From Arthrobacter luteolus NBRC 107841 (GTDB lineage: Bacteria; Actinomycetota; Actinomycetes; Actinomycetales; Micrococcaceae), in contig NZ_BCQM01000001.1 in NCBI RefSeq assembly GCF_001552075.1, forward strand, positions 310,001 to 374,000: a DNA stretch of 64,000 bases, given 5' to 3'. Under the pieces are notes generated by a model that made no database searches, had not been told where the DNA came from, and worked only from the letters and a program-made list of their open reading frames with translations. Of this stretch, positions 1-64,000 are shown piece after piece. Position numbers and translations under genes: made by a program. The first letter of the stretch is position 1, and every line of letters starts with the position of its first letter.

Positions 1-576
1 ATCAGCTGGACCTCCGGCGTGATCGTGGAGTTCTTCCGCGCCGTTCCGGTGCTGCTGATGATGATCTTCTTCTACCAGTTCCTTTCCAAGTCGACGCCGG
101 TACCATCGGCCGATGTGCCGTTTGTGGCAGTTGTGCTGGCACTGACGCTCTACAACGGTTCGGTGATCGCCGAGCTGGTGCGCTCCGGCGTCTTCGGCCT
201 GCCCAAGGGACAGCGTGAAGCCGGCCTGGCGATCGGCCTGACCCGGAGCCAGTCGCTGCGGTCCATCGAGGTTCCGCAGGCACTGGTGGCCATGCTCCCG
301 GCACTGCTGAGCCAGTTCGTCGTGATTCTGAAGGATTCCGCCCTGGGCACCTTCATCGGCTACACCGACCTGCTGGCGTACGCCCGCAGGCTGGCGGCAG
401 GCGAAGGTAACATCCTTCCGGCCCTGCTGGTCACGGCAGCGATCTTCATCGTCCTGAACATGCTGCTGACGTTCGCCGCTCAGCGCCTCTCCCGCCGCCT
501 CGGCGCCCGCTCCGGGCAGCTGCTGCGGACCGAGGACGCGGTGGAACCGGAAGGGGCGCCCGCCCCGGCCCGGTAG
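1..576 (+). CDS. Polar amino-acid ABC transporter permease, C-terminal part
   Basis: Membrane subunit of an ABC importer for polar amino acids (glutamate/glutamine type, GluD- or GlnP-like). The gene enters from the left edge, so its start is missing; 191 codons remain. Hydrophobic segments lie near codons 7-29, 39-60 and 137-161. The EAA loop that docks on the ATPase is at codons 73-94 (EAGLAIGLTRSQSL, then VPQA). The tail is Arg/Ala-rich and cytoplasmic. It ends just before a very strong hairpin, so it is the last gene of its operon. The family is clear; the exact substrate is inferred. Confidence 0.85.
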   Translation: MSWTSGVIVEFFRAVPVLLMMIFFYQFLSKSTPVPSADVPFVAVVLALTLYNGSVIAELVRSGVFGLPKGQREAGLAIGLTRSQSLRSIEVPQALVAMLPALLSQFVVILKDSALGTFIGYTDLLAYARRLAAGEGNILPALLVTAAIFIVLNMLLTFAAQRLSRRLGARSGQLLRTEDAVEPEGAPAPAR

Positions 577-588
577 ACCAGGACAGCA

Positions 589-642
589 TCAAACAGTGAA
601 GGTTCCCTTCCGGATCACCGGAAGGGAACCTTCACTGTTTGA
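589..642. terminator. Bidirectional hairpin terminator between permease and dapE
   Basis: A perfect 25-bp inverted repeat (589-613 with 618-642) encloses a 4-base loop. It lies between the convergent permease gene and dapE and can end transcription from both sides. The arms end in short A and T runs (AAACAGTG / CACTGTTT), so a U-rich exit exists in either direction. Confidence 0.85.
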
Positions 643-696
643 GCGGAACATCCGGGGGCGGGTTCAGCCGGCACCCCGGGACCCGCCCGGAAGACT

Positions 697-1788
697 CTAG
701 GCCAGCCAGGCCCGCAGCGCCCGCAGGCACTCGCGGATGGCATCCGCCCGCACATGCTCGTCGTCGGAGTGTGCCAGCAGAGCATCCCCGGGCCCGAAGT
801 TCACTGCCGGAACGCCCAGGGCACTGAACCGGGCGACGTCGGTCCATCCGTACTTGGGTTTAGGCTCCGCTCCGACTGCTGCCACGAAGCTGGCGGCAGC
901 CGGGCGGTCCAGCCCGGGCCGGGCGCCGGCGGAAGCATCCGTAAGAACCAGGTCGAATCCGTGGAGCAGGTCCCGGACGTAGGCCTCCGCCTGGGCCAGG
1001 TCCTTGTCCGGAGCGAACCGGTAGTTAATTTCTACAGTGGCCGCATCGGGAATGACGTTCCCGGCGGTGCCTCCGCTGATGCGGACCGCGTTCAGCGACT
1101 CGCGGTAGTCCAGGCCTTCCACCCGGACGGTGGCCGGCTCATGGCCGCGCAGCCTCACCAGGATCTCCGCCGCCGCGTGAATGGCGTTCTCCCCCATCCA
1201 GGCACGGGCCGAGTGCGCGGCTTTGCCCGTGGTGCGGGCCTGGAACCGCATGGTCCCGTTGCAGCCGCCCTCCACGGTTCCGTCGGTGGGCTCAAGCAGG
1301 ATCGCGAAGTCCGCCTTCAGCCACTCCGGGTAGCTCTTGGCGGCCCGGCCCAGTCCGCTGAGCGAAGCATCAACTTCTTCGTGGTCGTAAAAGATAAAGG
1401 TGATGTCCCGGGTGGGTTCGGCCAGCTGGGCTGCGAGAGCCAGCTGGACAGCCACGCCGCCCTTCATATCTGTGGCACCGCGGCCGTACAGCACGTCCCC
1501 TTCCCAGGTCGAGGGCACAGTGCCGCGGGCTCCCGGGACGGTCGGCAGCGGTACGGTATCCAGGTGGCCGGCCAGGATGACCCTCTCGGCCCGGCCCAGA
1601 TTGGTGCGGGCCATGACAGTATCGCCGTCACGCACCACCTCCAGATGGTCCAGGGCACGCAGCGCGGTTTCCACCGCGTCGGCGATGGCGGCCTCGTTGC
1701 CGGAGACACTTTCAATGTCCATCAGGGCGGCGGTGAGGGCAGCAACGTCGCCCTCCAGGTCCAGGCGGTTCACAGGTAATACAGTCAC
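697..1788 (-). CDS. dapE: Succinyl-diaminopimelate desuccinylase DapE
   Basis: M20-family zinc hydrolase (363 aa) that removes succinate from N-succinyl-LL-diaminopimelate, giving LL-DAP for lysine and peptidoglycan. Metal-site residues are visible: H75 and D77 in AGHLDT, D107 in [10 protein letters not shown], and E137/E138 in YDHEEVD. The GTG start at 1788 lies 6 bases after a TAGTCT hexamer and has no Shine-Dalgarno sequence, which points to a leaderless mRNA. It is divergent from dapD, the enzyme two steps earlier in the same pathway, with only 33 bases between the starts; dapC lies 4.5 kb away. Confidence 0.93.
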
Positions 1789-1794
1789 CGGACC

Positions 1795-1800
1795 AGACTA
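1795..1800 (-). promoter_or_regulatory. dapE -10 hexamer (leaderless)
   Basis: Minus-strand TAGTCT, 6 bases before the dapE GTG. It matches TANNNT, and the spacing puts the transcript start at or next to the start codon. Confidence 0.6.
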
Positions 1801-1808
1801 CCGCTCGG

Positions 1809-1814
1809 TAGAGT
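1809..1814 (+). promoter_or_regulatory. dapD -10 hexamer (leaderless)
   Basis: TAGAGT, 7 bases before the dapD ATG at 1822. It favours that ATG over the GTG at 1813, which overlaps the hexamer. Only 8 bases separate it from the dapE -10. Confidence 0.6.
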
Positions 1815-1821
1815 GGAACCC

Positions 1822-2793
1822 ATGACTTCCAGCACCCCATCAGCCCTGACCGCCCGCACCGCCTCCGGCCTTGGACTGGCTACCGTAGCCGCAGACGGCA
1901 CCGTCCTTGACGTCTGGTACCCGCGGCCGCAGCTGACCCCCTTTGAAGCCGACAACGCGCTGGCCACCGAACTGGCCAAGGCAGCCGGCACCATGACGGA
2001 CGAGGTCCGCGGTACCCGCGGCGAGGTCGTGGAAACGCAGATCGATCTGGACGCCGCTCCGGAGTCCACCGCAGACGCCTACCTCCGCCTGCATGTCCTC
2101 TCCGCCCGGCTCGCTGCCCCCAACACCATCAACCTCGACGGCATCTTCGGGGTCCTGCCCAACATTGTCTGGACCAACTTCGGCCCCTGCCAGGTCGCCG
2201 GCTTTGACCAGGTCCGGGTCGGCCTGCGTGCCCGCGGCGCGGTCACCGTGTACGGCGTCGACAAGTTCCCGCGGATGGTGGATTACGTCCTGCCCGCGGG
2301 AGTGCGCATTGCCGACGCCGACCGCGTCCGCCTCGGCGCGCACCTCGCCGAAGGCACCACCGTGATGCACGAGGGCTTCGTCAACTTCAATGCCGGCACC
2401 CTGGGCACGTCCATGGTTGAGGGCCGCATCTCCGCAGGAGTAGTCGTCGGCGACGGCAGCGACGTCGGCGGCGGAGCTTCGATCATGGGTACCCTCTCCG
2501 GCGGCGGCAAGGAACGAATCACCGTCGGGGAACGGGTGCTCCTCGGGGCGAACTCCGGAGTCGGCATCAGCATCGGTGATGACAGCGTCGTCGAAGCCGG
2601 CCTTTACATCACCGCCGGAACCCGGGTCAGCGTGGTGGATCCGGAAACCGGGGAAGCCCGCACGCTGAAGGCTGCGGAACTCTCCGGCGTCCCCGGCCTG
2701 CTTTTCCGCCGCAACTCCGTGACCGGCGCCGTCGAGGTACTCCCCCGGCTGGCCCGGACCGTGGAACTGAACGCGGCTCTACACGCCAACTAG
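1822..2793 (+). CDS. dapD: Tetrahydrodipicolinate N-succinyltransferase DapD
   Basis: Transfers succinyl from succinyl-CoA to tetrahydrodipicolinate, the first step of the succinylase branch to meso-DAP and lysine. At 323 aa it has the length of the actinobacterial DapD type. The C-terminal half shows left-handed beta-helix hexapeptide spacing ([15 protein letters not shown], then [20 protein letters not shown]). ATG 1822 is preferred to the in-frame GTG 1813 because a TAGAGT hexamer lies 7 bases upstream. It is divergent from dapE and is followed closely by an unrelated exported-protein gene. Confidence 0.93.
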
Positions 2794-2818
2794 GCGTCCG
2801 CAACCGGGAGAACTGGCC

Positions 2819-3691
2819 GTGAATCCCCGCAGTCACCCGCTGCCCGCCCGCAGGCAGCGGGTGACGGTGCTCCTCGTAGCGGGTGCCGCAGCGGCGGCCG
2901 CCGCACTGTACCTCCTGATCCTCGCGGGCACCTCCGGGGAAGAGCGCCCGCTGCGGGAAAGCTGCACGGCAACCGTGAATGAGAGCTCCTGGCAGCTCAC
3001 CCCGGAACAGACGGCCAACGCTGCAACCATCACGGCTGTCGCCGTCGCCCGCGGACTGCCTCCGCGGGCGGCGTCGATTGCACTGGCGACGGCGGTCCAG
3101 GAATCCGGACTGCGGAATATCGACTACGGGGACGACGCCGGCCCGGATTCCCGCGGCCTGTTCCAGCAGCGTCCCTCACAGGGATGGGGTACCCAGGAGC
3201 AGATCATGGATCCGGTGTATGCCGCCAACGCCTTTTACGATGCGCTGGTGCAGGTTGAGGGGTACCAGGAGCTGCCGATCACGGTCGCTGCCCAGACGGT
3301 CCAGCGCAGTGCCTACCCGGACGCCTACGCGGATCACGAACCCGAGGGGCGGGCGTTTGCTTCAGCCCTGACCGGCCAGTCACCTGCAGCTCTGACCTGT
3401 GTCCTGAACCCCGCCGAAACCGCGGGAAATCCGGAAACCGTCCTCGCCGCAATGACCACTCTCTACGGCACGCAGCAGGCCGTTGTCCTGGGTGAGGTGC
3501 TTCTGGTTGGTGCTTCCGGCGAGTACGGCTGGTCCCTTGCGCACTGGGCTGTAGCCAATGCCCGCGCACTGGGCATCAACGAGGTCTCCTACGATTCCAG
3601 GACCTGGAGCCGCGGGAGCGGCGAATGGACCGGCTCTGACGCCTCTGATTCCCAGATCGCCATCCATGTTGCCCCCGTGGGCGCCGGATAA
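2819..3691 (+). CDS. Membrane-anchored lysozyme/transglycosylase-like protein
   Basis: 290-aa protein with one N-terminal membrane segment (about residues 17-36) and an extracytoplasmic body. Around residues 90-125 it has the pattern AVQESGLRN, then SRGLFQQRPSQGWGT, which resembles the catalytic-Glu and GLFQ signatures of SLT/goose-lysozyme folds. That suggests peptidoglycan cleavage or binding, but activity is not proven; relatives are usually annotated as hypothetical. The GTG start at 2819 follows a GGGAG ribosome site. It lies 25 bases after dapD and may be cotranscribed with it. Confidence 0.7.
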   Translation: MNPRSHPLPARRQRVTVLLVAGAAAAAAALYLLILAGTSGEERPLRESCTATVNESSWQLTPEQTANAATITAVAVARGLPPRAASIALATAVQESGLRNIDYGDDAGPDSRGLFQQRPSQGWGTQEQIMDPVYAANAFYDALVQVEGYQELPITVAAQTVQRSAYPDAYADHEPEGRAFASALTGQSPAALTCVLNPAETAGNPETVLAAMTTLYGTQQAVVLGEVLLVGASGEYGWSLAHWAVANARALGINEVSYDSRTWSRGSGEWTGSDASDSQIAIHVAPVGAG

Positions 3692-3719
3692 CCCTTCAAT
3701 GGTCGCCGGGTCCACCCAG

Positions 3720-3725
3720 TAGGCT
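3720..3725 (+). promoter_or_regulatory. galE -10 hexamer (leaderless)
   Basis: TAGGCT, 6 bases before the galE ATG. The GGAAGG in between could act as a Shine-Dalgarno only if transcription starts earlier. Confidence 0.55.
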
Positions 3726-3731
3726 GGAAGG

Positions 3732-4751
3732 ATGCGAATACTAGTCACCGGAGGAACCGGCTACATCGGCTCCCACACCACACTGGAACTGCTGCAGGCT
3801 GGGCACGACGTCGTGGTGCTGGACAACCTGGCCAACTCCAGCACCGAATCCCTCAACCGGGTCCAGGAACTGTCCGGACGCACCGCGGAATTTGTGCAGG
3901 CCGATCTGCTGGACCCGCAGGCCCTCGAAGAGGTCTTCGCCGCGCACTCCCCCGAGGCGGTGATCCACTTCGCCGGGCTGAAGGCCGTAGGCGAGTCGGT
4001 AGCCAAGCCCCTGTACTACTACCGGAACAACGTCGCCGGCACCCTGAACCTGCTGGAGGTGATGGACCGGCATGATGTGCGCACCATCGTATTCAGTTCC
4101 TCCGCCACCGTCTACGGCGCCTCCGAGGAAGTGCCGCTGGTGGAGAAGATGCCAATGGACGCCGTGAACCCCTACGGCCGGACCAAGGAACAAATCGAGG
4201 ACATCCTGGCGGACCTTGGTGCCTCCGACGAACGCTGGAGCATCGCCCTGCTGCGCTACTTCAACCCGGTCGGCGCCCATGAATCAGGCCGCATCGGCGA
4301 GGACCCCACGGGTGTGCCGAACAACCTGCTTCCGTTCGTGGCGCAGGTTGCTGTCGGACGCCGGGAAAAAGTCATGGTCTTCGGCAACGACTACCCCACA
4401 CCGGACGGAACGGGTGTGCGCGACTACATCCACGTGATGGACCTCGCGGCCGGCCACCTGGCGGCGCTGGACTACATTGCGGCCCGCAAGGGCGTCAAAC
4501 GGTGGAACCTGGGCACCGGCAACGGCTCCTCGGTCCTGGAGGTGCTTGCCGCATTCTCGAAGGCAGCCGGCAAGGACGTCCCGTACGAATTCGCCCCGCG
4601 CCGTCCCGGCGATGCAGCCGTCAGCTATGCCGATCCCTCCGCCGCCCTCGCCGAGCTGGGCTGGTCCGCTGGACGGTCCCTTGACGATATGTGTCAGGAC
4701 CACTGGAACTGGCAGAAGCAGAACCCGCAGGGTTACGCCACCGGTTCCTGA
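3732..4751 (+). CDS. galE: UDP-glucose 4-epimerase GalE
   Basis: NAD-dependent extended short-chain dehydrogenase (339 aa) that interconverts UDP-glucose and UDP-galactose for galactose use and surface polysaccharides. The Rossmann motif GGTGYIG is at residues 7-13, the catalytic Ser region SSSATVYG at 122-129, and the catalytic pair Y148/K152 is in NPYGRTK. It has the family's usual length. It is transcribed alone from a leaderless-type promoter and ends at a strong hairpin shared with gltA. galU, which makes UDP-glucose, lies far away at 50.7-51.6 kb. Confidence 0.95.
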   Translation: MRILVTGGTGYIGSHTTLELLQAGHDVVVLDNLANSSTESLNRVQELSGRTAEFVQADLLDPQALEEVFAAHSPEAVIHFAGLKAVGESVAKPLYYYRNNVAGTLNLLEVMDRHDVRTIVFSSSATVYGASEEVPLVEKMPMDAVNPYGRTKEQIEDILADLGASDERWSIALLRYFNPVGAHESGRIGEDPTGVPNNLLPFVAQVAVGRREKVMVFGNDYPTPDGTGVRDYIHVMDLAAGHLAALDYIAARKGVKRWNLGTGNGSSVLEVLAAFSKAAGKDVPYEFAPRRPGDAAVSYADPSAALAELGWSAGRSLDDMCQDHWNWQKQNPQGYATGS

Positions 4752-4790
4752 TCCCAAGGCGCTCCTGATCCGGAGCCGCCCCTGATACGC

Positions 4791-4834
4791 CAAAGGGCGG
4801 GCCGCTTCCTCACGAGGAAGCGGCCCGCCCTTTG
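4791..4834. terminator. Bidirectional terminator between galE and gltA
   Basis: 20-bp perfect stem (4791-4810 with 4815-4834) around the loop CACG, followed on the plus strand by a T-rich stretch (GTTTTGGTT). It separates convergent galE and gltA. Confidence 0.85.
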
Positions 4835-4843
4835 GTTTTGGTT

Positions 4844-6136
4844 CTAGCGCTCCGGGTAGTTGCGCTCCGGCACACCCGTGTAGAGCTGGCGCGGGCGGCC
4901 AATCTTGGTCTGCGGATCCTGCATCATCTCGCGCCACTGGGCAATCCAGCCGGGCAGGCGGCCAATGGCGAAGAGCACCGTGAACATCTTCTCCGGGAAG
5001 CCCATCGCCTTGTAGATGAGGCCGGTGTAGAAGTCCACGTTCGGGTAGAGCTTGCGCTCGATGAAGTAGTCGTCCGCGAGGGCCTTCTCCTCCAGGCGCA
5101 TGGCGATGTCCAGCAGCTCATCGTTGCCGCCGAGGTCCGCGAGGATCTCGTGTGCGGTGGCCTTGACGATCTTGGCGCGCGGATCGTAGTTCTTGTAGAC
5201 GCGGTGCCCGAAGCCCATGAGCTTCACGCCGTCTTCCTTGTTCTTCACCTTTTCCATGAAGTCTTCCGGCTGCATGCCGGTGGACTGGATCTGGCGGAGC
5301 ATGTTCAGGACGGCTTCGTTGGCACCGCCGTGCAGCGGTCCGAAGAGCGCGCTGATGCCGGCGGAGATGGAAGCGAACATGTTGGCGTTGGAGCTGCCGA
5401 CCAGACGGACAGTCGACGTCGAACAGTTCTGTTCGTGGTCTGCGTGGAGGATGAGCAGCAGGTCAAGTGCCTTGACCAGCTTCGGATCCACATCGTACGG
5501 CTCGGCCGGCAGGCCGAAGGAGAGCCGCATGAAGTTCTCCACCAGGTTCATGGAGTTGTCCGGGTACAGCATGGGCTGCCCGATGCTCTTCTTGTGCGCG
5601 TAGGCCGCGATCACCGGGAGCTTCGCCATCAGGCGGACGGTGGAGAGTTCCACCTGCTCATCGTCGAAGGGGTCCAGGGAATCCTGGTAGAACGTGGACA
5701 GGGCGCTGACCGCGGAGGAAAGCACTGGCATCGGGTGCGCGTCGCGGGGGAAGCCGCCGAAGAAGCCCTTGAGGTCCTCATGCAGCAGCGTGTGCCGGCG
5801 GATCCGGTGGTCGAAGTTTTCCAGCTCCGTGGCAGTGGGAAGGTTGCCGTAGATCAGCAGGTATGAGGTCTCGAGGAAACTCGAGTGCTTGGCCAGCTGT
5901 TCGATCGGGTACCCGCGGTAGCGCAGGATCCCTGCGTCACCGTCGATGTAGGTGATCGCCGAGGTGGTTGCCGCGGTATTCATAAAGCCGGGATCGAAGG
6001 TGACGGTCCCCGTCTGCTTCAGCAGCTTCGATACGTCGAAACCGTCGTTGCCTTCTTCCGCCGCGATGCGGGGCAGCTCCAGCTTGTCCCCCGGGTCGGT
6101 CCCATAGTGCAGCTCGGCACTCGGTCGCTCAGTCAT
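4844..6136 (-). CDS. gltA: Citrate synthase
   Basis: Condenses acetyl-CoA and oxaloacetate to citrate at the entry of the TCA cycle. The 430-aa length fits the type II (GltA) class. Catalytic residues are visible: H269 in GPLHGGANEA, H311 in GFGHRVYKNYDP, and D368 in PNVDFYTG. The ATG start follows an AAGGAG ribosome site. The 187-base upstream gap holds a candidate -10 (TACTAT, minus strand, 6201-6206), giving a leader of roughly 60 bases, in contrast to the leaderless genes nearby. Confidence 0.96.
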   Translation of the reverse strand: MTERPSAELHYGTDPGDKLELPRIAAEEGNDGFDVSKLLKQTGTVTFDPGFMNTAATTSAITYIDGDAGILRYRGYPIEQLAKHSSFLETSYLLIYGNLPTATELENFDHRIRRHTLLHEDLKGFFGGFPRDAHPMPVLSSAVSALSTFYQDSLDPFDDEQVELSTVRLMAKLPVIAAYAHKKSIGQPMLYPDNSMNLVENFMRLSFGLPAEPYDVDPKLVKALDLLLILHADHEQNCSTSTVRLVGSSNANMFASISAGISALFGPLHGGANEAVLNMLRQIQSTGMQPEDFMEKVKNKEDGVKLMGFGHRVYKNYDPRAKIVKATAHEILADLGGNDELLDIAMRLEEKALADDYFIERKLYPNVDFYTGLIYKAMGFPEKMFTVLFAIGRLPGWIAQWREMMQDPQTKIGRPRQLYTGVPERNYPER

Positions 6137-6200
6137 TTTTCTCCTTCAGGAGTTGAAGAACCCACTGCTACGGGCCCTCGTCCTCGTGAGGGAAGCGCCC

Positions 6201-6206
6201 ATAGTA
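6201..6206 (-). promoter_or_regulatory. Candidate gltA -10 hexamer
   Basis: Minus-strand TACTAT about 65 bases before the gltA start. No convincing -35 was seen, so this is only a candidate. Confidence 0.35.
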
Positions 6207-6323
6207 CACATTCGGTGCTTAAACTATTTCGCTCAAAACGCTACCGGCTGACCGGGCGATACCACTAATCGGTAATCATCTTGTTGTGCAAGCGCAACAT
6301 GGCTGCGCCATGTCACGGGCCAA

Positions 6324-7478
6324 TCAGCCCGCAGCTTCGGTCAATCGCCGGGCAGCCGCCGCAATCCGCTCATCGCTGCCGGTCAGGGCCACGCGGATGA
6401 ATCCCGCACCCGCGTCACCGTAAATCACACCCGGTCCGACGACGATTCCCAGGTCGGCGAACCGTTCGACGGTTTGCCAGGTGTCTTCTCCGGCCGTAGC
6501 CCAGAGATAGAGACCGGCTTCGGAATGCCGGATGTCCAGGCCGAAGGCTTCGAGGGCGGGAACCAGGAGTTCCCGCCGGGCCCGGTATTTGTCCTTCTGC
6601 TCTGCAACGTGCGCGTCTTCGGACAGCGCAGCCTGCATGGCGGCCTGCACCGGAGCCGGAACGATCATGCCGGCGTGCTTACGGCTGTTGACCAGGTTCG
6701 CGATGATCGCGGAGTCCCCGGCCACGAACGCTGCCCGGTAGCCGGCCACGTTGGACTGCTTGCTGAGCGAGTAGACGGCCAGCAGCGATTCGTTGCTGCC
6801 GCCGCTCACACGGGGGTCCAGGACCGATGGAACCGGAGTTCCGCCCCGTGCGGTGTCCCATTCGCCCCAGCCAAGTTCGGCGTAGCACTCGTCGGAAGCG
6901 ACCACGGCGCCAAGTGTCCGGGCCTGCTCCACCAGCCGGGCCAGGGACTGCGCATCACGCACGATTCCGGTGGGGTTGCCGGGCGAATTCACCCAGACCA
7001 GCCGGACCCTGGCACGGGTCTGATCATCCAGGTCATCCAAGTCGTCTGCGGCCACCGCGGTGGCACCGGCGAGGACGGCACCCATGTCATAGGTGGGGTA
7101 GGCGACGGTCGGACGTACGACGACGTCTCCCGCCCCGAGCCCCAGCAGCAGCGGGAGCCAGGCCACCAGTTCCTTGGAACCGACGGTCGGCATAATGTCC
7201 TGCGGATCCAGGCCCGGAACGGCTCGGCGGCGGGCGAACCACGCGGCGATGGCCTGGCGGAGTTCGAGCGTGCCGTGCGTCGTGGGATATCCCGGCGCAT
7301 CGGCTGCTGCGGCCAGCGCCTCCTGAATGAAACCGGGGGTTGGGTCCACCGGCGTCCCGATGGACAGGTTCACGGCGCCGTCGGCATGGGCAGCGGCCTT
7401 CCGTGCGTACGGAGCCATGGCTTCCCAGGGATACTCCGGGAGGTTCAGTCCGAAGCTCCGGGAGACGGTCCCGCTCAT
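6324..7478 (-). CDS. dapC: Succinyldiaminopimelate transaminase DapC
   Basis: Class I/II PLP aminotransferase (384 aa) that makes N-succinyl-LL-DAP, the step between DapD and DapE. PLP-site residues are visible: N168 in NSPGNPTG, D196 and Y200 in SDECYAE, and the Schiff-base lysine K240 in YSLSKQSN. Its start overlaps the stop codon of fdxA by 4 bases, so the two are translationally coupled. This fdxA-dapC pair is typical of actinobacteria and supports the dapC assignment over other aminotransferases. Confidence 0.9.
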   Translation of the reverse strand: MSGTVSRSFGLNLPEYPWEAMAPYARKAAAHADGAVNLSIGTPVDPTPGFIQEALAAAADAPGYPTTHGTLELRQAIAAWFARRRAVPGLDPQDIMPTVGSKELVAWLPLLLGLGAGDVVVRPTVAYPTYDMGAVLAGATAVAADDLDDLDDQTRARVRLVWVNSPGNPTGIVRDAQSLARLVEQARTLGAVVASDECYAELGWGEWDTARGGTPVPSVLDPRVSGGSNESLLAVYSLSKQSNVAGYRAAFVAGDSAIIANLVNSRKHAGMIVPAPVQAAMQAALSEDAHVAEQKDKYRARRELLVPALEAFGLDIRHSEAGLYLWATAGEDTWQTVERFADLGIVVGPGVIYGDAGAGFIRVALTGSDERIAAAARRLTEAAG

Positions 7479-7798
7479 TCCTGGTTCTGCGGCGGCAGGG
7501 CGGCGATCAACGGGTGATCCTTGTGGGTGTTGCCGAGCTTGGCAGCGCCGCCCGGAGAACCCAGGTCATCGAAGAACTCGACGTTCGCCTTGTAGTAGTC
7601 GGCCCATTCCTCAGGAGTGTCGTCCTCGTAGTAAATAGCTTCCACGGGGCACACCGGTTCGCAGGCACCGCAGTCGACGCACTCGTCGGGGTGGATGTAG
7701 AGGGAGCGTTCACCTTCGTAGATGCAGTCCACGGGGCATTCTTCGATGCATGCCTTGTCCTTAACATCCACGCATGGCTGCGCAATTACGTACGTCAC
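7475..7798 (-). CDS. fdxA: Seven-iron ferredoxin (3Fe-4S / 4Fe-4S)
   Basis: 107-aa electron carrier of the mycobacterial FdxA type. Cysteines C9, C17, C21 and C25 and the second set C40, C43, C46 and C50 give the 3Fe-4S and 4Fe-4S cluster pattern. The open frame continues upstream to 7885, but the GTG at 7798 is the sensible start: it follows an AAGGAAGG-type ribosome site, and the protein then begins TYVIAQPC as in the family. It overlaps dapC by 4 bases. It may supply electrons to cytochromes P450 or other redox enzymes, which is not shown here. Confidence 0.92.
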   Translation of the reverse strand: MTYVIAQPCVDVKDKACIEECPVDCIYEGERSLYIHPDECVDCGACEPVCPVEAIYYEDDTPEEWADYYKANVEFFDDLGSPGGAAKLGNTHKDHPLIAALPPQNQE

Positions 7799-7911
7799 GT
7801 CCCTTTGCCTTCCTTGGTGTGCGGATCTATCGCTGATCAGCGGTTGTCCGCGAGGTGATGCTTCCACGTTAGTAGCCCACACCATTATCTCCCAGCCGGA
7901 CGGCGCCCGCG

Positions 7912-7917
7912 TACTAT
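7912..7917 (+). promoter_or_regulatory. -10 hexamer of the 79-aa protein gene
   Basis: TACTAT, 6 bases before the ATG at 7924, with no Shine-Dalgarno sequence. This is a leaderless arrangement. Confidence 0.5.
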
Positions 7918-7923
7918 GTAACG

Positions 7924-8163
7924 ATGACTTCCCAGACTCCCGAATCCCGCCTCCGCGAGGCCGGGACCGGGCGCCGCGCCGTCGTCAGGTACCGGATCGA
8001 AGAAGGGCTGACCGATGCCCTGGGAACCATCACTGCCCTGGATCCTGCCGGCTGCACGATAGCGACCCGGACCGGCGAGGTGTTTATCCCCTGGGAACTG
8101 GTCACCGCCGGCAAGCCGGTACCGGAGGCTCCACCGCGGCGCCGGCCGCGCACAGGACCCTGA
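7924..8163 (+). CDS. Small SH3-like protein, standalone
   Basis: 79-aa protein with no membrane segment. The sequence (VVRYRIEEG, then LGTITALD, then VFIPWELVTAGKPVP) resembles the small N-terminal SH3-like beta-barrel found in front of the GNAT domain of Rv0428c-type acetyltransferases. Here the barrel stands alone: no acetyltransferase follows, and the frame ends in a Pro/Arg-rich tail. It has its own leaderless-type promoter and lies 41 bases before an ArsR-type regulator. The function is unknown and the resemblance is from memory of the family. Confidence 0.65.
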   Translation: MTSQTPESRLREAGTGRRAVVRYRIEEGLTDALGTITALDPAGCTIATRTGEVFIPWELVTAGKPVPEAPPRRRPRTGP

Positions 8164-8192
8164 ACCCAGAAAAAACCGCGGGAGCTGCGGCG

Positions 8193-8198
8193 TATGCT
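8193..8198 (+). promoter_or_regulatory. -10 hexamer of the ArsR-type regulator
   Basis: TATGCT, 6 bases before the ATG at 8205. This fixes the start against the longer open frame that begins at 7722. Confidence 0.5.
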
Positions 8199-8204
8199 GA
8201 GGTG

Positions 8205-8702
8205 ATGCCGAGCGATGAGGTACTCCAAGCCCGTGGACGGGCGCTTAGTTCTCCAGTGAGGGTTCGCATCCTGCGGCTGTGCCTGCACCGGGAGCGGACC
8301 AACAAGGAAATTGCCGAGGCGCTGGGCCTGAATCCCGCAACCGCCCTGCACCATGTCCGGACCCTGCTTGGCACCGGGTTCCTGTCCGCCGGCGAACCCC
8401 GGACCGGCAACCGCGGCGCGAAGGAAATCCCGTACCGCGCCACTGGCCTCAGCTGGCAGACATCGGTGCCCGAAGGCACGAAAGCGGTGCTGGTGGAGAC
8501 TTTTCTTCAGGAGATCGACGGCCTGTCTCCGTCGGATATTGATGTGGTGCGGATGGGCGTGTGCCTTAACGAGGAAAACCGCAGCTCCATGATGGCGAAG
8601 CTGCGGGCTGTCCTTCAGGAGTATGCCGTGCGCGGTCCGGATCCTGACGGCACCCCGACCTCACTCCTGCTGGCCCATCACCTGGACCCTGCGGGGAACT
8701 AA
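8205..8702 (+). CDS. ArsR-type winged-helix transcription regulator
   Basis: 165-aa DNA-binding protein. The N-terminal 70 residues form a winged helix: LSSPVRVRILRLCLH, recognition region TNKEIAEALGLNPATALHHV, and a wing ending near GFLSAG. The rest is an alpha-helical effector or dimerisation part of unknown ligand. No metal-binding Cys pair is visible in the recognition helix, so it is probably not a metal sensor. The open frame reaches back to 7722, but ATG 8205 with its TATGCT hexamer is chosen. Its TAA overlaps the stop of the opposing membrane-protein gene. Confidence 0.8.
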   Translation: MPSDEVLQARGRALSSPVRVRILRLCLHRERTNKEIAEALGLNPATALHHVRTLLGTGFLSAGEPRTGNRGAKEIPYRATGLSWQTSVPEGTKAVLVETFLQEIDGLSPSDIDVVRMGVCLNEENRSSMMAKLRAVLQEYAVRGPDPDGTPTSLLLAHHLDPAGN

Positions 8703-9235
8703 GCGGACGGTTCCTGGCGGCCGGATTCCGGGCCCTGAACGGCCCCGGGTCCGCCGGGACGGTAGCCGGGATCCGTTCCGTAGCCCAGCGGCTCTGGAGC
8801 AGCCGCCGTGCGCTGGAACAACGCCTCACGGCGCAGCACGCCGGCAGTGACCAGGACCGCAGCCACAGTCGCTGCCGCCTGCCCGTAGATCCAGATCAGC
8901 CCGGCCGTGGTCACCGGCAGGTCGAGGTTGGCGACGGTTCCGGTAACGATCAGCGGACCGCCAAAAACGTCGAGGCTGAAGAAGCCGAGCAACACGTACG
9001 TCAACACCCCGGTCAGCGCGCTGACCAGGACGGAACGCGCCCACAGGCCGGCCAGGACGGACATGGCGGCACTGAAAACCAGCGCTCCCGCAGCCCCCAG
9101 AAGCAGGGCTGTGTCCCCGGCGAAGACCGTCTGGGCGTGCAGTGACGTGCCCAGGACGGCCGCTGCCACGGCACCCAGAACCACGGCCACCGGGCCCCGC
9201 AGACGCGGGACCCGGTGGCCGGAGGTATGTGCCAT
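8699..9235 (-). CDS. Hypothetical four-helix membrane protein
   Basis: About 178 aa with four hydrophobic segments (starting near VAVVLGAVAAAVLG, TALLLGAAGALVF, VLVSALTGVLTYVLLG and AGLIWIYGQAAATVAAVL) and a Pro/Gly/Glu-rich cytoplasmic tail. I do not recognise the family; typA-adjacent proteins like it occur in related genomes as hypothetical membrane proteins. The start is uncertain: ATG 9235 lies 10 bases after the typA stop, while the open frame runs back to 9280 inside typA. It is probably cotranscribed with typA, and it converges on the ArsR-type gene with a 4-base overlap. Confidence 0.6.
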   Translation of the reverse strand: MAHTSGHRVPRLRGPVAVVLGAVAAAVLGTSLHAQTVFAGDTALLLGAAGALVFSAAMSVLAGLWARSVLVSALTGVLTYVLLGFFSLDVFGGPLIVTGTVANLDLPVTTAGLIWIYGQAAATVAAVLVTAGVLRREALFQRTAAAPEPLGYGTDPGYRPGGPGAVQGPESGRQEPSA

Positions 9236-9245
9236 GGCGATGGTG

Positions 9246-11168
9246 CTAGGCCTTGGCGCGGGCGCGGTTGGCCTTGGCACGCTCGTTGGCGTCCAGGATG
9301 AGCTTGCGGATGCGGATCGACTCGGGGGTGACCTCTACGCATTCGTCCTCACGGGCGAATTCGAGGGATTCCTCCAGCGTCAGCTTCCGCGGCGGGGTCA
9401 GGTTCTCGAAGGTGTCGGAGGAAGCTGCACGCATGTTGGTGAGCTTCTTTTCCTTGGTGATATTCACGTCCATGTCATCGGCGCGCGAGTTCTCACCCAC
9501 GATCATGCCTTCGTAAACCTCGGAGGTCGGCTCCACGAAGAAGGAACCGCGTTCCTGCAGGTTGATCATGGCGAACGGGGTAACCACGCCGGCACGGTCA
9601 GCGATCATCGAACCGTTGGTGCGGTATTCGATCGGACCGGCCCACGGCTCGTAGCCCTCGGCGATGGAGGCGGAGATGCCGGCGCCGCGGGTTTCGGTGA
9701 GGAACCGGGTGCGGAAGCCGATCAGGCCACGTGCCGGAACAATGAATTCCATGCGGACCCAGCCGGTGCCGTGGTTAGCCATGTTGACCATGCGGCCCTT
9801 GCGGGCGGCCAGCAGCTGCGTAACAGCGCCCAGGTATTCTTCGGGCACGTCGATGGTCATGTGTTCCATCGGCTCGTGGACCTTGCCGTCGACCATCTTG
9901 GTGACAACCTGCGGCTTGCCAACCGTCAGTTCGAAGCCTTCGCGGCGCATCTGCTCCACGAGGATGGCCAGGGCGAGCTCGCCGCGGCCCTGGACTTCCC
10001 AGGCGTCGGGACGCTCGGTCGGCAGCACGCGCAGTGAGACGTTACCGATCAGTTCCTTGTCGAGGCGGTCCTTGACCTGGCGTGCGGTGACCTTGGCGCC
10101 CTTGACCCGGCCGGCCAGCGGCGAGGTGTTGATACCGATGGTCATGGAGATCGCGGGATCGTCCACGGTGATAAGCGGCAGCGGCTTGGGGTTGTCGACG
10201 TCGGTGAGGGTTTCGCCGATGGTGATGTCTTCGATGCCGGCGACGGCAACGATCTCACCGGGACCGGCGGATTCGGCCGGAACGCGCTCCAGTGCCTTGG
10301 TGGCCAGGAGTTCGGTGATCTTGACCGTCTTCATGGTGCCGTCGGCACGGGCCCAGGCAACCTGCTGGCCCTTGCGCAGGGTGCCGTTGAAGATGCGCAG
10401 CAGCGCGAGGCGGCCCAGGAAGGGGGAAGCATCCAGGTTGGTGACGTGCGCCTGCAGGACACCTTCGGGATCGTAGGTCGGAGCCGGGATGTGGTCAATG
10501 ATGGTCTGGAACAGCGGTTCCAGGTTGTCGTTGGCCGGGGCCTGGCCATCGGCCGGCTGCTCCAGGGAGGCAGCACCAACGCGTGCGGCGGCGTAAACCA
10601 CGGGAACGTTCAGCACCAGGTCGAGGTCCAGGTCGGGAACCTCATCGGCCAGGTCGGAAGCCAGGCCCAGGAGCAGGTCCATGGCTTCGCTAACGACTTC
10701 GTCGATGCGGGCGTCGGGGCGGTCAGTCTTGTTGACCAGCAGGATGACGGGAAGCTTCGCGGCCAGGGCCTTGCGCAGCACGAAACGGGTCTGCGGGAGC
10801 GGGCCTTCGGAGGCGTCCACGAGCAGCACAACGCCGTCGACCATGGACAGGCCGCGCTCGACCTCTCCACCGAAGTCGGCGTGGCCGGGGGTGTCAATCA
10901 CGTTGATGGTGATGGTTTCGCCCTTGGCGGCGGGGCCGTTGTAGAACACGGTCGTGTTCTTGGCCAGGATGGTGATGCCCTTTTCACGTTCCAGGTCACC
11001 AGAATCCATCACGCGTTCTTCAACGTCTCCGTGGGATGCGAAGGAGTTCGTCTGCTTGAGCATGGCGTCGACGAGGGTCGTTTTGCCGTGGTCAACGTGG
11101 GCCACAATAGCAACGTTCCGGAGGTCGCTTCGCACAGCGCTGTTCACAGCCGTGTTGGTTTCTGACAT
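9246..11168 (-). CDS. typA: Translational GTPase TypA/BipA
   Basis: 640-aa ribosome-associated GTPase involved in ribosome assembly and stress or cold adaptation. G1 AHVDHGKTT is near residues 23-31, G3 is [11 protein letters not shown] and G4 is [12 protein letters not shown]-like domains II, III and V and a C-terminal domain follow, and the protein ends in a Lys/Arg/Ala-rich tail. The ATG start lies after a long upstream gap (11169-11442, 274 bases). That gap contains a minus-strand TAGTAT at 11313-11318 as a candidate -10 and several CCGGA repeats, so the mRNA may have a structured leader of about 145 bases. Confidence 0.94.
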
Positions 11169-11378
11169 GCGTGAAGACTCAATTCATAGGTAAGCGTTCG
11201 GGGATGGTTCACAGTGGTCCGGAGTCGATCCGGAGAATCCGGCAGTTCTATACAAATGCTGCGTGGGAACACACGTGTAGGAATCGCCGAGAGGCCGCCG
11301 TCAGCGGGCACCATACTATTCTAGTCGTTTTGCCAAAGGTTCCCTAATGCGGACCTGCCGCACCCGGCGCAGCATGCA

Positions 11379-11420
11379 GGAAGGCCCCTCCCTGGACCAT
11401 AGCCGGGAAAGGGGCCTTCC
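11379..11420. terminator. Hairpin after dppDF
   Basis: 11-bp outer stem GGAAGGCCCCT / AGGGGCCTTCC. It lies just downstream of dppDF (minus strand) and upstream of the typA promoter region. No clear U run follows. Confidence 0.55.
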
Positions 11421-11442
11421 GCAGTTCGGATACGCCGAAAGA

Positions 11443-13278
11443 CTAGGAAACGACGCCGGAGCCCGCGTTCAGCTTGGCCCGAAGTTCCCGCCGTTCGCGC
11501 TGTTTGTCCGGATCCGGGAGCGGCACCGCGGCGATCAGGCGCTGCGTGTACTCCTGCTGCGGGTTGCGCAGGATCTGGTCCCGGGTGCCCTGTTCCACGA
11601 TCCGCCCGTGACGCATCACACAAATGTTGTCAGCCAGCACGTCCACGACCGCCAGGTCATGGGTGACGAACAGGCACGCGAACCCAAGTTCGCGCTGCAG
11701 GTTCTGGAACAGTTCCAGCACCTTGGCCTGTACGGAAACGTCCAGGGCCGACGTCGGTTCGTCCGCCACCATCAGCTTCGGCTTCAGGGACAGGGCACGG
11801 GCAATACCCACGCGCTGTTTCTGGCCGCCGGAGAGCTCGTGGGGGTACCGGTTGCGGTAGGCGCGGGGCAGTTCCACCTGGTCCAGCAGTTCTTCGATCC
11901 GCTGCTGCAGGGCGGCACCCTTGGCCTCCCCCGCCAGGAACATCGGCTCGCCGATGCTCTCTCCGATGGGCAGCCGCGGGTTCAGCGAGGAAGACGGATC
12001 CTGGAAGACCATCCCCACCTGGCGGCGGAGCTGGTGCATGGCCTTGGAGTTGGGCTTCAGCTCAGAGATGTCCGTGCCGACCACGCGGAGTTCACCCTCG
12101 GCCACGGGCAGCAGCCCGACTGCCGCACGGCCGATGGTGGTCTTGCCGGAGCCGGATTCACCCACCAGGCCCATGACCTGTCCGGGGAAGATGGACAGGT
12201 TGGCGCCCTCAACGGCACGGAATGCCGCAACCCGGCCTTGCTTGGGGTATTCAATGGCAACGTTTTCCAGCACCAGGACGGGTTCTGCTGCGGGAGCCGC
12301 GGCCTTTGTGGCCGAAGCAGTTTCCAGGCCGGCGAGGACTATCTCCTCGCGGCGTGCCAGTTCCTCCTGGTCCACGGACTCCAGCTCAACGTTGGTTGCC
12401 GCTGCCAGCGCGGCGACCACGTCCACGTCCTCGCCGTCGGCACCCTGGCCCAGGTGGGGAACGGATTCCAGGAGCGCCCGGGTATAGGGGTGCTGCGGGT
12501 TGGCGAAGACTTCCTTCGCTGTCCCGGTTTCCACAATCACACCGTGGCGCATCACGGCAATCCGGTCCGCCAAGTCCGCGACCACGCCCATGTCATGGGT
12601 GATGAGGACGATGGCTGAGTTCAGCTTGTTGCGCAGGTTGCGCATCAGGTCGAGGATTTCCGCCTGGACGGTGACGTCCAGTGCAGTGGTCGGCTCGTCC
12701 GCGATCAGCAGCTTCGGGTCGCAGGAGAGCGACTGGGCGATCATGGCGCGCTGGCGCTGGCCGCCCGAAAGCTGGTGCGGGTAGGACTTGAACGCTTTCT
12801 CCGGGTCCGGGAGCTCCACCATGGCCAGCAGTTTCAGCGCGCGCTTCGCGGCCTCGTCCGGGGACATTTCGTTGTGCAGCCGCAGGGTCTCCACAATTTG
12901 GAAACCCACCGTGTAGACCGGGTTCAGCGCCGTCATCGGCTCCTGGAAGATAACCGCTACATCGTTGCCGCGGACCTGGCGCAGCTTGTGCGGGGACAGG
13001 CCCAGCAGGGACTTGCCGTCCAGCAGGACCTCGCCGGTAACCCGGGAGTTCGTGGGCAGCAGGCCCAGCAGTGCCATGGAGCTGGCGCTTTTCCCCGAGC
13101 CGGATTCGCCCACGATGGCCAGCACTTCTCCGGCGTTGACGTGGTAGTTCAGTCCGACGGCGGCCGGAACCCATTCCTTGTCCACCCCGAAGTCAACCGA
13201 GAGGTCGCGGACTTCCAGGACCGGAGGCCGGTCTTGGCGGCTCGCTGTGTCCGAACTTCCGATAATGGTTTCAGTCAT
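11443..13278 (-). CDS. Fused dipeptide ABC transporter ATPase (DppD-DppF)
   Basis: 611-aa protein carrying both ATPase subunits of an Opp/Dpp importer in one chain. The N-terminal half has Walker A GESGSGKSASS and signature LSGGQRQRAM; the C-terminal half has GESGSGKTTIG and LSGGQKQRVG. An Ala/Glu-rich linker joins them near the middle. The ATG at 13278, behind GGAAGGAAA, is chosen over the longer frame to 13308. It belongs with dppA, dppB and dppC upstream on the same strand, but an opposite-strand PH-domain gene separates it from dppC, so it needs its own promoter or read-through antisense to that gene. Confidence 0.92.
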   Translation of the reverse strand: MTETIIGSSDTASRQDRPPVLEVRDLSVDFGVDKEWVPAAVGLNYHVNAGEVLAIVGESGSGKSASSMALLGLLPTNSRVTGEVLLDGKSLLGLSPHKLRQVRGNDVAVIFQEPMTALNPVYTVGFQIVETLRLHNEMSPDEAAKRALKLLAMVELPDPEKAFKSYPHQLSGGQRQRAMIAQSLSCDPKLLIADEPTTALDVTVQAEILDLMRNLRNKLNSAIVLITHDMGVVADLADRIAVMRHGVIVETGTAKEVFANPQHPYTRALLESVPHLGQGADGEDVDVVAALAAATNVELESVDQEELARREEIVLAGLETASATKAAAPAAEPVLVLENVAIEYPKQGRVAAFRAVEGANLSIFPGQVMGLVGESGSGKTTIGRAAVGLLPVAEGELRVVGTDISELKPNSKAMHQLRRQVGMVFQDPSSSLNPRLPIGESIGEPMFLAGEAKGAALQQRIEELLDQVELPRAYRNRYPHELSGGQKQRVGIARALSLKPKLMVADEPTSALDVSVQAKVLELFQNLQRELGFACLFVTHDLAVVDVLADNICVMRHGRIVEQGTRDQILRNPQQEYTQRLIAAVPLPDPDKQRERRELRAKLNAGSGVVS

Positions 13279-13369
13279 GGCCGTGGTTTCCTTCCGTCCA
13301 GGCTGCACGCCGGTCCCGGGTCATCGGGCCGATTACAGAGGTACCTGGAAATGCTGTAACGATGGGGGT

Positions 13370-13999
13370 ATGTCGATCCCGCTGAACGATCCTGACGCCG
13401 CGCTTTTCCGTCCACGGACCACACTCTGGTTCACCGGGATTGCCGGGCTGCTGGCCCTGGCGGCCATGGTGTCCGCTGTCCTGAGCTCCGGACTCTCCGG
13501 GCTGCTGGCCACGGCTCCCCTGCTGCTCATTCCGGCGGCCGCCAGCTGGCTGTTCTGGTATCCGAGCGTGCGGGTGAACGCGAACGGCGTCGTCCTGCAC
13601 AATCCGGTCCGCACCATTGCCGTTCCCTGGGCCGGGCTGATCCATGTGGACACGCGGTTCGCACTCAAGCTCGTGACGCCGTCGGGCTCCTACACTGCCT
13701 GGGCCGCACCCGCGCCCGGCGTCTGGGGCACCCACGCGGGAAAGCCCGAGCATGTGCGCAACCTGCCGGGCAGCACCTACGGGGCGGGCGGATCGGTACG
13801 GCCGGGCGACCTGAGCCACACCGACTCCGGGCAGGCGGCCCGGATGGTCCGCAGCCGCTGGGAAGCACTGGTTAACGCCGGTGCCATCGATCCGGACCAG
13901 ACCGAAACCGCCCGCGCGGAGATCAGCGTGAACTGGCGCTGGCTGCTGGGCCTTCCGACCCTGGCCGTAGTGCTCTTCGCCCTGGCGGGACTGGCCTAG
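13370..13999 (+). CDS. PH-domain membrane protein
   Basis: 209 aa with two N-terminal hydrophobic segments (about residues 19-37 and 42-60) and one at the C-terminus (LLGLPTLAVVLFALAGLA). Between them is a bacterial pleckstrin-homology-like stretch (VRVNANGVVLHNPVRTIAVPW, then DTRFALKLVTPSGSY), the bPH type seen in actinobacterial membrane proteins. The frame is open back to 13178 inside dppDF, but ATG 13370 after GGGGG fits the domain start. It runs against the dpp genes and sits between dppC and dppDF. The role is unknown. Confidence 0.75.
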   Translation: MSIPLNDPDAALFRPRTTLWFTGIAGLLALAAMVSAVLSSGLSGLLATAPLLLIPAAASWLFWYPSVRVNANGVVLHNPVRTIAVPWAGLIHVDTRFALKLVTPSGSYTAWAAPAPGVWGTHAGKPEHVRNLPGSTYGAGGSVRPGDLSHTDSGQAARMVRSRWEALVNAGAIDPDQTETARAEISVNWRWLLGLPTLAVVLFALAGLA

Positions 14000-14011
14000 G
14001 GCCAGCCCCGC
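13985..14011. terminator. Hairpin over the PH-gene stop codon
   Basis: 12-bp stem with one mismatch (GCGGGACTGGCC / GGCCAGCCCCGC) with the TAG stop in the loop. It lies between the convergent PH-domain gene and dppC. It is a candidate terminator without a U run. Confidence 0.4.
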
Positions 14012-14031
14012 GTCCGGCGTCTGCGGCGCCA

Positions 14032-15054
14032 CTACTTGCCAGCCGCCGTCGTCTTCATCCGCTTGGCATTGAACTTCTTCTGCCGCGGGTCAAAAGCGTC
14101 CCGCAGTCCGTCGCCGATGAAGTTGATGCACAGGCAGATCGACACGATGAAGAGGCCGGGCCACCAGAAGAGCCAGGGGCGGGTCTGGAAGGCTTCCTGG
14201 TTCTGGCTGATCAGCAGGCCGAGGGACACATCCGGGGGCTGGACACCGAAGCCGATGTAGCTCAGGGAGGTTTCGAGAAGAATCGCCGTGGACATCAGCA
14301 GGGTGGTGTTCACGATGATGACTCCGACCGCGTTCGGCAGGATGTGTTTGAAGATGATCCGGTTGTTGGATGCGCCGGCAATCCGGGCCGCGTCAACGAA
14401 CTCCCGCTCCCGCAGGGAAAGGAACTCGCCGCGCACCAGCCGTGCCAGCGAGGTCCAGGTGACCAGGCCGAGGAAGATGCCGAGCAGCACGACGCCGATT
14501 CCTTCGCCGACAAGGCGGTCGGCGGTGCGTCCCAGCACGGCGGCGAGGACGATGATCGGGATGATGATGATGATGTCGGTGAGCCGCATCAGCACGGCTT
14601 CCACCCAGCCGCGGAAGTAACCGGAGACGGCTCCCACGATGGAACCGACGATGCAGGCGATGGCTCCGACCAGGAACATCACGATGATCGACTGCTGGGT
14701 GCCGCGCATGGTCATGGCGAACATGTCCCGGCCGATCCGGTCCTGGCCGAAGGGGTGGTCCCCCCAGTTGAAGATGTTCACGAAGGTTGGTGCACCGTCG
14801 TTGACCTGTGCGGAGAACTCCCGGTAGTCGTACTTCCACCAGCCGGGCAGCCCGGCAAACCCGATGGAGGTGAAAGCCAGGATGCAGATCAGTGCGAAGA
14901 CCACCAGCGAAATGATGGCGGCGGTGTTGTCGAAGAAGCGCTTCCGGACGATCTGGCTCTGTGAAAGGCCCTTGGTTTTTGCTTTCGCCGCAGGCAGTTC
15001 AGGGTCGGTTCCGGGCGGGTTGGACGGGGTCTCGGCGGAATACGTAGTGCTCAT
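14032..15054 (-). CDS. Dipeptide/oligopeptide ABC permease DppC
   Basis: 340-aa inner-membrane permease of the peptide importer. It has a charged N-terminal cytoplasmic stretch, a first membrane segment (AAIISLVVFALICILAFTS) and the OppC-type N-terminal region, and an EAA loop EREFVDAARIAGASN, ending with a membrane segment before a basic tail. Its start overlaps the dppB stop by 4 bases (ATGA), indicating coupled translation. Substrate range (di- or oligopeptides) cannot be read from sequence. Confidence 0.9.
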   Translation of the reverse strand: MSTTYSAETPSNPPGTDPELPAAKAKTKGLSQSQIVRKRFFDNTAAIISLVVFALICILAFTSIGFAGLPGWWKYDYREFSAQVNDGAPTFVNIFNWGDHPFGQDRIGRDMFAMTMRGTQQSIIVMFLVGAIACIVGSIVGAVSGYFRGWVEAVLMRLTDIIIIIPIIVLAAVLGRTADRLVGEGIGVVLLGIFLGLVTWTSLARLVRGEFLSLREREFVDAARIAGASNNRIIFKHILPNAVGVIIVNTTLLMSTAILLETSLSYIGFGVQPPDVSLGLLISQNQEAFQTRPWLFWWPGLFIVSICLCINFIGDGLRDAFDPRQKKFNAKRMKTTAAGK

Positions 15055-16592
15055 GACTTCACCCTTACGCGCGGATCAAGGACGGTATAAACAAGGTCGG
15101 CCACCAGGTTGAAGACCAGGGCCAGGATGCCGGTCACCAGGAAGAATCCCATGATCGGATTGGGATCCGTTCGGTGCAGCGCCTGGACGAACATCTGCCC
15201 CATGCCGCTGAAGGCGAAGACCTGTTCCGTGATCACCGCCCCGCCGATCAGGGCGCCGATGTCGAAGGCCACGATGGTGGCCAGCGGGATCAGGGCGTTG
15301 CGGAAAGCGTGGCGCATGACCACTGTGCGTTCGGACAGTCCCTTGGCCCGGGCGGTGCGGATGTAGTCCATGTTCATAATTTCGAGCATGGAGGCCCGGG
15401 AGTAGCGGCTGTAGCTGGCGAGGGAGGCCAGGAGCAGGGCGATGGTGGGCAGGAGCAGGTGGGTGAAGGTATCCAGGCCGCTGATCCAGAAGTCGCCTTC
15501 CAGGTTGGGGGTTGAAGCACCCACTGTTGCGATCGGCCTGCCGCGGATCCGCGAGTTGTCCATGTAGGACGGCCAGGCGTAGAAGAAGCGGTCCAGGACA
15601 ATCAGTCCGCCGACCAGCAGGCCGGTGAGCGCGGCTCCCCGCATGCTCTGCCCGCGGTCGTAGCCGCCCATGAAGTAGCCCACGGCACAGCCGACGGCGA
15701 TGGTGGCCAGGGCCAGGAGCAGGACCATGGTCCAGGTCGCCTGATTCAGCAGCGGCTGCACGGCGTAGTAGGCCACGACGCCGATGCCGACGGTGATCAG
15801 CGCCGAGTACAGGGCCTTGCGGTTCTTCAGCCCCGCGCTGAGCAGGGTGACGCCGTAGGCGATGGCAACACCTGTCAGGGCAATCACCACCGGTCCGAGG
15901 CTGGGGGCCGTGAACCAGCCGGTCAGGCCCAGCAGGTAGAGGATGGCGGCGGCGAGGGCGAATCCTGCGGCGAAGGCAATGCCGCGGCGCTGCCAGGAAC
16001 CGCCGGCGAAAACCACCCAGATCAGGCCGCTGGCCAGTCCGACGCCGAGCACCACGGACATGGGTATGGACGGGTCGGTCAGGAAGTCGTTGAAGCCGAT
16101 GGCCCCGTACTCCTTGAGGAGGACGGCGAGCCAGAAGATCGGCAGGGAGAAGAAGAGGAAGGCCATGAAGGTCACGCTGTAGTCCAGCGAGCTGTACTGC
16201 CGCAGCGCGGTGATGATGCCGAGCGAGATGCCCACGATGATGGCCAGGATGGTGGCGGTGGTGACCAGGAGGATCGTGGCTCCCATGGCCCGGCCCAGGG
16301 CGTCCGTCACGGCCTCGCCCTGGATGCTTTGGCCCAGGTCACAGGTGGCGGCGAACGGGGCCAGGCACTTAACCGCCCCGCCGAGCCAGTGGAAGTAGCG
16401 AAGCGGAGGGGGAACGTCCAGATCCAGGAGCTCGATGCGGGAGCGGATGAGGTCATCCTTGTTTGGAGCTGGGCTGTCGCGCAGGTCTTCAAGCGGATCT
16501 CCGGACGCCGCTGTCAGGAGGTACACCAGGAAAGATGCCCCGAAGAGAATAAGCACGGCGGTCAAAAGCCGCCGGACGATGTAGGTAACCAT
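15051..16592 (-). CDS. Enlarged peptide ABC permease DppB
   Basis: The N-terminus (MVTYIVRRLLTAVLILFG) and C-terminal half (EAA-like YIRTARAKGLSERTVV) are typical DppB/OppB. At 513 aa it is about 180 residues longer than the usual 310-340. The extra block, roughly residues 165-345, holds about six added hydrophobic segments (for example SVVLGVGLASGLIWVVFAG and VIALTGVAIAYGVTLLSAG) inside the loop after the third core helix. It overlaps dppC by 4 bases and lies about 200 bases after dppA with a hairpin between. Similar long DppB proteins may be common in this lineage; I cannot check. Confidence 0.88.
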   Translation of the reverse strand: MVTYIVRRLLTAVLILFGASFLVYLLTAASGDPLEDLRDSPAPNKDDLIRSRIELLDLDVPPPLRYFHWLGGAVKCLAPFAATCDLGQSIQGEAVTDALGRAMGATILLVTTATILAIIVGISLGIITALRQYSSLDYSVTFMAFLFFSLPIFWLAVLLKEYGAIGFNDFLTDPSIPMSVVLGVGLASGLIWVVFAGGSWQRRGIAFAAGFALAAAILYLLGLTGWFTAPSLGPVVIALTGVAIAYGVTLLSAGLKNRKALYSALITVGIGVVAYYAVQPLLNQATWTMVLLLALATIAVGCAVGYFMGGYDRGQSMRGAALTGLLVGGLIVLDRFFYAWPSYMDNSRIRGRPIATVGASTPNLEGDFWISGLDTFTHLLLPTIALLLASLASYSRYSRASMLEIMNMDYIRTARAKGLSERTVVMRHAFRNALIPLATIVAFDIGALIGGAVITEQVFAFSGMGQMFVQALHRTDPNPIMGFFLVTGILALVFNLVADLVYTVLDPRVRVKS

Positions 16593-16727
16593 AGAGTGTC
16601 AGCCTCATTTGAACGGGTCCGGGGGTTCTCCCGGCACTCGCAGAAGTGTAGTGCAGGTCATAGTGGGTGGGAATTTGGTAAATCCCAATCACTCGCCGGA
16701 CAGCGCCGGTGGAGCGTGGAAAAGGTG

Positions 16728-16763
16728 CAAGGCGCCGGGGCCGTGGAGGCCCCCGGCGCCTTG
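16728..16763. terminator. Intercistronic hairpin between dppA and dppB
   Basis: 13-bp perfect stem CAAGGCGCCGGGG / CCCCGGCGCCTTG with a 10-base loop, 33 bases after the dppA stop. It probably ends or stabilises part of the dppA message so that the binding protein is made in excess over the permeases. Confidence 0.65.
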
Positions 16764-16795
16764 CGGGTCACTGCTTGGCGGTTAGGCCGAAGCGG

Positions 16796-18598
16796 TTACT
16801 TTACTTCCCATTCCCAGAAGTTCCACCAGACACCGGTCTGGTTGGGCATGTAGGAATCAATGCCGCCAATGCTGTCGCTGTGCGCGTCCACGCCAGGCGA
16901 CTGGAACAGCGGAATACCGTAGCTCGAGTCCCAGATCAGCTTGTCGATCTGGACCTGCAGGTCCTTCTGCTTGTCCTTGTCGATTTCCAGGATCAGTTCA
17001 TCCATCAGGGCATCAGCTTCGGGGCTGGAGAAGCCGTTGTAGTTGGATGCTGCGCCGGACTTGAAGATCTGCGGAACGCCGGCAACGCCGACGCCCGAGT
17101 TGATCCAGCCGAAGATGGAGGCATCGTAGGTGCCGCCGCCCAGGGCGGAGCCCCAGTCAGACTTGCCCAGGCCGCCGTCGACGACCTTGAAGCCTGCCTC
17201 GGAAGCCGACTGTGCGATCAGCGTGTAGGCGTCAACCCGGTTGGGGTTGTCCTTGTTGTACATGATGCGGATTTCCGGAGTAGCACCGGCGAGGAGTTCC
17301 TTGGCGCCTTCGATATCAACATCGGCGTACTCGGAGGAACCGTTGGCGGCCGCTGCGTCTTCGTAACCGGCCTGGTCAGCCAGGAAGATCTGGGAGTCCA
17401 GCGGTGCGGCATCCGGGTTCAGCTTCTTCGGGATGGCATCGATGATCGCCTGACGCGGAACGGTCTTCATGAAGGCCGTGCGGACCTTCTCGTCTGCGAA
17501 TACGCCCGTGTAGTTCAGGTCGAGGTGATCGTAGGAGATCTGGTTGCCGCTGTTGATGGTCACGCCGTCAATAGCTTCGAGCTGCTGAAGGGTGTCGGCG
17601 GAAGCCTGCGGAGCGATGATGTCCACTTCGCCGTTCTTCAGTGCCTGGACCTGTGCCGGGGCATCACCGATGTAGCGGACGGTGATCTCGTCGACCTTGG
17701 GCTCCGGGCCCCAGTTGTAGTCCTCGTTGCGGACCAGCGTCATGGAGTTCTCGGGATCGATGGCCGAAACGATGAACGGCCCGTTCGAGAGGTACAGGGA
17801 AGCATCCGACGGCAGGGACTTCGTGTCGAAGCCGGTGTTCCAGAAGTCGGCAACGGCCTTCAGCTCTTCATTGGCGGCCGGAGCGGGGTTGGCAGGATCG
17901 CCAGCCGGGGTGTCCTGGATCAGCTTGATCAGCGCGTCGCCGTCGGCCAGGCCGGCCTTCTCGGCTACGACGTGGGCGGGGACGTTAACGCCGCCGTCGG
18001 ACAGTGCGCCGAAGGCGACTTCCCAGTCAGCGTAGGGCTCGGAGAATTCCAGCGTGATGGACCGTCCGTCGTCGCCCACCTCGGGCACGTCGGTCAGGGC
18101 CAGTCCGGAGGTATCGCCGGCGTAGTCGAAGTAGTTGGTGCCCGCGGCGACTTCGCCCGTTTCCGGATCGAGGGTCGCATCGTTGAAGTGACCGGAGTTG
18201 ACTGCCCACATGAGCATCAGGTCATCGGCGTCGACGGGTTCGCCGTCGGACCAGTTGACGCCCTCGTTCACGGTGTACTTGACGGTCAGCGGATCGTCGG
18301 AGACCTTCTCATAGGTGCCGAAGTCTGTCAGCGGCTCCACCTTGAGGTCATCAGTGATGTAGTTGAAGCCGGAGTGCGTTGCGTACGCAATCTTGCTGTT
18401 GACGTCCACGTTGCCGTTCGCCGTCTGGCTGTTGAACGAGCTGAAGGCGTTAACCTCCACCACGCGGACTTCACCGCCGGTGCTCTCGCCCTCAGTGGAC
18501 CCGTTATCGGTGGTCCCCTGGTTTGCAGCACAGGCGCTCAGTGCAAGTGCAGCTGCTGCCGCGACTCCCACTGCTTTGGAAATACGTCCGAAACGCAT
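16796..18598 (-). CDS. Peptide ABC transporter substrate-binding lipoprotein
   Basis: 600-aa family-5 extracellular solute-binding protein that captures peptides for the DppBC permease. The signal peptide ends in the lipobox L-S-A-C with the lipidated cysteine at residue 23, followed by a Thr/Ser/Gly-rich linker. The family core includes VNEGVNWSDGEPVDADD and IYGQ-less later segments typical of DppA. The start ATG has a strong AGGAGG ribosome site 4 bases upstream. It is the first gene of the dpp cluster. Confidence 0.92.
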   Translation of the reverse strand: MRFGRISKAVGVAAAAALALSACAANQGTTDNGSTEGESTGGEVRVVEVNAFSSFNSQTANGNVDVNSKIAYATHSGFNYITDDLKVEPLTDFGTYEKVSDDPLTVKYTVNEGVNWSDGEPVDADDLMLMWAVNSGHFNDATLDPETGEVAAGTNYFDYAGDTSGLALTDVPEVGDDGRSITLEFSEPYADWEVAFGALSDGGVNVPAHVVAEKAGLADGDALIKLIQDTPAGDPANPAPAANEELKAVADFWNTGFDTKSLPSDASLYLSNGPFIVSAIDPENSMTLVRNEDYNWGPEPKVDEITVRYIGDAPAQVQALKNGEVDIIAPQASADTLQQLEAIDGVTINSGNQISYDHLDLNYTGVFADEKVRTAFMKTVPRQAIIDAIPKKLNPDAAPLDSQIFLADQAGYEDAAAANGSSEYADVDIEGAKELLAGATPEIRIMYNKDNPNRVDAYTLIAQSASEAGFKVVDGGLGKSDWGSALGGGTYDASIFGWINSGVGVAGVPQIFKSGAASNYNGFSSPEADALMDELILEIDKDKQKDLQVQIDKLIWDSSYGIPLFQSPGVDAHSDSIGGIDSYMPNQTGVWWNFWEWEVK

Positions 18599-18936
18599 TC
18601 CGCCTCCTAATTCTTAGTGCGGGTTTCTCTCCGGCGGGATTACCGGAAGGACGGACAGCGCAGTTCCTGCGTGTCTCGTCGCATATGAGTAAGAGAGTAA
18701 GCCTCTGACCCCTACCCGGTCGTAACTTGGTTCACAGCGCGACACGGTTGTTACACGTTTGCAACCTCGAAAAAGCGATTACGGGATGTGCTCTGGCGCA
18801 CAGTCTTCGGATGGTCTATTCTTGTCCCCCGCCTTCCCATGACCGCTGCCGCAGGGGCTGGACTGCGCCCTGCGGCCCGGACCCGGATCCCGGATAAACT
18901 TGCCTGCAGCAGCCATTTCAAAAACCAGAGGAATAC
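18599..18936. other. Divergent intergenic region between dppA and the SDR gene
   Basis: 338 bases without a gene. The left end holds the dppA ribosome site. The middle (about 18660-18800) is visibly less GC-rich and should hold the dppA promoter, but I could not choose a convincing -35/-10 pair. The right end holds TAAACT at 18895-18900, a likely -10 for the oxidoreductase gene, giving a leader of about 30 bases with an AGAGGAA ribosome site. Confidence 0.5.
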
Positions 18937-19548
18937 GTGAAACTCACGATTATCGGCGGATCCAAGGGCACCGGAGCACAGCTGGCCCACCTGGCCCGGG
19001 ACGCTGGCCATGAGGTCACAGTCCTCTCACGCACCGGAAGTGCGCCTGCCGGCCTGCGGGTTATCACAGGCGACGCCACGGATCCCGCAGCAGCTGCCGG
19101 TGCCGTGGCCGGAGCCGACGCCGTGGTGATCACGGTGGGCGGAGCCAAGGGAGTCCCCCAGCAGCGTGCTGCGGTCACCAGGACCGTCGTCGGCGCCATG
19201 CAGGAAACGGGTGTGCGGAGGCTGATTGTGCAGTCGTCGCTGGGCGCCGGCGATTCGGCGTCGCAACTGCCGGGTCCGCTGCGGCTGGTTATGCGGACAG
19301 CCCTGGCCAAACCGCTGGCGGACCACAATGAGCAGGAACGCACGGTCCAGGCTTCCGGGCTGGACTGGACGATCGTCCGGCCGACCGGCCTCACGGACAA
19401 GGAACCGGCGGGCACCTGGCGCGCCCTGGAAACCAGCGCCGAAGGAAAGCTGGGCGGTTCGATCCCGCGCGGGGACCTTGCAGCCTGCATCCTCGGACTG
19501 CTCACCGATGATGCCAGCATTGGCAAAGCCTTCGGCCTGAGCGGCTAG
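18937..19548 (+). CDS. NAD(P)-binding NmrA/SDR-type oxidoreductase
   Basis: 203-aa atypical short-chain dehydrogenase. The N-terminal dinucleotide-binding region is GGSKGTGAQLAHLARDAG, and strands and helices of a Rossmann fold follow (VTVLSR, then ADAVVITVGG). The catalytic YxxxK is not evident, as in NmrA-like redox sensors and NAD(P)H-binding proteins. The GTG start has an AGAGGAA ribosome site. It converges on selB with 27 bases between. No functional link with the selenium genes is evident. Confidence 0.8.
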   Translation: MKLTIIGGSKGTGAQLAHLARDAGHEVTVLSRTGSAPAGLRVITGDATDPAAAAGAVAGADAVVITVGGAKGVPQQRAAVTRTVVGAMQETGVRRLIVQSSLGAGDSASQLPGPLRLVMRTALAKPLADHNEQERTVQASGLDWTIVRPTGLTDKEPAGTWRALETSAEGKLGGSIPRGDLAACILGLLTDDASIGKAFGLSG

Positions 19549-19575
19549 GGCCCCCACGGGCGCCACCGTCCATCG

Positions 19576-21369
19576 CTAACCCCGTTTGATCGTCCGGCGG
19601 CCCGCGTCGAGCCGCCGGGTCCAGCCACGGCTGTCCAGGTATTCCAGCAGCGGAATGACCACCCGCCGGGTGGTGCCCAATGCCTGACGCGCCTCGCTGG
19701 TGGTAAACGGCTGCGGCAAAGCAGAAAGCTCGCGCATGGCCAGGGCAGGCGCCCGCGGCAGCAGGACAATTCCGTCCCCCAGCCGCAGCACCCGCCCGCT
19801 GCGCTCCGCAGCAGCCAGTTCCCGGGCACCCAGGCCCAGTATGTCCAGGTCCCCCGCTTCCGGAGCCGCGAACGGATGGTCCGTCAGCCGGCTTTCCAGC
19901 TCACCGATGCCTTTCTCTGCCGCGCCTAGATCCCGGCGCTCTCCGGGAAGGTTGATATAGCCGGTGCTGTGTTCCAGGCCCGCGGCTTGGAGGATGGGGT
20001 CCAGCAGGGCACCGCCAGCGGGTCCGATCAGGTCCCGCGCCGCGCCGAGGGAAAGCCCCGCAGCCAGCGGATCCCGTTCCCTGAGCTGCTCGACGGCGGT
20101 GCGCAGCCGCAGCGTCCATACCTCCAAAGCCGGTTCGTGCACCCACCATTCACCGAAGGCCTTCACCCCGCTGGGCACCTGCCCCAGCCCGGTGACGCCC
20201 ATTCTGCGCAGCTCATTGACCCGTACCGCTCCCCGGCGGGCCACTTCGGTCAGCGGGTCTCCCCCGGCTGACATTGCTGCAAGTGCGGTGGCCCTTCGCC
20301 CGCTGTCCCCGCGCCGGCTCAGCGCCGGTGGTTCGATGTCGAGGATCTGCGCCCCGGCCAGCACCGATCTGCTGCCGCCCGCCCGCAGCACCAGCCGGTC
20401 GCCCAGCTCGAGCGGGATCCGGCGGTCAAGCATCAGCCGGGCGTGGTCCCCGTCGAAGGGACGCAGGCGCCCCGGCACCGCAGCGGTGCCGATGTGGACC
20501 ATCAGCTGCTGCGGCGCATCCGTGAAAGAGGAGCCCATGGTGCGCCGCACGTCGACGGCGTTCACCAGCGGCCAGCTGTCCCCGGCGAGGAGGACGTCGC
20601 CGCGGTGGATCCCGTCTGCGGATACCCCTGATCTAATGTTGACCGCCACCCGGCTGGTGGGGCCGACGGACCCGACAGCCCGGTTGCAGCTGTGCAGCCC
20701 CCGCACCGACACCGGTGTAGTACCGTCCGCACCGGCGATCATCAAGTTCTCGCCCTGCGCGAGTGTGCCGGCCGTCAGGGTTCCGGTGACGACCGTCCCG
20801 GCTCCGTTGATCGTGAAGGACCTGTCGATCCACAGCCGGACCCGGGCATTCGGCTGCGGTGCAGGCAGGGACCCCACCAAGGTGTCCAACGCGCTGCGCA
20901 GTTCATCGAGTCCGGTGCCATCGACTGCCGAGACCGTGATGGCCGGCGCGTCGCGGAGCCCGGTGCCGGCCAGTTCGGACCGGACCCGCGCCAGTACCCC
21001 GGGGGCGCCGCCGGGAGCGCGGTCGCTGCGCGTCAGCACCACGATCCCGCGGCTGATCCCCAGGGCCGCAATGGCATCTCGATGATCGCTGGACTGGGCC
21101 TGCCAGCCTTCGTCAGCCGCCACGACAAAGCAGACCGCGGGGGCCGGTCCTACCCCGGCCAGCATGTTGCCGAGGAACCGCTCGTGACCTGGCACGTCGA
21201 CAAACGCCACTTCGCGGCCCGAGGGCAGAGTTGTCCACGCAAATCCCAGATCGATCGTCAGTCCGCGGCGGCGTTCCTCAGCCCACCGGTCAGGCTCCAT
21301 GCCGGTCAGTGCACGCACCAGCGTGCTCTTGCCATGATCAACGTGCCCGGCCGTGGCCACCACAAACAC
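19576..21369 (-). CDS. selB: Selenocysteine-specific elongation factor SelB
   Basis: Carries Sec-tRNA(Sec) to ribosomes paused at a UGA followed by a SECIS hairpin. 597 aa, close to E. coli SelB. G1 GHVDHGKST is at residues 8-16 and G3 DVPGHERF at 58-65. The G4 position reads LTRSD (112-116), where the family has NKxD or TKxD. EF-Tu-like domains II and III follow, and the last 250 residues look like the winged-helix SECIS-binding repeats (ending VVIPLLEYLDSRGWTRR). It starts 2 bases after the selA stop, so it is in the selC-selA-selB transcription unit. Confidence 0.93.
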   Translation of the reverse strand: MFVVATAGHVDHGKSTLVRALTGMEPDRWAEERRRGLTIDLGFAWTTLPSGREVAFVDVPGHERFLGNMLAGVGPAPAVCFVVAADEGWQAQSSDHRDAIAALGISRGIVVLTRSDRAPGGAPGVLARVRSELAGTGLRDAPAITVSAVDGTGLDELRSALDTLVGSLPAPQPNARVRLWIDRSFTINGAGTVVTGTLTAGTLAQGENLMIAGADGTTPVSVRGLHSCNRAVGSVGPTSRVAVNIRSGVSADGIHRGDVLLAGDSWPLVNAVDVRRTMGSSFTDAPQQLMVHIGTAAVPGRLRPFDGDHARLMLDRRIPLELGDRLVLRAGGSRSVLAGAQILDIEPPALSRRGDSGRRATALAAMSAGGDPLTEVARRGAVRVNELRRMGVTGLGQVPSGVKAFGEWWVHEPALEVWTLRLRTAVEQLRERDPLAAGLSLGAARDLIGPAGGALLDPILQAAGLEHSTGYINLPGERRDLGAAEKGIGELESRLTDHPFAAPEAGDLDILGLGARELAAAERSGRVLRLGDGIVLLPRAPALAMRELSALPQPFTTSEARQALGTTRRVVIPLLEYLDSRGWTRRLDAGRRTIKRG

Positions 21370-21371
21370 GG

Positions 21372-22703
21372 CTAGCTGCTTTCAGTTCCGGACGGATCAC
21401 CGGTCCGCGCCAGGGCCCTGCGGACAGCCTGGACCAGCCGGTCGTCGTCGTCCTCCGGAATGCAGCGCAGATCCACCAGGCACGCTCCGCCGTGGACCCG
21501 CGGCAGCACTGCCGGAACCCCCGTGCGCAGCGCGTGGGCCACGTTCTCAGGGAGCTGCACAGCCCAGCCAGGCAGGGGCACGCCGGGCGCTCCCCCGCCG
21601 CCGACCCTCCCATCGTGCTCTACGACCGGGCAGCCCACGGCCGCAGCCAGTGTTTCGGCACGCTCCCGGAGCCGTCCGGGGTCGGCGTGCAGGGCCGCAG
21701 CTACCGGCGGCTCTTCCCCGGACACTGTTGCTTCCAGTGCGGCGAGCGCCAGTTTGTCTGCCCGCAGCGCCCGGGCCAGCGGATGCCGCGCCAGCCTGGC
21801 AATCATTTCGGTGCGGCCGAACAGGAGTCCGGCCTGCGGGCCGCCCAGCAGTTTGTCGCCGCTGGCAATCACGACGTCGGCGCCTGCTTCCAGCGCGCCT
21901 GTCACATCCGGTTCCTCCGGAAGCAGGGGGTCCGGGGCCAGCAGGCCGCTGCCAAGATCCACGACCAGCGGGACGTGGTGTGCCTCGGCCAGCTTCCGGA
22001 GCTGCCTTATGTCGACGCTGCTGGTGAACCCGCTGATGCGGAAGTTGCTCGGATGGACCTTGAGCAGGCATCCGGTCTGCTCGCCCATGGCGGACTCGTA
22101 GTCGCTCAGGTGGGTCCGGTTGGTGGTGCCCACTTCCCGGAGGCGGGCACCGGTCGATTCGATGAGCTCAGGGAGTCTAAACCCGGCGCCGATCTCCACC
22201 AGCTCACCGCGGCTGATCACCACTTCGCGGGTTCCGGCCAGGGCTGTGGTGGCCAGCAGAAGCGCAGCTGCACCGTTGTTGACCACCAGCGCGTCCCCGG
22301 CAGCAGGGCAGGCCCGCAGCAGGGCCTGGCGTGTTCCGGTTCCGCGCTGGGACCGCGATCCTGACGGCAGGTCCAGTTCGACGTCGACATAACCGGCCGC
22401 CGTCAGCAGCGCCTCCCGGGCGGACCGCGAAAGTGCGGCGCGGCCCAGGTTTGTGTGGACGACGACGCCGGTGGCGTTGAGCACTGGGCGCAGCGACGTG
22501 GCACCGCGGGCCGACACAGCGGCGAGGACTCCCGGTTCGACGTCCCCAGGTGCCAGCCCGCCGTGACGCGCCTGGTCCTGGAACCCGCGGACGATGGAGC
22601 GGATCATGTCCTCCCCGAGCCGTGTCCGGGCCCGCTGCACCTCCGGATGAGCCAGCAACCGGTCGGTGCGCGGGATGCGCCTGCGGGGGTCGTCGTTGCC
22701 CAC
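21372..22703 (-). CDS. selA: L-seryl-tRNA(Sec) selenium transferase SelA
   Basis: PLP enzyme (443 aa) that converts Ser-tRNA(Sec) to Sec-tRNA(Sec) with selenophosphate. The Schiff-base lysine K284 is in SGDKLLGGPQAG; other family blocks are NATGVVVHTNLGRA (77-90) and DLPSGSRSQRG (111-121). The GTG start sits behind GGAGGGAC. It lies 36 bases after the tRNA-Sec gene and 2 bases before selB, so all three are likely one transcript. Confidence 0.95.
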   Translation of the reverse strand: MGNDDPRRRIPRTDRLLAHPEVQRARTRLGEDMIRSIVRGFQDQARHGGLAPGDVEPGVLAAVSARGATSLRPVLNATGVVVHTNLGRAALSRSAREALLTAAGYVDVELDLPSGSRSQRGTGTRQALLRACPAAGDALVVNNGAAALLLATTALAGTREVVISRGELVEIGAGFRLPELIESTGARLREVGTTNRTHLSDYESAMGEQTGCLLKVHPSNFRISGFTSSVDIRQLRKLAEAHHVPLVVDLGSGLLAPDPLLPEEPDVTGALEAGADVVIASGDKLLGGPQAGLLFGRTEMIARLARHPLARALRADKLALAALEATVSGEEPPVAAALHADPGRLRERAETLAAAVGCPVVEHDGRVGGGGAPGVPLPGWAVQLPENVAHALRTGVPAVLPRVHGGACLVDLRCIPEDDDDRLVQAVRRALARTGDPSGTESS

Positions 22704-22739
22704 GTCCCTCCTTCGGGATCAGTTTCGACTGCGCAAAGT

Positions 22740-22834
22740 TGGCGGAGGCGGACGGGAATCGAACCCGCCAGACCGGGATGCCCGGTCTCACCGGTTTTGA
22801 AGACCGGGGGGCCCACCAGGACCCGGACGCCTCC
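22740..22834 (-). tRNA. selC: tRNA-Sec (anticodon UCA)
   Basis: 95-base selenocysteine tRNA with CCA encoded. Read on the minus strand: acceptor GGAGGCGT against CCGCCTCC (seven pairs plus a mismatched eighth), 6-bp D stem GGGTCC/GGGCCC with the short loop TGGT, anticodon arm CCGGT-CTTCAAA-ACCGG with anticodon TCA, long variable arm AGACCGGG/CCCGGTCT, and T arm GCGGG-TTCGATT-CCCGT. The six-pair D stem, four-base D loop, extended acceptor and long variable arm are the marks of bacterial tRNA-Sec. It is the first gene of the selC-selA-selB unit. Confidence 0.97.
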
Positions 22835-22840
22835 ATGAGG

Positions 22841-22846
22841 ATGCTA
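22841..22846 (-). promoter_or_regulatory. selC -10 hexamer
   Basis: Minus-strand TAGCAT, 6 bases before the mature 5' end of tRNA-Sec, so transcription may begin at the mature end with little or no 5' leader. Confidence 0.55.
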
Positions 22847-22863
22847 ACACCGCACGCTTCTCC

Positions 22864-22869
22864 TAGACT
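22864..22869 (+). promoter_or_regulatory. selD -10 hexamer (leaderless)
   Basis: TAGACT, 7 bases before the selD ATG. It is back to back with the selC -10, with 17 bases between them. Confidence 0.6.
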
Positions 22870-22876
22870 GGCCGCC

Positions 22877-23881
22877 ATGAACGGGAACATTGCCCCTGAC
22901 CAGGAAGCGCTCCGACTCACCGGATATGCCCACGGCGGGGGGTGCGCCTGCAAGATTCCGCCGGGTGAGCTCGAGGACGTGGTCCGTGGCCTGGTGGGCC
23001 AGGCCCATCCCGATGTGCTGGTGGGACTCGACGGCGGGGATGACGCATCCGCTGTTCTGGTGGGCGCGGACCTCGCCCTGCTGTCGACCGCGGACTTCTT
23101 CACCCCGGTGGTGGACGATGCCTACGACTGGGGCCGGATAGCGGCCGCGAACGCGCTCTCGGACATTTATGCCATGGGCGGTCGTCCCATCAGCGCCATC
23201 AACCTTGTGGGCTGGCCCCGGGATGTGCTGCCCATGGAACTGCTGACCGAGGTGCTGCGCGGAGGGCTGGCGGTTGCCTCCGAAGCCGGCTGTCCCGTGA
23301 CTGGCGGGCATTCCATCGACGATCCGGAACCCAAGTACGGGATGGCTGTCACCGGCATCGCGGACCCTGACAAGCTGCTGCGCAACGATGCTGCCCGCCC
23401 CGGGCTTCCGATCACGCTGACCAAACCCATCGGCCTCGGTTTACTGAACAACCGGCACAAACAGACCGGGGAGGTTTTTGCCGAAGCCATTGCGGTCATG
23501 GTGCAGCTGAACCGTGACGCTGCCGAGGCCGCAGTTCAGCGCGGAGTCCAGGCCGCCACGGACGTGACCGGATTCGGACTGCTGGGGCACCTGTACAAAA
23601 TGTGCCGGGCCTCCGGTGTAGGAGCGGTCATTGACCGGAACGCGGTGCCCCTGGTCGCCGGCGCCCCCGAGGCCCTGCGGGATGGCTTCATCTCCGGCGG
23701 AACGCGCCGCAACCTGGACTGGGTCCGGCGCCATCTGCAGCCGGGGCCGGGCATCTCCGAGGAGGACCTCCTGGTGCTGGCCGACGCCCAGACCTCCGGC
23801 GGCCTGCTGGTGGTCGGTGAACTGCCCGGCTACCCCGTGGTGGGCTATACGACTGAAGGTCCGGGAATCGAAGTACGATAA
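22877..23881 (+). CDS. selD: Selenide, water dikinase SelD
   Basis: Makes selenophosphate from selenide and ATP, the selenium donor for SelA. 334 aa. The active-site segment GGGCACKIPP has C23, C25 and K26 in the positions of C17, C19 and K20 of the E. coli enzyme, so this is the Cys form, not a selenoprotein. Further family blocks are GGDDASAV and TGGHSIDDPEPKYG. ATG 22877 is chosen over the long upstream open frame, which crosses the tRNA gene. It is divergent from selC and convergent with the formate dehydrogenase operon. Confidence 0.95.
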   Translation: MNGNIAPDQEALRLTGYAHGGGCACKIPPGELEDVVRGLVGQAHPDVLVGLDGGDDASAVLVGADLALLSTADFFTPVVDDAYDWGRIAAANALSDIYAMGGRPISAINLVGWPRDVLPMELLTEVLRGGLAVASEAGCPVTGGHSIDDPEPKYGMAVTGIADPDKLLRNDAARPGLPITLTKPIGLGLLNNRHKQTGEVFAEAIAVMVQLNRDAAEAAVQRGVQAATDVTGFGLLGHLYKMCRASGVGAVIDRNAVPLVAGAPEALRDGFISGGTRRNLDWVRRHLQPGPGISEEDLLVLADAQTSGGLLVVGELPGYPVVGYTTEGPGIEVR

Positions 23882-23884
23882 CGC

Positions 23885-23903
23885 CGGCCGGCTCAGCCGG
23901 CCG
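23885..23903. terminator. Hairpin between selD and the fdh operon
   Basis: 8-bp stem CGGCCGGC / GCCGGCCG with a TCA loop, directly after the selD stop and overlapping the last codons of the opposing nrfD-type gene. It is a compact shared terminator candidate. Confidence 0.4.
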
Positions 23904-24981
23904 TAGTGATCGAATCATGGGTGATGCCCGCCCGGCGGCGCGCTGCCAGGCGGTTCTTCTGCGGTTCGATCGTGTAGCGGGGATCCTCTGCCGACGCGAT
24001 GCCCGCGCGCAGGATCCCGAACCGGGTGAGCGCCGATGCGCCGAGCAGGGACACCCCCGCAGCCGCCGCGATGGCCCTGTTCCGGCCGCCGAAGAGGGCG
24101 GCCAGTCCGCCTGCAACGGCCAGCCGCTCACTCCACCTGAGCATCTTCCCCGGCCCACCGAGATGAAGCGGCTCAGCAGCGATGGGGTCCATGTTCTTTT
24201 CCATGATCCGGACGGCGGTCAGCTCACCGGCGACGCCCAGCACGGCCAGCGCGCGGGCCGGTCCGGTCTCCCTGACCGGAGTGGTGATCATGGCCAGGCC
24301 GCCCGCAGCGAGGCTGGCAGAACTGACAAAAACGAACGGCAGATCCTCCCGTGCGGCGTTCCAGGTCGGATTCGCGGTATTTGAAAGCAGGACCGCGGTG
24401 TAGGCGGCCAGAGGTGTGGCAAAGACGGCTGCTTCAAACCCCGCCGGCCCTTCCACGCCCCGGAGCAGCCGGCGCAGCGGCCCCAGCGGAAGCCGCGACC
24501 CGGTCATCCGGTCAATTTCGGACACCCCGGAAACTCCGGCACCGACGCTGAAGACCATAAGGATCCACGAGCCCACACTCATCGGGGAGGTGGGCTTGAA
24601 AGTCCGGAGCATGTGGTGGAACCGCTCTGGCCGGCCCAGATCCGCCACCAAGGCGACAGAGCCAACCCCCACGGCGGCGAGCGCGGCCAGCCGGCTGTTG
24701 CGGCACAGGACCCGCTTGCCGGCCAGCTGCGCACCGGCTCCGAGCAGCGCGGACCCGCCCGCCACACCGCCCAGGAAAAGGTAGGCAGCGATCGGGTTTC
24801 CCCACGGCGGTGCCTTGATCACCGGGCGGCCGTAATACGTGCTGAATTGCGCTTCCGGCACCATGGGGACTTCGCCGCGGCCTCCGCCATCCTTCCCTCC
24901 GGCCCGGCGTCGTTTGCCACCCCGCCTGCGGCGGCGCGGCGGTTCCGGCGGACGGTAGTCGTCGAAGTCGGAGACCGTCAC
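23893..24981 (-). CDS. NrfD-type membrane subunit of formate dehydrogenase
   Basis: 362-aa membrane protein of the NrfD/PsrC family, probably passing electrons from the iron-sulfur subunit to quinone. The first 40 residues are a very basic Pro/Arg tail; then come PVIKAPPWGNPIAAYLFLGG, a family hallmark, and about eight hydrophobic helices. It replaces the haem-b FdnI/FdoI subunit of E. coli enzymes. The start overlaps the upstream beta-subunit stop by 4 bases. It is the last gene of a three-gene operon. Confidence 0.88.
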   Translation of the reverse strand: MTVSDFDDYRPPEPPRRRRRGGKRRRAGGKDGGGRGEVPMVPEAQFSTYYGRPVIKAPPWGNPIAAYLFLGGVAGGSALLGAGAQLAGKRVLCRNSRLAALAAVGVGSVALVADLGRPERFHHMLRTFKPTSPMSVGSWILMVFSVGAGVSGVSEIDRMTGSRLPLGPLRRLLRGVEGPAGFEAAVFATPLAAYTAVLLSNTANPTWNAAREDLPFVFVSSASLAAGGLAMITTPVRETGPARALAVLGVAGELTAVRIMEKNMDPIAAEPLHLGGPGKMLRWSERLAVAGGLAALFGGRNRAIAAAAGVSLLGASALTRFGILRAGIASAEDPRYTIEPQKNRLAARRRAGITHDSITTAG

Positions 24982-25973
24982 GCCCGGCCTCCTGCGAGGA
25001 ACGCCGCGGCCGCCGCAGCGAGCATGCCGGCAGCGGCAAGTCCCGCCCGCTTGTACATCCGCGGCAGGTCTGCAGTGGGCACCCGGGGATCCGGCGGGAG
25101 CCCGTAGACCTCCGGCTCATCCAGGAGCAGGAAGACGGAACCGGTGCCGCCGACACCGTCCGAGTCATTGGCCCCGTACAGGCGTGCCTCGGTCAGCCCC
25201 TGCGCATGGAGTTCGGCCACCCGCTCTTTGGCCGTGGCGACCATGTGCTCGCGCTCGCCGTATTTGATCGACGTCGTGGGACAGGTCTGGGCGCATGCCG
25301 GTGTCTGGTCTTCGACGAGCCGGTCATAACACAGGGTGCATTTCTGGGCGACGCCAACATTGTGCACGGGAGCCTGCTCCCCCGGGGTGAAGTCGCGGTC
25401 GTTCTTCGACTGGACGGTGCCGTTTTGGCGCCGCTCGATCACCCCGAAGGGGCACCCGGCCACGCAGGTTCCGCAGCCGTTGCAGACGTCTTCCTGCACA
25501 ACCACGGTCCCGTGTTCTGTCCGGAACAAGGCCCCGGTGGGGCAGACATCGAGGCAGCCGGCGTTTGTGCAGTGCTTGCACACGTCGGAGGACATCAGCC
25601 AGCGGAAGTCAGGAGTATCCGGCGGGGTGGTGTCAGTGCCGGCCAGGTTCGCGGCCTGGCCCTGTCCGGGCGCGCCGATTTTAGGCATCCCGAGATTAAC
25701 CAGGGCACGGCCGGATTCGCGGGCCCGGTCAATCTGCTCTCCGTCCTGCTCGACGAACGCGACGTGCCGCCAGGTATCCGCGCCCAGCGACCCGGTGTTG
25801 TCATAGGAAGACTCAAGCAGTTCGTAGCTGGAATCGGCGGGGTTGCGGTTCCATTCCTTGCACGCGACCTCGCAGGCCTTGCAGCCGATGCAGATGGAGG
25901 TGTCCGTGAAGAACCCCTTCCGGGGGTGCCCGGTATGCCGGAGGTGGTCCGGGGATTCGGTCAGCGGGTTCAT
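24978..25973 (-). CDS. Formate dehydrogenase iron-sulfur (beta) subunit
   Basis: 331-aa ferredoxin-like subunit linking the catalytic subunit to the membrane. Four cysteine groups for 4Fe-4S clusters are visible: CIGCKACEVACKEWN, CKHCTNAGCLDVCP, CNGCGTCVAGCP, and CTLCYDRL with a distal CAQTCP. The C-terminus (LAAAGMLAAAAAAFLAG) is a single membrane anchor as in FdnH. No signal peptide. It overlaps fdhG and the NrfD gene by 4 bases each. Confidence 0.92.
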   Translation of the reverse strand: MNPLTESPDHLRHTGHPRKGFFTDTSICIGCKACEVACKEWNRNPADSSYELLESSYDNTGSLGADTWRHVAFVEQDGEQIDRARESGRALVNLGMPKIGAPGQGQAANLAGTDTTPPDTPDFRWLMSSDVCKHCTNAGCLDVCPTGALFRTEHGTVVVQEDVCNGCGTCVAGCPFGVIERRQNGTVQSKNDRDFTPGEQAPVHNVGVAQKCTLCYDRLVEDQTPACAQTCPTTSIKYGEREHMVATAKERVAELHAQGLTEARLYGANDSDGVGGTGSVFLLLDEPEVYGLPPDPRVPTADLPRMYKRAGLAAAGMLAAAAAAFLAGGRA

Positions 25974-28900
25974 TCGTTGTTCTCCTTCGTCTCCTGGCCC
26001 GTGGTGCGGCCGGGACCGGTGAGTTTCTGGTTGCCGGTCGCCGGGGTCGCCCCTGCCCGGGACTGGTACTCCGCGATCAGCTCCAGGAGCGCGGTGCCGC
26101 GGGGGCGCCTTCCCGGAACGATTTCGCAGGACCCGGCCTTGGATTCCTGGATCTGCACGTTTGGATCGAGCGTCACGCCGAGCAGGTCATTGGCGCTGTC
26201 CCCGGACACCACGGCCTCCGACCCAACGCCCCAGTGGTAGGGCAAGCCGATCTGGTGGAAGGTCCGCCCACCCACGATCAGCGGCTTCACCCTGTCGGTC
26301 ACCAGCACCCTGGCCTCGATCGCTGAGCGGGGCGAGATGATGGTGGCCCACCCGTAGGGCTCCAGACCCCGCTCAGCTGCCAGCTCCGGAGAAACTTCGC
26401 AGAACATTTCCGGTTGGAGTTCCGAGAGATAGGGCAGCCATCGGCTCATACCCCCTGCCGTGTGGTGCTCTGTCAGCCGGTAGGTGGTGAAGACGACGGG
26501 GTAGACCTCGGACCCCGGCATCCCGGCGCTGGGCGCGCTGAGGTTGTCCGCCCGCGGATAGGTCAGCCGGGCAGGGTTCTGCTGCTGCTGGTACAGCGGG
26601 TTCGCGACCGGGGATTCCTGGGGCTCGTAGTGGGTGGGCAGCGGCCCGTCGACCATGCCTTTCGGCGCGAACAGCCAGCCCTTGCCGTCCGACTGCATAA
26701 TGAACGGGTCGTCACCGGCCAGCGCTGCCGCTCCGCCGGCGTCGAGGTCCGGAGCGGCGTCAGGGGCACGGTCCACGGGGAAATCCGGTACGTCCTGGCC
26801 GGTCCACCGTTTCTGTTCCGGGTCCCACCAAACGTACTTCTTGCGTTCGCTCCACGGTTTGCCGTCGGGGTCGGCCGAGGCCCGGTTGTAGAGGATCCGG
26901 CGGTTGGCAGGCCAGGCCCAGCCCCATTCGGAGGCTGCCGGCCCCTGCTCCTGTCCCGGCAACCGGTCAGCGGCATGATTGATTCCGTCCGCATAAACAC
27001 CGGTGTAGATCCAGCATCCACCGGAGGTGGAGCCGTCGGCCCGCATCTGGGTGTAGGAGGACAGCGGGGTCCCGGCCTCGGGTCCGGTCAGGTGCATGCC
27101 GTTGATCTCCGCCAGCACCGCTTCCGGATCGGGTTCGCCGTGTTCGTTGACCGGGTAGTCCCAGGTCAGGTCCAGCAGCGGCCGGTCCCGCTCATCCGTT
27201 GAGCCTGCAAGCTTCGCGCGGATGCGTTTGCCGAGGTCGTAGAAGAAGTCCAGTTCACTCTGGCAGTCGCCCGGCGGCCGGACCGCCTGGTGCCGCCATT
27301 GGAGCATCCGCTGTGTCTGGGTGAAGGAGCCTGCCTTCTCCACGTGGGTTGCCGCCGGCATAAAGAAGACTTCGGTGGCGATGTCTTCCGTCTTGAGTTC
27401 ACCGGAGGCGATTTCCGGTCCGTCTTTCCACCATGTTGCCGATTCGATCAGGCTGAAGTCCCGCACCACCAGCCACTTCAGGTGGGACATGCCCAGCCGC
27501 TGCATCCGTCCGTTGGCTGAGCCGATGGCGGGGTTCTGGCCGAAGACGAAGTAGCCGTCAACGTCGCCGTCGAGCATGCTCATGACCGTGTTGTACGTTC
27601 CGTGTGGTCCGTTGATCCGTGGCAGGTACTGGTAGGCCCATTCGGAGTCCTCGGTGGCGGCGTCGCCCCACCAGGCCTTGAGCAGGCTGACGGTGTACGT
27701 ATCAGCGGCCGCCCAGTAGCCCTTCTGCTGCGGCGAGGCGATGCCCTCCAGGTACTGTTCCAGCGTCTCCATCTCGGCCTTGGGCATCGGGAGGTAGCCC
27801 GGCAGCAGGTTGAACAGCGTGGGGATGTCGGTGGAACCCTGGATGCTGGCATGACCGCGCAGTGCCATGATCCCTCCGCCAGGACGACCAACATTGCCCA
27901 GCAGCAGCTGCAGGATGGCAGCGGTCCGGATGAACTGGGCGCCCAGCGTGTGCTGAGTCCACCCCACGGCATACGCGAAGCAGGTCGTCCGGTCCCTTCC
28001 GGAGTTCTCCGTGATGGCCCTGGCCAGATAGTCGAAGTCGGCGGGGGAAATTCCGCAGGCTTCCTGCACCATCTCCGGTGTGTAGCGCGCGTAATGCCGT
28101 TTCAGGATCTGGAAGACGCTGCGGGGGTGCTGCAGCGTGGTGTCCTGTTCAAAGTCGGGCCTGCCCATGGAGGGGCCGCCGCTGCCGTACTGGTCGCCGG
28201 CGGCGCGCTTCGAGGTGTCGGCACCGTGCTCATGCTGCTGCGCTTCGTGGTCCGTTCCGGCTTTCCGCTGATAGGCCCAGGAAGACAGATCGTAGTGCCC
28301 GGTCTCCGGGTCGTATCCGGAGAACAGTCCGTCGAGGTCCTCGGTGTCGCGGAACTCTTCGCCGACCAGCGTCGAGGCGTTGGTGTAGGCGAGGACGTAT
28401 TCCTGGAACCAGAGCTCGTTGCTCAGCACATAGTTGATCAGGGCGCCGAGGAGCACAACGTCCGAGCCGGCGCGGATAGGCAGGTGCTTGTCCGCCACGG
28501 CGCTGGTACGGGTAAACCGAGGGTCGACGTGGATGACCTTCGCGCCTCTTGCCTTAGCCTCTGTCACCCACTGGTAACCGACAGGGTGGCATTCGGCCAT
28601 GTTGGATCCCTGGATGACAATGCAGTCGGCGTTAGCCATGTCCTGGAGCGATTGTGTGGCGCCTCCCCGCCCAAACGAGGTTCCCAAACTGGGAACCGTG
28701 GCGGAGTGTCAAATACGGGCCTGGTTCTCCAGCTGGATCGCACCGGCGGCAGTGAAGAGCTTCTTGATCAGATAGTTCTCTTCATTGTCGAGTGTGGCCC
28801 CGCCCAAGCCGGCAATACCCATGGTGCGCCGCAGCGGACGGCCGGCTTCATCATCCTGCTGCCAGTTGTTCCGGCGGGCTTCGATAAACCGGTCAGCCAG

Positions 28901-29275
28901 CATGTCGATGGCGGTGTCGAGTTCAAGTTCCTGCCAGTCCGTGGCGTGGGGCGCACGGTAGAGGAGTTTGGTCTGCCTGCCGGGAGCGTTGACCAGCTGC
29001 TCGCTGGCCGCGCCCTTGGGGCAGAGCCGTCCCCGGGAAATCGGTGAATCCGGATCGCCTTCGATCTGGACAACCTTCTCGTCCTTCACGAAGACGCGCT
29101 GCCCGCAGCCTACGGCGCAGTAAGGGCAAACACTCTGAACCACCCGGTCTGCAGTGGAGGTCCGCGGTGTGATCTCCCGGGTCTGGGCAGAGGTCACGGC
29201 TTCTCCGCGGCCGAGTGAATCACTCGACCGGAACTGCCGAACCACCGGCCATTCAAGGAAGCTGAACCGCGACAT
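25970..29275 (-). CDS. fdhG: Formate dehydrogenase alpha subunit, selenoprotein (UGA read as Sec189)
   Basis: Molybdopterin-bis-MGD enzyme that oxidises formate to CO2; 1101 residues including one selenocysteine. The frame runs through an in-frame TGA at 28709-28711. Both sides are in the same frame and match FdnG/FdoG: ENQARI before and HSATVPSLGTSFGRGG after, against NQARV-U-HGPTV in E. coli. The N-terminal cluster motif is CPYCAVGCGQ (after residue 55) with RLCPKG later. ATG 29275 is chosen because it follows TATGGT by 7 bases and gives the usual MSRFSFLEWPVVRQ start; the frame is open to 29533. There is no Tat signal, so it is probably cytoplasmic. Without Sec decoding it would look like two broken genes. 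Confidence 0.95.
28679..28697 (-). promoter_or_regulatory. SECIS hairpin in fdhG
   Basis: On the mRNA strand, 11 bases after the UGA, a perfect 7-bp stem GGTTCCC / GGGAACC closes a 5-base loop AGTTT. E. coli fdhF has the same 11-base spacing and a similar loop (AGGTCT closed by C-G). The bulged U of the E. coli hairpin is not present here. A looser lower stem may form between CTCCGCC before it and GGCGGGGAG after it. Confidence 0.85.
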
Positions 29276-29282
29276 ACGGCCT

Positions 29283-29288
29283 ACCATA
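29283..29288 (-). promoter_or_regulatory. fdhG -10 hexamer (leaderless)
   Basis: Minus-strand TATGGT, 7 bases before the fdhG ATG at 29275. Confidence 0.55.
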
Positions 29289-29309
29289 GCGGATCGTGCC
29301 GCTCCTGGG

Positions 29310-29879
29310 TCAGTCCCGGCGGGTCCGGTAGCGCAGATAGGCAGTGCCGCCGGTAAAAGTCCTCTGGCCGGCGAGTTCCAGGTCCAGGTGGACGCCGTCG
29401 GGCAGGGCACGCAGGCCGCCGCCCACCAGCTTTGGAACCACGAAGAGCCGGAACTCGTCAACGAGGCCCGCACGGATCGCCTCCGCCGCCGTCGTCGGCC
29501 CGAAAATCTCGACCATGCCCTCGGCATCCTCAACGATTCTCTGCAGCTCTGCCAGGCTCAGCTGCGGCACGATACGGGCCCGGTCAGAAGCCAGCTCGTT
29601 TTCCGTCAGCGTCGACGACACCACAACCTTGCTGATCCCGCGCCAGCGGCGGGCGAACTCCCGCATGGCCACGGGCGTTTCTTCAGTGTCCGGAAGGGTC
29701 TCCCAGTACTCCATCAACGCATAGGTTTTCCGGCCGAGCACTTCCGTCGATACCTCAGCCATCCGCTCGACGTGCACGGCAAACATGTCGTCTGCAGGGC
29801 CTGTCCACTGGAAGTCTCCGTCCTGATCAGCGACGAAGCCGTCCAGGGAAACTGTCGCCGTAAACATCAGGGTTCCCAT
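29310..29879 (-). CDS. Dihydrofolate-reductase-like (RibD C-terminal) protein
   Basis: About 189 aa of the RibD_C/DHFR-like fold common in actinobacteria as YwjB/YyaP-type proteins. Seen: FTATVSLDGFVADQDG near the start, GRKTYALMEYW, KVVVSSTL, and IFGPTTAAEAIRAGLVDEF near the C-terminus. It probably binds NADPH; the substrate is unknown. The start is uncertain (ATG 29879, 29897 or GTG 29903). It lies just before the fdhG promoter region on the same strand but carries no link to formate metabolism. Confidence 0.8.
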   Translation of the reverse strand: MGTLMFTATVSLDGFVADQDGDFQWTGPADDMFAVHVERMAEVSTEVLGRKTYALMEYWETLPDTEETPVAMREFARRWRGISKVVVSSTLTENELASDRARIVPQLSLAELQRIVEDAEGMVEIFGPTTAAEAIRAGLVDEFRLFVVPKLVGGGLRALPDGVHLDLELAGQRTFTGGTAYLRYRTRRD

Positions 29880-29927
29880 AGTGGTTCCAATCTCCATCTG
29901 CACAGGGGTGGCGGGTTGGCCGTCAGC

Positions 29928-30119
29928 TCAGGTTTTCTTCAGGTCCTCCGCGGGCATCACGATGATCCTGCTGGGCCCGCGGACACAGGTCAGCCGGTAA
30001 ACGTCCTGATAAGTTGCCACCCCGCGCAGCGGATGGCAACCGTGTTGGGCGGCAATTTCAAGGGCTTCGTCCAGATCATCGACGGAGAAGGCGGTGCTTT
30101 CTGGGAGAATAGCCGCCAT
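29928..30119 (-). pseudogene. Truncated VOC/glyoxalase-family gene
   Basis: Only the C-terminal half of a glyoxalase/VOC protein is present (AFSVDDLDEALEIAAQHG, then GVATYQDVYRLTCVRGP and IIVMPAEDLKKT), about 63 codons. VOC proteins of this type are usually about 120 residues or more. The missing N-terminal half is replaced by the start of phzF on the other strand; the two starts overlap around 30118-30120. A small intact protein cannot be excluded, but a remnant is more likely. Confidence 0.55.
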
Positions 30120-30987
30120 GACACCCGGTATCCTGCGTCTGACCGCCTTCGCTTCCACGCCCGACGGCGGCAATCCTGCCGGGGTGATGCTGGACGCATC
30201 GTCGCTGTCCACCGATCAGATGCAGCGGATCGCGGCGGAGGTCGGTTATGCGGAAAGTGCTTTCGTGACGCGTTCCGGCGCGGTCGGGGAGCCGGGCCGG
30301 ATCGCTGTCCGCTATTTCTCGCCCGTTGCGGAGGTGCCTTTCTGCGGCCATGCAACCATAGCGACCGCCGTCGCGCTGGCCGAACGCGGCGTCGCGGACA
30401 GCTTTGTCTTCGAGACCGCCGCAGGCGAAGTACCTATTACGACGTCCCCTTCGCCCGCCGGAACCACGGCTTCCTTCACCAGCGTGGAGCCGAAGGTCAC
30501 GCACATGGACCCCGGAGTCCTGGACCGGCTGCTCGGTCTGCTGGATCTGGCACCGGCGGACCTGCACGAGGCCTACCCGGTGCGGCTGTCCTTTGCCGGC
30601 AACACCCATCCAGTTCTCGTGCTGGCAGAGACGGCGGTCTTTGACGGCTTCACCTTCGGTCCGGACGCCGTGCGCGGCCTGATGGATGAACAGGATTGGA
30701 AAGGCACCGTGACCGTTCTGCATGTTCGTTCCCCCCATGAGTTTGAGGCGCGCAACGTCTTCCCGGTGGGCGCCATTACCGAGGACCCTGCCACCGGTTC
30801 CGCCGCGGCTTCCGTGGGGGCCTACCTGCGAGAGCTGGGTCTGGTAGAGGTTCCCGGTCGGGTGCTTATCCATCAGGGCCGGCATGTGGGCCGCCCCAGC
30901 CTCCTGACCGTGGACATCCCCGCCGCCGGTGGCATCCGGGTCTCGGGCACGGCCACCGAGATCGACCAGGCCCAGCCGGCCAGGTAA
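30118..30987 (+). CDS. PhzF-family isomerase
   Basis: 289-aa protein of the PhzF/diaminopimelate-epimerase-like fold. Family marks: FASTPDGGNPAGV near the start, VGYAESAFVTR with the glutamate equivalent to PhzF E45, FCGHATIATA, and EDPATGSAAASVGAYL near the C-terminus. No other phenazine genes are nearby, so this is one of the many PhzF-like proteins of unknown substrate. ATG 30118 is preferred to the frame start at 30094; GAGAAT lies 7 bases upstream as a weaker -10. Confidence 0.88.
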   Translation: MTPGILRLTAFASTPDGGNPAGVMLDASSLSTDQMQRIAAEVGYAESAFVTRSGAVGEPGRIAVRYFSPVAEVPFCGHATIATAVALAERGVADSFVFETAAGEVPITTSPSPAGTTASFTSVEPKVTHMDPGVLDRLLGLLDLAPADLHEAYPVRLSFAGNTHPVLVLAETAVFDGFTFGPDAVRGLMDEQDWKGTVTVLHVRSPHEFEARNVFPVGAITEDPATGSAAASVGAYLRELGLVEVPGRVLIHQGRHVGRPSLLTVDIPAAGGIRVSGTATEIDQAQPAR

Positions 30988-31039
30988 GCCGGGGCTGGGA
31001 GGGCTTGCGGACCCGCCCGGGGGATGCTTGCATGACCGC

Positions 31040-31465
31040 ATGCGAACCAGCCCCGCTGCTCCCCTGCTGCTCACCACCCTGTCAGCCTTTCAGGCTGCCC
31101 TTGCCGCCGGCGTCCCGTGGGGACGTGCCGCATTCGGCGGACAGCATGAGGGCAGGCTGCCGGCCCGGCTGCGGATCACCAGTGCGGTGGCCTCTGTGGT
31201 TTATGCCGCCGGCGCAGGCGCGCTTGTTTCTCCCGGCACGTCCCCCGGCACGCGGCGGGTAATCCTCCGGGGATGCGTTGGTCTCGGCACCGTGGGAACT
31301 GTCATGAATGCGGTCTCCCGCTCACCCCTGGAGCGGCTGTGGAGCGTCTGGTCCCTGGCGCTGGCCGTGAGCAGCTGGCGGGAACTGCGACGGCGGCGCC
31401 AGCGGGCCGGCAGTTTCCACGGCTGCGAGCCATTCCAACGCCTCCGAGTCCTGAGTGAAGTATGA
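31040..31465 (+). CDS. Hypothetical small membrane protein
   Basis: 141 aa with three or four hydrophobic segments (LLLTTLSAFQAALAAG, ITSAVASVVYAAGAGALV, GCVGLGTVGTVMNAV, WSVWSLALAVSSW) followed by an Arg-rich stretch. I do not recognise the function; similar small proteins are common in actinobacteria. ATG 31040 is chosen because the membrane region begins there; the frame is open from 30929. Its last 144 bases overlap the 3' end of the opposing STAS-like gene, which is unusual. Confidence 0.6.
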   Translation: MRTSPAAPLLLTTLSAFQAALAAGVPWGRAAFGGQHEGRLPARLRITSAVASVVYAAGAGALVSPGTSPGTRRVILRGCVGLGTVGTVMNAVSRSPLERLWSVWSLALAVSSWRELRRRRQRAGSFHGCEPFQRLRVLSEV

Positions 31466-31831
31466 AACCGGGTAAGACGGCCGGTGAATAGCTTGGAAAA
31501 AATGCCCGATTGTCTGTTCAACCGGTGAGGCTCCGACCAGCGCCATCCGGGTAGCGGAAAGGGCCTGGGCAAACTGTCTTAGTACCGCCGAGCTGGCATA
31601 ACGCATGCCGCGCATATCCACCAGCAACAGCGGGCTTGATCCGTCCCCGGTCAGCTTCTCAATGCGGGCGATGGCAGCGAGCGCCTCTGGGATTTCCAAT
31701 GTTGTATTTACTGGCCAGCGAACGAGGACGACGCCACAAGACAGCCGGGCGATCTCTGGCTGACAGGCCCCGCCCTGGGTAGAGGCTGGACATATGTCCT
31801 CGATGCCATTCGCTTCGTATGTTGGGATCAT
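31322..31831 (-). CDS. STAS-like domain protein
   Basis: About 169 aa. The body (VVLVRWPVNTTLEIPEALAA, then PLLLVDMRGMRYASSAVLR, ALVGASPVEQTIGHFFQ and SYFTQDSEALEWLAAVE) matches a STAS/SpoIIAA-like family that is abundant in Arthrobacter and of unknown function. The domain ends about 32 codons before the stop; the remaining residues coincide with the opposing membrane-protein gene and look like read-on sequence. ATG 31831, after AAGG, is preferred to 31885. Local base composition is less GC-rich than average. Confidence 0.65.
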   Translation of the reverse strand: MIPTYEANGIEDICPASTQGGACQPEIARLSCGVVLVRWPVNTTLEIPEALAAIARIEKLTGDGSSPLLLVDMRGMRYASSAVLRQFAQALSATRMALVGASPVEQTIGHFFQAIHRPSYPVSYFTQDSEALEWLAAVETAGPLAPPSQFPPAAHGQRQGPDAPQPLQG

Positions 31832-32075
31832 GTGCAGCCTTGAGACGTATTTGAACGCTGAATTGGGCCAGCGGCGGGGCAACACTCACCAGGCAGGAAT
31901 TTGGGGGAATCCACCCGGAAAGCCCGCCGCCGGCCTGCATCAATTTTACGGACTCCTTAACCGGCCAAACAGATGCAGGACCACCAGTTCGTGCAGACTT
32001 GTGCGCCAAAATGACCATCGCGTGCACTACGAATGGCGTGGACCACAACCGGAATCAGCGAGGTTGGCGGGTTCC

Positions 32076-33128
32076 TCAGAATCCGATTGATTTTCTGAGC
32101 GCCAGGACCGCCGAACGCAGTCGTTCCGGATCAGACCGCATTTCCGGCAGGGAAGCTCCCGTGGTCGTTTCGACAGCCCGCCGCATCGCTGCCACGCTGC
32201 TAAACCCGCTCGCTTCAGCTATCACCGTGAGTGGAGTCTTCCGCGGGTTCGGGGTGGTGAGGAGCTCAAGGGCATCCAACGCCCTGAGCGCACGAATGTA
32301 GCCATTTACCTGTAACTTTTGGTCTTCGAAAAGGTAGTAGAGAGCGCGGCGTGAAAGATGCGAGTACTCCGCGACCGCGTCCACATCCAGTGCTGGGTTC
32401 CGGGCGTTCTTCTGAATGAATTTCCTGATCGCCAGGATGCGGACCGTTCGTAGGTCGGCGGCGTCAGTATGTGTGTCGAACAGCGAGCCAACCAAGGCCG
32501 CCATGACTGATCGGACGACTGGAAGGAGGCGATCCACTTCCTGATCCATGTCCGGATGCTGCCAGCCTGACAGCACTGGAACTATCAGAGACCTCACCAC
32601 GGGGTTAGACCTGATATCTGTCAGCGCGTGTAATTGCTGCACGGACTTTTCGTCCATTCCGAGCAGCCCGCGGTCTATGTTTATCTGCACTGTCCTGAGT
32701 CCGGCTGGTGCATGGAAACTACCGGAAGACGAGAGATCAATGAACCTCACCGCACCTGGCACAACGGTTTCGGACCCGCCCGGGAAGGTGAACCCCGCGC
32801 AGGCAGTTTTGAAATGCACCAAGCGGATCTCATCGGAAGGCGTATCCCCCTTCCAGTACCCGGCGGCGGGCTCATTAGTGAGTTCCACAAGACTGAACCC
32901 CGAGCCGGTCAGGCCTACCGCGGTCGGATTAAAGCTGCGGTGCACCACCTTTTCGGTTTTCTCCAGGCGCATGGGTAAATCGACGGCGGAGCCGTACCAC
33001 GTGCGCCAGTGCTCGAATTTCTCGTCCGGGCTTAACCTGCCCGGCACACGATAGCGGGTGAGGCGTCCCCGCCGTGGCAATGAACTCGAGCCGGGAGCAT
33101 CGTCACAGGCAGGAAGCATAAAGTCCAC
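32076..33128 (-). CDS. AraC-family transcription regulator
   Basis: About 350 aa. The C-terminal 100 residues carry the two-helix-turn-helix AraC domain (IQKNARNPALDVDAVAEYSH, LSRRALYYLF, then LTVIAEASGFSSVAAMRRAV). The N-terminal 200 residues resemble the AraC-binding-like domain of regulators such as those for aromatic or alkene catabolism. The GTG at 33128, after GGAAGG, is chosen; the open frame reaches 33401 and would overlap the next gene. GC content is lower than in neighbouring housekeeping genes. The target is not obvious. Confidence 0.82.
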   Translation of the reverse strand: MDFMLPACDDAPGSSSLPRRGRLTRYRVPGRLSPDEKFEHWRTWYGSAVDLPMRLEKTEKVVHRSFNPTAVGLTGSGFSLVELTNEPAAGYWKGDTPSDEIRLVHFKTACAGFTFPGGSETVVPGAVRFIDLSSSGSFHAPAGLRTVQINIDRGLLGMDEKSVQQLHALTDIRSNPVVRSLIVPVLSGWQHPDMDQEVDRLLPVVRSVMAALVGSLFDTHTDAADLRTVRILAIRKFIQKNARNPALDVDAVAEYSHLSRRALYYLFEDQKLQVNGYIRALRALDALELLTTPNPRKTPLTVIAEASGFSSVAAMRRAVETTTGASLPEMRSDPERLRSAVLALRKSIGF

Positions 33129-33249
33129 GGAGCCTTCCGGTTGTACGAAACCCGAGCCTAAATAATGGCATCCCCGTAGGACGCCCCCATGAACTGTTAC
33201 CCCGTACTTCCACGACGTTCCAGACCGGGGTTCCGCGAACGCCTGGTCT

Positions 33250-33804
33250 CTACCCCTGCAAACCGGGCTGCACCCGGTGGATTTGCACCTGGATCTCCCG
33301 GATGGCAGCGCCCAGGATCCCGCTTGAGAGCAGTCCAGCACCGAGAGGTCCGGAGGCGTCGGAGCCAAGGGGCGGAAGAAGCCGAAGCACTGCCTGCTCA
33401 TTCGCGGTCAGCTGCTCCAGCTGCCAGCGGATCTCTTCCTGCACCAATTCCGGCTGGCCGGGGTTGTCGAGAGAGACCGCCTTAGCTGCGTACGCCGCTG
33501 CGCCCAGCGCATGGGCGCCCATGTGAGCAACCGCTGCAGCTTGGGCAACCGATCTGGCGGCCGCAGCACCAGCAGGAGTCGTCGCGGCACCCGCGGCTTT
33601 CACAGCGGTCAGGCGTTTGCCGATCTCATCGGCAGCGGTGCTTTCCCCACGGCTGTAAGCACCCGCACGAGCCAGGGCATCAAACAACTGCTCTTTCGAC
33701 AACGCATCAGCCTCAAAAAGCGGGAGCACATGTTGGGCGCATTCGACGGCCCACCGCGCGGCTATCCGCCGGTCCGGGTCGCTGAGAGTCTGCAGGGAGG
33801 CCAC
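33250..33804 (-). CDS. Putative immunity protein (Imm5-like), orphan
   Basis: 184-aa all-helical, Ala-rich protein. The pattern LSDPDRRIAARWAVECAQHV, then ARAGAYSRGE, then AAVAHMGAHALGAAAYAAKAV, matches the putative immunity protein family that occurs with polymorphic toxins. No toxin gene is visible on either side, so it may be an orphan antitoxin-like gene. The GTG start has a weak ribosome site. It lies between the AraC regulator and a membrane protein on the same strand. Confidence 0.65.
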   Translation of the reverse strand: MASLQTLSDPDRRIAARWAVECAQHVLPLFEADALSKEQLFDALARAGAYSRGESTAADEIGKRLTAVKAAGAATTPAGAAAARSVAQAAAVAHMGAHALGAAAYAAKAVSLDNPGQPELVQEEIRWQLEQLTANEQAVLRLLPPLGSDASGPLGAGLLSSGILGAAIREIQVQIHRVQPGLQG

Positions 33805-33907
33805 GTTCAGACTCTGTCACACGGGAGGCACCGCCGGGAACCATATGGATACCCCGAAAGTACTTGCAAGCCCGCGGCACGCTTCCACCTCTGTCCCCTC
33901 CGGCTTG

Positions 33908-34759
33908 TCACTGATGGACTACACCGGCAGCCGCTTTTTCGGGTTTCTGCGTTGGCTCCGGTTTCTGCCTCGCCCGCGAGCGGCGTTTACGACGGCGGCG
34001 GAGTGGACCGTTAAAGGGCGGACGGGGCTGGCCAATCCGCGGTCCGGTCCAGTACCTCCCGCCGATCAAAATGCCTACCAGGGCTCCGTAGGCCCACGCA
34101 TGGGGAAGCGCTATCTGATCTGTTGCACCACCGGCGAAGATCAACACGAAGTAGATAACGGGCAGGCCCAGGATAAGGAGGCCGTTTCTGATTTCCAGCG
34201 ACGGCGGGAAGCGGAATAGTGCCCAGCCCGCCATCAGCGCGGCAACAAGGACGGCAACCGACGCCTGCGTCGGTGACAGGAGGAGAAGCTGCGCTATGCC
34301 GATGCCGAGCAGCACCAGGGCGCAGAATCCGTTGATCACCGCCAGGCGCCACCCTCCGGTGAAATTGCCGTCCGCCTCGGGGATGCGCTGACGCCTGTGC
34401 CTGAATGCTGAACCGGCGCGCGGACCCAGCCAGACGTAGCCGCCCGCAATCGCGCCGACCAGGAACCCGAGAAACCACGGTCCGGCTGAGGGGATATCAA
34501 GGGAACCTTCGACGGTGATCGAGATGAGCATGCAGTAGTTCACGATGAACGTCCAGGACATCACGTTGAAGGCACGCACTGACTGTGAGGCGATGCGATA
34601 CACAAGAGCTGCGTAGACCGCCCCAACCGCCAGGAACACGGACGCCTTCGGCAGGTTATTGCCGGCCAACCACGTGAACAGCGCCAGCGTCAGGACGATC
34701 ATCCCGGCATGCAGGTACCGAACGTTCATCTGATCGAATTTCCTCAGCAATGCCCCCAT
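33908..34759 (-). CDS. Hypothetical multi-pass membrane protein
   Basis: 283 aa with about seven hydrophobic segments (for example YLHAGMIVLTLALFTWLAG, FLGFLVGAIAGGYVWLG, GFCALVLLGIGIAQLLLL, GLLILGLPVIYFVLIFAGG) and a strongly basic C-terminal tail ending in Lys/Pro-rich sequence. I do not recognise the family. ATG 34759 lies 7 bases after TACGCT, which supports the start. It is probably read separately from the immunity-like gene downstream. Confidence 0.65.
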   Translation of the reverse strand: MGALLRKFDQMNVRYLHAGMIVLTLALFTWLAGNNLPKASVFLAVGAVYAALVYRIASQSVRAFNVMSWTFIVNYCMLISITVEGSLDIPSAGPWFLGFLVGAIAGGYVWLGPRAGSAFRHRRQRIPEADGNFTGGWRLAVINGFCALVLLGIGIAQLLLLSPTQASVAVLVAALMAGWALFRFPPSLEIRNGLLILGLPVIYFVLIFAGGATDQIALPHAWAYGALVGILIGGRYWTGPRIGQPRPPFNGPLRRRRKRRSRARQKPEPTQKPEKAAAGVVHQ

Positions 34760-34766
34760 GGGTCCA

Positions 34767-34772
34767 AGCGTA
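34767..34772 (-). promoter_or_regulatory. -10 hexamer of the 283-aa membrane protein gene
   Basis: Minus-strand TACGCT, 7 bases before the ATG at 34759; no Shine-Dalgarno sequence. Confidence 0.5.
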
Positions 34773-34868
34773 GGGCTATGAAGGCACGTTCACATTCAAG
34801 CCGCCGTACGAGTCAGTGCCGGGACGTACACGGGCCACGGAATGTGCTGGAACGACGCCGGCGGGGGG

Positions 34869-36008
34869 CTACTGGACGATTCTCATCTCATGCGAGGTCT
34901 GGTTGAGCCGCCGTCCGCCGTCGGGAACTACGGTCGCGATGTCCTCGATCCGCACTCCGAACCTGCCTGGCAGGTAGATTCCGGGCTCGATCGAAAAGCA
35001 CATGCCGGGCTGGAGGATCTGGGTTTCGCCTTCGACCATGTAGGGCGGCTCGTGTGTCGTGAGCCCGATTCCGTGCCCTACGCGGTGAATGAAGTACTCG
35101 CCGTAGCCGGCGTCGGTGATCACTGCCCGGGACACCCGGTCGATCTCCTGGCACTCGACGCCTGGCTGCACGGCTTCGAACCCGGCCTGCTGAGCGTGCC
35201 GGACGACGTCGTGGACTTCGCGCTCCTCGGCTGTAGGTTCGCCGACGTGCACGGTCCGCGTGGTGTCGGATCCGTAGCCGTGCTTGAGGCCGCCGAAATC
35301 GAGCACCACCATGTCGCCGTCCTCGATGATCCGCGGACCGACCTCGTGGTGCGGGTTGGCGCCGTTCGGGCCGGACCCGACGACGGTGAAGTCCACCTGC
35401 GAATGACCGAACCGGCGCAGCAGGTCAGCGAGATCAGCACCGACGTCGGTCTCGCTGCGGCCGGCGAACCGCATGGTGACGATCTCCTCGTACGCCTGGT
35501 CTGCGGCTGCTCCGGCCGCGGCCAGCCGCTCGATCTCGCCGTCGTCCTTGATTGCCCGAAGCATCGGCAGGGCGGCCGTCATCGAGGTGTAGGAGGACTT
35601 GGGCAGACGGTCCTGCAGGCCGAGGAGGTGCATGGCCCAGGCCGAGTCGGAGATTGCGTATCTCCCCGTACCGGCCATCAGCGCTGCGGATTCCGCGTAC
35701 GGGTCGCTCCCGTCGGTCCAGTCGGTGATCCGCAGGATCGAGGCGCCGGGCGCTGCTTCCGCATCCGGCCGCTCCAGCCTCGGAACGATCATGGCCGGTT
35801 CCCCGTCGACGGGGATCACGAGCATGGTGATGCGTTCGGTGATGGCCACGGGGGCATATCCGGTGAGGTACAGCAGGTCGGGTCCGGGGGTGACCAGGAT
35901 GCCGTCAAGCCCCGCTTCCTGCGCTGCGTTGGCTGATCGCCGCAACCGCTCGGCGAAGTCATCGGTGGTGAACGGAGCCGGTTCGGAGGGGCTGCGGGGA
36001 TCACTCAT
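34869..36008 (-). CDS. M24-family aminopeptidase (Xaa-Pro peptidase type)
   Basis: 379-aa metallopeptidase with an N-terminal creatinase-like domain and a C-terminal pita-bread domain. All five metal ligands are visible: D237 in VLDFGG, D248 in GSDTTRT, H312 in GHGIGL, E341 in SIEPGIY and E355 in RIED. It probably removes N-terminal residues before proline (PepP/PepQ type); the exact specificity is not readable. ATG 36008 has CAGAAT 6 bases upstream as a possible -10. It stands alone. Confidence 0.9.
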   Translation of the reverse strand: MSDPRSPSEPAPFTTDDFAERLRRSANAAQEAGLDGILVTPGPDLLYLTGYAPVAITERITMLVIPVDGEPAMIVPRLERPDAEAAPGASILRITDWTDGSDPYAESAALMAGTGRYAISDSAWAMHLLGLQDRLPKSSYTSMTAALPMLRAIKDDGEIERLAAAGAAADQAYEEIVTMRFAGRSETDVGADLADLLRRFGHSQVDFTVVGSGPNGANPHHEVGPRIIEDGDMVVLDFGGLKHGYGSDTTRTVHVGEPTAEEREVHDVVRHAQQAGFEAVQPGVECQEIDRVSRAVITDAGYGEYFIHRVGHGIGLTTHEPPYMVEGETQILQPGMCFSIEPGIYLPGRFGVRIEDIATVVPDGGRRLNQTSHEMRIVQ

Positions 36009-36155
36009 GACCGCATTCTGGTGCGCGGCTCATCGGTGGGCAACCCATCGCCGCCTCTGCCGCCCCTGGAGCTCTGGAAAGGCTCCGCGGGCTGCCCGGA
36101 TGACTGGACTTCGGCGTTCTGCCTGTCAGGTGCCGATACCGGGATGCCTTAAAGC

Positions 36156-36195
36156 AGATAGCCGCCAGGAACCTGTGTTCCTGGCGGCTATCTGA
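36156..36195. terminator. Terminator after ychF
   Basis: 18-bp perfect stem (36156-36173 with 36178-36195) with loop CTGT. It lies 20 bases after the ychF stop on the minus strand and may also stop read-through toward the M24 peptidase gene. Confidence 0.8.
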
Positions 36196-36215
36196 AACGC
36201 CTCAAAGCAAAGAAT

Positions 36216-37301
36216 CTAGACGTTGAAGCGGAACTCCACCACGTCGCCGTCGGCCATCACGTAGTCCTTGCCTTCGATCCGGACCTTGCCGCGGGCCTTG
36301 GCCTCAGCCATGGAGCCGGCCTCGGCGAGGTCGTCGAAGGAGACAACCTCGGCCTTGATGAAGCCGCGCTGGAAGTCGGTGTGGATGACGCCGGCAGCCT
36401 GCGGGGCGGTGTCGCCCTTACGGATGGTCCAGGCGCGGGTTTCCTTGGGGCCGGCGGTCAGGTAGGTCTGCAGGCCGAGGGTGTGGAAGCCAACACGGGC
36501 GAGCTTGTCCAGGCCGGATTCCTCCTGGCCGCTCATCTCCAGCATTTCGCGGGCTTCTTCCTCGTCCAGCTCCACCAGGTCGGCTTCGAGCTTGGCGTCG
36601 AGGAAGATGGCGTCCGCGGGGGCCACGAGGGCGCGGAGCTCCTCCTGGCGGGCCGGGTTGCCCAGCACGGCGTCGTCGACGTTGAACACGTAAATGAAGG
36701 GCTTGGCGGTGAGCAGGCTCAGCTCGCGCAGGTGCTCCATGTCCAGCTTGTCGCTCTCCACGGAGGCGAAGATCGTGTCGCCGCGCTCCAGCACAGCCTG
36801 TGCTGCCTGCATGGCAGCCAGCTGCGCGGCGTCGCGCTTCTTGATCTTCACTTCCTTCTCCACGCGCGGGATGGCCTTCTCCAGGGTCTGGAGGTCCGCG
36901 AGGATCAGTTCGGTGTTGATGGTCTCCATGTCGGAGCTCGGATCAACCTTGCCGTCCACGTGCACAACGTCGGGATCGTCAAAGACGCGGATGACCTGGG
37001 CGATGGCCTCGGCTTCGCGGATGTTGGCGAGGAACTGGTTGCCCAGGCCTTCGCCTTCCGAGGCGCCCTTCACGATGCCGGCGATGTCCACGAAGGACAC
37101 GGTGGCCGGCAGGATGCGGGCCGAGCCGAAGATCTCGGCAAGCTTGGCCAGCCGCGGATCGGGCAGGGAGACGACGCCGACATTCGGTTCGATCGTCGCG
37201 AACGGATAGTTCGCTGCCAGCACGTTATTCCGGGTCAGCGCGTTGAAAAGGGTCGATTTGCCGACGTTGGGCAGGCCGACGATGCCAATAGTAAGAGCCA
37301 C
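36216..37301 (-). CDS. ychF: Ribosome-binding ATPase YchF
   Basis: 361-aa Obg-related ATPase associated with ribosomes and stress response. G1 GLPNVGKST is near the N-terminus; the G4 position reads NVDD instead of NKxD, as expected for ATP rather than GTP preference. A coiled-coil stretch and a C-terminal TGS domain (ending [14 protein letters not shown]) follow. GTG 37301 gives the normal MALTIGIVG start and lies 8 bases after TAACAT; the TTG at 37310 is less likely. Confidence 0.94.
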
Positions 37302-37309
37302 GTTAGCCA

Positions 37310-37315
37310 ATGTTA
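37310..37315 (-). promoter_or_regulatory. ychF -10 hexamer (leaderless)
   Basis: Minus-strand TAACAT, 8 bases before the GTG at 37301. It overlaps the alternative TTG start and argues against it. Confidence 0.5.
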
Positions 37316-37429
37316 CCGGGACGGCCCGCCAGAGCCGAACCGGAGCCCTGCGGGCGGGCCCTCCCCGGAAACTGCACGTTTCAGCGCTGCTGCGTGCCGT
37401 TCCTGCTGTCTCGGGGAGGGGCGGCCTCG

Positions 37430-38509
37430 TTAGGAGTTGCTGCGGCGTCCGCCCAGGCCGCGTGAGGTGTCCCCCATGGCCTTGAGCGTGGCGCGGATTT
37501 CCTTGGGCAGGGAGAAGATGATGTCCTCCTGCGCGGTCACCACTTCTTCGACGTCGCCGTAGCCGTAGTCCGCCAGCAGGTGCAGGACGTCCTGGACCAG
37601 GTTTTCCGGCACGGAGGCGCCGGAAGTCACACCGACGGTGGCCACGCCTTCAAACCAGCTCTCGTCGATCTCGTTGGCGAAGTCCACGCGGTGGGAGGCC
37701 TTCGCCCCGTACTCCAGCGCAACCTCCACCAGCCGCACGGAGTTGGAGGAGTTCGCCGAACCAACCACCAGCACCAGATCGGCGTCGGGGGCGATCTTCT
37801 TGATGGCGGCCTGCCGGTTGGAGGTGGCATAGCAGATGTCGTCGCTGGGCGGATCCTGCAGGGTGGGGAACCGCTGGCGCAGCAGATTCACCGTGTGCAT
37901 GGCTTCGTCCACGCTCAGGGTGGTCTGGGACAGCCAGATGACCTTCTCCGGATCACGGACCACCACTTTGTCCACGTCTTCGGGACCGTTCACAATCTGG
38001 GTGTGCTCGGGGGCCTCGCCGTAGGTGCCCTCAACTTCCTCGTGGCCCTCGTGGCCGATCAGCAGGATGTCAAAGTCATCCCGGGCAAAACGCACTGCCT
38101 CTTTGTGGACCTTGGTCACCAGCGGGCAGGTGGCATCGATGGTCTGCAGGTTCCGGTCCTTCGCGGACTGCACGACGGCGGGAGAGACGCCGTGTGCAGA
38201 GAAGATCAGCCGTGCGCCTTCCGGAACTTCGTCGGTTTCGTCGACGAAGATGGCGCCCTTTTCCTCCAGCGTGTGGACCACGTGCAGGTTGTGGACGATC
38301 TGTTTGCGGACGTAGATGGGCGGCCCGTAGGCCTCCAGCGCCTTTTCGACGGCGATGACCGCTCGGTCCACGCCGGCACAGTAGCCGCGCGGAGCGGCAA
38401 GAAGTACCCGGCGCTGGCCCTCAACGGGGGCAGCCGCGGCAACCTCTTCGGGGCTGCGGCGGCGGCGTGGCACGGTGGGCATCGGCACGGAAACGGCTGT
38501 GCTGGTCAT
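37430..38509 (-). CDS. ispH: 4-hydroxy-3-methylbut-2-enyl diphosphate reductase IspH
   Basis: Last enzyme of the MEP isoprenoid pathway, a 4Fe-4S protein making IPP and DMAPP. The three cluster cysteines are C44 in [12 protein letters not shown]128 in DATCPLV and C226 in [12 protein letters not shown]. At 359 aa it has an N-terminal extension of about 30 residues compared with E. coli. ATG 38509 lies 6 bases after TAGCAT. It shares no operon with ychF (128-base gap). Confidence 0.95.
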
Positions 38510-38515
38510 ACCACC

Positions 38516-38521
38516 ATGCTA
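38516..38521 (-). promoter_or_regulatory. ispH -10 hexamer (leaderless)
   Basis: Minus-strand TAGCAT, 6 bases before the ispH ATG. Confidence 0.55.
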
Positions 38522-38566
38522 GCCGGTGCCGTCGACGGCCCGGCGCCGGGGGCTGCCCCTACGCTG

Positions 38567-39391
38567 TCAGCGCACCCTCCGCCGGGCGCCCGCTGCCAGC
38601 CGGAAGACCAGCCCCAGGACAAAAACGGCGGCCGCCCCGAGCATCAGCGGGACAAGCCAGGATTGGAAGTCCGCACTTGCTTCGGGGCCGAGGGCGCTGA
38701 TGAACGTGGAAGCGACCGGGTTGGAGGGTGAGAACCGGTCCAGAACGGCGGGGGCAGCTCCGGCGAGCAGCCACAGGATCACTCCAACGCCCAGTGCGCC
38801 GGCGCCGGTGAGTGCCAGCGTGGTGGAGCGGCGGCGGGCGGCCAGCAGTCCAAGCAGAGCGGCCAGGACCGCAGCGGCTGCAAACATCGGCCACGCGTCC
38901 GCAAAACCGGTGAGGCGCTCCAGCTGCCCGCTCACATCGGTGTTGGAAAGGGCGACCGGCCGGGATGCTCCGTCCGGCGCGTCGGTTCCGATTTCCCCTG
39001 CGACGCCGGCGAGGACCAGGTTCAGCAGAGGCCCGATATCCAGGGTCGGGATGCCGGATTCAAACGTGGCCGAGTGTGACTGTTCCAGGGTTGCGGTCCA
39101 GGCCTGTGGATAGCCGGGATCCTGCTGGATTCCGGACACGGCCTGCTGGACAACGGGTTCGATGAACTGGGTGATGCCCTCCGGCAGGCCGTCCGCCGCG
39201 GCTGCGGCCGCCTGCTGCGCGATGGCATCGGAAAGCTGCGCCTGGAAGGCCTGGTTCTCCCCCAGCGGCTGGGCGAGGCTGGCGAAGCCTGCCGGGGACA
39301 CCACATTCTGCGCCAGCCAGGCACCGCAGGCGGCCGTCCCTGCCAAGAGCACGGCTGCCAGAACCAGGATCGCTGAACCAAAGCTTCGCAT
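38567..39391 (-). CDS. Hypothetical membrane protein
   Basis: 274 aa. It has an N-terminal membrane segment (AILVLAAVLLAGTAACGAWL), a long Ala/Gln-rich extracytoplasmic stretch of about 130 residues, then three hydrophobic segments near the C-terminus. Proteins of this layout sit next to xseA and ispH in related genomes but have no known role. ATG 39391 after GTGGAG is chosen over the open frame to 39514, which would overlap the xseA promoter region. It is divergent from xseA. Confidence 0.65.
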   Translation of the reverse strand: MRSFGSAILVLAAVLLAGTAACGAWLAQNVVSPAGFASLAQPLGENQAFQAQLSDAIAQQAAAAAADGLPEGITQFIEPVVQQAVSGIQQDPGYPQAWTATLEQSHSATFESGIPTLDIGPLLNLVLAGVAGEIGTDAPDGASRPVALSNTDVSGQLERLTGFADAWPMFAAAAVLAALLGLLAARRRSTTLALTGAGALGVGVILWLLAGAAPAVLDRFSPSNPVASTFISALGPEASADFQSWLVPLMLGAAAVFVLGLVFRLAAGARRRVR

Positions 39392-39573
39392 CTGTCTCCA
39401 CTCGTAATACGCAGGCCGCCGGTTCGCTGCCCTGCTGGAATTCTGCCAAACACCGGCGCCGCATCCACCATCCGGGATCGTTGGCCCGCCGTGTCCTAAG
39501 TACCTGATAGACATTAACCGTGGACCGGTACCTTCCCGGGCACCGGCCGGCAGCTAAACCTCCAGGAGTTCGA

Positions 39574-40854
39574 ATGCAGGATGAAACAGGACCCCAGGGC
39601 CCTGACGAGGCAGACGCCGGGACCGCCCTGGCCCCGACGGCGGCACTGACTTCGCCGGAAAACCCCTGGCCGCTGGCGCTGCTTTCGAAGAACCTGAAGG
39701 CCTACATCGACCGGGCTCCCGCTGCCTGGGTCGAGGGCCAGATCATTGAGCTGAACCGCCGGGCCAGCGCGTCATACATTACGCTCCGCGACGTCGATGC
39801 TGAGATCTCCCTGTCCCTGACGGTATGGGGCACCGTGATGAACCGTTTGGAGCTGCCGCTCGAGCGGGGTGCACGTGTGGTGGCGCACATCAAACCTGAC
39901 TTCTGGGTCAAGACCGGCCGCCTGTCCATGCAGACCCGGGACATCCGTCCGGTGGGCCTCGGCGACCTGCTGGCCCGGATCGAGCGGCTGCGCCAGGCCC
40001 TGACAGCCGAGGGCCTGTTCAGTGCGGCCCGCAAGCGCCGCCTGCCCCTGCTTCCCGGCCGGATCGGCCTGATTACCGGCCGCAACTCCGATGCCATGAA
40101 GGACGTGATGCGCAACGCCGCCCTGCGCTGGCCGGCAGTGGAGTTCGAGGTGCGGGAAGTCGCAGTGCAGGGTGTGAACGCGGTAGCCGAGGTGACCCGC
40201 GCGCTGGCTGCCCTGGATGCCATGCCGGAAGTCGACGTGATCGTCATCGCCCGCGGCGGCGGCTCGCTGGAGGATCTGCTGCCCTTCAGCAATGAGGACC
40301 TGGTCCGCGCGGTGGCGGCCGCCCAAACCCCGGTGGTCAGTGCCATCGGCCACGAGGCCGACCGCCCGCTGCTCGACGAGGTGGCGGACCTGCGGGCCTC
40401 GACCCCCACCGACGCGGCCAAGCGGATTGTGCCCGACGTCGGCGAGGAACTCGCGCGCATCGGCGCTGCACGCTCGCAGCTGCGCCGCATCATGGAGCTG
40501 ACGCTGGGACGCGAAGCCGAGCGGATGCGGCACATCCGCAGCCGCCCGGTGCTTTCCGCGCCCGAAACCATGCTCGCTACCCGCGGCGATGACATCCGCC
40601 GGCTCCGGGACCGGGCCTTCTCCGCCATGCGCGCCGAAGTCCGGCGCGACGCCGACCGGATCACCTATCTGCGGGCGCAGGTCCTTTCCCTCTCACCGCA
40701 GAAAACCCTGGACCGCGGTTACGCCGTCGTGCAGCTTACAGACGGTTCCGTGGTCCGGGACGCGGCGGGGGTTGAACCCGGGGCCGCGCTGCGCATCCGT
40801 GTCGCGGCAGGTGAACTCGGCGCCACGGCGACCGGTCCCCGGCCGCCGGCCTGA
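39574..40854 (+). CDS. xseA: Exodeoxyribonuclease VII large subunit
   Basis: Catalytic subunit of exonuclease VII, which trims single-stranded DNA; 426 aa. An N-terminal OB-fold ([20 protein letters not shown]) precedes the nuclease domain ([14 protein letters not shown], then [20 protein letters not shown], and ISAIGHEAD-like [10 protein letters not shown]), then a coiled-coil and DRGYAVVQ near the end. ATG 39574, preceded by AGGAG, is preferred to 39520. It is followed after 47 bases by xseB. Confidence 0.95.
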
Positions 40855-40901
40855 ACGTTCCAGTCCTTCCCACCCAGCATCAAAGCAACCAGGAGAACAG
40901 C

Positions 40902-41135
40902 ATGAATGAAGCAGCAGCGCTGCCGGCAGACGTCGAAGCCATGAGCTACGAGCAGGCCCGCGACGAGCTGGTATCCGTAGTGACCCGGCTGGAGGCCGGC
41001 GGTGCCAGCCTCGAGGAATCCCTGGCCCTGTGGGAGCGCGGCGAAGCGCTGGCTACCCGGTGCGAATCCTGGCTCGAGGGTGCCCGTGCGCGCCTGGAAG
41101 CGGCACGGGCAGCCCGCGGCGAAGCGTCGGAGTGA
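40902..41135 (+). CDS. xseB: Exodeoxyribonuclease VII small subunit
   Basis: 77-aa helical partner of XseA. The family motif is visible: [20 protein letters not shown] followed by [17 protein letters not shown] with a good AGGAG ribosome site. Same transcript as xseA. It converges with the aminotransferase gene 16 bases away, with no clear hairpin between. Confidence 0.93.
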
Positions 41136-41151
41136 ACGCGGCTGGGTGAGG

Positions 41152-42369
41152 CTACGGCTTGTAGGTGCTGAGGAACTCAGCGAGCCGCGACACCGCGTCC
41201 TCGATGTCCTCCAGCGCGGGCAGCGTCACCATCCGGAAGTGGTCCGGCCGGATCCAGTTGAACGCTGTGCCGTGTGAGACCAGGATCTTCTGCTGCTTGA
41301 GCAGGTCCAGCGCGAACATCTCGTCCGATTCGATCGGATAAGCCTCGGGGTCCAGCTTCGGGAAGAGATACAGCGCGCCTTCGGCGTTTTCGCAGCTGAC
41401 ACCGGGGATGTCGTTGAGCATCTTGTGGGCCAGGTCCCGCTGGGCCTTGAGCCGGCCGCCGGGCAGGATCAAATCGTTGATGCTCTGGTAGCCGCCCAGC
41501 GCCGTCTGGATGGCGTGCTGCGCCGGAACGTTGGCGCAGAGGCGCATGTTGGCCAGCAGGTTGATGCCCTCGATGTAGTCGGCGGCGTCCCGCTTCGGAC
41601 CGGAAATGGTCATCCAGCCGCTGCGGAAACCGGCGATGCGGTAGGCCTTGGACAAGCCGCTGAACGTCAGGCAGAGCACGTCCTCCCCGGTGATCGCAGC
41701 AGCGTTGATGTGCACCGCGCCGTCGTAGAGGATCTTTTCGTAGATCTCGTCGGCAAAGATGATGAGGTCGTGCCTGCGCGCGAGGTCGACGATCTGGCGC
41801 AGGATGTACTCGGGGTAGACGGCACCGGTGGGGTTGTTCGGGTTGATCAGCACGATCCCCTTGGTCCGGTTGGTGATCCGGGCCTCCATGTCCTCGACAT
41901 CCGGCCACCAGTGGTTGTCCTCATCGCAGAGGTAATGCACGGCGGTGCCGCCGGCCAGTGACACGGATGCTGTCCACAGCGGGTAGTCCGGAGTGGGGAC
42001 CAGGATTTCGTCCCCGTTGTTCAGCAGGGCCTGGAGGGACAGGGTGATCAGTTCGCTGACCCCGTTGCCCAGGTAGACGTCGTCCACGTCGATGTTCTGG
42101 ATGCCGCGGCCCTGGTAGTACTGCACGACGGCGGTGCGGGCCGAGAAGATGCCCCGCGAATCGCTGTAGCCCTGTGCGTCAGGCAGATGGCGGATCATGT
42201 CCACCAGGATCGCCTCCGGCGCCTCGAAACCGAACGGCGCGGGGTTGCCGATGTTCAGCTTGAGGATCCGCTGGCCGGCGGCTTCCATTCGCTGCGCATG
42301 TTCAAGCAGCGGTCCACGAATGTCATAGAGGACGTTGTGGAGCTTGTGGGACTGGGTGAATTCTGGCAT
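41152..42369 (-). CDS. AlaA-type PLP aminotransferase
   Basis: 405-aa class I aminotransferase close to AlaA (glutamate-pyruvate transaminase) of enterobacteria and mycobacterial AspC-like proteins. PLP residues: N179 in NPNNPTG, D207 and Y210 in FADEIYEK, and Schiff-base K241 in FSGLSKAYR. The N-terminal block LKLNIGNPAPFGFEAPE is typical of this group. It has no operon partner. CATTCT, 6 bases before the ATG, may serve as a -10. Confidence 0.9.
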   Translation of the reverse strand: MPEFTQSHKLHNVLYDIRGPLLEHAQRMEAAGQRILKLNIGNPAPFGFEAPEAILVDMIRHLPDAQGYSDSRGIFSARTAVVQYYQGRGIQNIDVDDVYLGNGVSELITLSLQALLNNGDEILVPTPDYPLWTASVSLAGGTAVHYLCDEDNHWWPDVEDMEARITNRTKGIVLINPNNPTGAVYPEYILRQIVDLARRHDLIIFADEIYEKILYDGAVHINAAAITGEDVLCLTFSGLSKAYRIAGFRSGWMTISGPKRDAADYIEGINLLANMRLCANVPAQHAIQTALGGYQSINDLILPGGRLKAQRDLAHKMLNDIPGVSCENAEGALYLFPKLDPEAYPIESDEMFALDLLKQQKILVSHGTAFNWIRPDHFRMVTLPALEDIEDAVSRLAEFLSTYKP

Positions 42370-42419
42370 TTACTCAGAATGCCATATGGGCCACGGCACC
42401 CTGGCCGCGGCCTTCCCAA

Positions 42420-42473
42420 AATGACAGGCAGCGGCGCGCGTTTGACGAATCAAACGGGCCGCTGCCTGTCATT
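42420..42473. terminator. Terminator of the betaine-type ABC operon
   Basis: 16-bp outer stem (42420-42435 with 42458-42473) with a second 7-bp inner stem CGTTTGA/TCAAACG around CGAA. On the minus strand it is followed by TTTTGGG, so it ends the operon that runs from 46064 to 42484. Confidence 0.8.
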
Positions 42474-42483
42474 TCATGAGGAC

Positions 42484-43452
42484 CTATGCCAGGCCCTTCT
42501 CCTTCAGCCACGCTTCCGCTGCGACCTTCGGATCCTGCTTCTGGTCCCCCGAGACGGCCTGGTTCAGGGCGATCAGGTCATCCGTGGTCAGGACGGCTGA
42601 GACGCTGTTCAGGACGTCCTGCGCTTCCTGGTTCACGGCGTCGAGGTTGACCAGGGGCAGAACCTGCTGGGCGATGAAGTTGTTCTTCGGGTCCTCCAGG
42701 ACCACCAGGCTGTTCTCCTCGATCGACGGCGTGGTGGTGTAGATGTCCGCCGCCTGGACCTTGTCCGTCAGCAGCGCCTGCAGCGTTGCCTCACCGCCGC
42801 CGTCGTTAATCGCTTCGAACCCGGCCGGTTCGCAGCCATACTTCTCTGCCAGGCCCGGCAGGCCGTAGGCCCGTTCCTGGAAGGTGGTGGGCGCACCGAT
42901 GGTAATCTCGCCGCAGACCTTGGCCAGGTCCTCCAGCGAGGTGAGGTCGAATTTCTCCGCAGTGGCCTGGGTGACCACCAGGGCGTCCTTGCTCTCGGCC
43001 GAGGCCGGTTCCAGGACAGCGATGTTGGCGTCCGGAGATTCTTCCTTGAGCGCGGCCGGCAGGGCATCCATGATCTCTTCCGCCGACTGAGCGGTGGCTT
43101 CCGTGTCGGCAAACAGCAGGAGGTTCCCGCTGTAGTCCGGGATGATCTGGACCGAGCCGTCTTCGAGGGCCTGGTAGTAGATCTCGCGGGAACCGATGCC
43201 GGGCTTGGTGCTGGCTTCGATGCCCTTGGCGTTCAGGGCCCCGGCATAGATTTCCGCGATGATCTGGGATTCGGGGAAGTCGGCTGATCCGACGACGAGG
43301 GTCGAGGTTTCCCCCGAGGCTGCCGGCGAGGTGCTGCTTTCCTCGCCCTGCGGGTCTGAATTCGCTCCGCAGGACGCCAGCAGCAGAGCGGCTGCCAGGC
43401 CTGCTGCTCCCGTCAGGACGGCCTTGGTGCGCGGACGGGTACGTGTGCTCAT
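42484..43452 (-). CDS. Glycine betaine/choline-type substrate-binding lipoprotein
   Basis: 322-aa OpuAC/OsmF-like binding protein. The signal peptide has a lipobox ending at C28 (LASC). The family core includes VVGSADFPESQIIAEIYAG and IGSREIYYQALEDGSVQIIP. It likely binds a quaternary amine such as betaine or choline; the ligand is inferred. ATG 43452 follows AAGGAG; the frame is open to 44160 across the permease gene. It overlaps the upstream permease by 4 bases and is last in a four-gene operon. Confidence 0.9.
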   Translation of the reverse strand: MSTRTRPRTKAVLTGAAGLAAALLLASCGANSDPQGEESSTSPAASGETSTLVVGSADFPESQIIAEIYAGALNAKGIEASTKPGIGSREIYYQALEDGSVQIIPDYSGNLLLFADTEATAQSAEEIMDALPAALKEESPDANIAVLEPASAESKDALVVTQATAEKFDLTSLEDLAKVCGEITIGAPTTFQERAYGLPGLAEKYGCEPAGFEAINDGGGEATLQALLTDKVQAADIYTTTPSIEENSLVVLEDPKNNFIAQQVLPLVNLDAVNQEAQDVLNSVSAVLTTDDLIALNQAVSGDQKQDPKVAAEAWLKEKGLA

Positions 43453-44201
43453 GATGATGCTCCTTCTTGGAGGACGGCGGGCTGGGCCTGCCGGCGGCTT
43501 GGGGCGGCCGGTTTCCGGATACTGCGGTTCCGCAGCCCCGGCGATAGTACAAGGCGCTGGACGGCCGCCAGCACCAAATCCACGGCGAGCGCCAGCAGCG
43601 CAATCAGCAGCGCACCGCCGAAGAGGCGTCCGTTGTCCCGCAGCTGGGTTCCTTCGATCAGGTACACGCCCAGTCCGCCAAGTGAAATGAACGCGACGAC
43701 GGAGACGGTGGCCAGGACCTGCAGGACGGCTGCCCGGAAACCGCCGAAGGCGACCTTCAGGCCGTTGGGCAGCTCGACCCGGAAGAGGATCTGGAACTCG
43801 TTCATCCCCATCGCCCGTGCCGCGTCGACGATGGTGCGGTCCACGGAGGAAATCCCGGCGTAGACGCCGGCGAGCAGCGGAGGTATGGCCAGCAGCACCA
43901 GGGCCCAGATGGGCGGCATCAGTCCGATTCCGGCGAGCAGCACAAAGAGGAACACCAGGCCCAGGGTGGGCAGGGCCCGCAGGATGCCGGTGCCGGAGAC
44001 AACGGCCACGCGCCCCCGTCCGGTGTGTCCGATGTACAGGCCCAGCGGAACGGCGATCAGCGCGGCGATGCCGACGGCGAGTGCCGTGTAGCCCAGGTGC
44101 TCCACGATCCGTACGGGGATCCCGCGGGGCCCTTCCCAGTTGGCGGGGTAGGTGAGCCACTCAAACATCTGAACCAGGACGTTATCGCTGGAGTAGTTCA
44201 T
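43449..44201 (-). CDS. Betaine-type ABC permease (second)
   Basis: 250-aa ProW/OpuAB-like permease with about six hydrophobic segments and an EAA-type loop (DAARAMGMNEFQILFRVELP). Two permease genes in tandem suggest a heterodimeric channel, as in OpuC/OsmU-type importers. Its start overlaps the first permease by 4 bases and its stop overlaps the binding-protein start by 4 bases. Confidence 0.9.
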   Translation of the reverse strand: MNYSSDNVLVQMFEWLTYPANWEGPRGIPVRIVEHLGYTALAVGIAALIAVPLGLYIGHTGRGRVAVVSGTGILRALPTLGLVFLFVLLAGIGLMPPIWALVLLAIPPLLAGVYAGISSVDRTIVDAARAMGMNEFQILFRVELPNGLKVAFGGFRAAVLQVLATVSVVAFISLGGLGVYLIEGTQLRDNGRLFGGALLIALLALAVDLVLAAVQRLVLSPGLRNRSIRKPAAPSRRQAQPAVLQEGASS

Positions 44202-44893
44202 GACGCACCCGCCGTCCTGGCTTCAAGGGTGGACAGCGGCAGCCGGGGAGCGCTCCGCTTGGCGGCCCGGGTCCACGGGGTGAGGAGCCGCTGGCTCAGG
44301 ACCAGCACCAGGTCCAGCACCAGCGCAAGCAGCAGAATCAGCACAATGCCGACGACGATCTCGGTGGGGAAGTTCCGGTAGAGACCGTCCATAAAGAGCC
44401 GGCCGAGGCTGTCTATGCCCAGCAGGGCGCCGACGCTCACCAGGGACATGTTGGATACCGAAATCACCCGCAGCCCGGCGAACAGCACGGGCAGCGACAG
44501 GGGAAGGTCGACGGCGAGGAAGCGGCGCAGCGGCCGGTAGCCCATCGCCGCCGCGGCCTGGCGGACATCGTCATCCACCGAGTTCAGGGCGTCCACGGTG
44601 GACCTGACCAGCAGGGCGACGGCGTAAATGGTGAGCGCCACAATCACGTTGGTGATGTCCAGGACCTTGGTGCCCAGGATGACGGGCAGCAGGACGAACA
44701 GGGCCAGGGACGGAATGGTGTAGAGCACGGCGGACGTGCCGAGGATGAACCCTCCGAGCCCGCGGTGCAGCCGCGCGGCCTGGGCCAGCGGAATGGCGAT
44801 CAGCACACCGAGCACCAGCGGGATCACGGCCTGGAATAGGTGCAGCGCGGTGAGGCGCCCGATCATTTCCGTGTTCTGCAGGAACCAGTCCAT
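44198..44893 (-). CDS. Betaine-type ABC permease (first)
   Basis: 231-aa permease similar to the next gene, with about six hydrophobic segments and the loop QAAAAMGYRPLRRFLAVDLP. It starts one base after the ATPase stop. Together with the second permease it forms the membrane channel. Confidence 0.9.
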   Translation of the reverse strand: MDWFLQNTEMIGRLTALHLFQAVIPLVLGVLIAIPLAQAARLHRGLGGFILGTSAVLYTIPSLALFVLLPVILGTKVLDITNVIVALTIYAVALLVRSTVDALNSVDDDVRQAAAAMGYRPLRRFLAVDLPLSLPVLFAGLRVISVSNMSLVSVGALLGIDSLGRLFMDGLYRNFPTEIVVGIVLILLLALVLDLVLVLSQRLLTPWTRAAKRSAPRLPLSTLEARTAGAS

Positions 44894-44894
44894 G

Positions 44895-46064
44895 TCAGAC
44901 CGCCGAACCGTGCAGCGCCATGCCGCGGCGCAGCCGGGCCTTTTCGATCAGTTCAAGGATTTCCCCGGCCTGGACGATGCCTTCCGCCCGGCCGTCAGGA
45001 TCAACGACGACGCCCATTCCCGACGGAGATGACAGCGCCGCGTCCAGTGCGCTGCGCAGGCTTTCCCCGCGCCGGTGCAGGGAACCGCCCGGCACGACGT
45101 CGGCCGGGGCGGTAACGGCCGCACGCCCGGAGGCGGGCACCCAGCCCAGGGGCCGGCCGCCGTCGTCGACCGCCAGCGCCCACCCGCCGCGGACCGGAAC
45201 GGCCGGGTCCGCGAGCTGGGCCGGGTCCAGCGTCTGCACGGGATGAACGGTAATGGTGTCTCCGGGCTGGAAGCCCAGGTGGCGGAAACCGCGGTCCTTG
45301 CCCACAAAACCGGCAACGAAGTCGTCGACGGGGGCGCGGAGAATACCCTCCGGGGAGTCGTACTGCGCCAGCCGCCCGCCGACGGCGAAGACCGCGACCT
45401 TGTCTCCGAGGATGGTTGCTTCATCGATGTCGTGGGTGACGAACACGATGGTCTTGGCCAGGTCACGCTGCAGGCGCAGCAACTCCTGCTGCAGTTCAGC
45501 GCGGACCACGGGGTCCACGGCACTGAACGGCTCATCCATCAGCAGCACCGGCGGATCCGCGGCCAGTGCCCGGGCGACGCCGACCCGCTGCTGCTGGCCG
45601 CCGGACAGCTGGGCCGGATACCGCTTGCCCATCTCCGGGGCCAGGCCCACGACGTCGAGCAGCTCTGCGGCGCGGGCCCGGGCCTGCCGTTTGGAAACCC
45701 CGTTCAGCCGCGGAACCGTTGCAATGTTGTCGAGGACGGTCCGGTGCGGGAGCAGCCCGGAGGACTGCATCACGTACCCCATGGACCGGCGCAGGTCGGA
45801 GGAGGGGATGCTGGCCGCGTCCCGGCCGTCCACCAGGATGGTTCCGGACGTCGGCTCCACCATGCGGTTGATCATGCGCAGCGAGGTGGTTTTCCCGCAG
45901 CCGGAGGGCCCGACGAAGACGGTGATGGCGCCCTTGTCGATGTCGAGGGAGAGATTGTCCACGGCGGGCGAGTCAGCGTCCGGATAGGACTTGGTGACGC
46001 CGCTGAAACTGATCATGGGCTGTCCAGCACCCGGCTGGGGCGTAGGGGCATCCGGCAGGGACAT
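44895..46064 (-). CDS. Betaine-type ABC ATPase with CBS region (ProV/OpuCA-like)
   Basis: 389-aa ATPase that powers the importer. Walker A GPSGCGKTT is at 52-60, the signature is LSGGQQQRVGVAR and the Walker B region is VLLMDEPFSAVDP. The last 130 residues contain a CBS-like region (GVVVDPDGRAEGIV), which in OpuA-type ATPases senses ionic strength. ATG 46064 behind GGAGG is chosen over 46097. It is the first gene of the four-gene operon; the upstream gap (46065-46172) holds CATACT as a possible -10 on the minus strand. Confidence 0.92.
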   Translation of the reverse strand: MSLPDAPTPQPGAGQPMISFSGVTKSYPDADSPAVDNLSLDIDKGAITVFVGPSGCGKTTSLRMINRMVEPTSGTILVDGRDAASIPSSDLRRSMGYVMQSSGLLPHRTVLDNIATVPRLNGVSKRQARARAAELLDVVGLAPEMGKRYPAQLSGGQQQRVGVARALAADPPVLLMDEPFSAVDPVVRAELQQELLRLQRDLAKTIVFVTHDIDEATILGDKVAVFAVGGRLAQYDSPEGILRAPVDDFVAGFVGKDRGFRHLGFQPGDTITVHPVQTLDPAQLADPAVPVRGGWALAVDDGGRPLGWVPASGRAAVTAPADVVPGGSLHRRGESLRSALDAALSSPSGMGVVVDPDGRAEGIVQAGEILELIEKARLRRGMALHGSAV

Positions 46065-46172
46065 GATGGCCTCCGTGGTTGGTTTCGGCTGGTGCACATA
46101 CGGCGGGAAATCGGCAGTATGCTGACAAGCCGTGGAATTACGCTATGTGTAACCGCGCCCCTGAGTCCAGCG

Positions 46173-46658
46173 CTAGGGAGTGTTACGCCACGGGCGAAGC
46201 GGCGCCGTCCCTTGGCCGGGAGCGGTCCGGAGCAGCTCAAGGGCCGCGTCAACCAGTCCAACACGCTCCAGCCCGGCCACCTCGGCCAGCGGGAACCAGG
46301 CCGCTTCATCCGTGCTCCCGGCCTGTTCACTGACCAGTGTTCCACCGGTAATGCTGGCCCGGTAGATGACCCGGAGCGCGTGGAGCATGCGGCCTTCCCC
46401 GTGCATCCTTTTCGCCGGCGGAATGAAGTGGCTGTCCACCCCCAGCAGGCCGTCCAGTTCCACCGTGTACCCGGTTTCCTCCAGCACCTCACGCACAGCG
46501 GCGGTGGGTGCGTCTTCTCCGAATTCGAGTCCGCCGCCCGGAAGGGTCCACGCGGAGTTACCGTGTTGGTGCCAGTGCGCCAGCAGGATCGCCTCGTCCT
46601 GGATAACCACGGCGTACGCGCCGACCCGGACGTCGAACGGTTCTTTGGCTCCGCTCAT
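46173..46658 (-). CDS. Nudix hydrolase
   Basis: 161-aa pyrophosphohydrolase. The Nudix box spans residues 41-63 with GGGLEFGED and REVLEETG in the required spacing. The substrate (nucleotide sugar, NTP or other) is not readable. The start overlaps the stop of the kinase gene upstream by 4 bases, so the two are cotranslated. Confidence 0.9.
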   Translation of the reverse strand: MSGAKEPFDVRVGAYAVVIQDEAILLAHWHQHGNSAWTLPGGGLEFGEDAPTAAVREVLEETGYTVELDGLLGVDSHFIPPAKRMHGEGRMLHALRVIYRASITGGTLVSEQAGSTDEAAWFPLAEVAGLERVGLVDAALELLRTAPGQGTAPLRPWRNTP

Positions 46659-47569
46659 GCGGCTTCACCGCCGAGCAGGTAGCGGACGCCGAAAACCGGG
46701 TCCTGGGTGAGGAAGCGGATATCCGCGAGTCCCCGGGCGGAAAGCCCTGCCTCGAGGAGGTCCTGCAGCAGCGGCTGGTGGACGCCGATGCCGCCGCCGA
46801 TCACTACGGGACCCCGGATATTCAGCTGGGCGGCAACGTCGCCGACCAGTCCGGCGAGATCCCGCGCCGCGGTGGCGACGATGCTCCGGCTGGGAGCATG
46901 TCCTTCCTCCGCAGCCTCGAACACAACCCGCGCCATGGAAGCCCAGTAGCGCCGTCCGGTGTCAGCGTGGAAACGGGCGATGAGCAGCTCCGGAGACTCC
47001 ACGCCGACGGCCAGCAGCAGTTCGGCTGCCAGGCGGTCGGGTTCCTGGCCAAGGTCGTGCAGGCGCAGGGTGTGGCGGACCGCCTCGCGGCCGATCCAGT
47101 AGGCGCTGCCTTCGTCGCCGAGGAGGTAGCCCCAGCCCCCGGAACGCGCCTGGGCACCGGAGGGGTCCATTCCCCAGGCGACGGAGCCGGTGCCCGCGAT
47201 CAGGCCAATGCCGGCGGGAGCCTCGCCCGCGGCCAGGATGAGCCGGGTGTCATGCACTACGCTCACCTCGGCGTCCGGAACGTGTTCGTGGATCAGGGCA
47301 CGCAGCGCTGCGGCGTCCTCTTCCGTGTCCACTCCCCCGGAGCCTGCGACCACCCGGGACACGTCCCGGGTTCCCAGGGCCGCAAAAATCTCGGCCAGGT
47401 GCTGCCGTGCCTGCTCGCGGGAAACGTTCTGCACGTTGGCGCTGCCGCTGACGGCTTCTGCCACGACCTCGCTGCCCTGCAGCCGGATGCCGTGTGTTTT
47501 TGTTCCGCCGATATCCAGGCCGACGGCGGTCTGTTCACCCCGTGGGCGGGGTTTGGAGCTCAGTTGCAT
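46655..47569 (-). CDS. N-acetylglucosamine kinase-like (BadF/BcrA ATPase fold)
   Basis: 304-aa sugar kinase of the ASKHA fold. The phosphate-1 motif VGLDIGGTKTHG is at residues 17-28; IAGTGSVAWGM and GWGYLLGDEGSAYW are the NAGK-type blocks. It probably phosphorylates N-acetylglucosamine or a related amino sugar; this is by family. ATG 47569 lies 6 bases after TAGGCT. First gene of a two-gene unit with the Nudix hydrolase. Confidence 0.85.
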   Translation of the reverse strand: MQLSSKPRPRGEQTAVGLDIGGTKTHGIRLQGSEVVAEAVSGSANVQNVSREQARQHLAEIFAALGTRDVSRVVAGSGGVDTEEDAAALRALIHEHVPDAEVSVVHDTRLILAAGEAPAGIGLIAGTGSVAWGMDPSGAQARSGGWGYLLGDEGSAYWIGREAVRHTLRLHDLGQEPDRLAAELLLAVGVESPELLIARFHADTGRRYWASMARVVFEAAEEGHAPSRSIVATAARDLAGLVGDVAAQLNIRGPVVIGGGIGVHQPLLQDLLEAGLSARGLADIRFLTQDPVFGVRYLLGGEAA

Positions 47570-47575
47570 GCCTTC

Positions 47576-47581
47576 AGCCTA
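47576..47581 (-). promoter_or_regulatory. -10 hexamer of the sugar kinase gene
   Basis: Minus-strand TAGGCT, 6 bases before the ATG at 47569; same hexamer and spacing as galE and the SAF-domain gene. Confidence 0.55.
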
Positions 47582-47672
47582 CGCAGCCTTACCGCCCGGT
47601 CCGGATAGGCGGCAGCCATTTCCGCCGCGGATCGGCGGATCGGCGGCGGATAGAGCCGCCTGTGGGCATCCG

Positions 47673-48878
47673 TCATACCCACAGAGCTTTTCCGCCGCCG
47701 CCGGTGACCGCTTGTGCCAGCAGCGTTTCCGCGGCCCGCAGACGCGCCAGGGCGTTCCCGGTGCGGCTCAGGCTCCCCGCCCGGGCTCCCGGCACCAGGC
47801 TCAGGGCAACTCCGGCCGCCCGCGCGTCCAAGGCAGCCGGTGAACTTCCGGCCGCGGAGGCAAAATCCTGGAATGCCGCATGGAACACCTGCAGCTCCCC
47901 TGGCAGCGCAGAGTCCGGGGAGAGTTCCGCCAGGACAGCCAGGTGGCCCAGGAAGCAGGCGAGATCATCAACGCGGTGACCGGGGCCCAGACCGTCGACG
48001 TCGAGCAGGCCGGTGATGCGTCCGCCGGCTGCCAGGAGGTTCCCCTCATAAAAGTCCCCGTGCACGGGGACGGTGGGTCCGGGCTCCAGGCCGCGGACGT
48101 ACTTCTCGATTGTCTGTGCCATGCCCCTGATCCGGCCGGCTTCCTGCGGCAGGATGACGGCCGCTGCGTGGCCGTAGGCGCGGGCCCGCTCCGCCCAGGC
48201 AGGGCGTGGATCCAGGGCCAGGGCGTCGTCCGGGAGCAGGTCCAGGAGCCGGGTCAGGTCTTCCGGGACCAGGCCGTGTGTTCCGGTCCGCAGCCCGGGC
48301 AGCAGGGGCTCCCCGGTCAGGGCGGAGAGCACCACGGCGCTGTCCGCCCGGGAATCGGCGGGCTGGCGGGTGCCGGTCACTGCGGCCGCGGGAATCCCTG
48401 TCCCGGCCAGCAGCCGGTGCCGGCGGCGCAGTTCCTCCGCGTGGCCCGGAAGCAGGATTTTCAGGTAGGCAGTGTTCTCCCCGGATACGGCCCGCACCAC
48501 GGCCCGGCGCAGCGGCCGGTATGCGGAGAGGCTCAGGACTGTCTGGGCCTCAGCGTCTGGTTGGCCAAAAACATCCCGGGCAACGTCACCGGGTGACAGT
48601 GCCCAGGGCAGCGCGGGAAGCAGCGGATCATGAGGGTGCAGCCACACGCTTAGCCGGATCCCGGCCACAGAGGTCTGCAGGGTGCCCTGGTCCGTGCTGC
48701 CGAGGTCAGCTGTGGTGGCGCCTGCATAGAGCCTCACGATGCGGCCCGCCCGGTCGAGTGCCTGTACCCCGTACAGGCAGCTGACGCCGGCTCCGGGCCG
48801 GTGGAAGGTCCGCTCGTGCGTCCAGGAGTCCAGGATGAGGTGCCGCGGCGTCAGCAGCTGCGCCAGCGGCACAGCCAT
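47673..48878 (-). CDS. Aminoglycoside-phosphotransferase-like kinase
   Basis: 401-aa protein with an APH/protein-kinase-like C-terminal half: catalytic loop HGDFYEGNLL, then metal-binding GLLDVDGLGPGHRVDD, the order seen in APH and maltokinase folds. The N-terminal 150 residues are unlike known APHs. It may phosphorylate a sugar or small metabolite rather than confer resistance. ATG 48878 after GGAGGG is chosen over 48977, which would nearly touch the next gene. Confidence 0.75.
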   Translation of the reverse strand: MAVPLAQLLTPRHLILDSWTHERTFHRPGAGVSCLYGVQALDRAGRIVRLYAGATTADLGSTDQGTLQTSVAGIRLSVWLHPHDPLLPALPWALSPGDVARDVFGQPDAEAQTVLSLSAYRPLRRAVVRAVSGENTAYLKILLPGHAEELRRRHRLLAGTGIPAAAVTGTRQPADSRADSAVVLSALTGEPLLPGLRTGTHGLVPEDLTRLLDLLPDDALALDPRPAWAERARAYGHAAAVILPQEAGRIRGMAQTIEKYVRGLEPGPTVPVHGDFYEGNLLAAGGRITGLLDVDGLGPGHRVDDLACFLGHLAVLAELSPDSALPGELQVFHAAFQDFASAAGSSPAALDARAAGVALSLVPGARAGSLSRTGNALARLRAAETLLAQAVTGGGGKALWV

Positions 48879-48986
48879 TTTCGTGCCCTCCAGCAGGGAA
48901 CGGTGTGCGGCACCGGCGGAGAGTCCCGGACGGGAGCGTTCGCCGCCGCCGCGTCCGCGCCGCGGGTACGGCGGCATTCGGCCCGG

Positions 48987-49955
48987 TTAGGCCCGGCGCC
49001 GCTGCAGGACGTCGTCCAGGTTCAAAATACCGGTGGCCGGCCGGGGATCGATGGGGGTGCTGCCGGCAGCCGGTGCTGCGACCGGACGGATCGGCGTTTT
49101 CAACACGGGCTTGGGCGCTGCGGGAGCGGCCAGGGGCTTCGGTGCCGGACGCGGTGCCATGGGCGCATCCACATAGGTCGGTTTGGGAACGTCAACGGGC
49201 TCCCAGGACGATGCTTCGGCACTCTTGGCCGCTTCGGCCAGGGCCGCTGCGCGGAGTTCTCCTGCGGTCAGGCGCGGCAGCGGCTTCGGAGCCGGGGCGG
49301 ACGGCCGGACGGGCGGCGCGGCTGCAGCAGCCGCGGCTCCGGACTCCGCGGCAACCGGAGGGGAAGCATCGAAAACGACGTCGGCCCGCGGGTTGGACCG
49401 GATGGGCGCAGCCGCAGCAGGCTGCGCTGCACGGTCTGCCAGTGCCGCTGCACGGCGCGCCCGGCGTACCCGGCGGTCGCGGACGGCAAGATTACGTAGT
49501 GCCGCGAAAACAGTGATCGTGCCGAGGGCAGCTGCTGCTGGCAGCCAACCAGACACCATCCCCAGGAGCGCTGCCGCCCCGCCTGCAAGGATTCCGGCAA
49601 GGAAGAGCAGCCCCAGTCCGGCCAGCACCAGGCGGTCGTACCGGATGCGCAGCGGCGCAGCGGCTGCGGCGGACCGGGCAGGCGTATCACCAGAACCGCG
49701 GTCTGCCCCCGGCTGGGGGCGCCCCGGCCCGTGCGGCGGCTGGACGCCGGTGCTGGTGTTGTACATGATGTTCCCCTGAGAACTTGGGTCCGGTTCGTTG
49801 GCGGCGCTGCTGACTGCACCGGAGGCCGTTCCTGTTCGCCCGGATGCGGACGCTGCAGGTGTCTGCCTTCCATGCAGGTACTGCGGGGCAACCCACAGCA
49901 GCCAAAGCCCGACGGCTGCCGCCAGGACCAGGGAGCTGTTAAGAGGGATGTCCAC
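48987..49955 (-). CDS. Hypothetical Ala/Pro-rich membrane protein
   Basis: 322 aa. One membrane segment at the N-terminus (SLVLAAAVGLWLLWVAPQYL) and two in the middle (LVLAGLGLLFLAGILAGGAAALLG region) are followed by a long disordered Ala/Pro-rich tail. Its position next to the GNAT and galU genes is conserved in related genomes, by recollection. The GTG start lies 7 bases after TACCGT. Confidence 0.65.
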   Translation of the reverse strand: MDIPLNSSLVLAAAVGLWLLWVAPQYLHGRQTPAASASGRTGTASGAVSSAANEPDPSSQGNIMYNTSTGVQPPHGPGRPQPGADRGSGDTPARSAAAAAPLRIRYDRLVLAGLGLLFLAGILAGGAAALLGMVSGWLPAAAALGTITVFAALRNLAVRDRRVRRARRAAALADRAAQPAAAAPIRSNPRADVVFDASPPVAAESGAAAAAAAPPVRPSAPAPKPLPRLTAGELRAAALAEAAKSAEASSWEPVDVPKPTYVDAPMAPRPAPKPLAAPAAPKPVLKTPIRPVAAPAAGSTPIDPRPATGILNLDDVLQRRRA

Positions 49956-49962
49956 AACTATG

Positions 49963-49968
49963 ACGGTA
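49963..49968 (-). promoter_or_regulatory. -10 hexamer of the Ala/Pro-rich membrane protein gene
   Basis: Minus-strand TACCGT, 7 bases before the GTG at 49955. Confidence 0.5.
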
Positions 49969-50055
49969 TGAGAAAAGAAACCTAGCGCTCGGCATTGCCG
50001 GCGGTGTGTCGGCGGACTTCCACCGAATTCTCAGTTCCACCGGTAAAAGCCGAGG

Positions 50056-50673
50056 TCAGCGCGTAGAGAGCCACCGGGACAGCAACCCGTCCGGGACTTC
50101 CTCCGCCGTGAGTGCGAAGCTGAGATGATCGGCCCAGTTTCCGGCGATATGCAGGTACCGCCGGCGCAGGCCTTCTTCCCGGAAACCCAGCTTTTGCACG
50201 ACGCGCAGGCTGGGCCGGTTCTCCGGCCGGATGTTGATTTCCATCCGGTGCAGGCCCAGGGCCCGAAAGCAGTGGTCGGTGGCTATGGCCACCGCCGTTG
50301 GGGCGATTCCGCGGCCGGCCCGGGCTTCATCCACCCAATAGCCCAGGGTCGCCATCCGCGCCGAGCCCCACACAATGCTGGAAACGGTCAGCTGGCCAAT
50401 GATCGCCGGGGCCTGGCCCGCACCGCCCAGCCGCTCCGTGATGACAAACGGAAGCGCTGTGTCCTGCCTGGCCTGCTGGTTCAGGCTGCGGACCATCCCG
50501 GCATAGCTCGGCAGCTCGGTGCCGGGCAGCGGATTGGTCGCTTCCCACGGACCGATCCAGGAACTGTTCCGGGACCGGACCGCGCTCCACTCCCCGCGGT
50601 CACGGTAGCGGATGGGGCGGAGGATGAGGTCGCCGCATTCGAGCGTCACCGGCCAGATTGCCGACCCCAGCAC
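50056..50673 (-). CDS. GNAT N-acetyltransferase (RimJ/RimL-like)
   Basis: 205-aa acetyltransferase. LILRPIRYRDRGEWSAVRSR is the typical N-terminal strand-helix; the acetyl-CoA region reads GYWVDEARAGRGIAPTAV, and NRPSLRVVQKLGFREEG is the C-terminal motif of the RimJ group. It probably modifies a protein N-terminus or an amine. The GTG start lies 4 bases after the galU stop, so it is cotranscribed with galU. Confidence 0.88.
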   Translation of the reverse strand: MLGSAIWPVTLECGDLILRPIRYRDRGEWSAVRSRNSSWIGPWEATNPLPGTELPSYAGMVRSLNQQARQDTALPFVITERLGGAGQAPAIIGQLTVSSIVWGSARMATLGYWVDEARAGRGIAPTAVAIATDHCFRALGLHRMEINIRPENRPSLRVVQKLGFREEGLRRRYLHIAGNWADHLSFALTAEEVPDGLLSRWLSTR

Positions 50674-50677
50674 GGAG

Positions 50678-51580
50678 CTAGTTTTCGATGGAGCCGTTGA
50701 ATTCCTTCAGCCAGGCACGCAGGTCCGGGCCGAGGTCTTCGCGTTCGGAAGCCAGGGTCACAACGGCCTTCAGGTAGCTGAGCTTGTCTCCGGTGTCGTA
50801 GCGGCGGCCGCGGAAGACGACGCCGTAGACTCCGGCGCCTTCACCCTCAGCGGAAGCGAGTGTCTGCAGGGCATCGGTGAGCTGGATTTCTCCGCCCCGG
50901 CCCGGACCGGTCTCTTCCAGGACGCCGAAGACTGCGGGGTGCAGGACGTACCGGCCGATGACGGCGAGATTGGACGGGGCCTCATCAACGTCCGGCTTTT
51001 CCACCAGCTTGTTGACGCGGACGAAGTCCTCGCCTTCGATCACCGAGATATCGGCGCATCCATAGGAGCTGATCTGGTCGGGCTCCACCTCGATCAGGGC
51101 GATGACCGAGCCGCCGGTCTTTGCCTGCACCTCAACCATGGTTTCGAGCAGCGGATCACGGGCATCGATGAGGTCGTCGCCGAGGAGCACGGCAAACGGC
51201 TCGTCGCCGATGTGCAGCTTCGCACGGAGGACGGCGTGTCCCAGGCCCTTGGGGTCGCCCTGGCGAAGGTAATGGATTTCACCCAGTTCGGACGACTCCC
51301 GCACCAGTGCGAGCTTCTTTTCGTCGCCCTTTTCCTTCAGCGTTGCCTCGATGAAGGGGACCCGGTCAAAGTGGTCTTCGAGGGAGCGCTTGTTGCGTCC
51401 GGTAACCATCAGGATGTCTGGCATCCCGGCGTTCACGGCCTCTTCCACGACGTACTGGATAGCCGGCTTGTCGACGACTGGGAGCATTTCCTTCGGCATG
51501 GCCTTAGTGGCAGGAAGGAAGCGTGTGCCCAAACCGGCGGCAGGAATAACGGCTTTGGTAATCTTCGGTCGTGAGGTCAT
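50678..51580 (-). CDS. galU: UTP-glucose-1-phosphate uridylyltransferase GalU
   Basis: 300-aa enzyme making UDP-glucose for polysaccharides, the substrate of GalE. The N-terminal nucleotide-binding motif VIPAAGLGTRFLPATKAMPK and MLPVVDKPAIQYVVEEA are clear. ATG 51580 is preferred to the open frame at 51769 because it starts the family sequence and lies 7 bases after TATTCT. It is followed by the GNAT gene. Confidence 0.95.
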   Translation of the reverse strand: MTSRPKITKAVIPAAGLGTRFLPATKAMPKEMLPVVDKPAIQYVVEEAVNAGMPDILMVTGRNKRSLEDHFDRVPFIEATLKEKGDEKKLALVRESSELGEIHYLRQGDPKGLGHAVLRAKLHIGDEPFAVLLGDDLIDARDPLLETMVEVQAKTGGSVIALIEVEPDQISSYGCADISVIEGEDFVRVNKLVEKPDVDEAPSNLAVIGRYVLHPAVFGVLEETGPGRGGEIQLTDALQTLASAEGEGAGVYGVVFRGRRYDTGDKLSYLKAVVTLASEREDLGPDLRAWLKEFNGSIEN

Positions 51581-51587
51581 GACGGTA

Positions 51588-51593
51588 AGAATA
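51588..51593 (-). promoter_or_regulatory. galU -10 hexamer (leaderless)
   Basis: Minus-strand TATTCT, 7 bases before the galU ATG. Confidence 0.55.
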
Positions 51594-51648
51594 CCTATGG
51601 GAGCATGCGGCGCGCCAAATGCACCGCCGCTGTGGGCACAATAGGTGC

Positions 51649-52257
51649 ATGCCAGCCGACAGCAAAGACAGCATCCGTTCCCGTTTCCGCAGTCAGCGGC
51701 GCGGGCTGGGCAGTGCCGCCGCAACCGCCGGGCAACTGGCAGCGGCCGCCGCTCCCCTGCTGCGGACACTTCCGGCCCGCTCTTTGGTGGCCTGCTACCT
51801 CTCCATGGGCAGTGAGCCTGATACCTCCCGGCTCCTGGCGGATCTGAACGCCGCCGGTCACACAGTGCTGGTACCGGTCTGTGAACCCGGGCGGCAGCTC
51901 TCCTGGCGGCACTGGACCCCCGGCGTGGAGCTGGCTGCCGGCCTGTTCCCGGGCATCCCCGAACCGGTGGGTCCCCGGCTGGATCTGGCGGAGGTGAAGG
52001 GACTCGACCTGCTTTTCATCCCCGCCCTCGCCGCCGACGCCGCCGGCACCCGCATGGGCAAAGGCGGCGGCTATTACGACCGGTTCCTGGCCAGGTTCCG
52101 GGCGGCGGGCGGTACGGGGCGCACTGTCGCCATCGTGTACGACCATGAGTTCCTGCCCGCCGGAGAGGTTCCCGCCGAGCCGCTCGACGCACCCGTGGAC
52201 GGGATCCTGACGCCATCCGGTTTCACGCCCGTGCCGCCGTCCGGGGTGTATACTTAG
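51649..52257 (+). CDS. 5-formyltetrahydrofolate cyclo-ligase
   Basis: 202-aa enzyme that converts 5-formyl-THF to 5,10-methenyl-THF with ATP. The family motif GTRMGKGGGYYDRFL is present. ATG 51649 is chosen over 51619; CACAAT lies 6 bases upstream as a possible -10. It is divergent from galU. Its stop codon lies inside the CIRCE-like operator of fmdB. Confidence 0.92.
   Translation: MPADSKDSIRSRFRSQRRGLGSAAATAGQLAAAAAPLLRTLPARSLVACYLSMGSEPDTSRLLADLNAAGHTVLVPVCEPGRQLSWRHWTPGVELAAGLFPGIPEPVGPRLDLAEVKGLDLLFIPALAADAAGTRMGKGGGYYDRFLARFRAAGGTGRTVAIVYDHEFLPAGEVPAEPLDAPVDGILTPSGFTPVPPSGVYT
52249..52254 (+). promoter_or_regulatory. fmdB -10 hexamer
   Basis: TATACT, a near-consensus -10, lies in the last codons of the cyclo-ligase gene and abuts the CIRCE-like repeat. 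No good -35 was found at normal spacing. Confidence 0.55.
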
Positions 52258-52280
52258 CACTCAAGGTCCCAGAGTGCCAA
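52254..52280 (+). promoter_or_regulatory. CIRCE-like HrcA operator upstream of fmdB
   Basis: TTAGCACTC, 9 bases, then GAGTGCCAA. This matches the CIRCE consensus (TTAGCACTC-N9-GAGTGCTAA) at 17 of 18 arm positions. It starts at the last base of a TATACT -10, so the transcript would begin inside the repeat, as in groE promoters. Confidence 0.75.
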
Positions 52281-52367
52281 CCCCAGAGCCCACGGCGTCC
52301 CAGCCGGGATGCGCTGGCGCGGAAAGCACCGCTGCGGCCTTCTTTTCGGTCTTCAGGAGGAGTAAGA

Positions 52368-52670
52368 GTGCCCACGTATGCCTATGCCTGCAAGGATTGC
52401 GGCCACGCGTTCGATATCCAGCAGTCCTTCACTGATGACAGCCTCACCGTCTGCCCGGAGTGCGGCGGAAACCTGCGCAAGAAGTTCAACAGCGTAGGCG
52501 TGGTTTTCAAGGGATCCGGGTTCTACCGCACCGATTCCAGGGACGCGGCTTCCACCGTCCCGGCCACGCCGGCGAAGGACAGCCCGGCCAAGGCAGGAGC
52601 GCCGGAGAAGTCATCTGCTGCGCCGGCTCCGGCGGCCGCTGCGTCGTCCTCAGCTCCCGCCGCAGGCTAA
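52368..52670 (+). CDS. FmdB-family zinc-ribbon protein
   Basis: 100-aa protein with a zinc ribbon (C8, C11, C29, C32; MPTYAYACKDCGH at the start) and a disordered Ala/Pro/Ser tail. Named after FmdB of methylotrophs, but its role in bacteria is unknown; a link to the ribosome or protein quality control has been suggested for zinc ribbons of this kind. The GTG start has a strong AGGAGGAG site. The 87-base leader and the CIRCE-like operator suggest heat-shock control by HrcA. Confidence 0.88.
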   Translation: MPTYAYACKDCGHAFDIQQSFTDDSLTVCPECGGNLRKKFNSVGVVFKGSGFYRTDSRDAASTVPATPAKDSPAKAGAPEKSSAAPAPAAAASSSAPAAG

Positions 52671-52715
52671 AAGCCAAGCCACCGCTGCCACAGCAGCGGC
52701 CCCTAAACACAACGT

Positions 52716-52754
52716 ACGGCGCCCACCGGTCCTCCACAGGACGGTGGGCGCCGT
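52716..52754. terminator. Terminator after fmdB
   Basis: 12-bp stem ACGGCGCCCACC / GGTGGGCGCCGT, one bulged G, then a 5-bp inner stem GTCCT/AGGAC around CCAC. It is followed by TCGTTGT. Confidence 0.75.
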
Positions 52755-52805
52755 TCGTTGTCCCCAGGCCCGGTATCCCGCCGGGGAACGTGGCCCGGCG
52801 CGTTC

Positions 52806-52811
52806 TAGGCT
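52806..52811 (+). promoter_or_regulatory. -10 hexamer of the SAF-domain gene
   Basis: TAGGCT, 6 bases before the ATG at 52818. Confidence 0.55.
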
Positions 52812-52817
52812 GGCCTC

Positions 52818-53624
52818 ATGTTCGGCAGCCTCGTCAACTCAACCTCCCGCCGTGCCCGGGGCGGTCCCCCGCGCCGTCAGCGGATTTCCCCTGGTGTGCG
52901 GGCTGGTCCGTCCCGGCCGTACGGCGGACCTGGACCTGCCCTCCGCCGCCCGGGGCGGGAGCGGCCAGGGGCCACCTCGCTTCGGGACCGGTTCCGCAGG
53001 TTTACGGTGCGCCACAGGCGGCTGCTGGCAGGGGTTCTCGCGGCCCTGGCCTGCGGCGTTGCTGTGGAGGCGTATCTCCCTCCGGACGCACGGACGGTCT
53101 CCGTAGTGACCGCCGGTGCCGACCTCCCGGCCGGGCGTGTCCTGGGGCCCGGTGACCTGCGGGTGGCTTCGCTTCCGGCCGACGCCGATCCTCCCGGGTC
53201 TTTCGCCGCGGCGGCAGCGGTCACCGGAAAACGGCTGGCCGTTCCCCTGCGCGCCGGGAGCGTCCTGACTGATTCGTTCCTGGTGGGGCCCGGGCTGCTC
53301 GCGGGGTCGCCGCCCGGTACGTCCGCCGTGCCGCTGCGGGCCGCGGACCCGGCCGTGGCAGGCCTGCTTTCTCCCGGTGTCCTGGTCGATGTGATGCTCG
53401 CACCCGGTGACAACTTCGACGGTGCCGCGGCTGCGTCGCTGCTGGCCGCCGGCGTTCCGGTCCTGTGGATTGGAGGCGATGCGCCGGAGAGCGGAGGAAG
53501 CTGGCCGGGGTCCGCGGAAGCGGATGCCGGGCTGGTCGTCGTCGCTGCCCGCGGGCAGGAAGCCGCAGCCTTGGCCGGGGCCTCCGAGCGCGGAAACCTC
53601 TATCTGGTCCTCAGCGGTGGCTAG
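52818..53624 (+). CDS. SAF-domain (CpaB-like) membrane protein
   Basis: 268 aa. An Arg/Pro-rich cytoplasmic N-terminus is followed by one membrane segment (about 69-87) and a SAF/RcpC-CpaB-like domain (VVTAGADLPAGRVLGPGDL, GKRLAVPLRAGSVLTDSFL, SPGVLVDVML). CpaB proteins help assemble Flp/Tad pili, but no other tad gene is in the window, so the role here is open. ATG 52818 sits after TAGGCT. It converges with the repeat-bearing gene. Confidence 0.8.
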   Translation: MFGSLVNSTSRRARGGPPRRQRISPGVRAGPSRPYGGPGPALRRPGRERPGATSLRDRFRRFTVRHRRLLAGVLAALACGVAVEAYLPPDARTVSVVTAGADLPAGRVLGPGDLRVASLPADADPPGSFAAAAAVTGKRLAVPLRAGSVLTDSFLVGPGLLAGSPPGTSAVPLRAADPAVAGLLSPGVLVDVMLAPGDNFDGAAAASLLAAGVPVLWIGGDAPESGGSWPGSAEADAGLVVVAARGQEAAALAGASERGNLYLVLSGG

Positions 53625-53670
53625 CTGCAGCCGGGACGGGAGCGCGGCGTGACGGAGGCAGGCTTCTGGT

Positions 53671-54234
53671 TCAGCCCCAGTGCGGCGGGCGCTGCTCGCG
53701 CAGCCACTGAGCACTGTCATCCGGCTGGTCACCCCAGGCGCGGGGATCATCTTCACGGGCCAGCCGTGGAAGGCATGCCCCCGCGGACTGACCGGTGTTG
53801 CCTGCGCCCGCGGACTGACCGGTGTTGCCGGGTGCCTCGGCCTGACGGCCTGCCTGACGGCCTGCCTGGCGGTCTGCCTGGCGGCCTGCCTGGCGGCCTG
53901 ACTGGGCAGGGCGGGCGCCGACGCCGGGCCCTCCCGGGGGTTTACCGGTACTCCGGGGGCCGGCCGGGGCCGACTGGATCAGTTCCGCAGCGCGCCGCAG
54001 GGTTGCCGGCGCCGCCGTGCTGCGGCGGGACCGGCGCTTCCCCGGGGCAGCTACCGCGCCGGCGACCTCGTCCCGGGCCTCGGGCAGGGCCTCGGACCGG
54101 GCTTCAGGCCGGGCTTTCGCCGAGTCTTCCGGCTGCTGGTTCCGGGCTGATTCCTGCGGGCTGCCAGACCTCTCCGGGTCTGTCCCCGGATCAGCGGCGC
54201 CGGCCGGATCAGTTTGCTGGTGTCTTTCCTTCAT
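53671..54234 (-). CDS. Hypothetical basic protein with an internal Gln-Ala-Gly-Arg repeat
   Basis: 187 aa, hydrophilic and disordered. The C-terminal end DDPRAWGDQPDDSAQWLR, then EQRPPHWG, resembles a short conserved actinobacterial tail motif, which supports this frame as real. The middle carries repeats of QAGR and NTGQSAGAG. ATG 54234 after AGAGG is chosen; it overlaps the 3' end of the giant helicase-like gene by 26 bases, so the two are probably cotranslated. The function is unknown. Confidence 0.65.
   Translation of the reverse strand: MKERHQQTDPAGAADPGTDPERSGSPQESARNQQPEDSAKARPEARSEALPEARDEVAGAVAAPGKRRSRRSTAAPATLRRAAELIQSAPAGPRSTGKPPGGPGVGARPAQSGRQAGRQADRQAGRQAGRQAEAPGNTGQSAGAGNTGQSAGACLPRLAREDDPRAWGDQPDDSAQWLREQRPPHWG
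53781..53901. repeat. In-gene tandem repeats
   Basis: Two near-identical copies of a 27-base unit (53781-53834, beginning CCGCGGACTGACCGGTGTTG) followed by about five copies of a 12-base unit of the type CCTGCCTGGCGG to 53901. Both unit lengths are multiples of three, so length changes by slippage would keep the frame of the host gene. Confidence 0.8.
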
Positions 54235-57200
54235 TGCCTCTATCACTTCCACCGGCCACAGCTGCGGCAGCTTTCGCGGCAGCGCTGATGGCTGGGTTTG
54301 ATTCCCCGCCCGGAGCGGTTTCCCGGCCGGAGCTGGTTTCCTCAGCGGAACGCTGGCGGATACGGGTGCTCCCGTGCGGGGTGACAATGCTCCGGCTCCC
54401 GGCGGCGCTGGCGGCGCGGACCGGTTCCGGCTGGGTTTCCGGCGGCCGCAGGCCAAGGTACCGGCCCACCAGGTCGGCGCAGGCTGAGGGATCGGTGAAT
54501 ACCTCAATGGTCCACAGCGGCATGTAACGCCAGCCCAGGCGCTCCAGCAGCTGCGGACGAAGGCGGCTGCGTTCCCGGACGCTCATGCTCCGGTACCGTG
54601 CCGTGCCGTCGGACTCGATCGCCATCGGGACCGCAGTATCCGACTCGCCCTGCCGCTCCACTGTCGCAACGATGTCGATCACACCGTCGTAGTGGTCCCA
54701 GACGCGTGCACCGCGGGAGCGGAGCCGGCCGACGAGGTCCGCGACCAGCGGGTCATCGGACATGATCGAGCCGCCGGTGGGAAGTGTCTCCGCCGGGGCT
54801 GCCGGCTTTCCGGAGAGCTCACGCACAATCAGCCGGTAGAAATCGAGGGCTCCGTGGCCCAGGCGTGATTCATCCAGGTCTGCGGGCTGGAAACAGGTCA
54901 GGACATGCAGCCTCTGCCGGGCCCGGGTCATCGCATTCACAAACCGGCCGCGGCCTTCCGGTTCGGAAAGCAGCCCGAAGTTGTGCAGGGCACGGCCATG
55001 GGGCGTCCGGCCGAAGCCGAGGGAGAAGATCACGGCGTCCCGGACCAGACCCGATGCCCGGTCGGCAGGAACCACGCGGAAGGACTCGGCCCCGGGGGCG
55101 AAGAAGTCAGCAGCCCAGGGGAAGTTCGCCATCTGGACCCGGATCGCCTCGGCGACCCGGACGGCGTGCCTGGAACTGGCAGTAATCACGGCCAGGGACT
55201 GGCTGGGCCGCCGCCTGACGTGCTCGAAAACCAGGTCCACCACACGGTTGACCTCGGCGGCAACGCTTTCAACGCCTTCGTGGTCGGCGCTGGGCATGCC
55301 CGTTCCGTCGGCGAGGTACTCCACGGTCAGCGGGCGTTCGCCGGTGGTCACTTCGTCGCCGCGGGGTACCCACGCGAGCCGCCCGCCGTAGAACTCGTCG
55401 CTCAGCTGCTTCAGCAGGTGCTTGTCGGTCCCCCGGTACACGGTGGACAGGGAGCGGCTGGGCAGGATCCGCTGGAGGGCGTCGAAGACGCTGGGCAGGT
55501 CCTCACCGGCCGGCTGTGCCTGCACATCGATGGTAAAGGGACGCGGGCCGCCCAGGCAGCCGTCGCCGAAGGCGATGACCTGGCTGGCCCGTGCGATGGC
55601 GGGTACGGCAGCCTGCAGGCTGACGGATTCCGCGTCGAGGATGAGCAGAGCGTCAAACCGCCGGCTGCCGGGCAGCAGCATGGGCAGCAGCAGCGGACTG
55701 GCAGCCCAGATGGGAAGCAGGGAGGTGACGAGGTCTTCGGACTGGGTGCCCAGCGATTCAACACTCAGCGGACCTGACTTGATGGTTTCCTTGAGCCGTC
55801 CGGCGGCGTGCGCCTTGGATTTAATCCCGTCGTGCCAGCGCCGGGAGAGTGCCCAGCGCAGCCGTGAGGAGCCTGAGGCGATGTGCGCGTTATCGGCCAG
55901 CCGGTATTCCGCTTCCAGCCGGCGCAGGCTGTCGCCGTCGGACATGGCGAGGTAGTCGTCCCCGCTGATCATGGCTTCGAGGGCGGACTGCCACCAGGCC
56001 AGCTCCAGCTCGTAGCCCACCTGCCGCGGTGTGACTTCCCTGGCTTCGAGGTCGTCCAGCAGTTCGCCGAGGCCCTGGTCCCGCATCTCGTCCACGAGCA
56101 GGGTCCGCTCGGGCAGGGTTTCCAGGGTTTCCTTATCCCCGGCCAGGGCATGGAGCCTTTTTTCCAGCTCATCCAGCGACTGCGCCGAGAGTTCCGGTTT
56201 GTCCGGTGTCTGGGCCAGGATTCCGGTCAGCGTTTCCAGCTGTTCCTTCACGGCCAGGAACGTGCCGTTCAGGTCCGCGAGTCCGGTCGGCACGGAGGGG
56301 TGGCGCTGGGTGGTGGCATACCGCGACCAGGTCACCCGCTGCTGCTGGACCAGGACGAGGGAGGTATGCAGGTCCGAAATATGGACCCCGGGACGGATGT
56401 ACTCCTTGGCGACCCGGCGCAGCCGGGAGCGGGTCATGGAACTCATGTCCACGCCATGCTCCCTGCGCCAGGAGGAGGACGCGGTCGCGGAAATGAGGTC
56501 GGTCACCGGACGGTCGAAAATGTCCGGGGTGAACTTGTCCAGGCTCTCGCGCACGGCGACCAGCAGTTCCAGCTGCTCGCCCCACTGCGCAAAGGTCTCA
56601 CCCAGGCTGATCTGGGAATGTTCCGCGACTTCCTGGACCCGTTCGCGCAGGCGGGGCAGCGCCTCGGCCAGTTCCTCGGAAAGCTTGTGCGCTGCTTCGG
56701 TTTCCTTGCGGTTGAGCAGCTTGGCGCCGAACCACGGGCTGGAAACGGCGGCGCGGGAAAAGCTGCCCAGCTCGGCGGCGCGGCGGAGGCGCCCGGTCAG
56801 CTCGGTGCGGTCGGTGATGCTGTCCAGCACGCTGCGCTTGAGCCGGACGGTCGTGGCCGGGGCCGGGTTCATGGAGGTCAGCTCGGCCAATGACTGCATC
56901 GCCTGGTAGGGCGAGCAGCCCCAGCGCTGGCGGACGTTATGCAGGGACTTCACATGGTCCCTGAGCTGGTGCCGGCTTTCGGCCAGTACCTTGTGAAGGT
57001 TGCCCAGGTTGGGTTCCACGGCTTTTTCGTTGCGGACAATTGCCCTGACCAGCCGGTCGCGCAGCTGCTCCTCGTTCAGGCCGGTATTGGCCTGCAGGAC
57101 CAGGGATCCCAGGTTCAGTGCATCCAGTCCGGAGACGAATTCGTTCAGCGTGCTGCGGCGTTCGGCGACCACCAGCACGGACTTCCCGGCGTTCACCAGC

Positions 57201-58117
57201 GCTGCGGCCGCGTTGATCACGGTCTGTGTCTGCCCGGTGCCGGGCGGCGCGGAAACCACCAGGGATTCTCCTGCACCGATCAGGTCCAGGACGTCCTGCT
57301 GCTCGCGGTCGGCGTCAAGCACCAGCAGTTCATCGGCCGGGGAGCGTTCGTCGAGCGGGGGAAGCCCTGGGTCGCCGGGTTCGGAGGGCTGCGCCTGCCC
57401 GTTGAGAGCGGATTCCATCAGGGCGCGGAGAACAGGGTGGCTGGGGTCCAGCGCCGTATCCTCGGCAAGGTCAGGGAGGTCAGCGAAGGTCGAAACGAGG
57501 ATCCGGTGTTCGATGTTCATTCCGCGCACACCCTCGGCGAGGGCACGCAGCCGGTCCAGGACCGGGTGCGGATCGAACCGGGCGGTGCCGTAGGCAAGCC
57601 GGGCCAGCACGTCGGCGTCGACGTCCAGGCCCTGCTGGACCTGCAGGTGCCGGACCAGGGCCGGGTTCAGCTCGGCCTTGCCGGTGAGCTGGAGTTCGTA
57701 GTCGTCCTGGGAGGGGTGAACCGTGAGCGACACCGGTGTCAGCAGCACCGGTGCGGTCAGGGATTCCGGCCGCACTGCGTCATCGGATGCATAGCGCCAG
57801 GAGGCAGTGCCCGCTGCGAGGTATCCGACGTCGAGCCCCCGGTCGGAGCCCAGTTCGTAGATTTTCGCCCGGAGCGCCCGGGCAGCCCGCATCGCCGTCC
57901 GGTAATGGTCGGCGTCGCGCAGCAGGGTGGAGAGCCGGGTGCGCCGCCCGGCGAGCAGCTGGGCCAGGCCGGAGGGGTGCGCGTGGGTCAGGTCGATGCT
58001 GTTTTCCGCCGAGACCGTGTAGTGCAGCAGCGTGTCCGACCCCGCATGCTGGCCGAGCCCGGCCAGCCACGGCAGCAGGAAGTCCGAGGCCTTTTCCCCG
58101 GGATTCTGCTCAGACAC
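54209..58117 (-). CDS. Giant DUF4011-type degenerate helicase with a Vsr-like C-terminal domain
   Basis: 1302-aa protein. The N-terminal 270 residues resemble DUF4011. An AAA/helicase-superfamily-1-like region follows with APPGTGQTQT (P loop at about 293-299, with Q where the Walker Lys is expected), and ALLILDAESV at the Walker B position instead of DEAQ. Helicase C-terminal motifs are near FVNAMTRARQRLHVLTCF. The last part has GARVWDHYDGVIDIVATV, then AIESDGTARY and LERLGWRYMPLWTIE, a Vsr/REase-like fold with altered catalytic residues. GTG 58117 after GGAAAGAGG is chosen over 58213. It lies among housekeeping genes. The function is unknown. Confidence 0.85.
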   Translation of the reverse strand: MSEQNPGEKASDFLLPWLAGLGQHAGSDTLLHYTVSAENSIDLTHAHPSGLAQLLAGRRTRLSTLLRDADHYRTAMRAARALRAKIYELGSDRGLDVGYLAAGTASWRYASDDAVRPESLTAPVLLTPVSLTVHPSQDDYELQLTGKAELNPALVRHLQVQQGLDVDADVLARLAYGTARFDPHPVLDRLRALAEGVRGMNIEHRILVSTFADLPDLAEDTALDPSHPVLRALMESALNGQAQPSEPGDPGLPPLDERSPADELLVLDADREQQDVLDLIGAGESLVVSAPPGTGQTQTVINAAAALVNAGKSVLVVAERRSTLNEFVSGLDALNLGSLVLQANTGLNEEQLRDRLVRAIVRNEKAVEPNLGNLHKVLAESRHQLRDHVKSLHNVRQRWGCSPYQAMQSLAELTSMNPAPATTVRLKRSVLDSITDRTELTGRLRRAAELGSFSRAAVSSPWFGAKLLNRKETEAAHKLSEELAEALPRLRERVQEVAEHSQISLGETFAQWGEQLELLVAVRESLDKFTPDIFDRPVTDLISATASSSWRREHGVDMSSMTRSRLRRVAKEYIRPGVHISDLHTSLVLVQQQRVTWSRYATTQRHPSVPTGLADLNGTFLAVKEQLETLTGILAQTPDKPELSAQSLDELEKRLHALAGDKETLETLPERTLLVDEMRDQGLGELLDDLEAREVTPRQVGYELELAWWQSALEAMISGDDYLAMSDGDSLRRLEAEYRLADNAHIASGSSRLRWALSRRWHDGIKSKAHAAGRLKETIKSGPLSVESLGTQSEDLVTSLLPIWAASPLLLPMLLPGSRRFDALLILDAESVSLQAAVPAIARASQVIAFGDGCLGGPRPFTIDVQAQPAGEDLPSVFDALQRILPSRSLSTVYRGTDKHLLKQLSDEFYGGRLAWVPRGDEVTTGERPLTVEYLADGTGMPSADHEGVESVAAEVNRVVDLVFEHVRRRPSQSLAVITASSRHAVRVAEAIRVQMANFPWAADFFAPGAESFRVVPADRASGLVRDAVIFSLGFGRTPHGRALHNFGLLSEPEGRGRFVNAMTRARQRLHVLTCFQPADLDESRLGHGALDFYRLIVRELSGKPAAPAETLPTGGSIMSDDPLVADLVGRLRSRGARVWDHYDGVIDIVATVERQGESDTAVPMAIESDGTARYRSMSVRERSRLRPQLLERLGWRYMPLWTIEVFTDPSACADLVGRYLGLRPPETQPEPVRAASAAGSRSIVTPHGSTRIRQRSAEETSSGRETAPGGESNPAISAAAKAAAAVAGGSDRGNEGKTPAN

Positions 58118-58211
58118 TGGTGTCCTCTTTCCTGCACTTCCGCGCGACGATCTTGACCAAACTGGCATACCTTCCAAGCTATCTCCTCTGACCTCGATAG
58201 CTCCGGATAGC

Positions 58212-58248
58212 AACGCGGGGGACGGCTTGTTCAGCCGTCCCCCGCGTT
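58212..58248. terminator. Terminator after guaA
   Basis: 16-bp perfect stem (58212-58227 with 58233-58248) with loop TGTTC, 7 bases after the guaA stop on the minus strand and upstream of the giant helicase-like gene. Confidence 0.8.
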
Positions 58249-58255
58249 TATGATG

Positions 58256-59845
58256 CTACTCCCACTCGATGGTTCCCGGCGGCTTGCTCGTCACGTCGAG
58301 CACCACGCGGTTCACACCGTCCACCTCGTTGGTGATCCGGTTCGAAATCCGGGCCAGCAGGTCATACGGCAGCCGCGACCAGTCCGCCGTCATGGCGTCT
58401 TCGCTGGACACCGGACGCAGGACGATGGGATGGCCGTAGGTGCGGCCGTCACCCTGGACTCCGACGCTGCGGACATCAGCCAGCAGCACTACCGGCATCT
58501 GCCAGACCTCGTCATCCAGGCCGGCAGCGGTGAGCTCGGCGCGGGCAATCGCGTCTGCCCGGCGCAGCAGGTCCAGGCGTTCCTGGTTGACCTCGCCGAT
58601 GATGCGGATACCGAGTCCGGGGCCGGGGAACGGCTGGCGGCCAACGATTTCGGCGGGCAGGCCGAGCTCGCGGCCCACGGCACGGACCTCGTCCTTGAAC
58701 AGCAGGCGCAGCGGCTCGACCAGTTCGAACTGCATGTCTTCCGGCAGGCCGCCCACGTTGTGGTGGCTCTTGATGTTCGCCGCACCTTCGCCGCCGCCGG
58801 ATTCGACGACGTCGGGGTACAGGGTGCCTTGAACCAGGAAGCGGATCGGTTCGCCGGCGGCCTTGGCCTCGGCCATGATGGCACGCTCGGCTTCTTCGAA
58901 GGCGCGGATGAACTCACGGCCAATGATCTTGCGCTTCGTTTCCGGATCGGTGACGCCGGCGAGGGCGCTCAGGAAACGCTCCTGTTCGTTGGCGACGTAG
59001 AGGTTGACGCCGGTGGCGGCGACGAAGTCGCGTTCCACCTGCTCTGCCTCACCTTCACGGAGCAGGCCGTGGTCCACGAAGACACAGGTCAGCTGGTCGC
59101 CGACGGCGCGCTGGACCAGGGCAGCTGCCACGGCGGAGTCGACGCCGCCGGAAAGACCGCAGATGACCCGGGAGGAGCCGATCTGTTCGCGGATCCGCTC
59201 GACCTGCTCGTCGACAATGTTGCCGGTGGTCCAGCTGCGGTCCAGGCGGGCGCCCTTGAACAGGAAGTTCTCCAGGACCTGCTGCCCGTGGGCGGAGTGC
59301 TTGACCTCGGGGTGCCACTGCACGCCGTAGAGCCGCTTCTCCTCGTTGGCGAAAGCGGCCACCGGCGCGCCGGCGGTGCTGGCCAGCACATCGAAGCCCT
59401 CAGGAGCTTCCTGGACGCTGTCCCCGTGGCTCATCCAGGTGTTCTGGTGGTCCGGAGTGCCTTCGAGGATGGAGCGGGCACCGTTGACGGTCTTGGCGTC
59501 CGTGGAACCGTATTCGCGCAGGCCGGTCTCGGCGACCTTGCCGCCGAGTGCGGCGGCCATTGCCTGGAAGCCGTAGCAGATGCCGAAGACCGGCACCCCG
59601 GCTTCGAAGAGCGCGGGATCGATTTTCGGTGCACCCTCGGCGTAGACGCTGGAGGGTCCGCCGGACAGAATAATGGCTGCGGGGTTCTTGGCCAGCAGCG
59701 CTTCAGTGCTGTAGGTGTGCGGCACAACCTCGGAGTAAACATCGGCTTCGCGCACGCGCCGGGCAATCAGCTGGGCGTACTGGGCACCGTAGTCTACAAC
59801 CAGGACGGGGCGCTCTTCTATGGGAGCAGTCGCGGGATTAGTCAC
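58256..59845 (-). CDS. guaA: GMP synthase (glutamine-hydrolysing)
   Basis: 529-aa enzyme converting XMP to GMP. The glutaminase domain has the nucleophile C90 in FGICYGFQ and the His/Glu pair in [10 protein letters not shown]; the synthetase P-loop is [13 protein letters not shown], and the C-terminal dimer domain ends [14 protein letters not shown] 59845 lies 7 bases after TATCCT and is preferred to the open frame at 59884. It is not in an operon with guaB3, but both lie within 6 kb. Confidence 0.96.
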
Positions 59846-59852
59846 GGTTTCA

Positions 59853-59858
59853 AGGATA
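59853..59858 (-). promoter_or_regulatory. guaA -10 hexamer (leaderless)
   Basis: Minus-strand TATCCT, 7 bases before the guaA GTG. Confidence 0.6.
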
Positions 59859-59892
59859 GTCGCCTGAGTGCCGCCACCGCACATCGCGGGCG

Positions 59893-59919
59893 GGACCGGC
59901 CGCGGTGCGCGGCCGGTCC
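59893..59919. terminator. Terminator after the DUF3817 gene
   Basis: 12-bp perfect stem GGACCGGCCGCG / CGCGGCCGGTCC with loop GTG, 10 bases after the DUF3817 stop on the minus strand and just before the guaA promoter. Confidence 0.7.
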
Positions 59920-59929
59920 GGCTCTGCCG

Positions 59930-60352
59930 CTAGTAGCGCTTGGCCGCTTCGGGGTGGGCTTCCAGCTCGGCCAGCACCTGCTTGTGGGTCCGGCTCTCCA
60001 CGATGAAGGAGAGGAACGGCACAACACCGCCCAGGGCAATCACAATGAATTTTGCGAACGGCCAGCGCATCATCTGCCAGATCCTGAAGTCCGCGAACAG
60101 GTAAACCACGTAGAGCCAGCCGTGGGCGATCAGCACCGCCGTGTACAGGTTCAGGCCGCCGAGCATCACCGGGGGGATGTCCAGCGCGTACTTCATGATC
60201 ATTTCGGCGACCAGCAGCAGCAGGAAAACGCCCGTCACCCATGAGGAGATCTTGTAGAAGGTCAGGGCAGAACGGATCTGGGCGTGGGTTCCGCCGAACC
60301 GGCGCTTCTTTTTCCGGGGCCTCGGCTTCTTGGTGACTGCGGGATCGCTCAC
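59930..60352 (-). CDS. DUF3817 membrane protein
   Basis: 140 aa with a basic N-terminal tail and three hydrophobic segments (SSWVTGVFLLLLVAEMIM, YTAVLIAHGWLYVVYLF, FIVIALGGVVPFLSFIVE), the pattern of the DUF3817/YdzA-like family. The function is unknown. Its start overlaps the SURF1 stop by 4 bases, and the pair is conserved in actinobacteria. Confidence 0.85.
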   Translation of the reverse strand: MSDPAVTKKPRPRKKKRRFGGTHAQIRSALTFYKISSWVTGVFLLLLVAEMIMKYALDIPPVMLGGLNLYTAVLIAHGWLYVVYLFADFRIWQMMRWPFAKFIVIALGGVVPFLSFIVESRTHKQVLAELEAHPEAAKRY

Positions 60353-61185
60353 TTCTTTACCTCACTGCTAGTTGGTCCGGGCGGCAGCTCTCCGCCGGAC
60401 TGGTCGTCTTCAGGTGCATCGTCGTACTCGTCATCGTCTTCATAGTCGTCATCGTCTTCGAGGCTGCGCTGGTAGGAGTCGGCGAGCAGACGCCACCAGA
60501 GGAACACAGCGAACCCGGCAAAAACGAACCATTCCACTGCGTAGAAGATGTTCAGCCAGTTGACGGTCTTTTCCTGCGGCTGCGGTCCTGTGACGACGGT
60601 TTCCAGCTCGCTGGCCGGGCCCTGCTGGCCGGCAGCCTGCGTCTCGTGTGCCGTGACGAACGCGGAATAGAGGGGTTCGTCCCAGATGTTCGCGAGCTCC
60701 GCACTGGAAAGTGCGCCCACTGTCCCGTCGGGCTGGGGACCGGCGACCGGTGCCTCAGAGGGCAGGAGCCGCCCGGTGATTTCGACGCCGCCCTCCGGGG
60801 CGGTGCCTGCGTTGGACGAGTCGTCGGTCCAGCCGCGGACGACCGGGATCAGCGTATCCCCGGGTGCGCCGTCGACGGCGAAGGCCGTGACCACCCAGTA
60901 GCCTTCCTCGCCGTCCTGCAGGCGGTTCGGAACCAGGACCTGGTCTGCGGGCTGGAAGGAGCCGGTAAAAGAGACCATCTGATCGGCCTGGGTGGCGTAA
61001 AGCGGCTCCCCCGGGGTGAAGACCTCGGTGAGCGGGCGGACCTCCTCCGTGGTCGCTGCCGGCGGGGCGCCCTCATTCTCAGCGGAGGAAAACTGCCACT
61101 CGCTGAGGAGCACGAAGACGGTGGAAATGGCCAGAGCAAGGATCAGGCCGGCGATCCAGCGTAGTTGCAGGGCAGTCTTAAGCAC
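60349..61185 (-). CDS. SURF1-family cytochrome oxidase assembly protein
   Basis: 278-aa membrane protein helping assembly of aa3-type cytochrome c oxidase. Two membrane segments at about residues 9-28 and 214-235 flank an extracytoplasmic SURF1 domain (PVVRGWTD, GRLLPSE). The C-terminal tail is very acidic (EDDDDYEDDDEY). The GTG start lies 6 bases after TACCGT. It is followed by DUF3817 in the same unit. Confidence 0.9.
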   Translation of the reverse strand: MLKTALQLRWIAGLILALAISTVFVLLSEWQFSSAENEGAPPAATTEEVRPLTEVFTPGEPLYATQADQMVSFTGSFQPADQVLVPNRLQDGEEGYWVVTAFAVDGAPGDTLIPVVRGWTDDSSNAGTAPEGGVEITGRLLPSEAPVAGPQPDGTVGALSSAELANIWDEPLYSAFVTAHETQAAGQQGPASELETVVTGPQPQEKTVNWLNIFYAVEWFVFAGFAVFLWWRLLADSYQRSLEDDDDYEDDDEYDDAPEDDQSGGELPPGPTSSEVKK

Positions 61186-61191
61186 GGCTTA

Positions 61192-61197
61192 ACGGTA
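61192..61197 (-). promoter_or_regulatory. SURF1 gene -10 hexamer (leaderless)
   Basis: Minus-strand TACCGT, 6 bases before the GTG at 61185. Confidence 0.5.
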
Positions 61198-61223
61198 CTT
61201 CGTACTTGTGTAGAAAACCGAAT

Positions 61224-61238
61224 GCCCGGTCGCCGGGC
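61224..61238 (-). terminator. Terminator after the PTS EIIA gene
   Basis: 6-bp GC stem GCCCGG / CCGGGC with a 3-base loop, followed on the minus strand by ATTCGGTTTTC. Short but well placed, 3 bases after the stop. Confidence 0.5.
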
Positions 61239-61240
61239 GG

Positions 61241-61732
61241 TCAATGGTCAAAGAACACCAGCGAGGAATTGATCAGTTCCGCAATAACCTCCGGGTCCTG
61301 GGCCCGGCGCAGGGATTCGCGGAAAGCCGGCCGGAACAGCGACCGGGCGAGGGTGGCCAGGACCTCAAGATGCTCGGAATAGGAGGCGGCGGGCGTCGCA
61401 ATCAGCAGCACCACGCTAGCCGGGCCGTCCAACGCCCCGAAGTCCAGCCGGTGCCCGTATTTGCAGATACCCACGGCGATCGAGGTCTTGACCGCGTACT
61501 CGCTCCGGGCATGCGGCAGACCGATTCCGCCGGGAAGCCCGGTGGCCATCTGGTGTTCCCTGGCCGTGACGTCCTTCAGGAAGCCCTGCAGATCGGTCAG
61601 CCGGCCCTGCTTGTACATCCGCTCGGCAAGCTGGGCGGCAGCATCGGTCCGGTCTTTGGCCTCCAGGTCCAGGATGACCATCTCCGGTTCCGTCAGGACC
61701 GCGTCATACTGATTCAGACTCAGATCGCTCAT
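61241..61732 (-). CDS. PTS fructose/mannitol-type EIIA protein
   Basis: 163-aa cytoplasmic phosphocarrier. The phosphorylated histidine is H74 in GGIGLPHARS; the rest fits the fructose-type EIIA fold. No EIIB or EIIC is nearby. ATG 61732 is chosen over 61789; it starts 13 bases after the glpD stop without a clear ribosome site, so translation may depend on coupling. It could act with a distant transporter or as a regulator (PtsN-like). Confidence 0.88.
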   Translation of the reverse strand: MSDLSLNQYDAVLTEPEMVILDLEAKDRTDAAAQLAERMYKQGRLTDLQGFLKDVTAREHQMATGLPGGIGLPHARSEYAVKTSIAVGICKYGHRLDFGALDGPASVVLLIATPAASYSEHLEVLATLARSLFRPAFRESLRRAQDPEVIAELINSSLVFFDH

Positions 61733-61745
61733 GCTTGCATGCCGT

Positions 61746-63470
61746 TCAGCGCGGGGGCGCGATGTCCTGGACGGCCAGCCGGGCAGCATCGGCGGAAACG
61801 TCGTCCGGCTGTTCCTGGCTCAGGCGCTCTGCCTCCACCCGGGCCAGGTAGTGCCGGACCTCGCTTTCAACCCGCTGTTCATCCCAGCCCAGCACCGGAG
61901 CCATCAGCTTGGCGACGACCGGAGCTGCGGAGACACCACGGTCCCAGGACTCGATGGAGATCCGGGTCCGGCGGGCCAGAACGTCCTCGATGTGGCGGGC
62001 ACCTTCGTGCGTGGTGGCGTACACAACTTCGGCGCGCAGGTAGTCATCCGCGCCGGGCAGGGGCTCGCCGAGGGTCGGGTCCGCGGCAATCAGGTCCAGC
62101 ACTTCGCCGGCCAGGGAGCCGTAGCGGTTGAGCAGGTGCTCCACCCGCACCACATGGATGCCGTAGTCCTCCGCCGTACGGTGGCGTTTGTTCCAGGCGG
62201 CCTTGTAGCCGACGGCACCGAGCAGCGGAATCGTCTGGGTGCAGCTCTCGGGGACCTTTTCGTCCAAGGCCCGTGCTGCCTCGTCCACAGCGTCCTTTGC
62301 CATCACCCGGTAGGTGGTCCACTTTCCGCCGGCGACGACCACCAGCCCCGGTACGGGGTGCGCCACGACGTGTTCGCGGGAGAGCTTGGCAGTGGAATCG
62401 TTCTCGCCCGCCAGCAGGGGCCGCAGCCCGGCGTACACGCCTTCGACGTCCTCGCGGGTCAGGGGCCGTTTCAGGACCCGGTTGACGTGTTCGAGGAGGT
62501 AGTCAATGTCCGCCGACGTTGCGGCCGGGTGCGCCTTGTCCAGGTTCCAGTCGGTGTCTGTGGTGCCGACGATCCAGTGCCGTCCCCACGGGATCACGAA
62601 GAGCACGGACTTCTCGGTGCGGAGAATCATGCCCACGGTGGACTGGATCCGGTCCCGCGGCACCACAAGGTGGATGCCCTTCGAGGCCCGGACCTTCAGC
62701 TGGCCGCGGTCCGTGACCATGGCCTGGGTTTCATCGGTCCAGACGCCGGTGGCGTTGACCACCTGCTGGGCGAAGATGTCGAACTCTTCCCCGCTTTCCT
62801 GGTCCCGGACCCGGGCTCCGACCACACGCTCGCCCTCCCGGAGGAAGTCGACGACGGCGAGCCGGTTCGCGGCGGCAGCGCCGTAATGCACTGCGGTGCG
62901 GACCATGTTGGCCACGTAGCGTGCGTCGTCGACCTGCGCGTCGTAATAGCGGATCGAGCCGATCATGGCGTCGTCCTTGAGGCTGGGAGCCGCCCGGAGG
63001 GTCGAACGCCGGCTGAGGTGCTTGTGCATGGGCACCCCGCGGGAATTGCCCGAGGTCAGTCCCATGGTGTCGTAGAGCAGGATTCCGGCGCCGACGTACG
63101 GCCGCTCGATGACCCGCTTGGTCAGCGGATACAGGAAGGGCACCGGCTTGACCAGGTGCGGGGCAATCCGCTGGATCAGCAGGCCGCGTTCCTTCAGGGC
63201 TTCCTGCACCAGCGCGAAATCAAGCATTTCCAGGTACCGCAGACCGCCGTGGATCAGCTTCGAGGACCGGGAGGAGGTTCCTGAGGCCCAGTCCCGGGCT
63301 TCCACCATGCCGACCTTCAAGCCGCGGGTCACGGCGTCGAGCGCCGCCCCGGCACCCACCACGCCGCCGCCGACGATCAGGATGTCCAGCTCACCGCCGG
63401 GTTGGGCGGTGGCACGCAGTTTCTCGAGGGCAGCTTCGCGGTATTCCGGACTTAGAGCATCTGTAGCCAT
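61746..63470 (-). CDS. glpD: Glycerol-3-phosphate dehydrogenase (FAD)
   Basis: 574-aa membrane-associated flavoprotein oxidising glycerol-3-phosphate to DHAP and feeding quinone. FAD motif LDILIVGGGVVGAGAALDA is near residues 28-46; SRSSKLIHGGLRYLE and IPWGRHWIVGTTDTDW are family blocks. ATG 63470 after AGAGAGGAA is preferred to the TTG at 63476. It is followed by the EIIA gene. The kinase (glpK) and facilitator (glpF) are not in the window. Confidence 0.94.
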   Translation of the reverse strand: MATDALSPEYREAALEKLRATAQPGGELDILIVGGGVVGAGAALDAVTRGLKVGMVEARDWASGTSSRSSKLIHGGLRYLEMLDFALVQEALKERGLLIQRIAPHLVKPVPFLYPLTKRVIERPYVGAGILLYDTMGLTSGNSRGVPMHKHLSRRSTLRAAPSLKDDAMIGSIRYYDAQVDDARYVANMVRTAVHYGAAAANRLAVVDFLREGERVVGARVRDQESGEEFDIFAQQVVNATGVWTDETQAMVTDRGQLKVRASKGIHLVVPRDRIQSTVGMILRTEKSVLFVIPWGRHWIVGTTDTDWNLDKAHPAATSADIDYLLEHVNRVLKRPLTREDVEGVYAGLRPLLAGENDSTAKLSREHVVAHPVPGLVVVAGGKWTTYRVMAKDAVDEAARALDEKVPESCTQTIPLLGAVGYKAAWNKRHRTAEDYGIHVVRVEHLLNRYGSLAGEVLDLIAADPTLGEPLPGADDYLRAEVVYATTHEGARHIEDVLARRTRISIESWDRGVSAAPVVAKLMAPVLGWDEQRVESEVRHYLARVEAERLSQEQPDDVSADAARLAVQDIAPPR

Positions 63471-63496
63471 GGTCAAGATTCCTCTCTGAAGCGTGC

Positions 63497-63511
63497 CCCC
63501 GGGTACCGGGG
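63497..63511 (-). terminator. Short hairpin after guaB3
   Basis: CCCCGG / CCGGGG around GTA, 10 bases after the guaB3 stop. Weak, no U run; listed as a possibility. Confidence 0.3.
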
Positions 63512-63520
63512 AGGATGTGC

Positions 63521-64000
63521 TCAGGTGTTGTACAGGTAGGGCGAGACCAGCACATCGATGCGCTGGAAGGCCTTTAGATCAGAGTAGCCGGTAGTGGCCA
63601 TTGCCCGCCTTAGTGCACCCATCAGATTCGATGTCCCGTTGGTATGGTGCGACGGACCCCACAGCACTTCCTGGAGCGGGCCGACGGTGTCCAGATGGAC
63701 CCTGTCTCCGCGCGGCAGTTCGCTGTGGTGCGCTTCCTGGCCCCAGTGCCAGCCCCGTCCGGGGGCTTCTTCGGCGCGGGCCAGGGCGGAACCGAGCATC
63801 ACTGCGTCGGCGCCCATGGCGATGGCCTTGATGATGTCGCCGCTGGTGCCCATGCCGCCGTCGGCAATCACGTGCACATAGCGGCCGCCGGACTCGTCCA
63901 TGTAGTCCCGGCGCGCTTCGGCGATGTCGGAGATCGCAGTGGCCATCGGCGCGTGGATGCCCAGGGCACGCCGCGTCGTCGTCGTCGCTCCCCCGCCGAA
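63521..64000 (-). CDS. GuaB3-type IMP dehydrogenase-related protein, C-terminal part
   Basis: The gene is cut by the right window edge; 159 codons of its C-terminal part remain. FGGGATTTTRRALGIHAPM, then VIADGGMGTSGDIIKAIAMGADAVMLGSAL, is the barrel end of IMP dehydrogenase-like proteins; the latter phosphate-binding block and the ending VLVSPYLYNT fit the GuaB3 family of actinobacteria (Rv3410c type), whose role is unclear. Oriented as glpD but with a gap of about 50 bases. Confidence 0.88.
   Translation of the reverse strand, partial: FGGGATTTTRRALGIHAPMATAISDIAEARRDYMDESGGRYVHVIADGGMGTSGDIIKAIAMGADAVMLGSALARAEEAPGRGWHWGQEAHHSELPRGDRVHLDTVGPLQEVLWGPSHHTNGTSNLMGALRRAMATTGYSDLKAFQRIDVLVSPYLYNT

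Follow-up and report, generated by a model that had tools for sequence, protein, structure and literature searches.

Is the stop codon that lies inside the formate dehydrogenase gene of Arthrobacter luteolus NBRC 107841 the end of a protein, or is it decoded within a longer one? The gene, fdhA, occupies positions 25970 to 29275 on the minus strand of the window, the 64,000-nucleotide stretch of contig NZ_BCQM01000001.1 analysed here, and would encode an alpha subunit of 1101 residues with the TGA at 28709 to 28711 (codon 189) read as selenocysteine (Sec). As the first-pass annotation had claimed, this TGA alone breaks the frame, and no other stop or frame break occurs in 1101 codons. It had also expected standard gene calling to break the gene, and a mechanical list of open reading frames does give both predicted pieces, one at 25970 to 28687 opening on a TTG (905 amino acids) and one at 28709 to 29533 (274 amino acids). 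However, two RefSeq plasmid relatives carry an annotated full-length CDS that spans the TGA, and the actinobacterial formate dehydrogenase has a model of its own in NCBIfam, NF041513. Judged from sequence, the codon is very probably read as Sec, and fdhA would be one gene, neither two genes nor a pseudogene.

Comparison with relatives supports the ATG at 29275 as the start of fdhA, the frame just upstream of it being closed by a stop in three of them (L015, L016 and L044). An in-frame ATG at 29287 was considered and rejected, since stops in that frame occur in the same relatives. The letters of this second ATG fall in a TATGGT box whose end lies 7 nt upstream of the ATG at 29275. Given the upstream stops and the position of the box, a leaderless start at 29275 is the preferred prediction.

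Read through the TGA, FdhA scores 1953.4 bits against NF041513 (cut-off 1400) and 941.9 bits against TIGR01553 (cut-off 814.2), both being whole-protein profile scores. Solved relatives align with it over nearly its whole length, and similarity continues across the TGA as had been proposed, both sides being aligned in the printed alignments with PDB entries 1h0h, 9qm0 and 8cm4. Opposite the TGA, two of these show X, presumably Sec, and one shows C, and in all three the next residue is a conserved His (His190 of FdhA). Counting along the printed alignment places Arg473 opposite residue 441 of 9qm0. We take residue 189 (Sec or Cys), His190 and Arg473 to fill the roles of metal ligand, conserved His and conserved Arg; cysteines 50, 53, 57 and 85 were also noted, and FdhD is encoded elsewhere in the genome.

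It could be argued that the TGA is a sequencing or assembly error and that the true codon is TGC or TGT, given that TGA and TGC are one base apart and that the family has Cys paralogues with TGC. Yet among the 155 of 162 loci examined that bear the active-site motif, our own genome included, the codon is TGA in 141, TGC in 14 and nothing else, a ratio that is not a frequency because the Cys loci were picked for the absence of a stop, having been fetched since genome searches showed none there; several loci represent one genome reached twice. This tally makes a sequencing error very unlikely. Many of the TGA loci come from different assemblies, sel genes adjoin the gene, and a hairpin constraint accompanies TGA and not TGC, all of which leaves the error reading with next to no credence. 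Alternatively, the TGA might be a nonsense mutation in a decayed gene, as the single in-frame stop and the patchy presence of fdhA in the genus (2 of 29 genomes) could suggest. Such decay is exceedingly improbable in view of the otherwise unbroken frame, the one or more TGA codons reported in most full-length matches across the phylum, and the finding of tRNASec in the family only alongside FdhA.

That last finding comes from a sample of 295 genomes of the family. tRNASec was found in 70 of the 73 with a Sec-form FdhA, in none of the 5 with the Cys form only and in none of the 217 without FdhA. The three genomes in which a Sec form was present and tRNASec was not found (G049, G169 and G187) are each assembled in at least 100 contigs.

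The bacterial Sec-decoding trait, consisting of selA, selB, selC with a UCA anticodon and selD, is complete at this locus, and all four genes adjoin fdh, which bears out the claim that they lie directly beside fdhA. selD (22877 to 23881, plus strand) converges on the fdh genes and encodes selenide water dikinase (TIGR00476, 384.3 bits, cut-off 125) in its Cys form (GGGCACK). The other three lie on the minus strand: selC (22740 to 22834), a tRNASec with an encoded CCA, identified by ARAGORN and by RF01852 (79.6 bits, gathering 47); selA (21372 to 22703), encoding Sec synthase (TIGR00474, 423.9 bits, cut-off 267.9); and selB (19576 to 21369), encoding the Sec-specific elongation factor (TIGR00475, 279 bits, cut-off 242.25), whose C-terminal winged helix matches PF09107 with 57.7 bits (cut-off 23.2).

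Just after the UGA, a SECIS-like apical stem-loop of 8 pairs can be drawn at 28679 to 28697 (minus strand), with a GUU loop at 28689 to 28687 whose G is separated from the UGA by 19 nt; the TTG opening the 3' reading frame (28687 to 28685) begins inside this loop. The loop G and U never vary across 101 distinct Sec sequences, in which pairs covary at third codon positions: TA/CG in 76/17 at pair 17-29, CG/GC/TA in 97/3/1 at pair 20-26 and GC/AT in 83/4 at pair 14-32. In the Cys paralogues most of the pairing is disrupted. Pair 17-29 forms in 100 of 101 Sec versus 2 of 13 distinct Cys sequences and pair 20-26 in 101 of 101 versus 6 of 13, while the outermost pair 14-32 is non-discriminating (88 of 101 and 9 of 13). 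In 39 diverse sequences, changes on both sides of a pair filled 19 cells versus 5.3 in shuffles, none of 500 shuffles being as high; two of the five covariation measures were only weakly above shuffles (26/500 and 44/500). These counts, like the genome counts for tRNASec, are uncorrected for relatedness. Synonymous variability reaches its minimum among 227 codon windows at codons +1 to +7 (0.215 versus a mean of 0.548; 127 distinct Sec genes, 240 codons tested), whereas in 14 Cys genes these codons are absent from the eight least variable of 223 windows. Folding energy is unremarkable for the 43 nt of the hairpin stretch (z -1.05), and for 56 nt z is -2.32. A search of the genome with a hairpin model, which scored 150 of 2883 first-look candidates and covers selenoproteins with this hairpin type, returned one strong match (72.5 bits) and a second no better than chance (16.2 bits, E 6). 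Weak similarity to the model persists in the 14 Cys paralogues, with scores of 15.8-31.5 bits and E-values from 0.33 to 0.00016.

Near-cognate suppression, or decoding as a standard amino acid, might still account for read-through of the UGA in place of Sec insertion. The terminal stop of fdhA is itself a TGA, overlapping the fdhB start as ATGA, so UGA does act as a stop codon in this strain; a general reassignment of UGA was rejected on this ground. Together with the complete sel set, the SECIS-type hairpin and cysteine as the only replacement found at the site, this makes suppression very improbable, although slightly less so than error or decay. The identification of FdhA as a selenoprotein, first made in the first-pass annotation, is thus supported by the sel genes, the hairpin, the Sec/Cys exchange and the co-occurrence with tRNASec.

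Two further genes complete the enzyme, both on the minus strand. fdhB (24978 to 25973) encodes an iron-sulfur beta subunit (Fer4_11, 74 bits, cut-off 26.2) with one hydrophobic stretch, at its C-terminus, and it scores 167.1 bits against TIGR01582, under the cut-off of 334.7. The gamma subunit (23893 to 24981) is a membrane protein of the NrfD family (PF03916, 70.2 bits, cut-off 25.8). All seven genes of this cassette are also found on pYA7-1a, a plasmid typed as conjugative, with a site-specific integrase and a Tn3 transposase on opposite sides. In the Nonomuraea record NZ_LT559118.1 the stretch is without annotation.

We consider it almost certain, on genomic grounds, that the locus encodes a Sec-containing actinobacterial molybdopterin FdhA with hairpin-directed decoding by the adjacent sel genes and an NrfD-linked electron path. 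SelA, using selenophosphate from SelD, would convert Ser-tRNASec, the tRNA being the selC product, to Sec-tRNASec, which SelB would bring to the ribosome while binding the hairpin at 28697 to 28679, so that Sec would enter at the UGA and translation would continue. Once in place, Sec189 would coordinate the molybdenum or tungsten of the bis-pterin cofactor near His190 and Arg473; from formate, electrons would flow via FdhB and the NrfD-type subunit into the quinone pool. In these steps SelB binding, Sec insertion, metal ligation, catalysis and electron path are modelled on established biology. The enzyme probably requires selenium.

How the locus came to be here may be considered in light of transferred bacterial fdhA-selABC(D) loci, in which the Sec trait lies close to its only selenoprotein gene and is patchily distributed; in the excerpted texts, transfers are listed into Arthrobacter crystallopoietes BAB-32 and Arthrobacter sp. 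162MFSha1.1 (PMC1794560; PMC5029168). The A. luteolus locus resembles a further case, and we infer that its fdh-sel copy was acquired by transfer. Chances are about even that the 9.7-kb block (fdhA-fdhB-nrfD / selD / selC-selA-selB) is a self-sufficient module that is transferred as a whole among actinobacteria, with conjugative plasmids among its vehicles, and that has been gained and lost at the same locus within the genus. Were this true, a mobile module would carry both the decoding of UGA as Sec and the gene that needs that decoding. The excerpted text of PMC5330540 contains nothing on plasmids. The Sec/Cys paralogue pairs and the plasmid-borne copy offer natural material on the spread and loss of an extension of the genetic code.

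Among known systems, the alpha subunits of E. coli FdnGHI (1kqf) and of Desulfovibrio-type FdhA (1h0h, 9qm0, 8cm4) are homologous to FdhA; opposite codon 189 the latter have Sec or Cys, and E. coli FdnG has Sec. FdnGHI and FdoGHI of enterobacteria are defined by a Tat signal on the alpha subunit and an FdnI-type cytochrome b subunit. Neither feature was found in the FdhA complex: no twin-arginine occurs within the first 80 residues of FdhA, a simple hydropathy scan shows no hydrophobic stretch in it, and an NrfD-type protein serves as third subunit. The enzyme is therefore not an FdnGHI copy, and of the initial description as FdnG/FdoG-like only the homology of the alpha subunit stands. The sel genes beside fdh are another difference from the E. 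coli and Desulfovibrio-type systems. Similar in build is the membrane-bound enzyme of Rhodococcus equi 103S, with an FdnG-like alpha subunit, an FdnH-like beta subunit with one transmembrane helix and a third subunit of the NrfD family; its alpha subunit is cytoplasmic by PSORTB and lacks a signal peptide by SignalP, whereas DeepTMHMM predicts one, and the word selenocysteine does not occur in the excerpted description (PMC13332983). In gene content our locus resembles FDH1 of Actinomycetospora chiangmaiensis, where FdhA with Sec, FdhB, FdhC, SelA and SelB form one cluster, but there, in the table of the paper, a permease is assigned and SelD is not, whereas A. luteolus has all four sel genes beside fdh (PMC7176365). 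Formate removal by A. chiangmaiensis depends on selenite (PMC7176365), an effect for which its three Sec formate dehydrogenases could account. Relatives thus already provide described examples of a selenoprotein FdhA with adjacent sel genes, and the finding fits established knowledge.

The first-pass annotation read fdhA as a selenoprotein gene, and both that observation and its interpretation proved right: the lone TGA at codon 189, the adjacent sel genes, a site occupied by TGA or TGC only, a conserved hairpin and the co-occurrence with tRNA-Sec all speak for it. The minus-strand frame 29275-25970 encodes 1101 residues, its sole internal stop is this TGA (28711-28709), and its terminal TGA shares an ATGA with the start of fdhB. 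Read through, the protein reaches 1953.4 bits with NF041513, the model for actinobacterial formate dehydrogenase (cut-off 1400), and 941.9 bits with TIGR01553 (cut-off 814.2), and three Pfam domains, Molybdopterin, Molybdop_Fe4S4 and Molydop_binding, are above cut-off. FdhA aligns on both sides of the TGA in the three printed PDB alignments (1h0h, 9qm0 and 8cm4), where X or C stands opposite the TGA and the following His is conserved; Cys 50, 53, 57 and 85 and Arg473 are present in place. As anticipated, a simple list of ORFs splits the gene, giving a 274-aa ORF up to the TGA and a 905-aa ORF from a TTG at 28687, which starts within the loop of the hairpin.

The Sec-decoding set next to fdhA, claimed to be complete, is indeed so: selB (19576-21369), selA (21372-22703) and the tRNA-Sec gene selC (22740-22834, anticodon UCA, 79.6 bits against RF01852 with a gathering threshold of 47) lie on the minus strand and selD (22877-23881), which converges on the fdh genes, on the plus strand, all above curated cut-offs. 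SelD itself carries Cys, not Sec, in its motif GGGCACK. Two boxes of the form TAnnnT, TATGGT at 29283-29288 and TAGACT at 22864-22869, are each separated by 7 nt from the start ATG of fdhA and selD, respectively, and a similar box is repeated 5' of fdhA in several relatives. Their spacing suggests that both mRNAs may be leaderless. A gene for an HTH_18 (AraC-type) regulator lies at 32076-33401, about 2.8 kb upstream of fdhA.

Of 162 loci, which include those of the own genome, 155 show the active-site motif; the other seven (L002-L008) stem from weak matches in the own genome or from the tRNA search. The codon at the site is TGA in 141 of the 155, TGC in 14 and nothing else in any, a ratio that is not a frequency, because the TGC loci were fetched on account of genome searches reporting no stop and some of the 155 are the same genome reached twice. 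The TGC loci (L126, L127 and L146-L157) are paralogues with 62-65% identity to the query FdhA. FdhA matched at E 1e-100 or better in 78 of 295 genomes in the family search and in 123 of 396 in the phylum search, with the stop position checked only for search rows that were turned into loci. In the family, where the 14 top-ranked first-look candidates per genome were scored for tRNA-Sec, it was above cut-off in 70 of the 295 genomes; all 70 have FdhA at E 1e-100 or better, and tRNA-Sec was found in none of the 217 genomes without FdhA. Five of the 78 genomes with FdhA have only the Cys form at their checked sites, and none of these five yielded tRNA-Sec, which is present in all seven genomes carrying both forms. 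Among the 73 genomes taken as Sec-form, one of which (G148) matched only downstream of the site, 70 have tRNA-Sec (counts not corrected for relatedness); the other three (G049, G169 and G187) are each in at least 100 contigs.

Just 3' of the TGA lies a SECIS-like hairpin (28697-28679, minus strand), in which, counting from the T of the TGA (position 0), 14-21 pair with 25-32 and enclose a GUU loop. Neither the G nor the U of the loop varies among 101 distinct Sec sequences, even though this U is a third codon position; in the rest of the compared stretch of the same genes AGT makes up 15% of AGY and GGT 17.5% of GGN. Third-position pairs covary, 17-29 from TA to CG, 20-26 from CG to GC or TA, and 14-32 from GC to AT. 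Across 39 diverse sequences, 96.2% of cells are paired, a share that is 91.0% for shuffles and never above 67.0% when the pairing is slid, and there are 19 two-sided changes versus 5.3 in shuffles; three pairs show two-sided change (matched by 26 of 500 shuffles) and eight further pair types occur (matched by 44 of 500). Among 227 windows along 240 codons of 127 distinct Sec genes, codons +1 to +7 show the least synonymous variability (0.215 versus a mean of 0.548), and in the 14 Cys genes the same codons lie outside the eight lowest of 223 windows. A covariance model of the hairpin gives 72.5 bits in the window, 68.3 and 74.5 in copies from two plasmids, and 15.8-31.5 in the 14 Cys paralogues; its second-best match in the own genome is at chance level (150 of 2883 first-look candidates scored). 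In the Cys forms the hairpin is largely broken but not wholly gone, since among 13 distinct sequences pairs 17-29, 18-28 and 20-26 form in only 2, 5 and 6, whereas 14-32, 15-31, 16-30 and 19-27 form in 9, 11, 13 and 13. Two observations count against the hairpin: the fold energy of the stretch alone is unremarkable (z -1.05), and the outermost pair is absent from 9 of the 39 diverse sequences.

FdhA and tRNA-Sec are both above cut-off in only 2 of 29 genomes of the genus. The rpoB sister of the window's genome, G012, has both flanks and no cassette. Its locus (L172) is also rearranged, the block 33961-35986 adjoining 19546, as compared with 19546-35986 in the window. In a second genome of the genus, G005, the cassette occupies the corresponding site, and its protein genes are 78-87% identical to those of the window's genome, as against 78-85% for three flanking genes; such similar divergence is what descent from their common ancestor would give. 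In summed tree branch lengths, however, the window's FdhA is about as far from that of G005 (0.23) as from that of G172, of another genus (0.21), while the rpoB paths are 0.04 and 0.21. These paths favor a lateral transfer between the two lineages, with a later loss in G012. Against this, single flank genes are common to that other genus on either side (a peptide-binding protein in G158, a RibD-like gene in G172), and recombination at a locus shared since long ago is a possible alternative. As to transfer, a published list includes Sec-trait transfers into two Arthrobacter strains (PMC5029168, in the part available).

The complete cassette, including tRNA-Sec and the TGA at codon 189, is also present on two plasmids. 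The 130-kb pYA7-1a of Arthrobacter sp. YA7-1 (NZ_CP110115.1, L183:10001-19874), typed conjugative, has the seven genes fdhA, fdhB, nrfD, selD, tRNA-Sec, selA and selB, with a Tn3-family transposase gene adjoining selB and a site-specific integrase gene two genes from fdhA; the other is the 239-kb plasmid 17 of Tsukamurella tyrosinosolvens (NZ_LR134459.1, L184:12001-21553), typed non-mobilizable. SelA matches at E 1e-30 fall in 145 plasmid records, not all necessarily SelA, and 5 of them cover at least 80% of the query. No title retrieved with selenocysteine and plasmid or mobile-element terms, in a search of mostly open-access papers, names a plasmid-borne Sec cassette of actinomycetes; the reference list of PMC1273633 names a Sinorhizobium megaplasmid.

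The proposed likeness to FdnG/FdoG holds for the alpha subunit but does not extend to the FdnGHI complex. FdhA has no twin-arginine motif in its first 80 residues and no hydrophobic stretch by a simple hydropathy scan. FdhB, a beta subunit of the ferredoxin type, has a single hydrophobic stretch, at the C-terminus, and the third gene encodes an NrfD-family membrane protein with three such stretches by the same kind of scan; FdhD is encoded elsewhere in the genome, away from the cassette. Thus, the window enzyme is not FdnGHI. In two related loci (L018 and L019) FdhA begins with MARRSFLQ, as compared with MSRFSFLE in the window protein (start 29275), and the former resembles the twin-arginine consensus. 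This conserved N-terminus could be what is left of an export signal, or a variant form of one. The formate dehydrogenase of Rhodococcus equi, as far as the available part of its report goes, has the same subunit arrangement, and for its alpha subunit a cytoplasmic location fits the PSORTB and SignalP results but not that of DeepTMHMM (PMC13332983). In Actinomycetospora, according to the accessible part of another report, formate removal depends on selenite and one of three Sec formate dehydrogenases is clustered with selA and selB (PMC7176365). The window case is well supported, and both its selenoprotein and the type of gene cluster that holds it have been described before.
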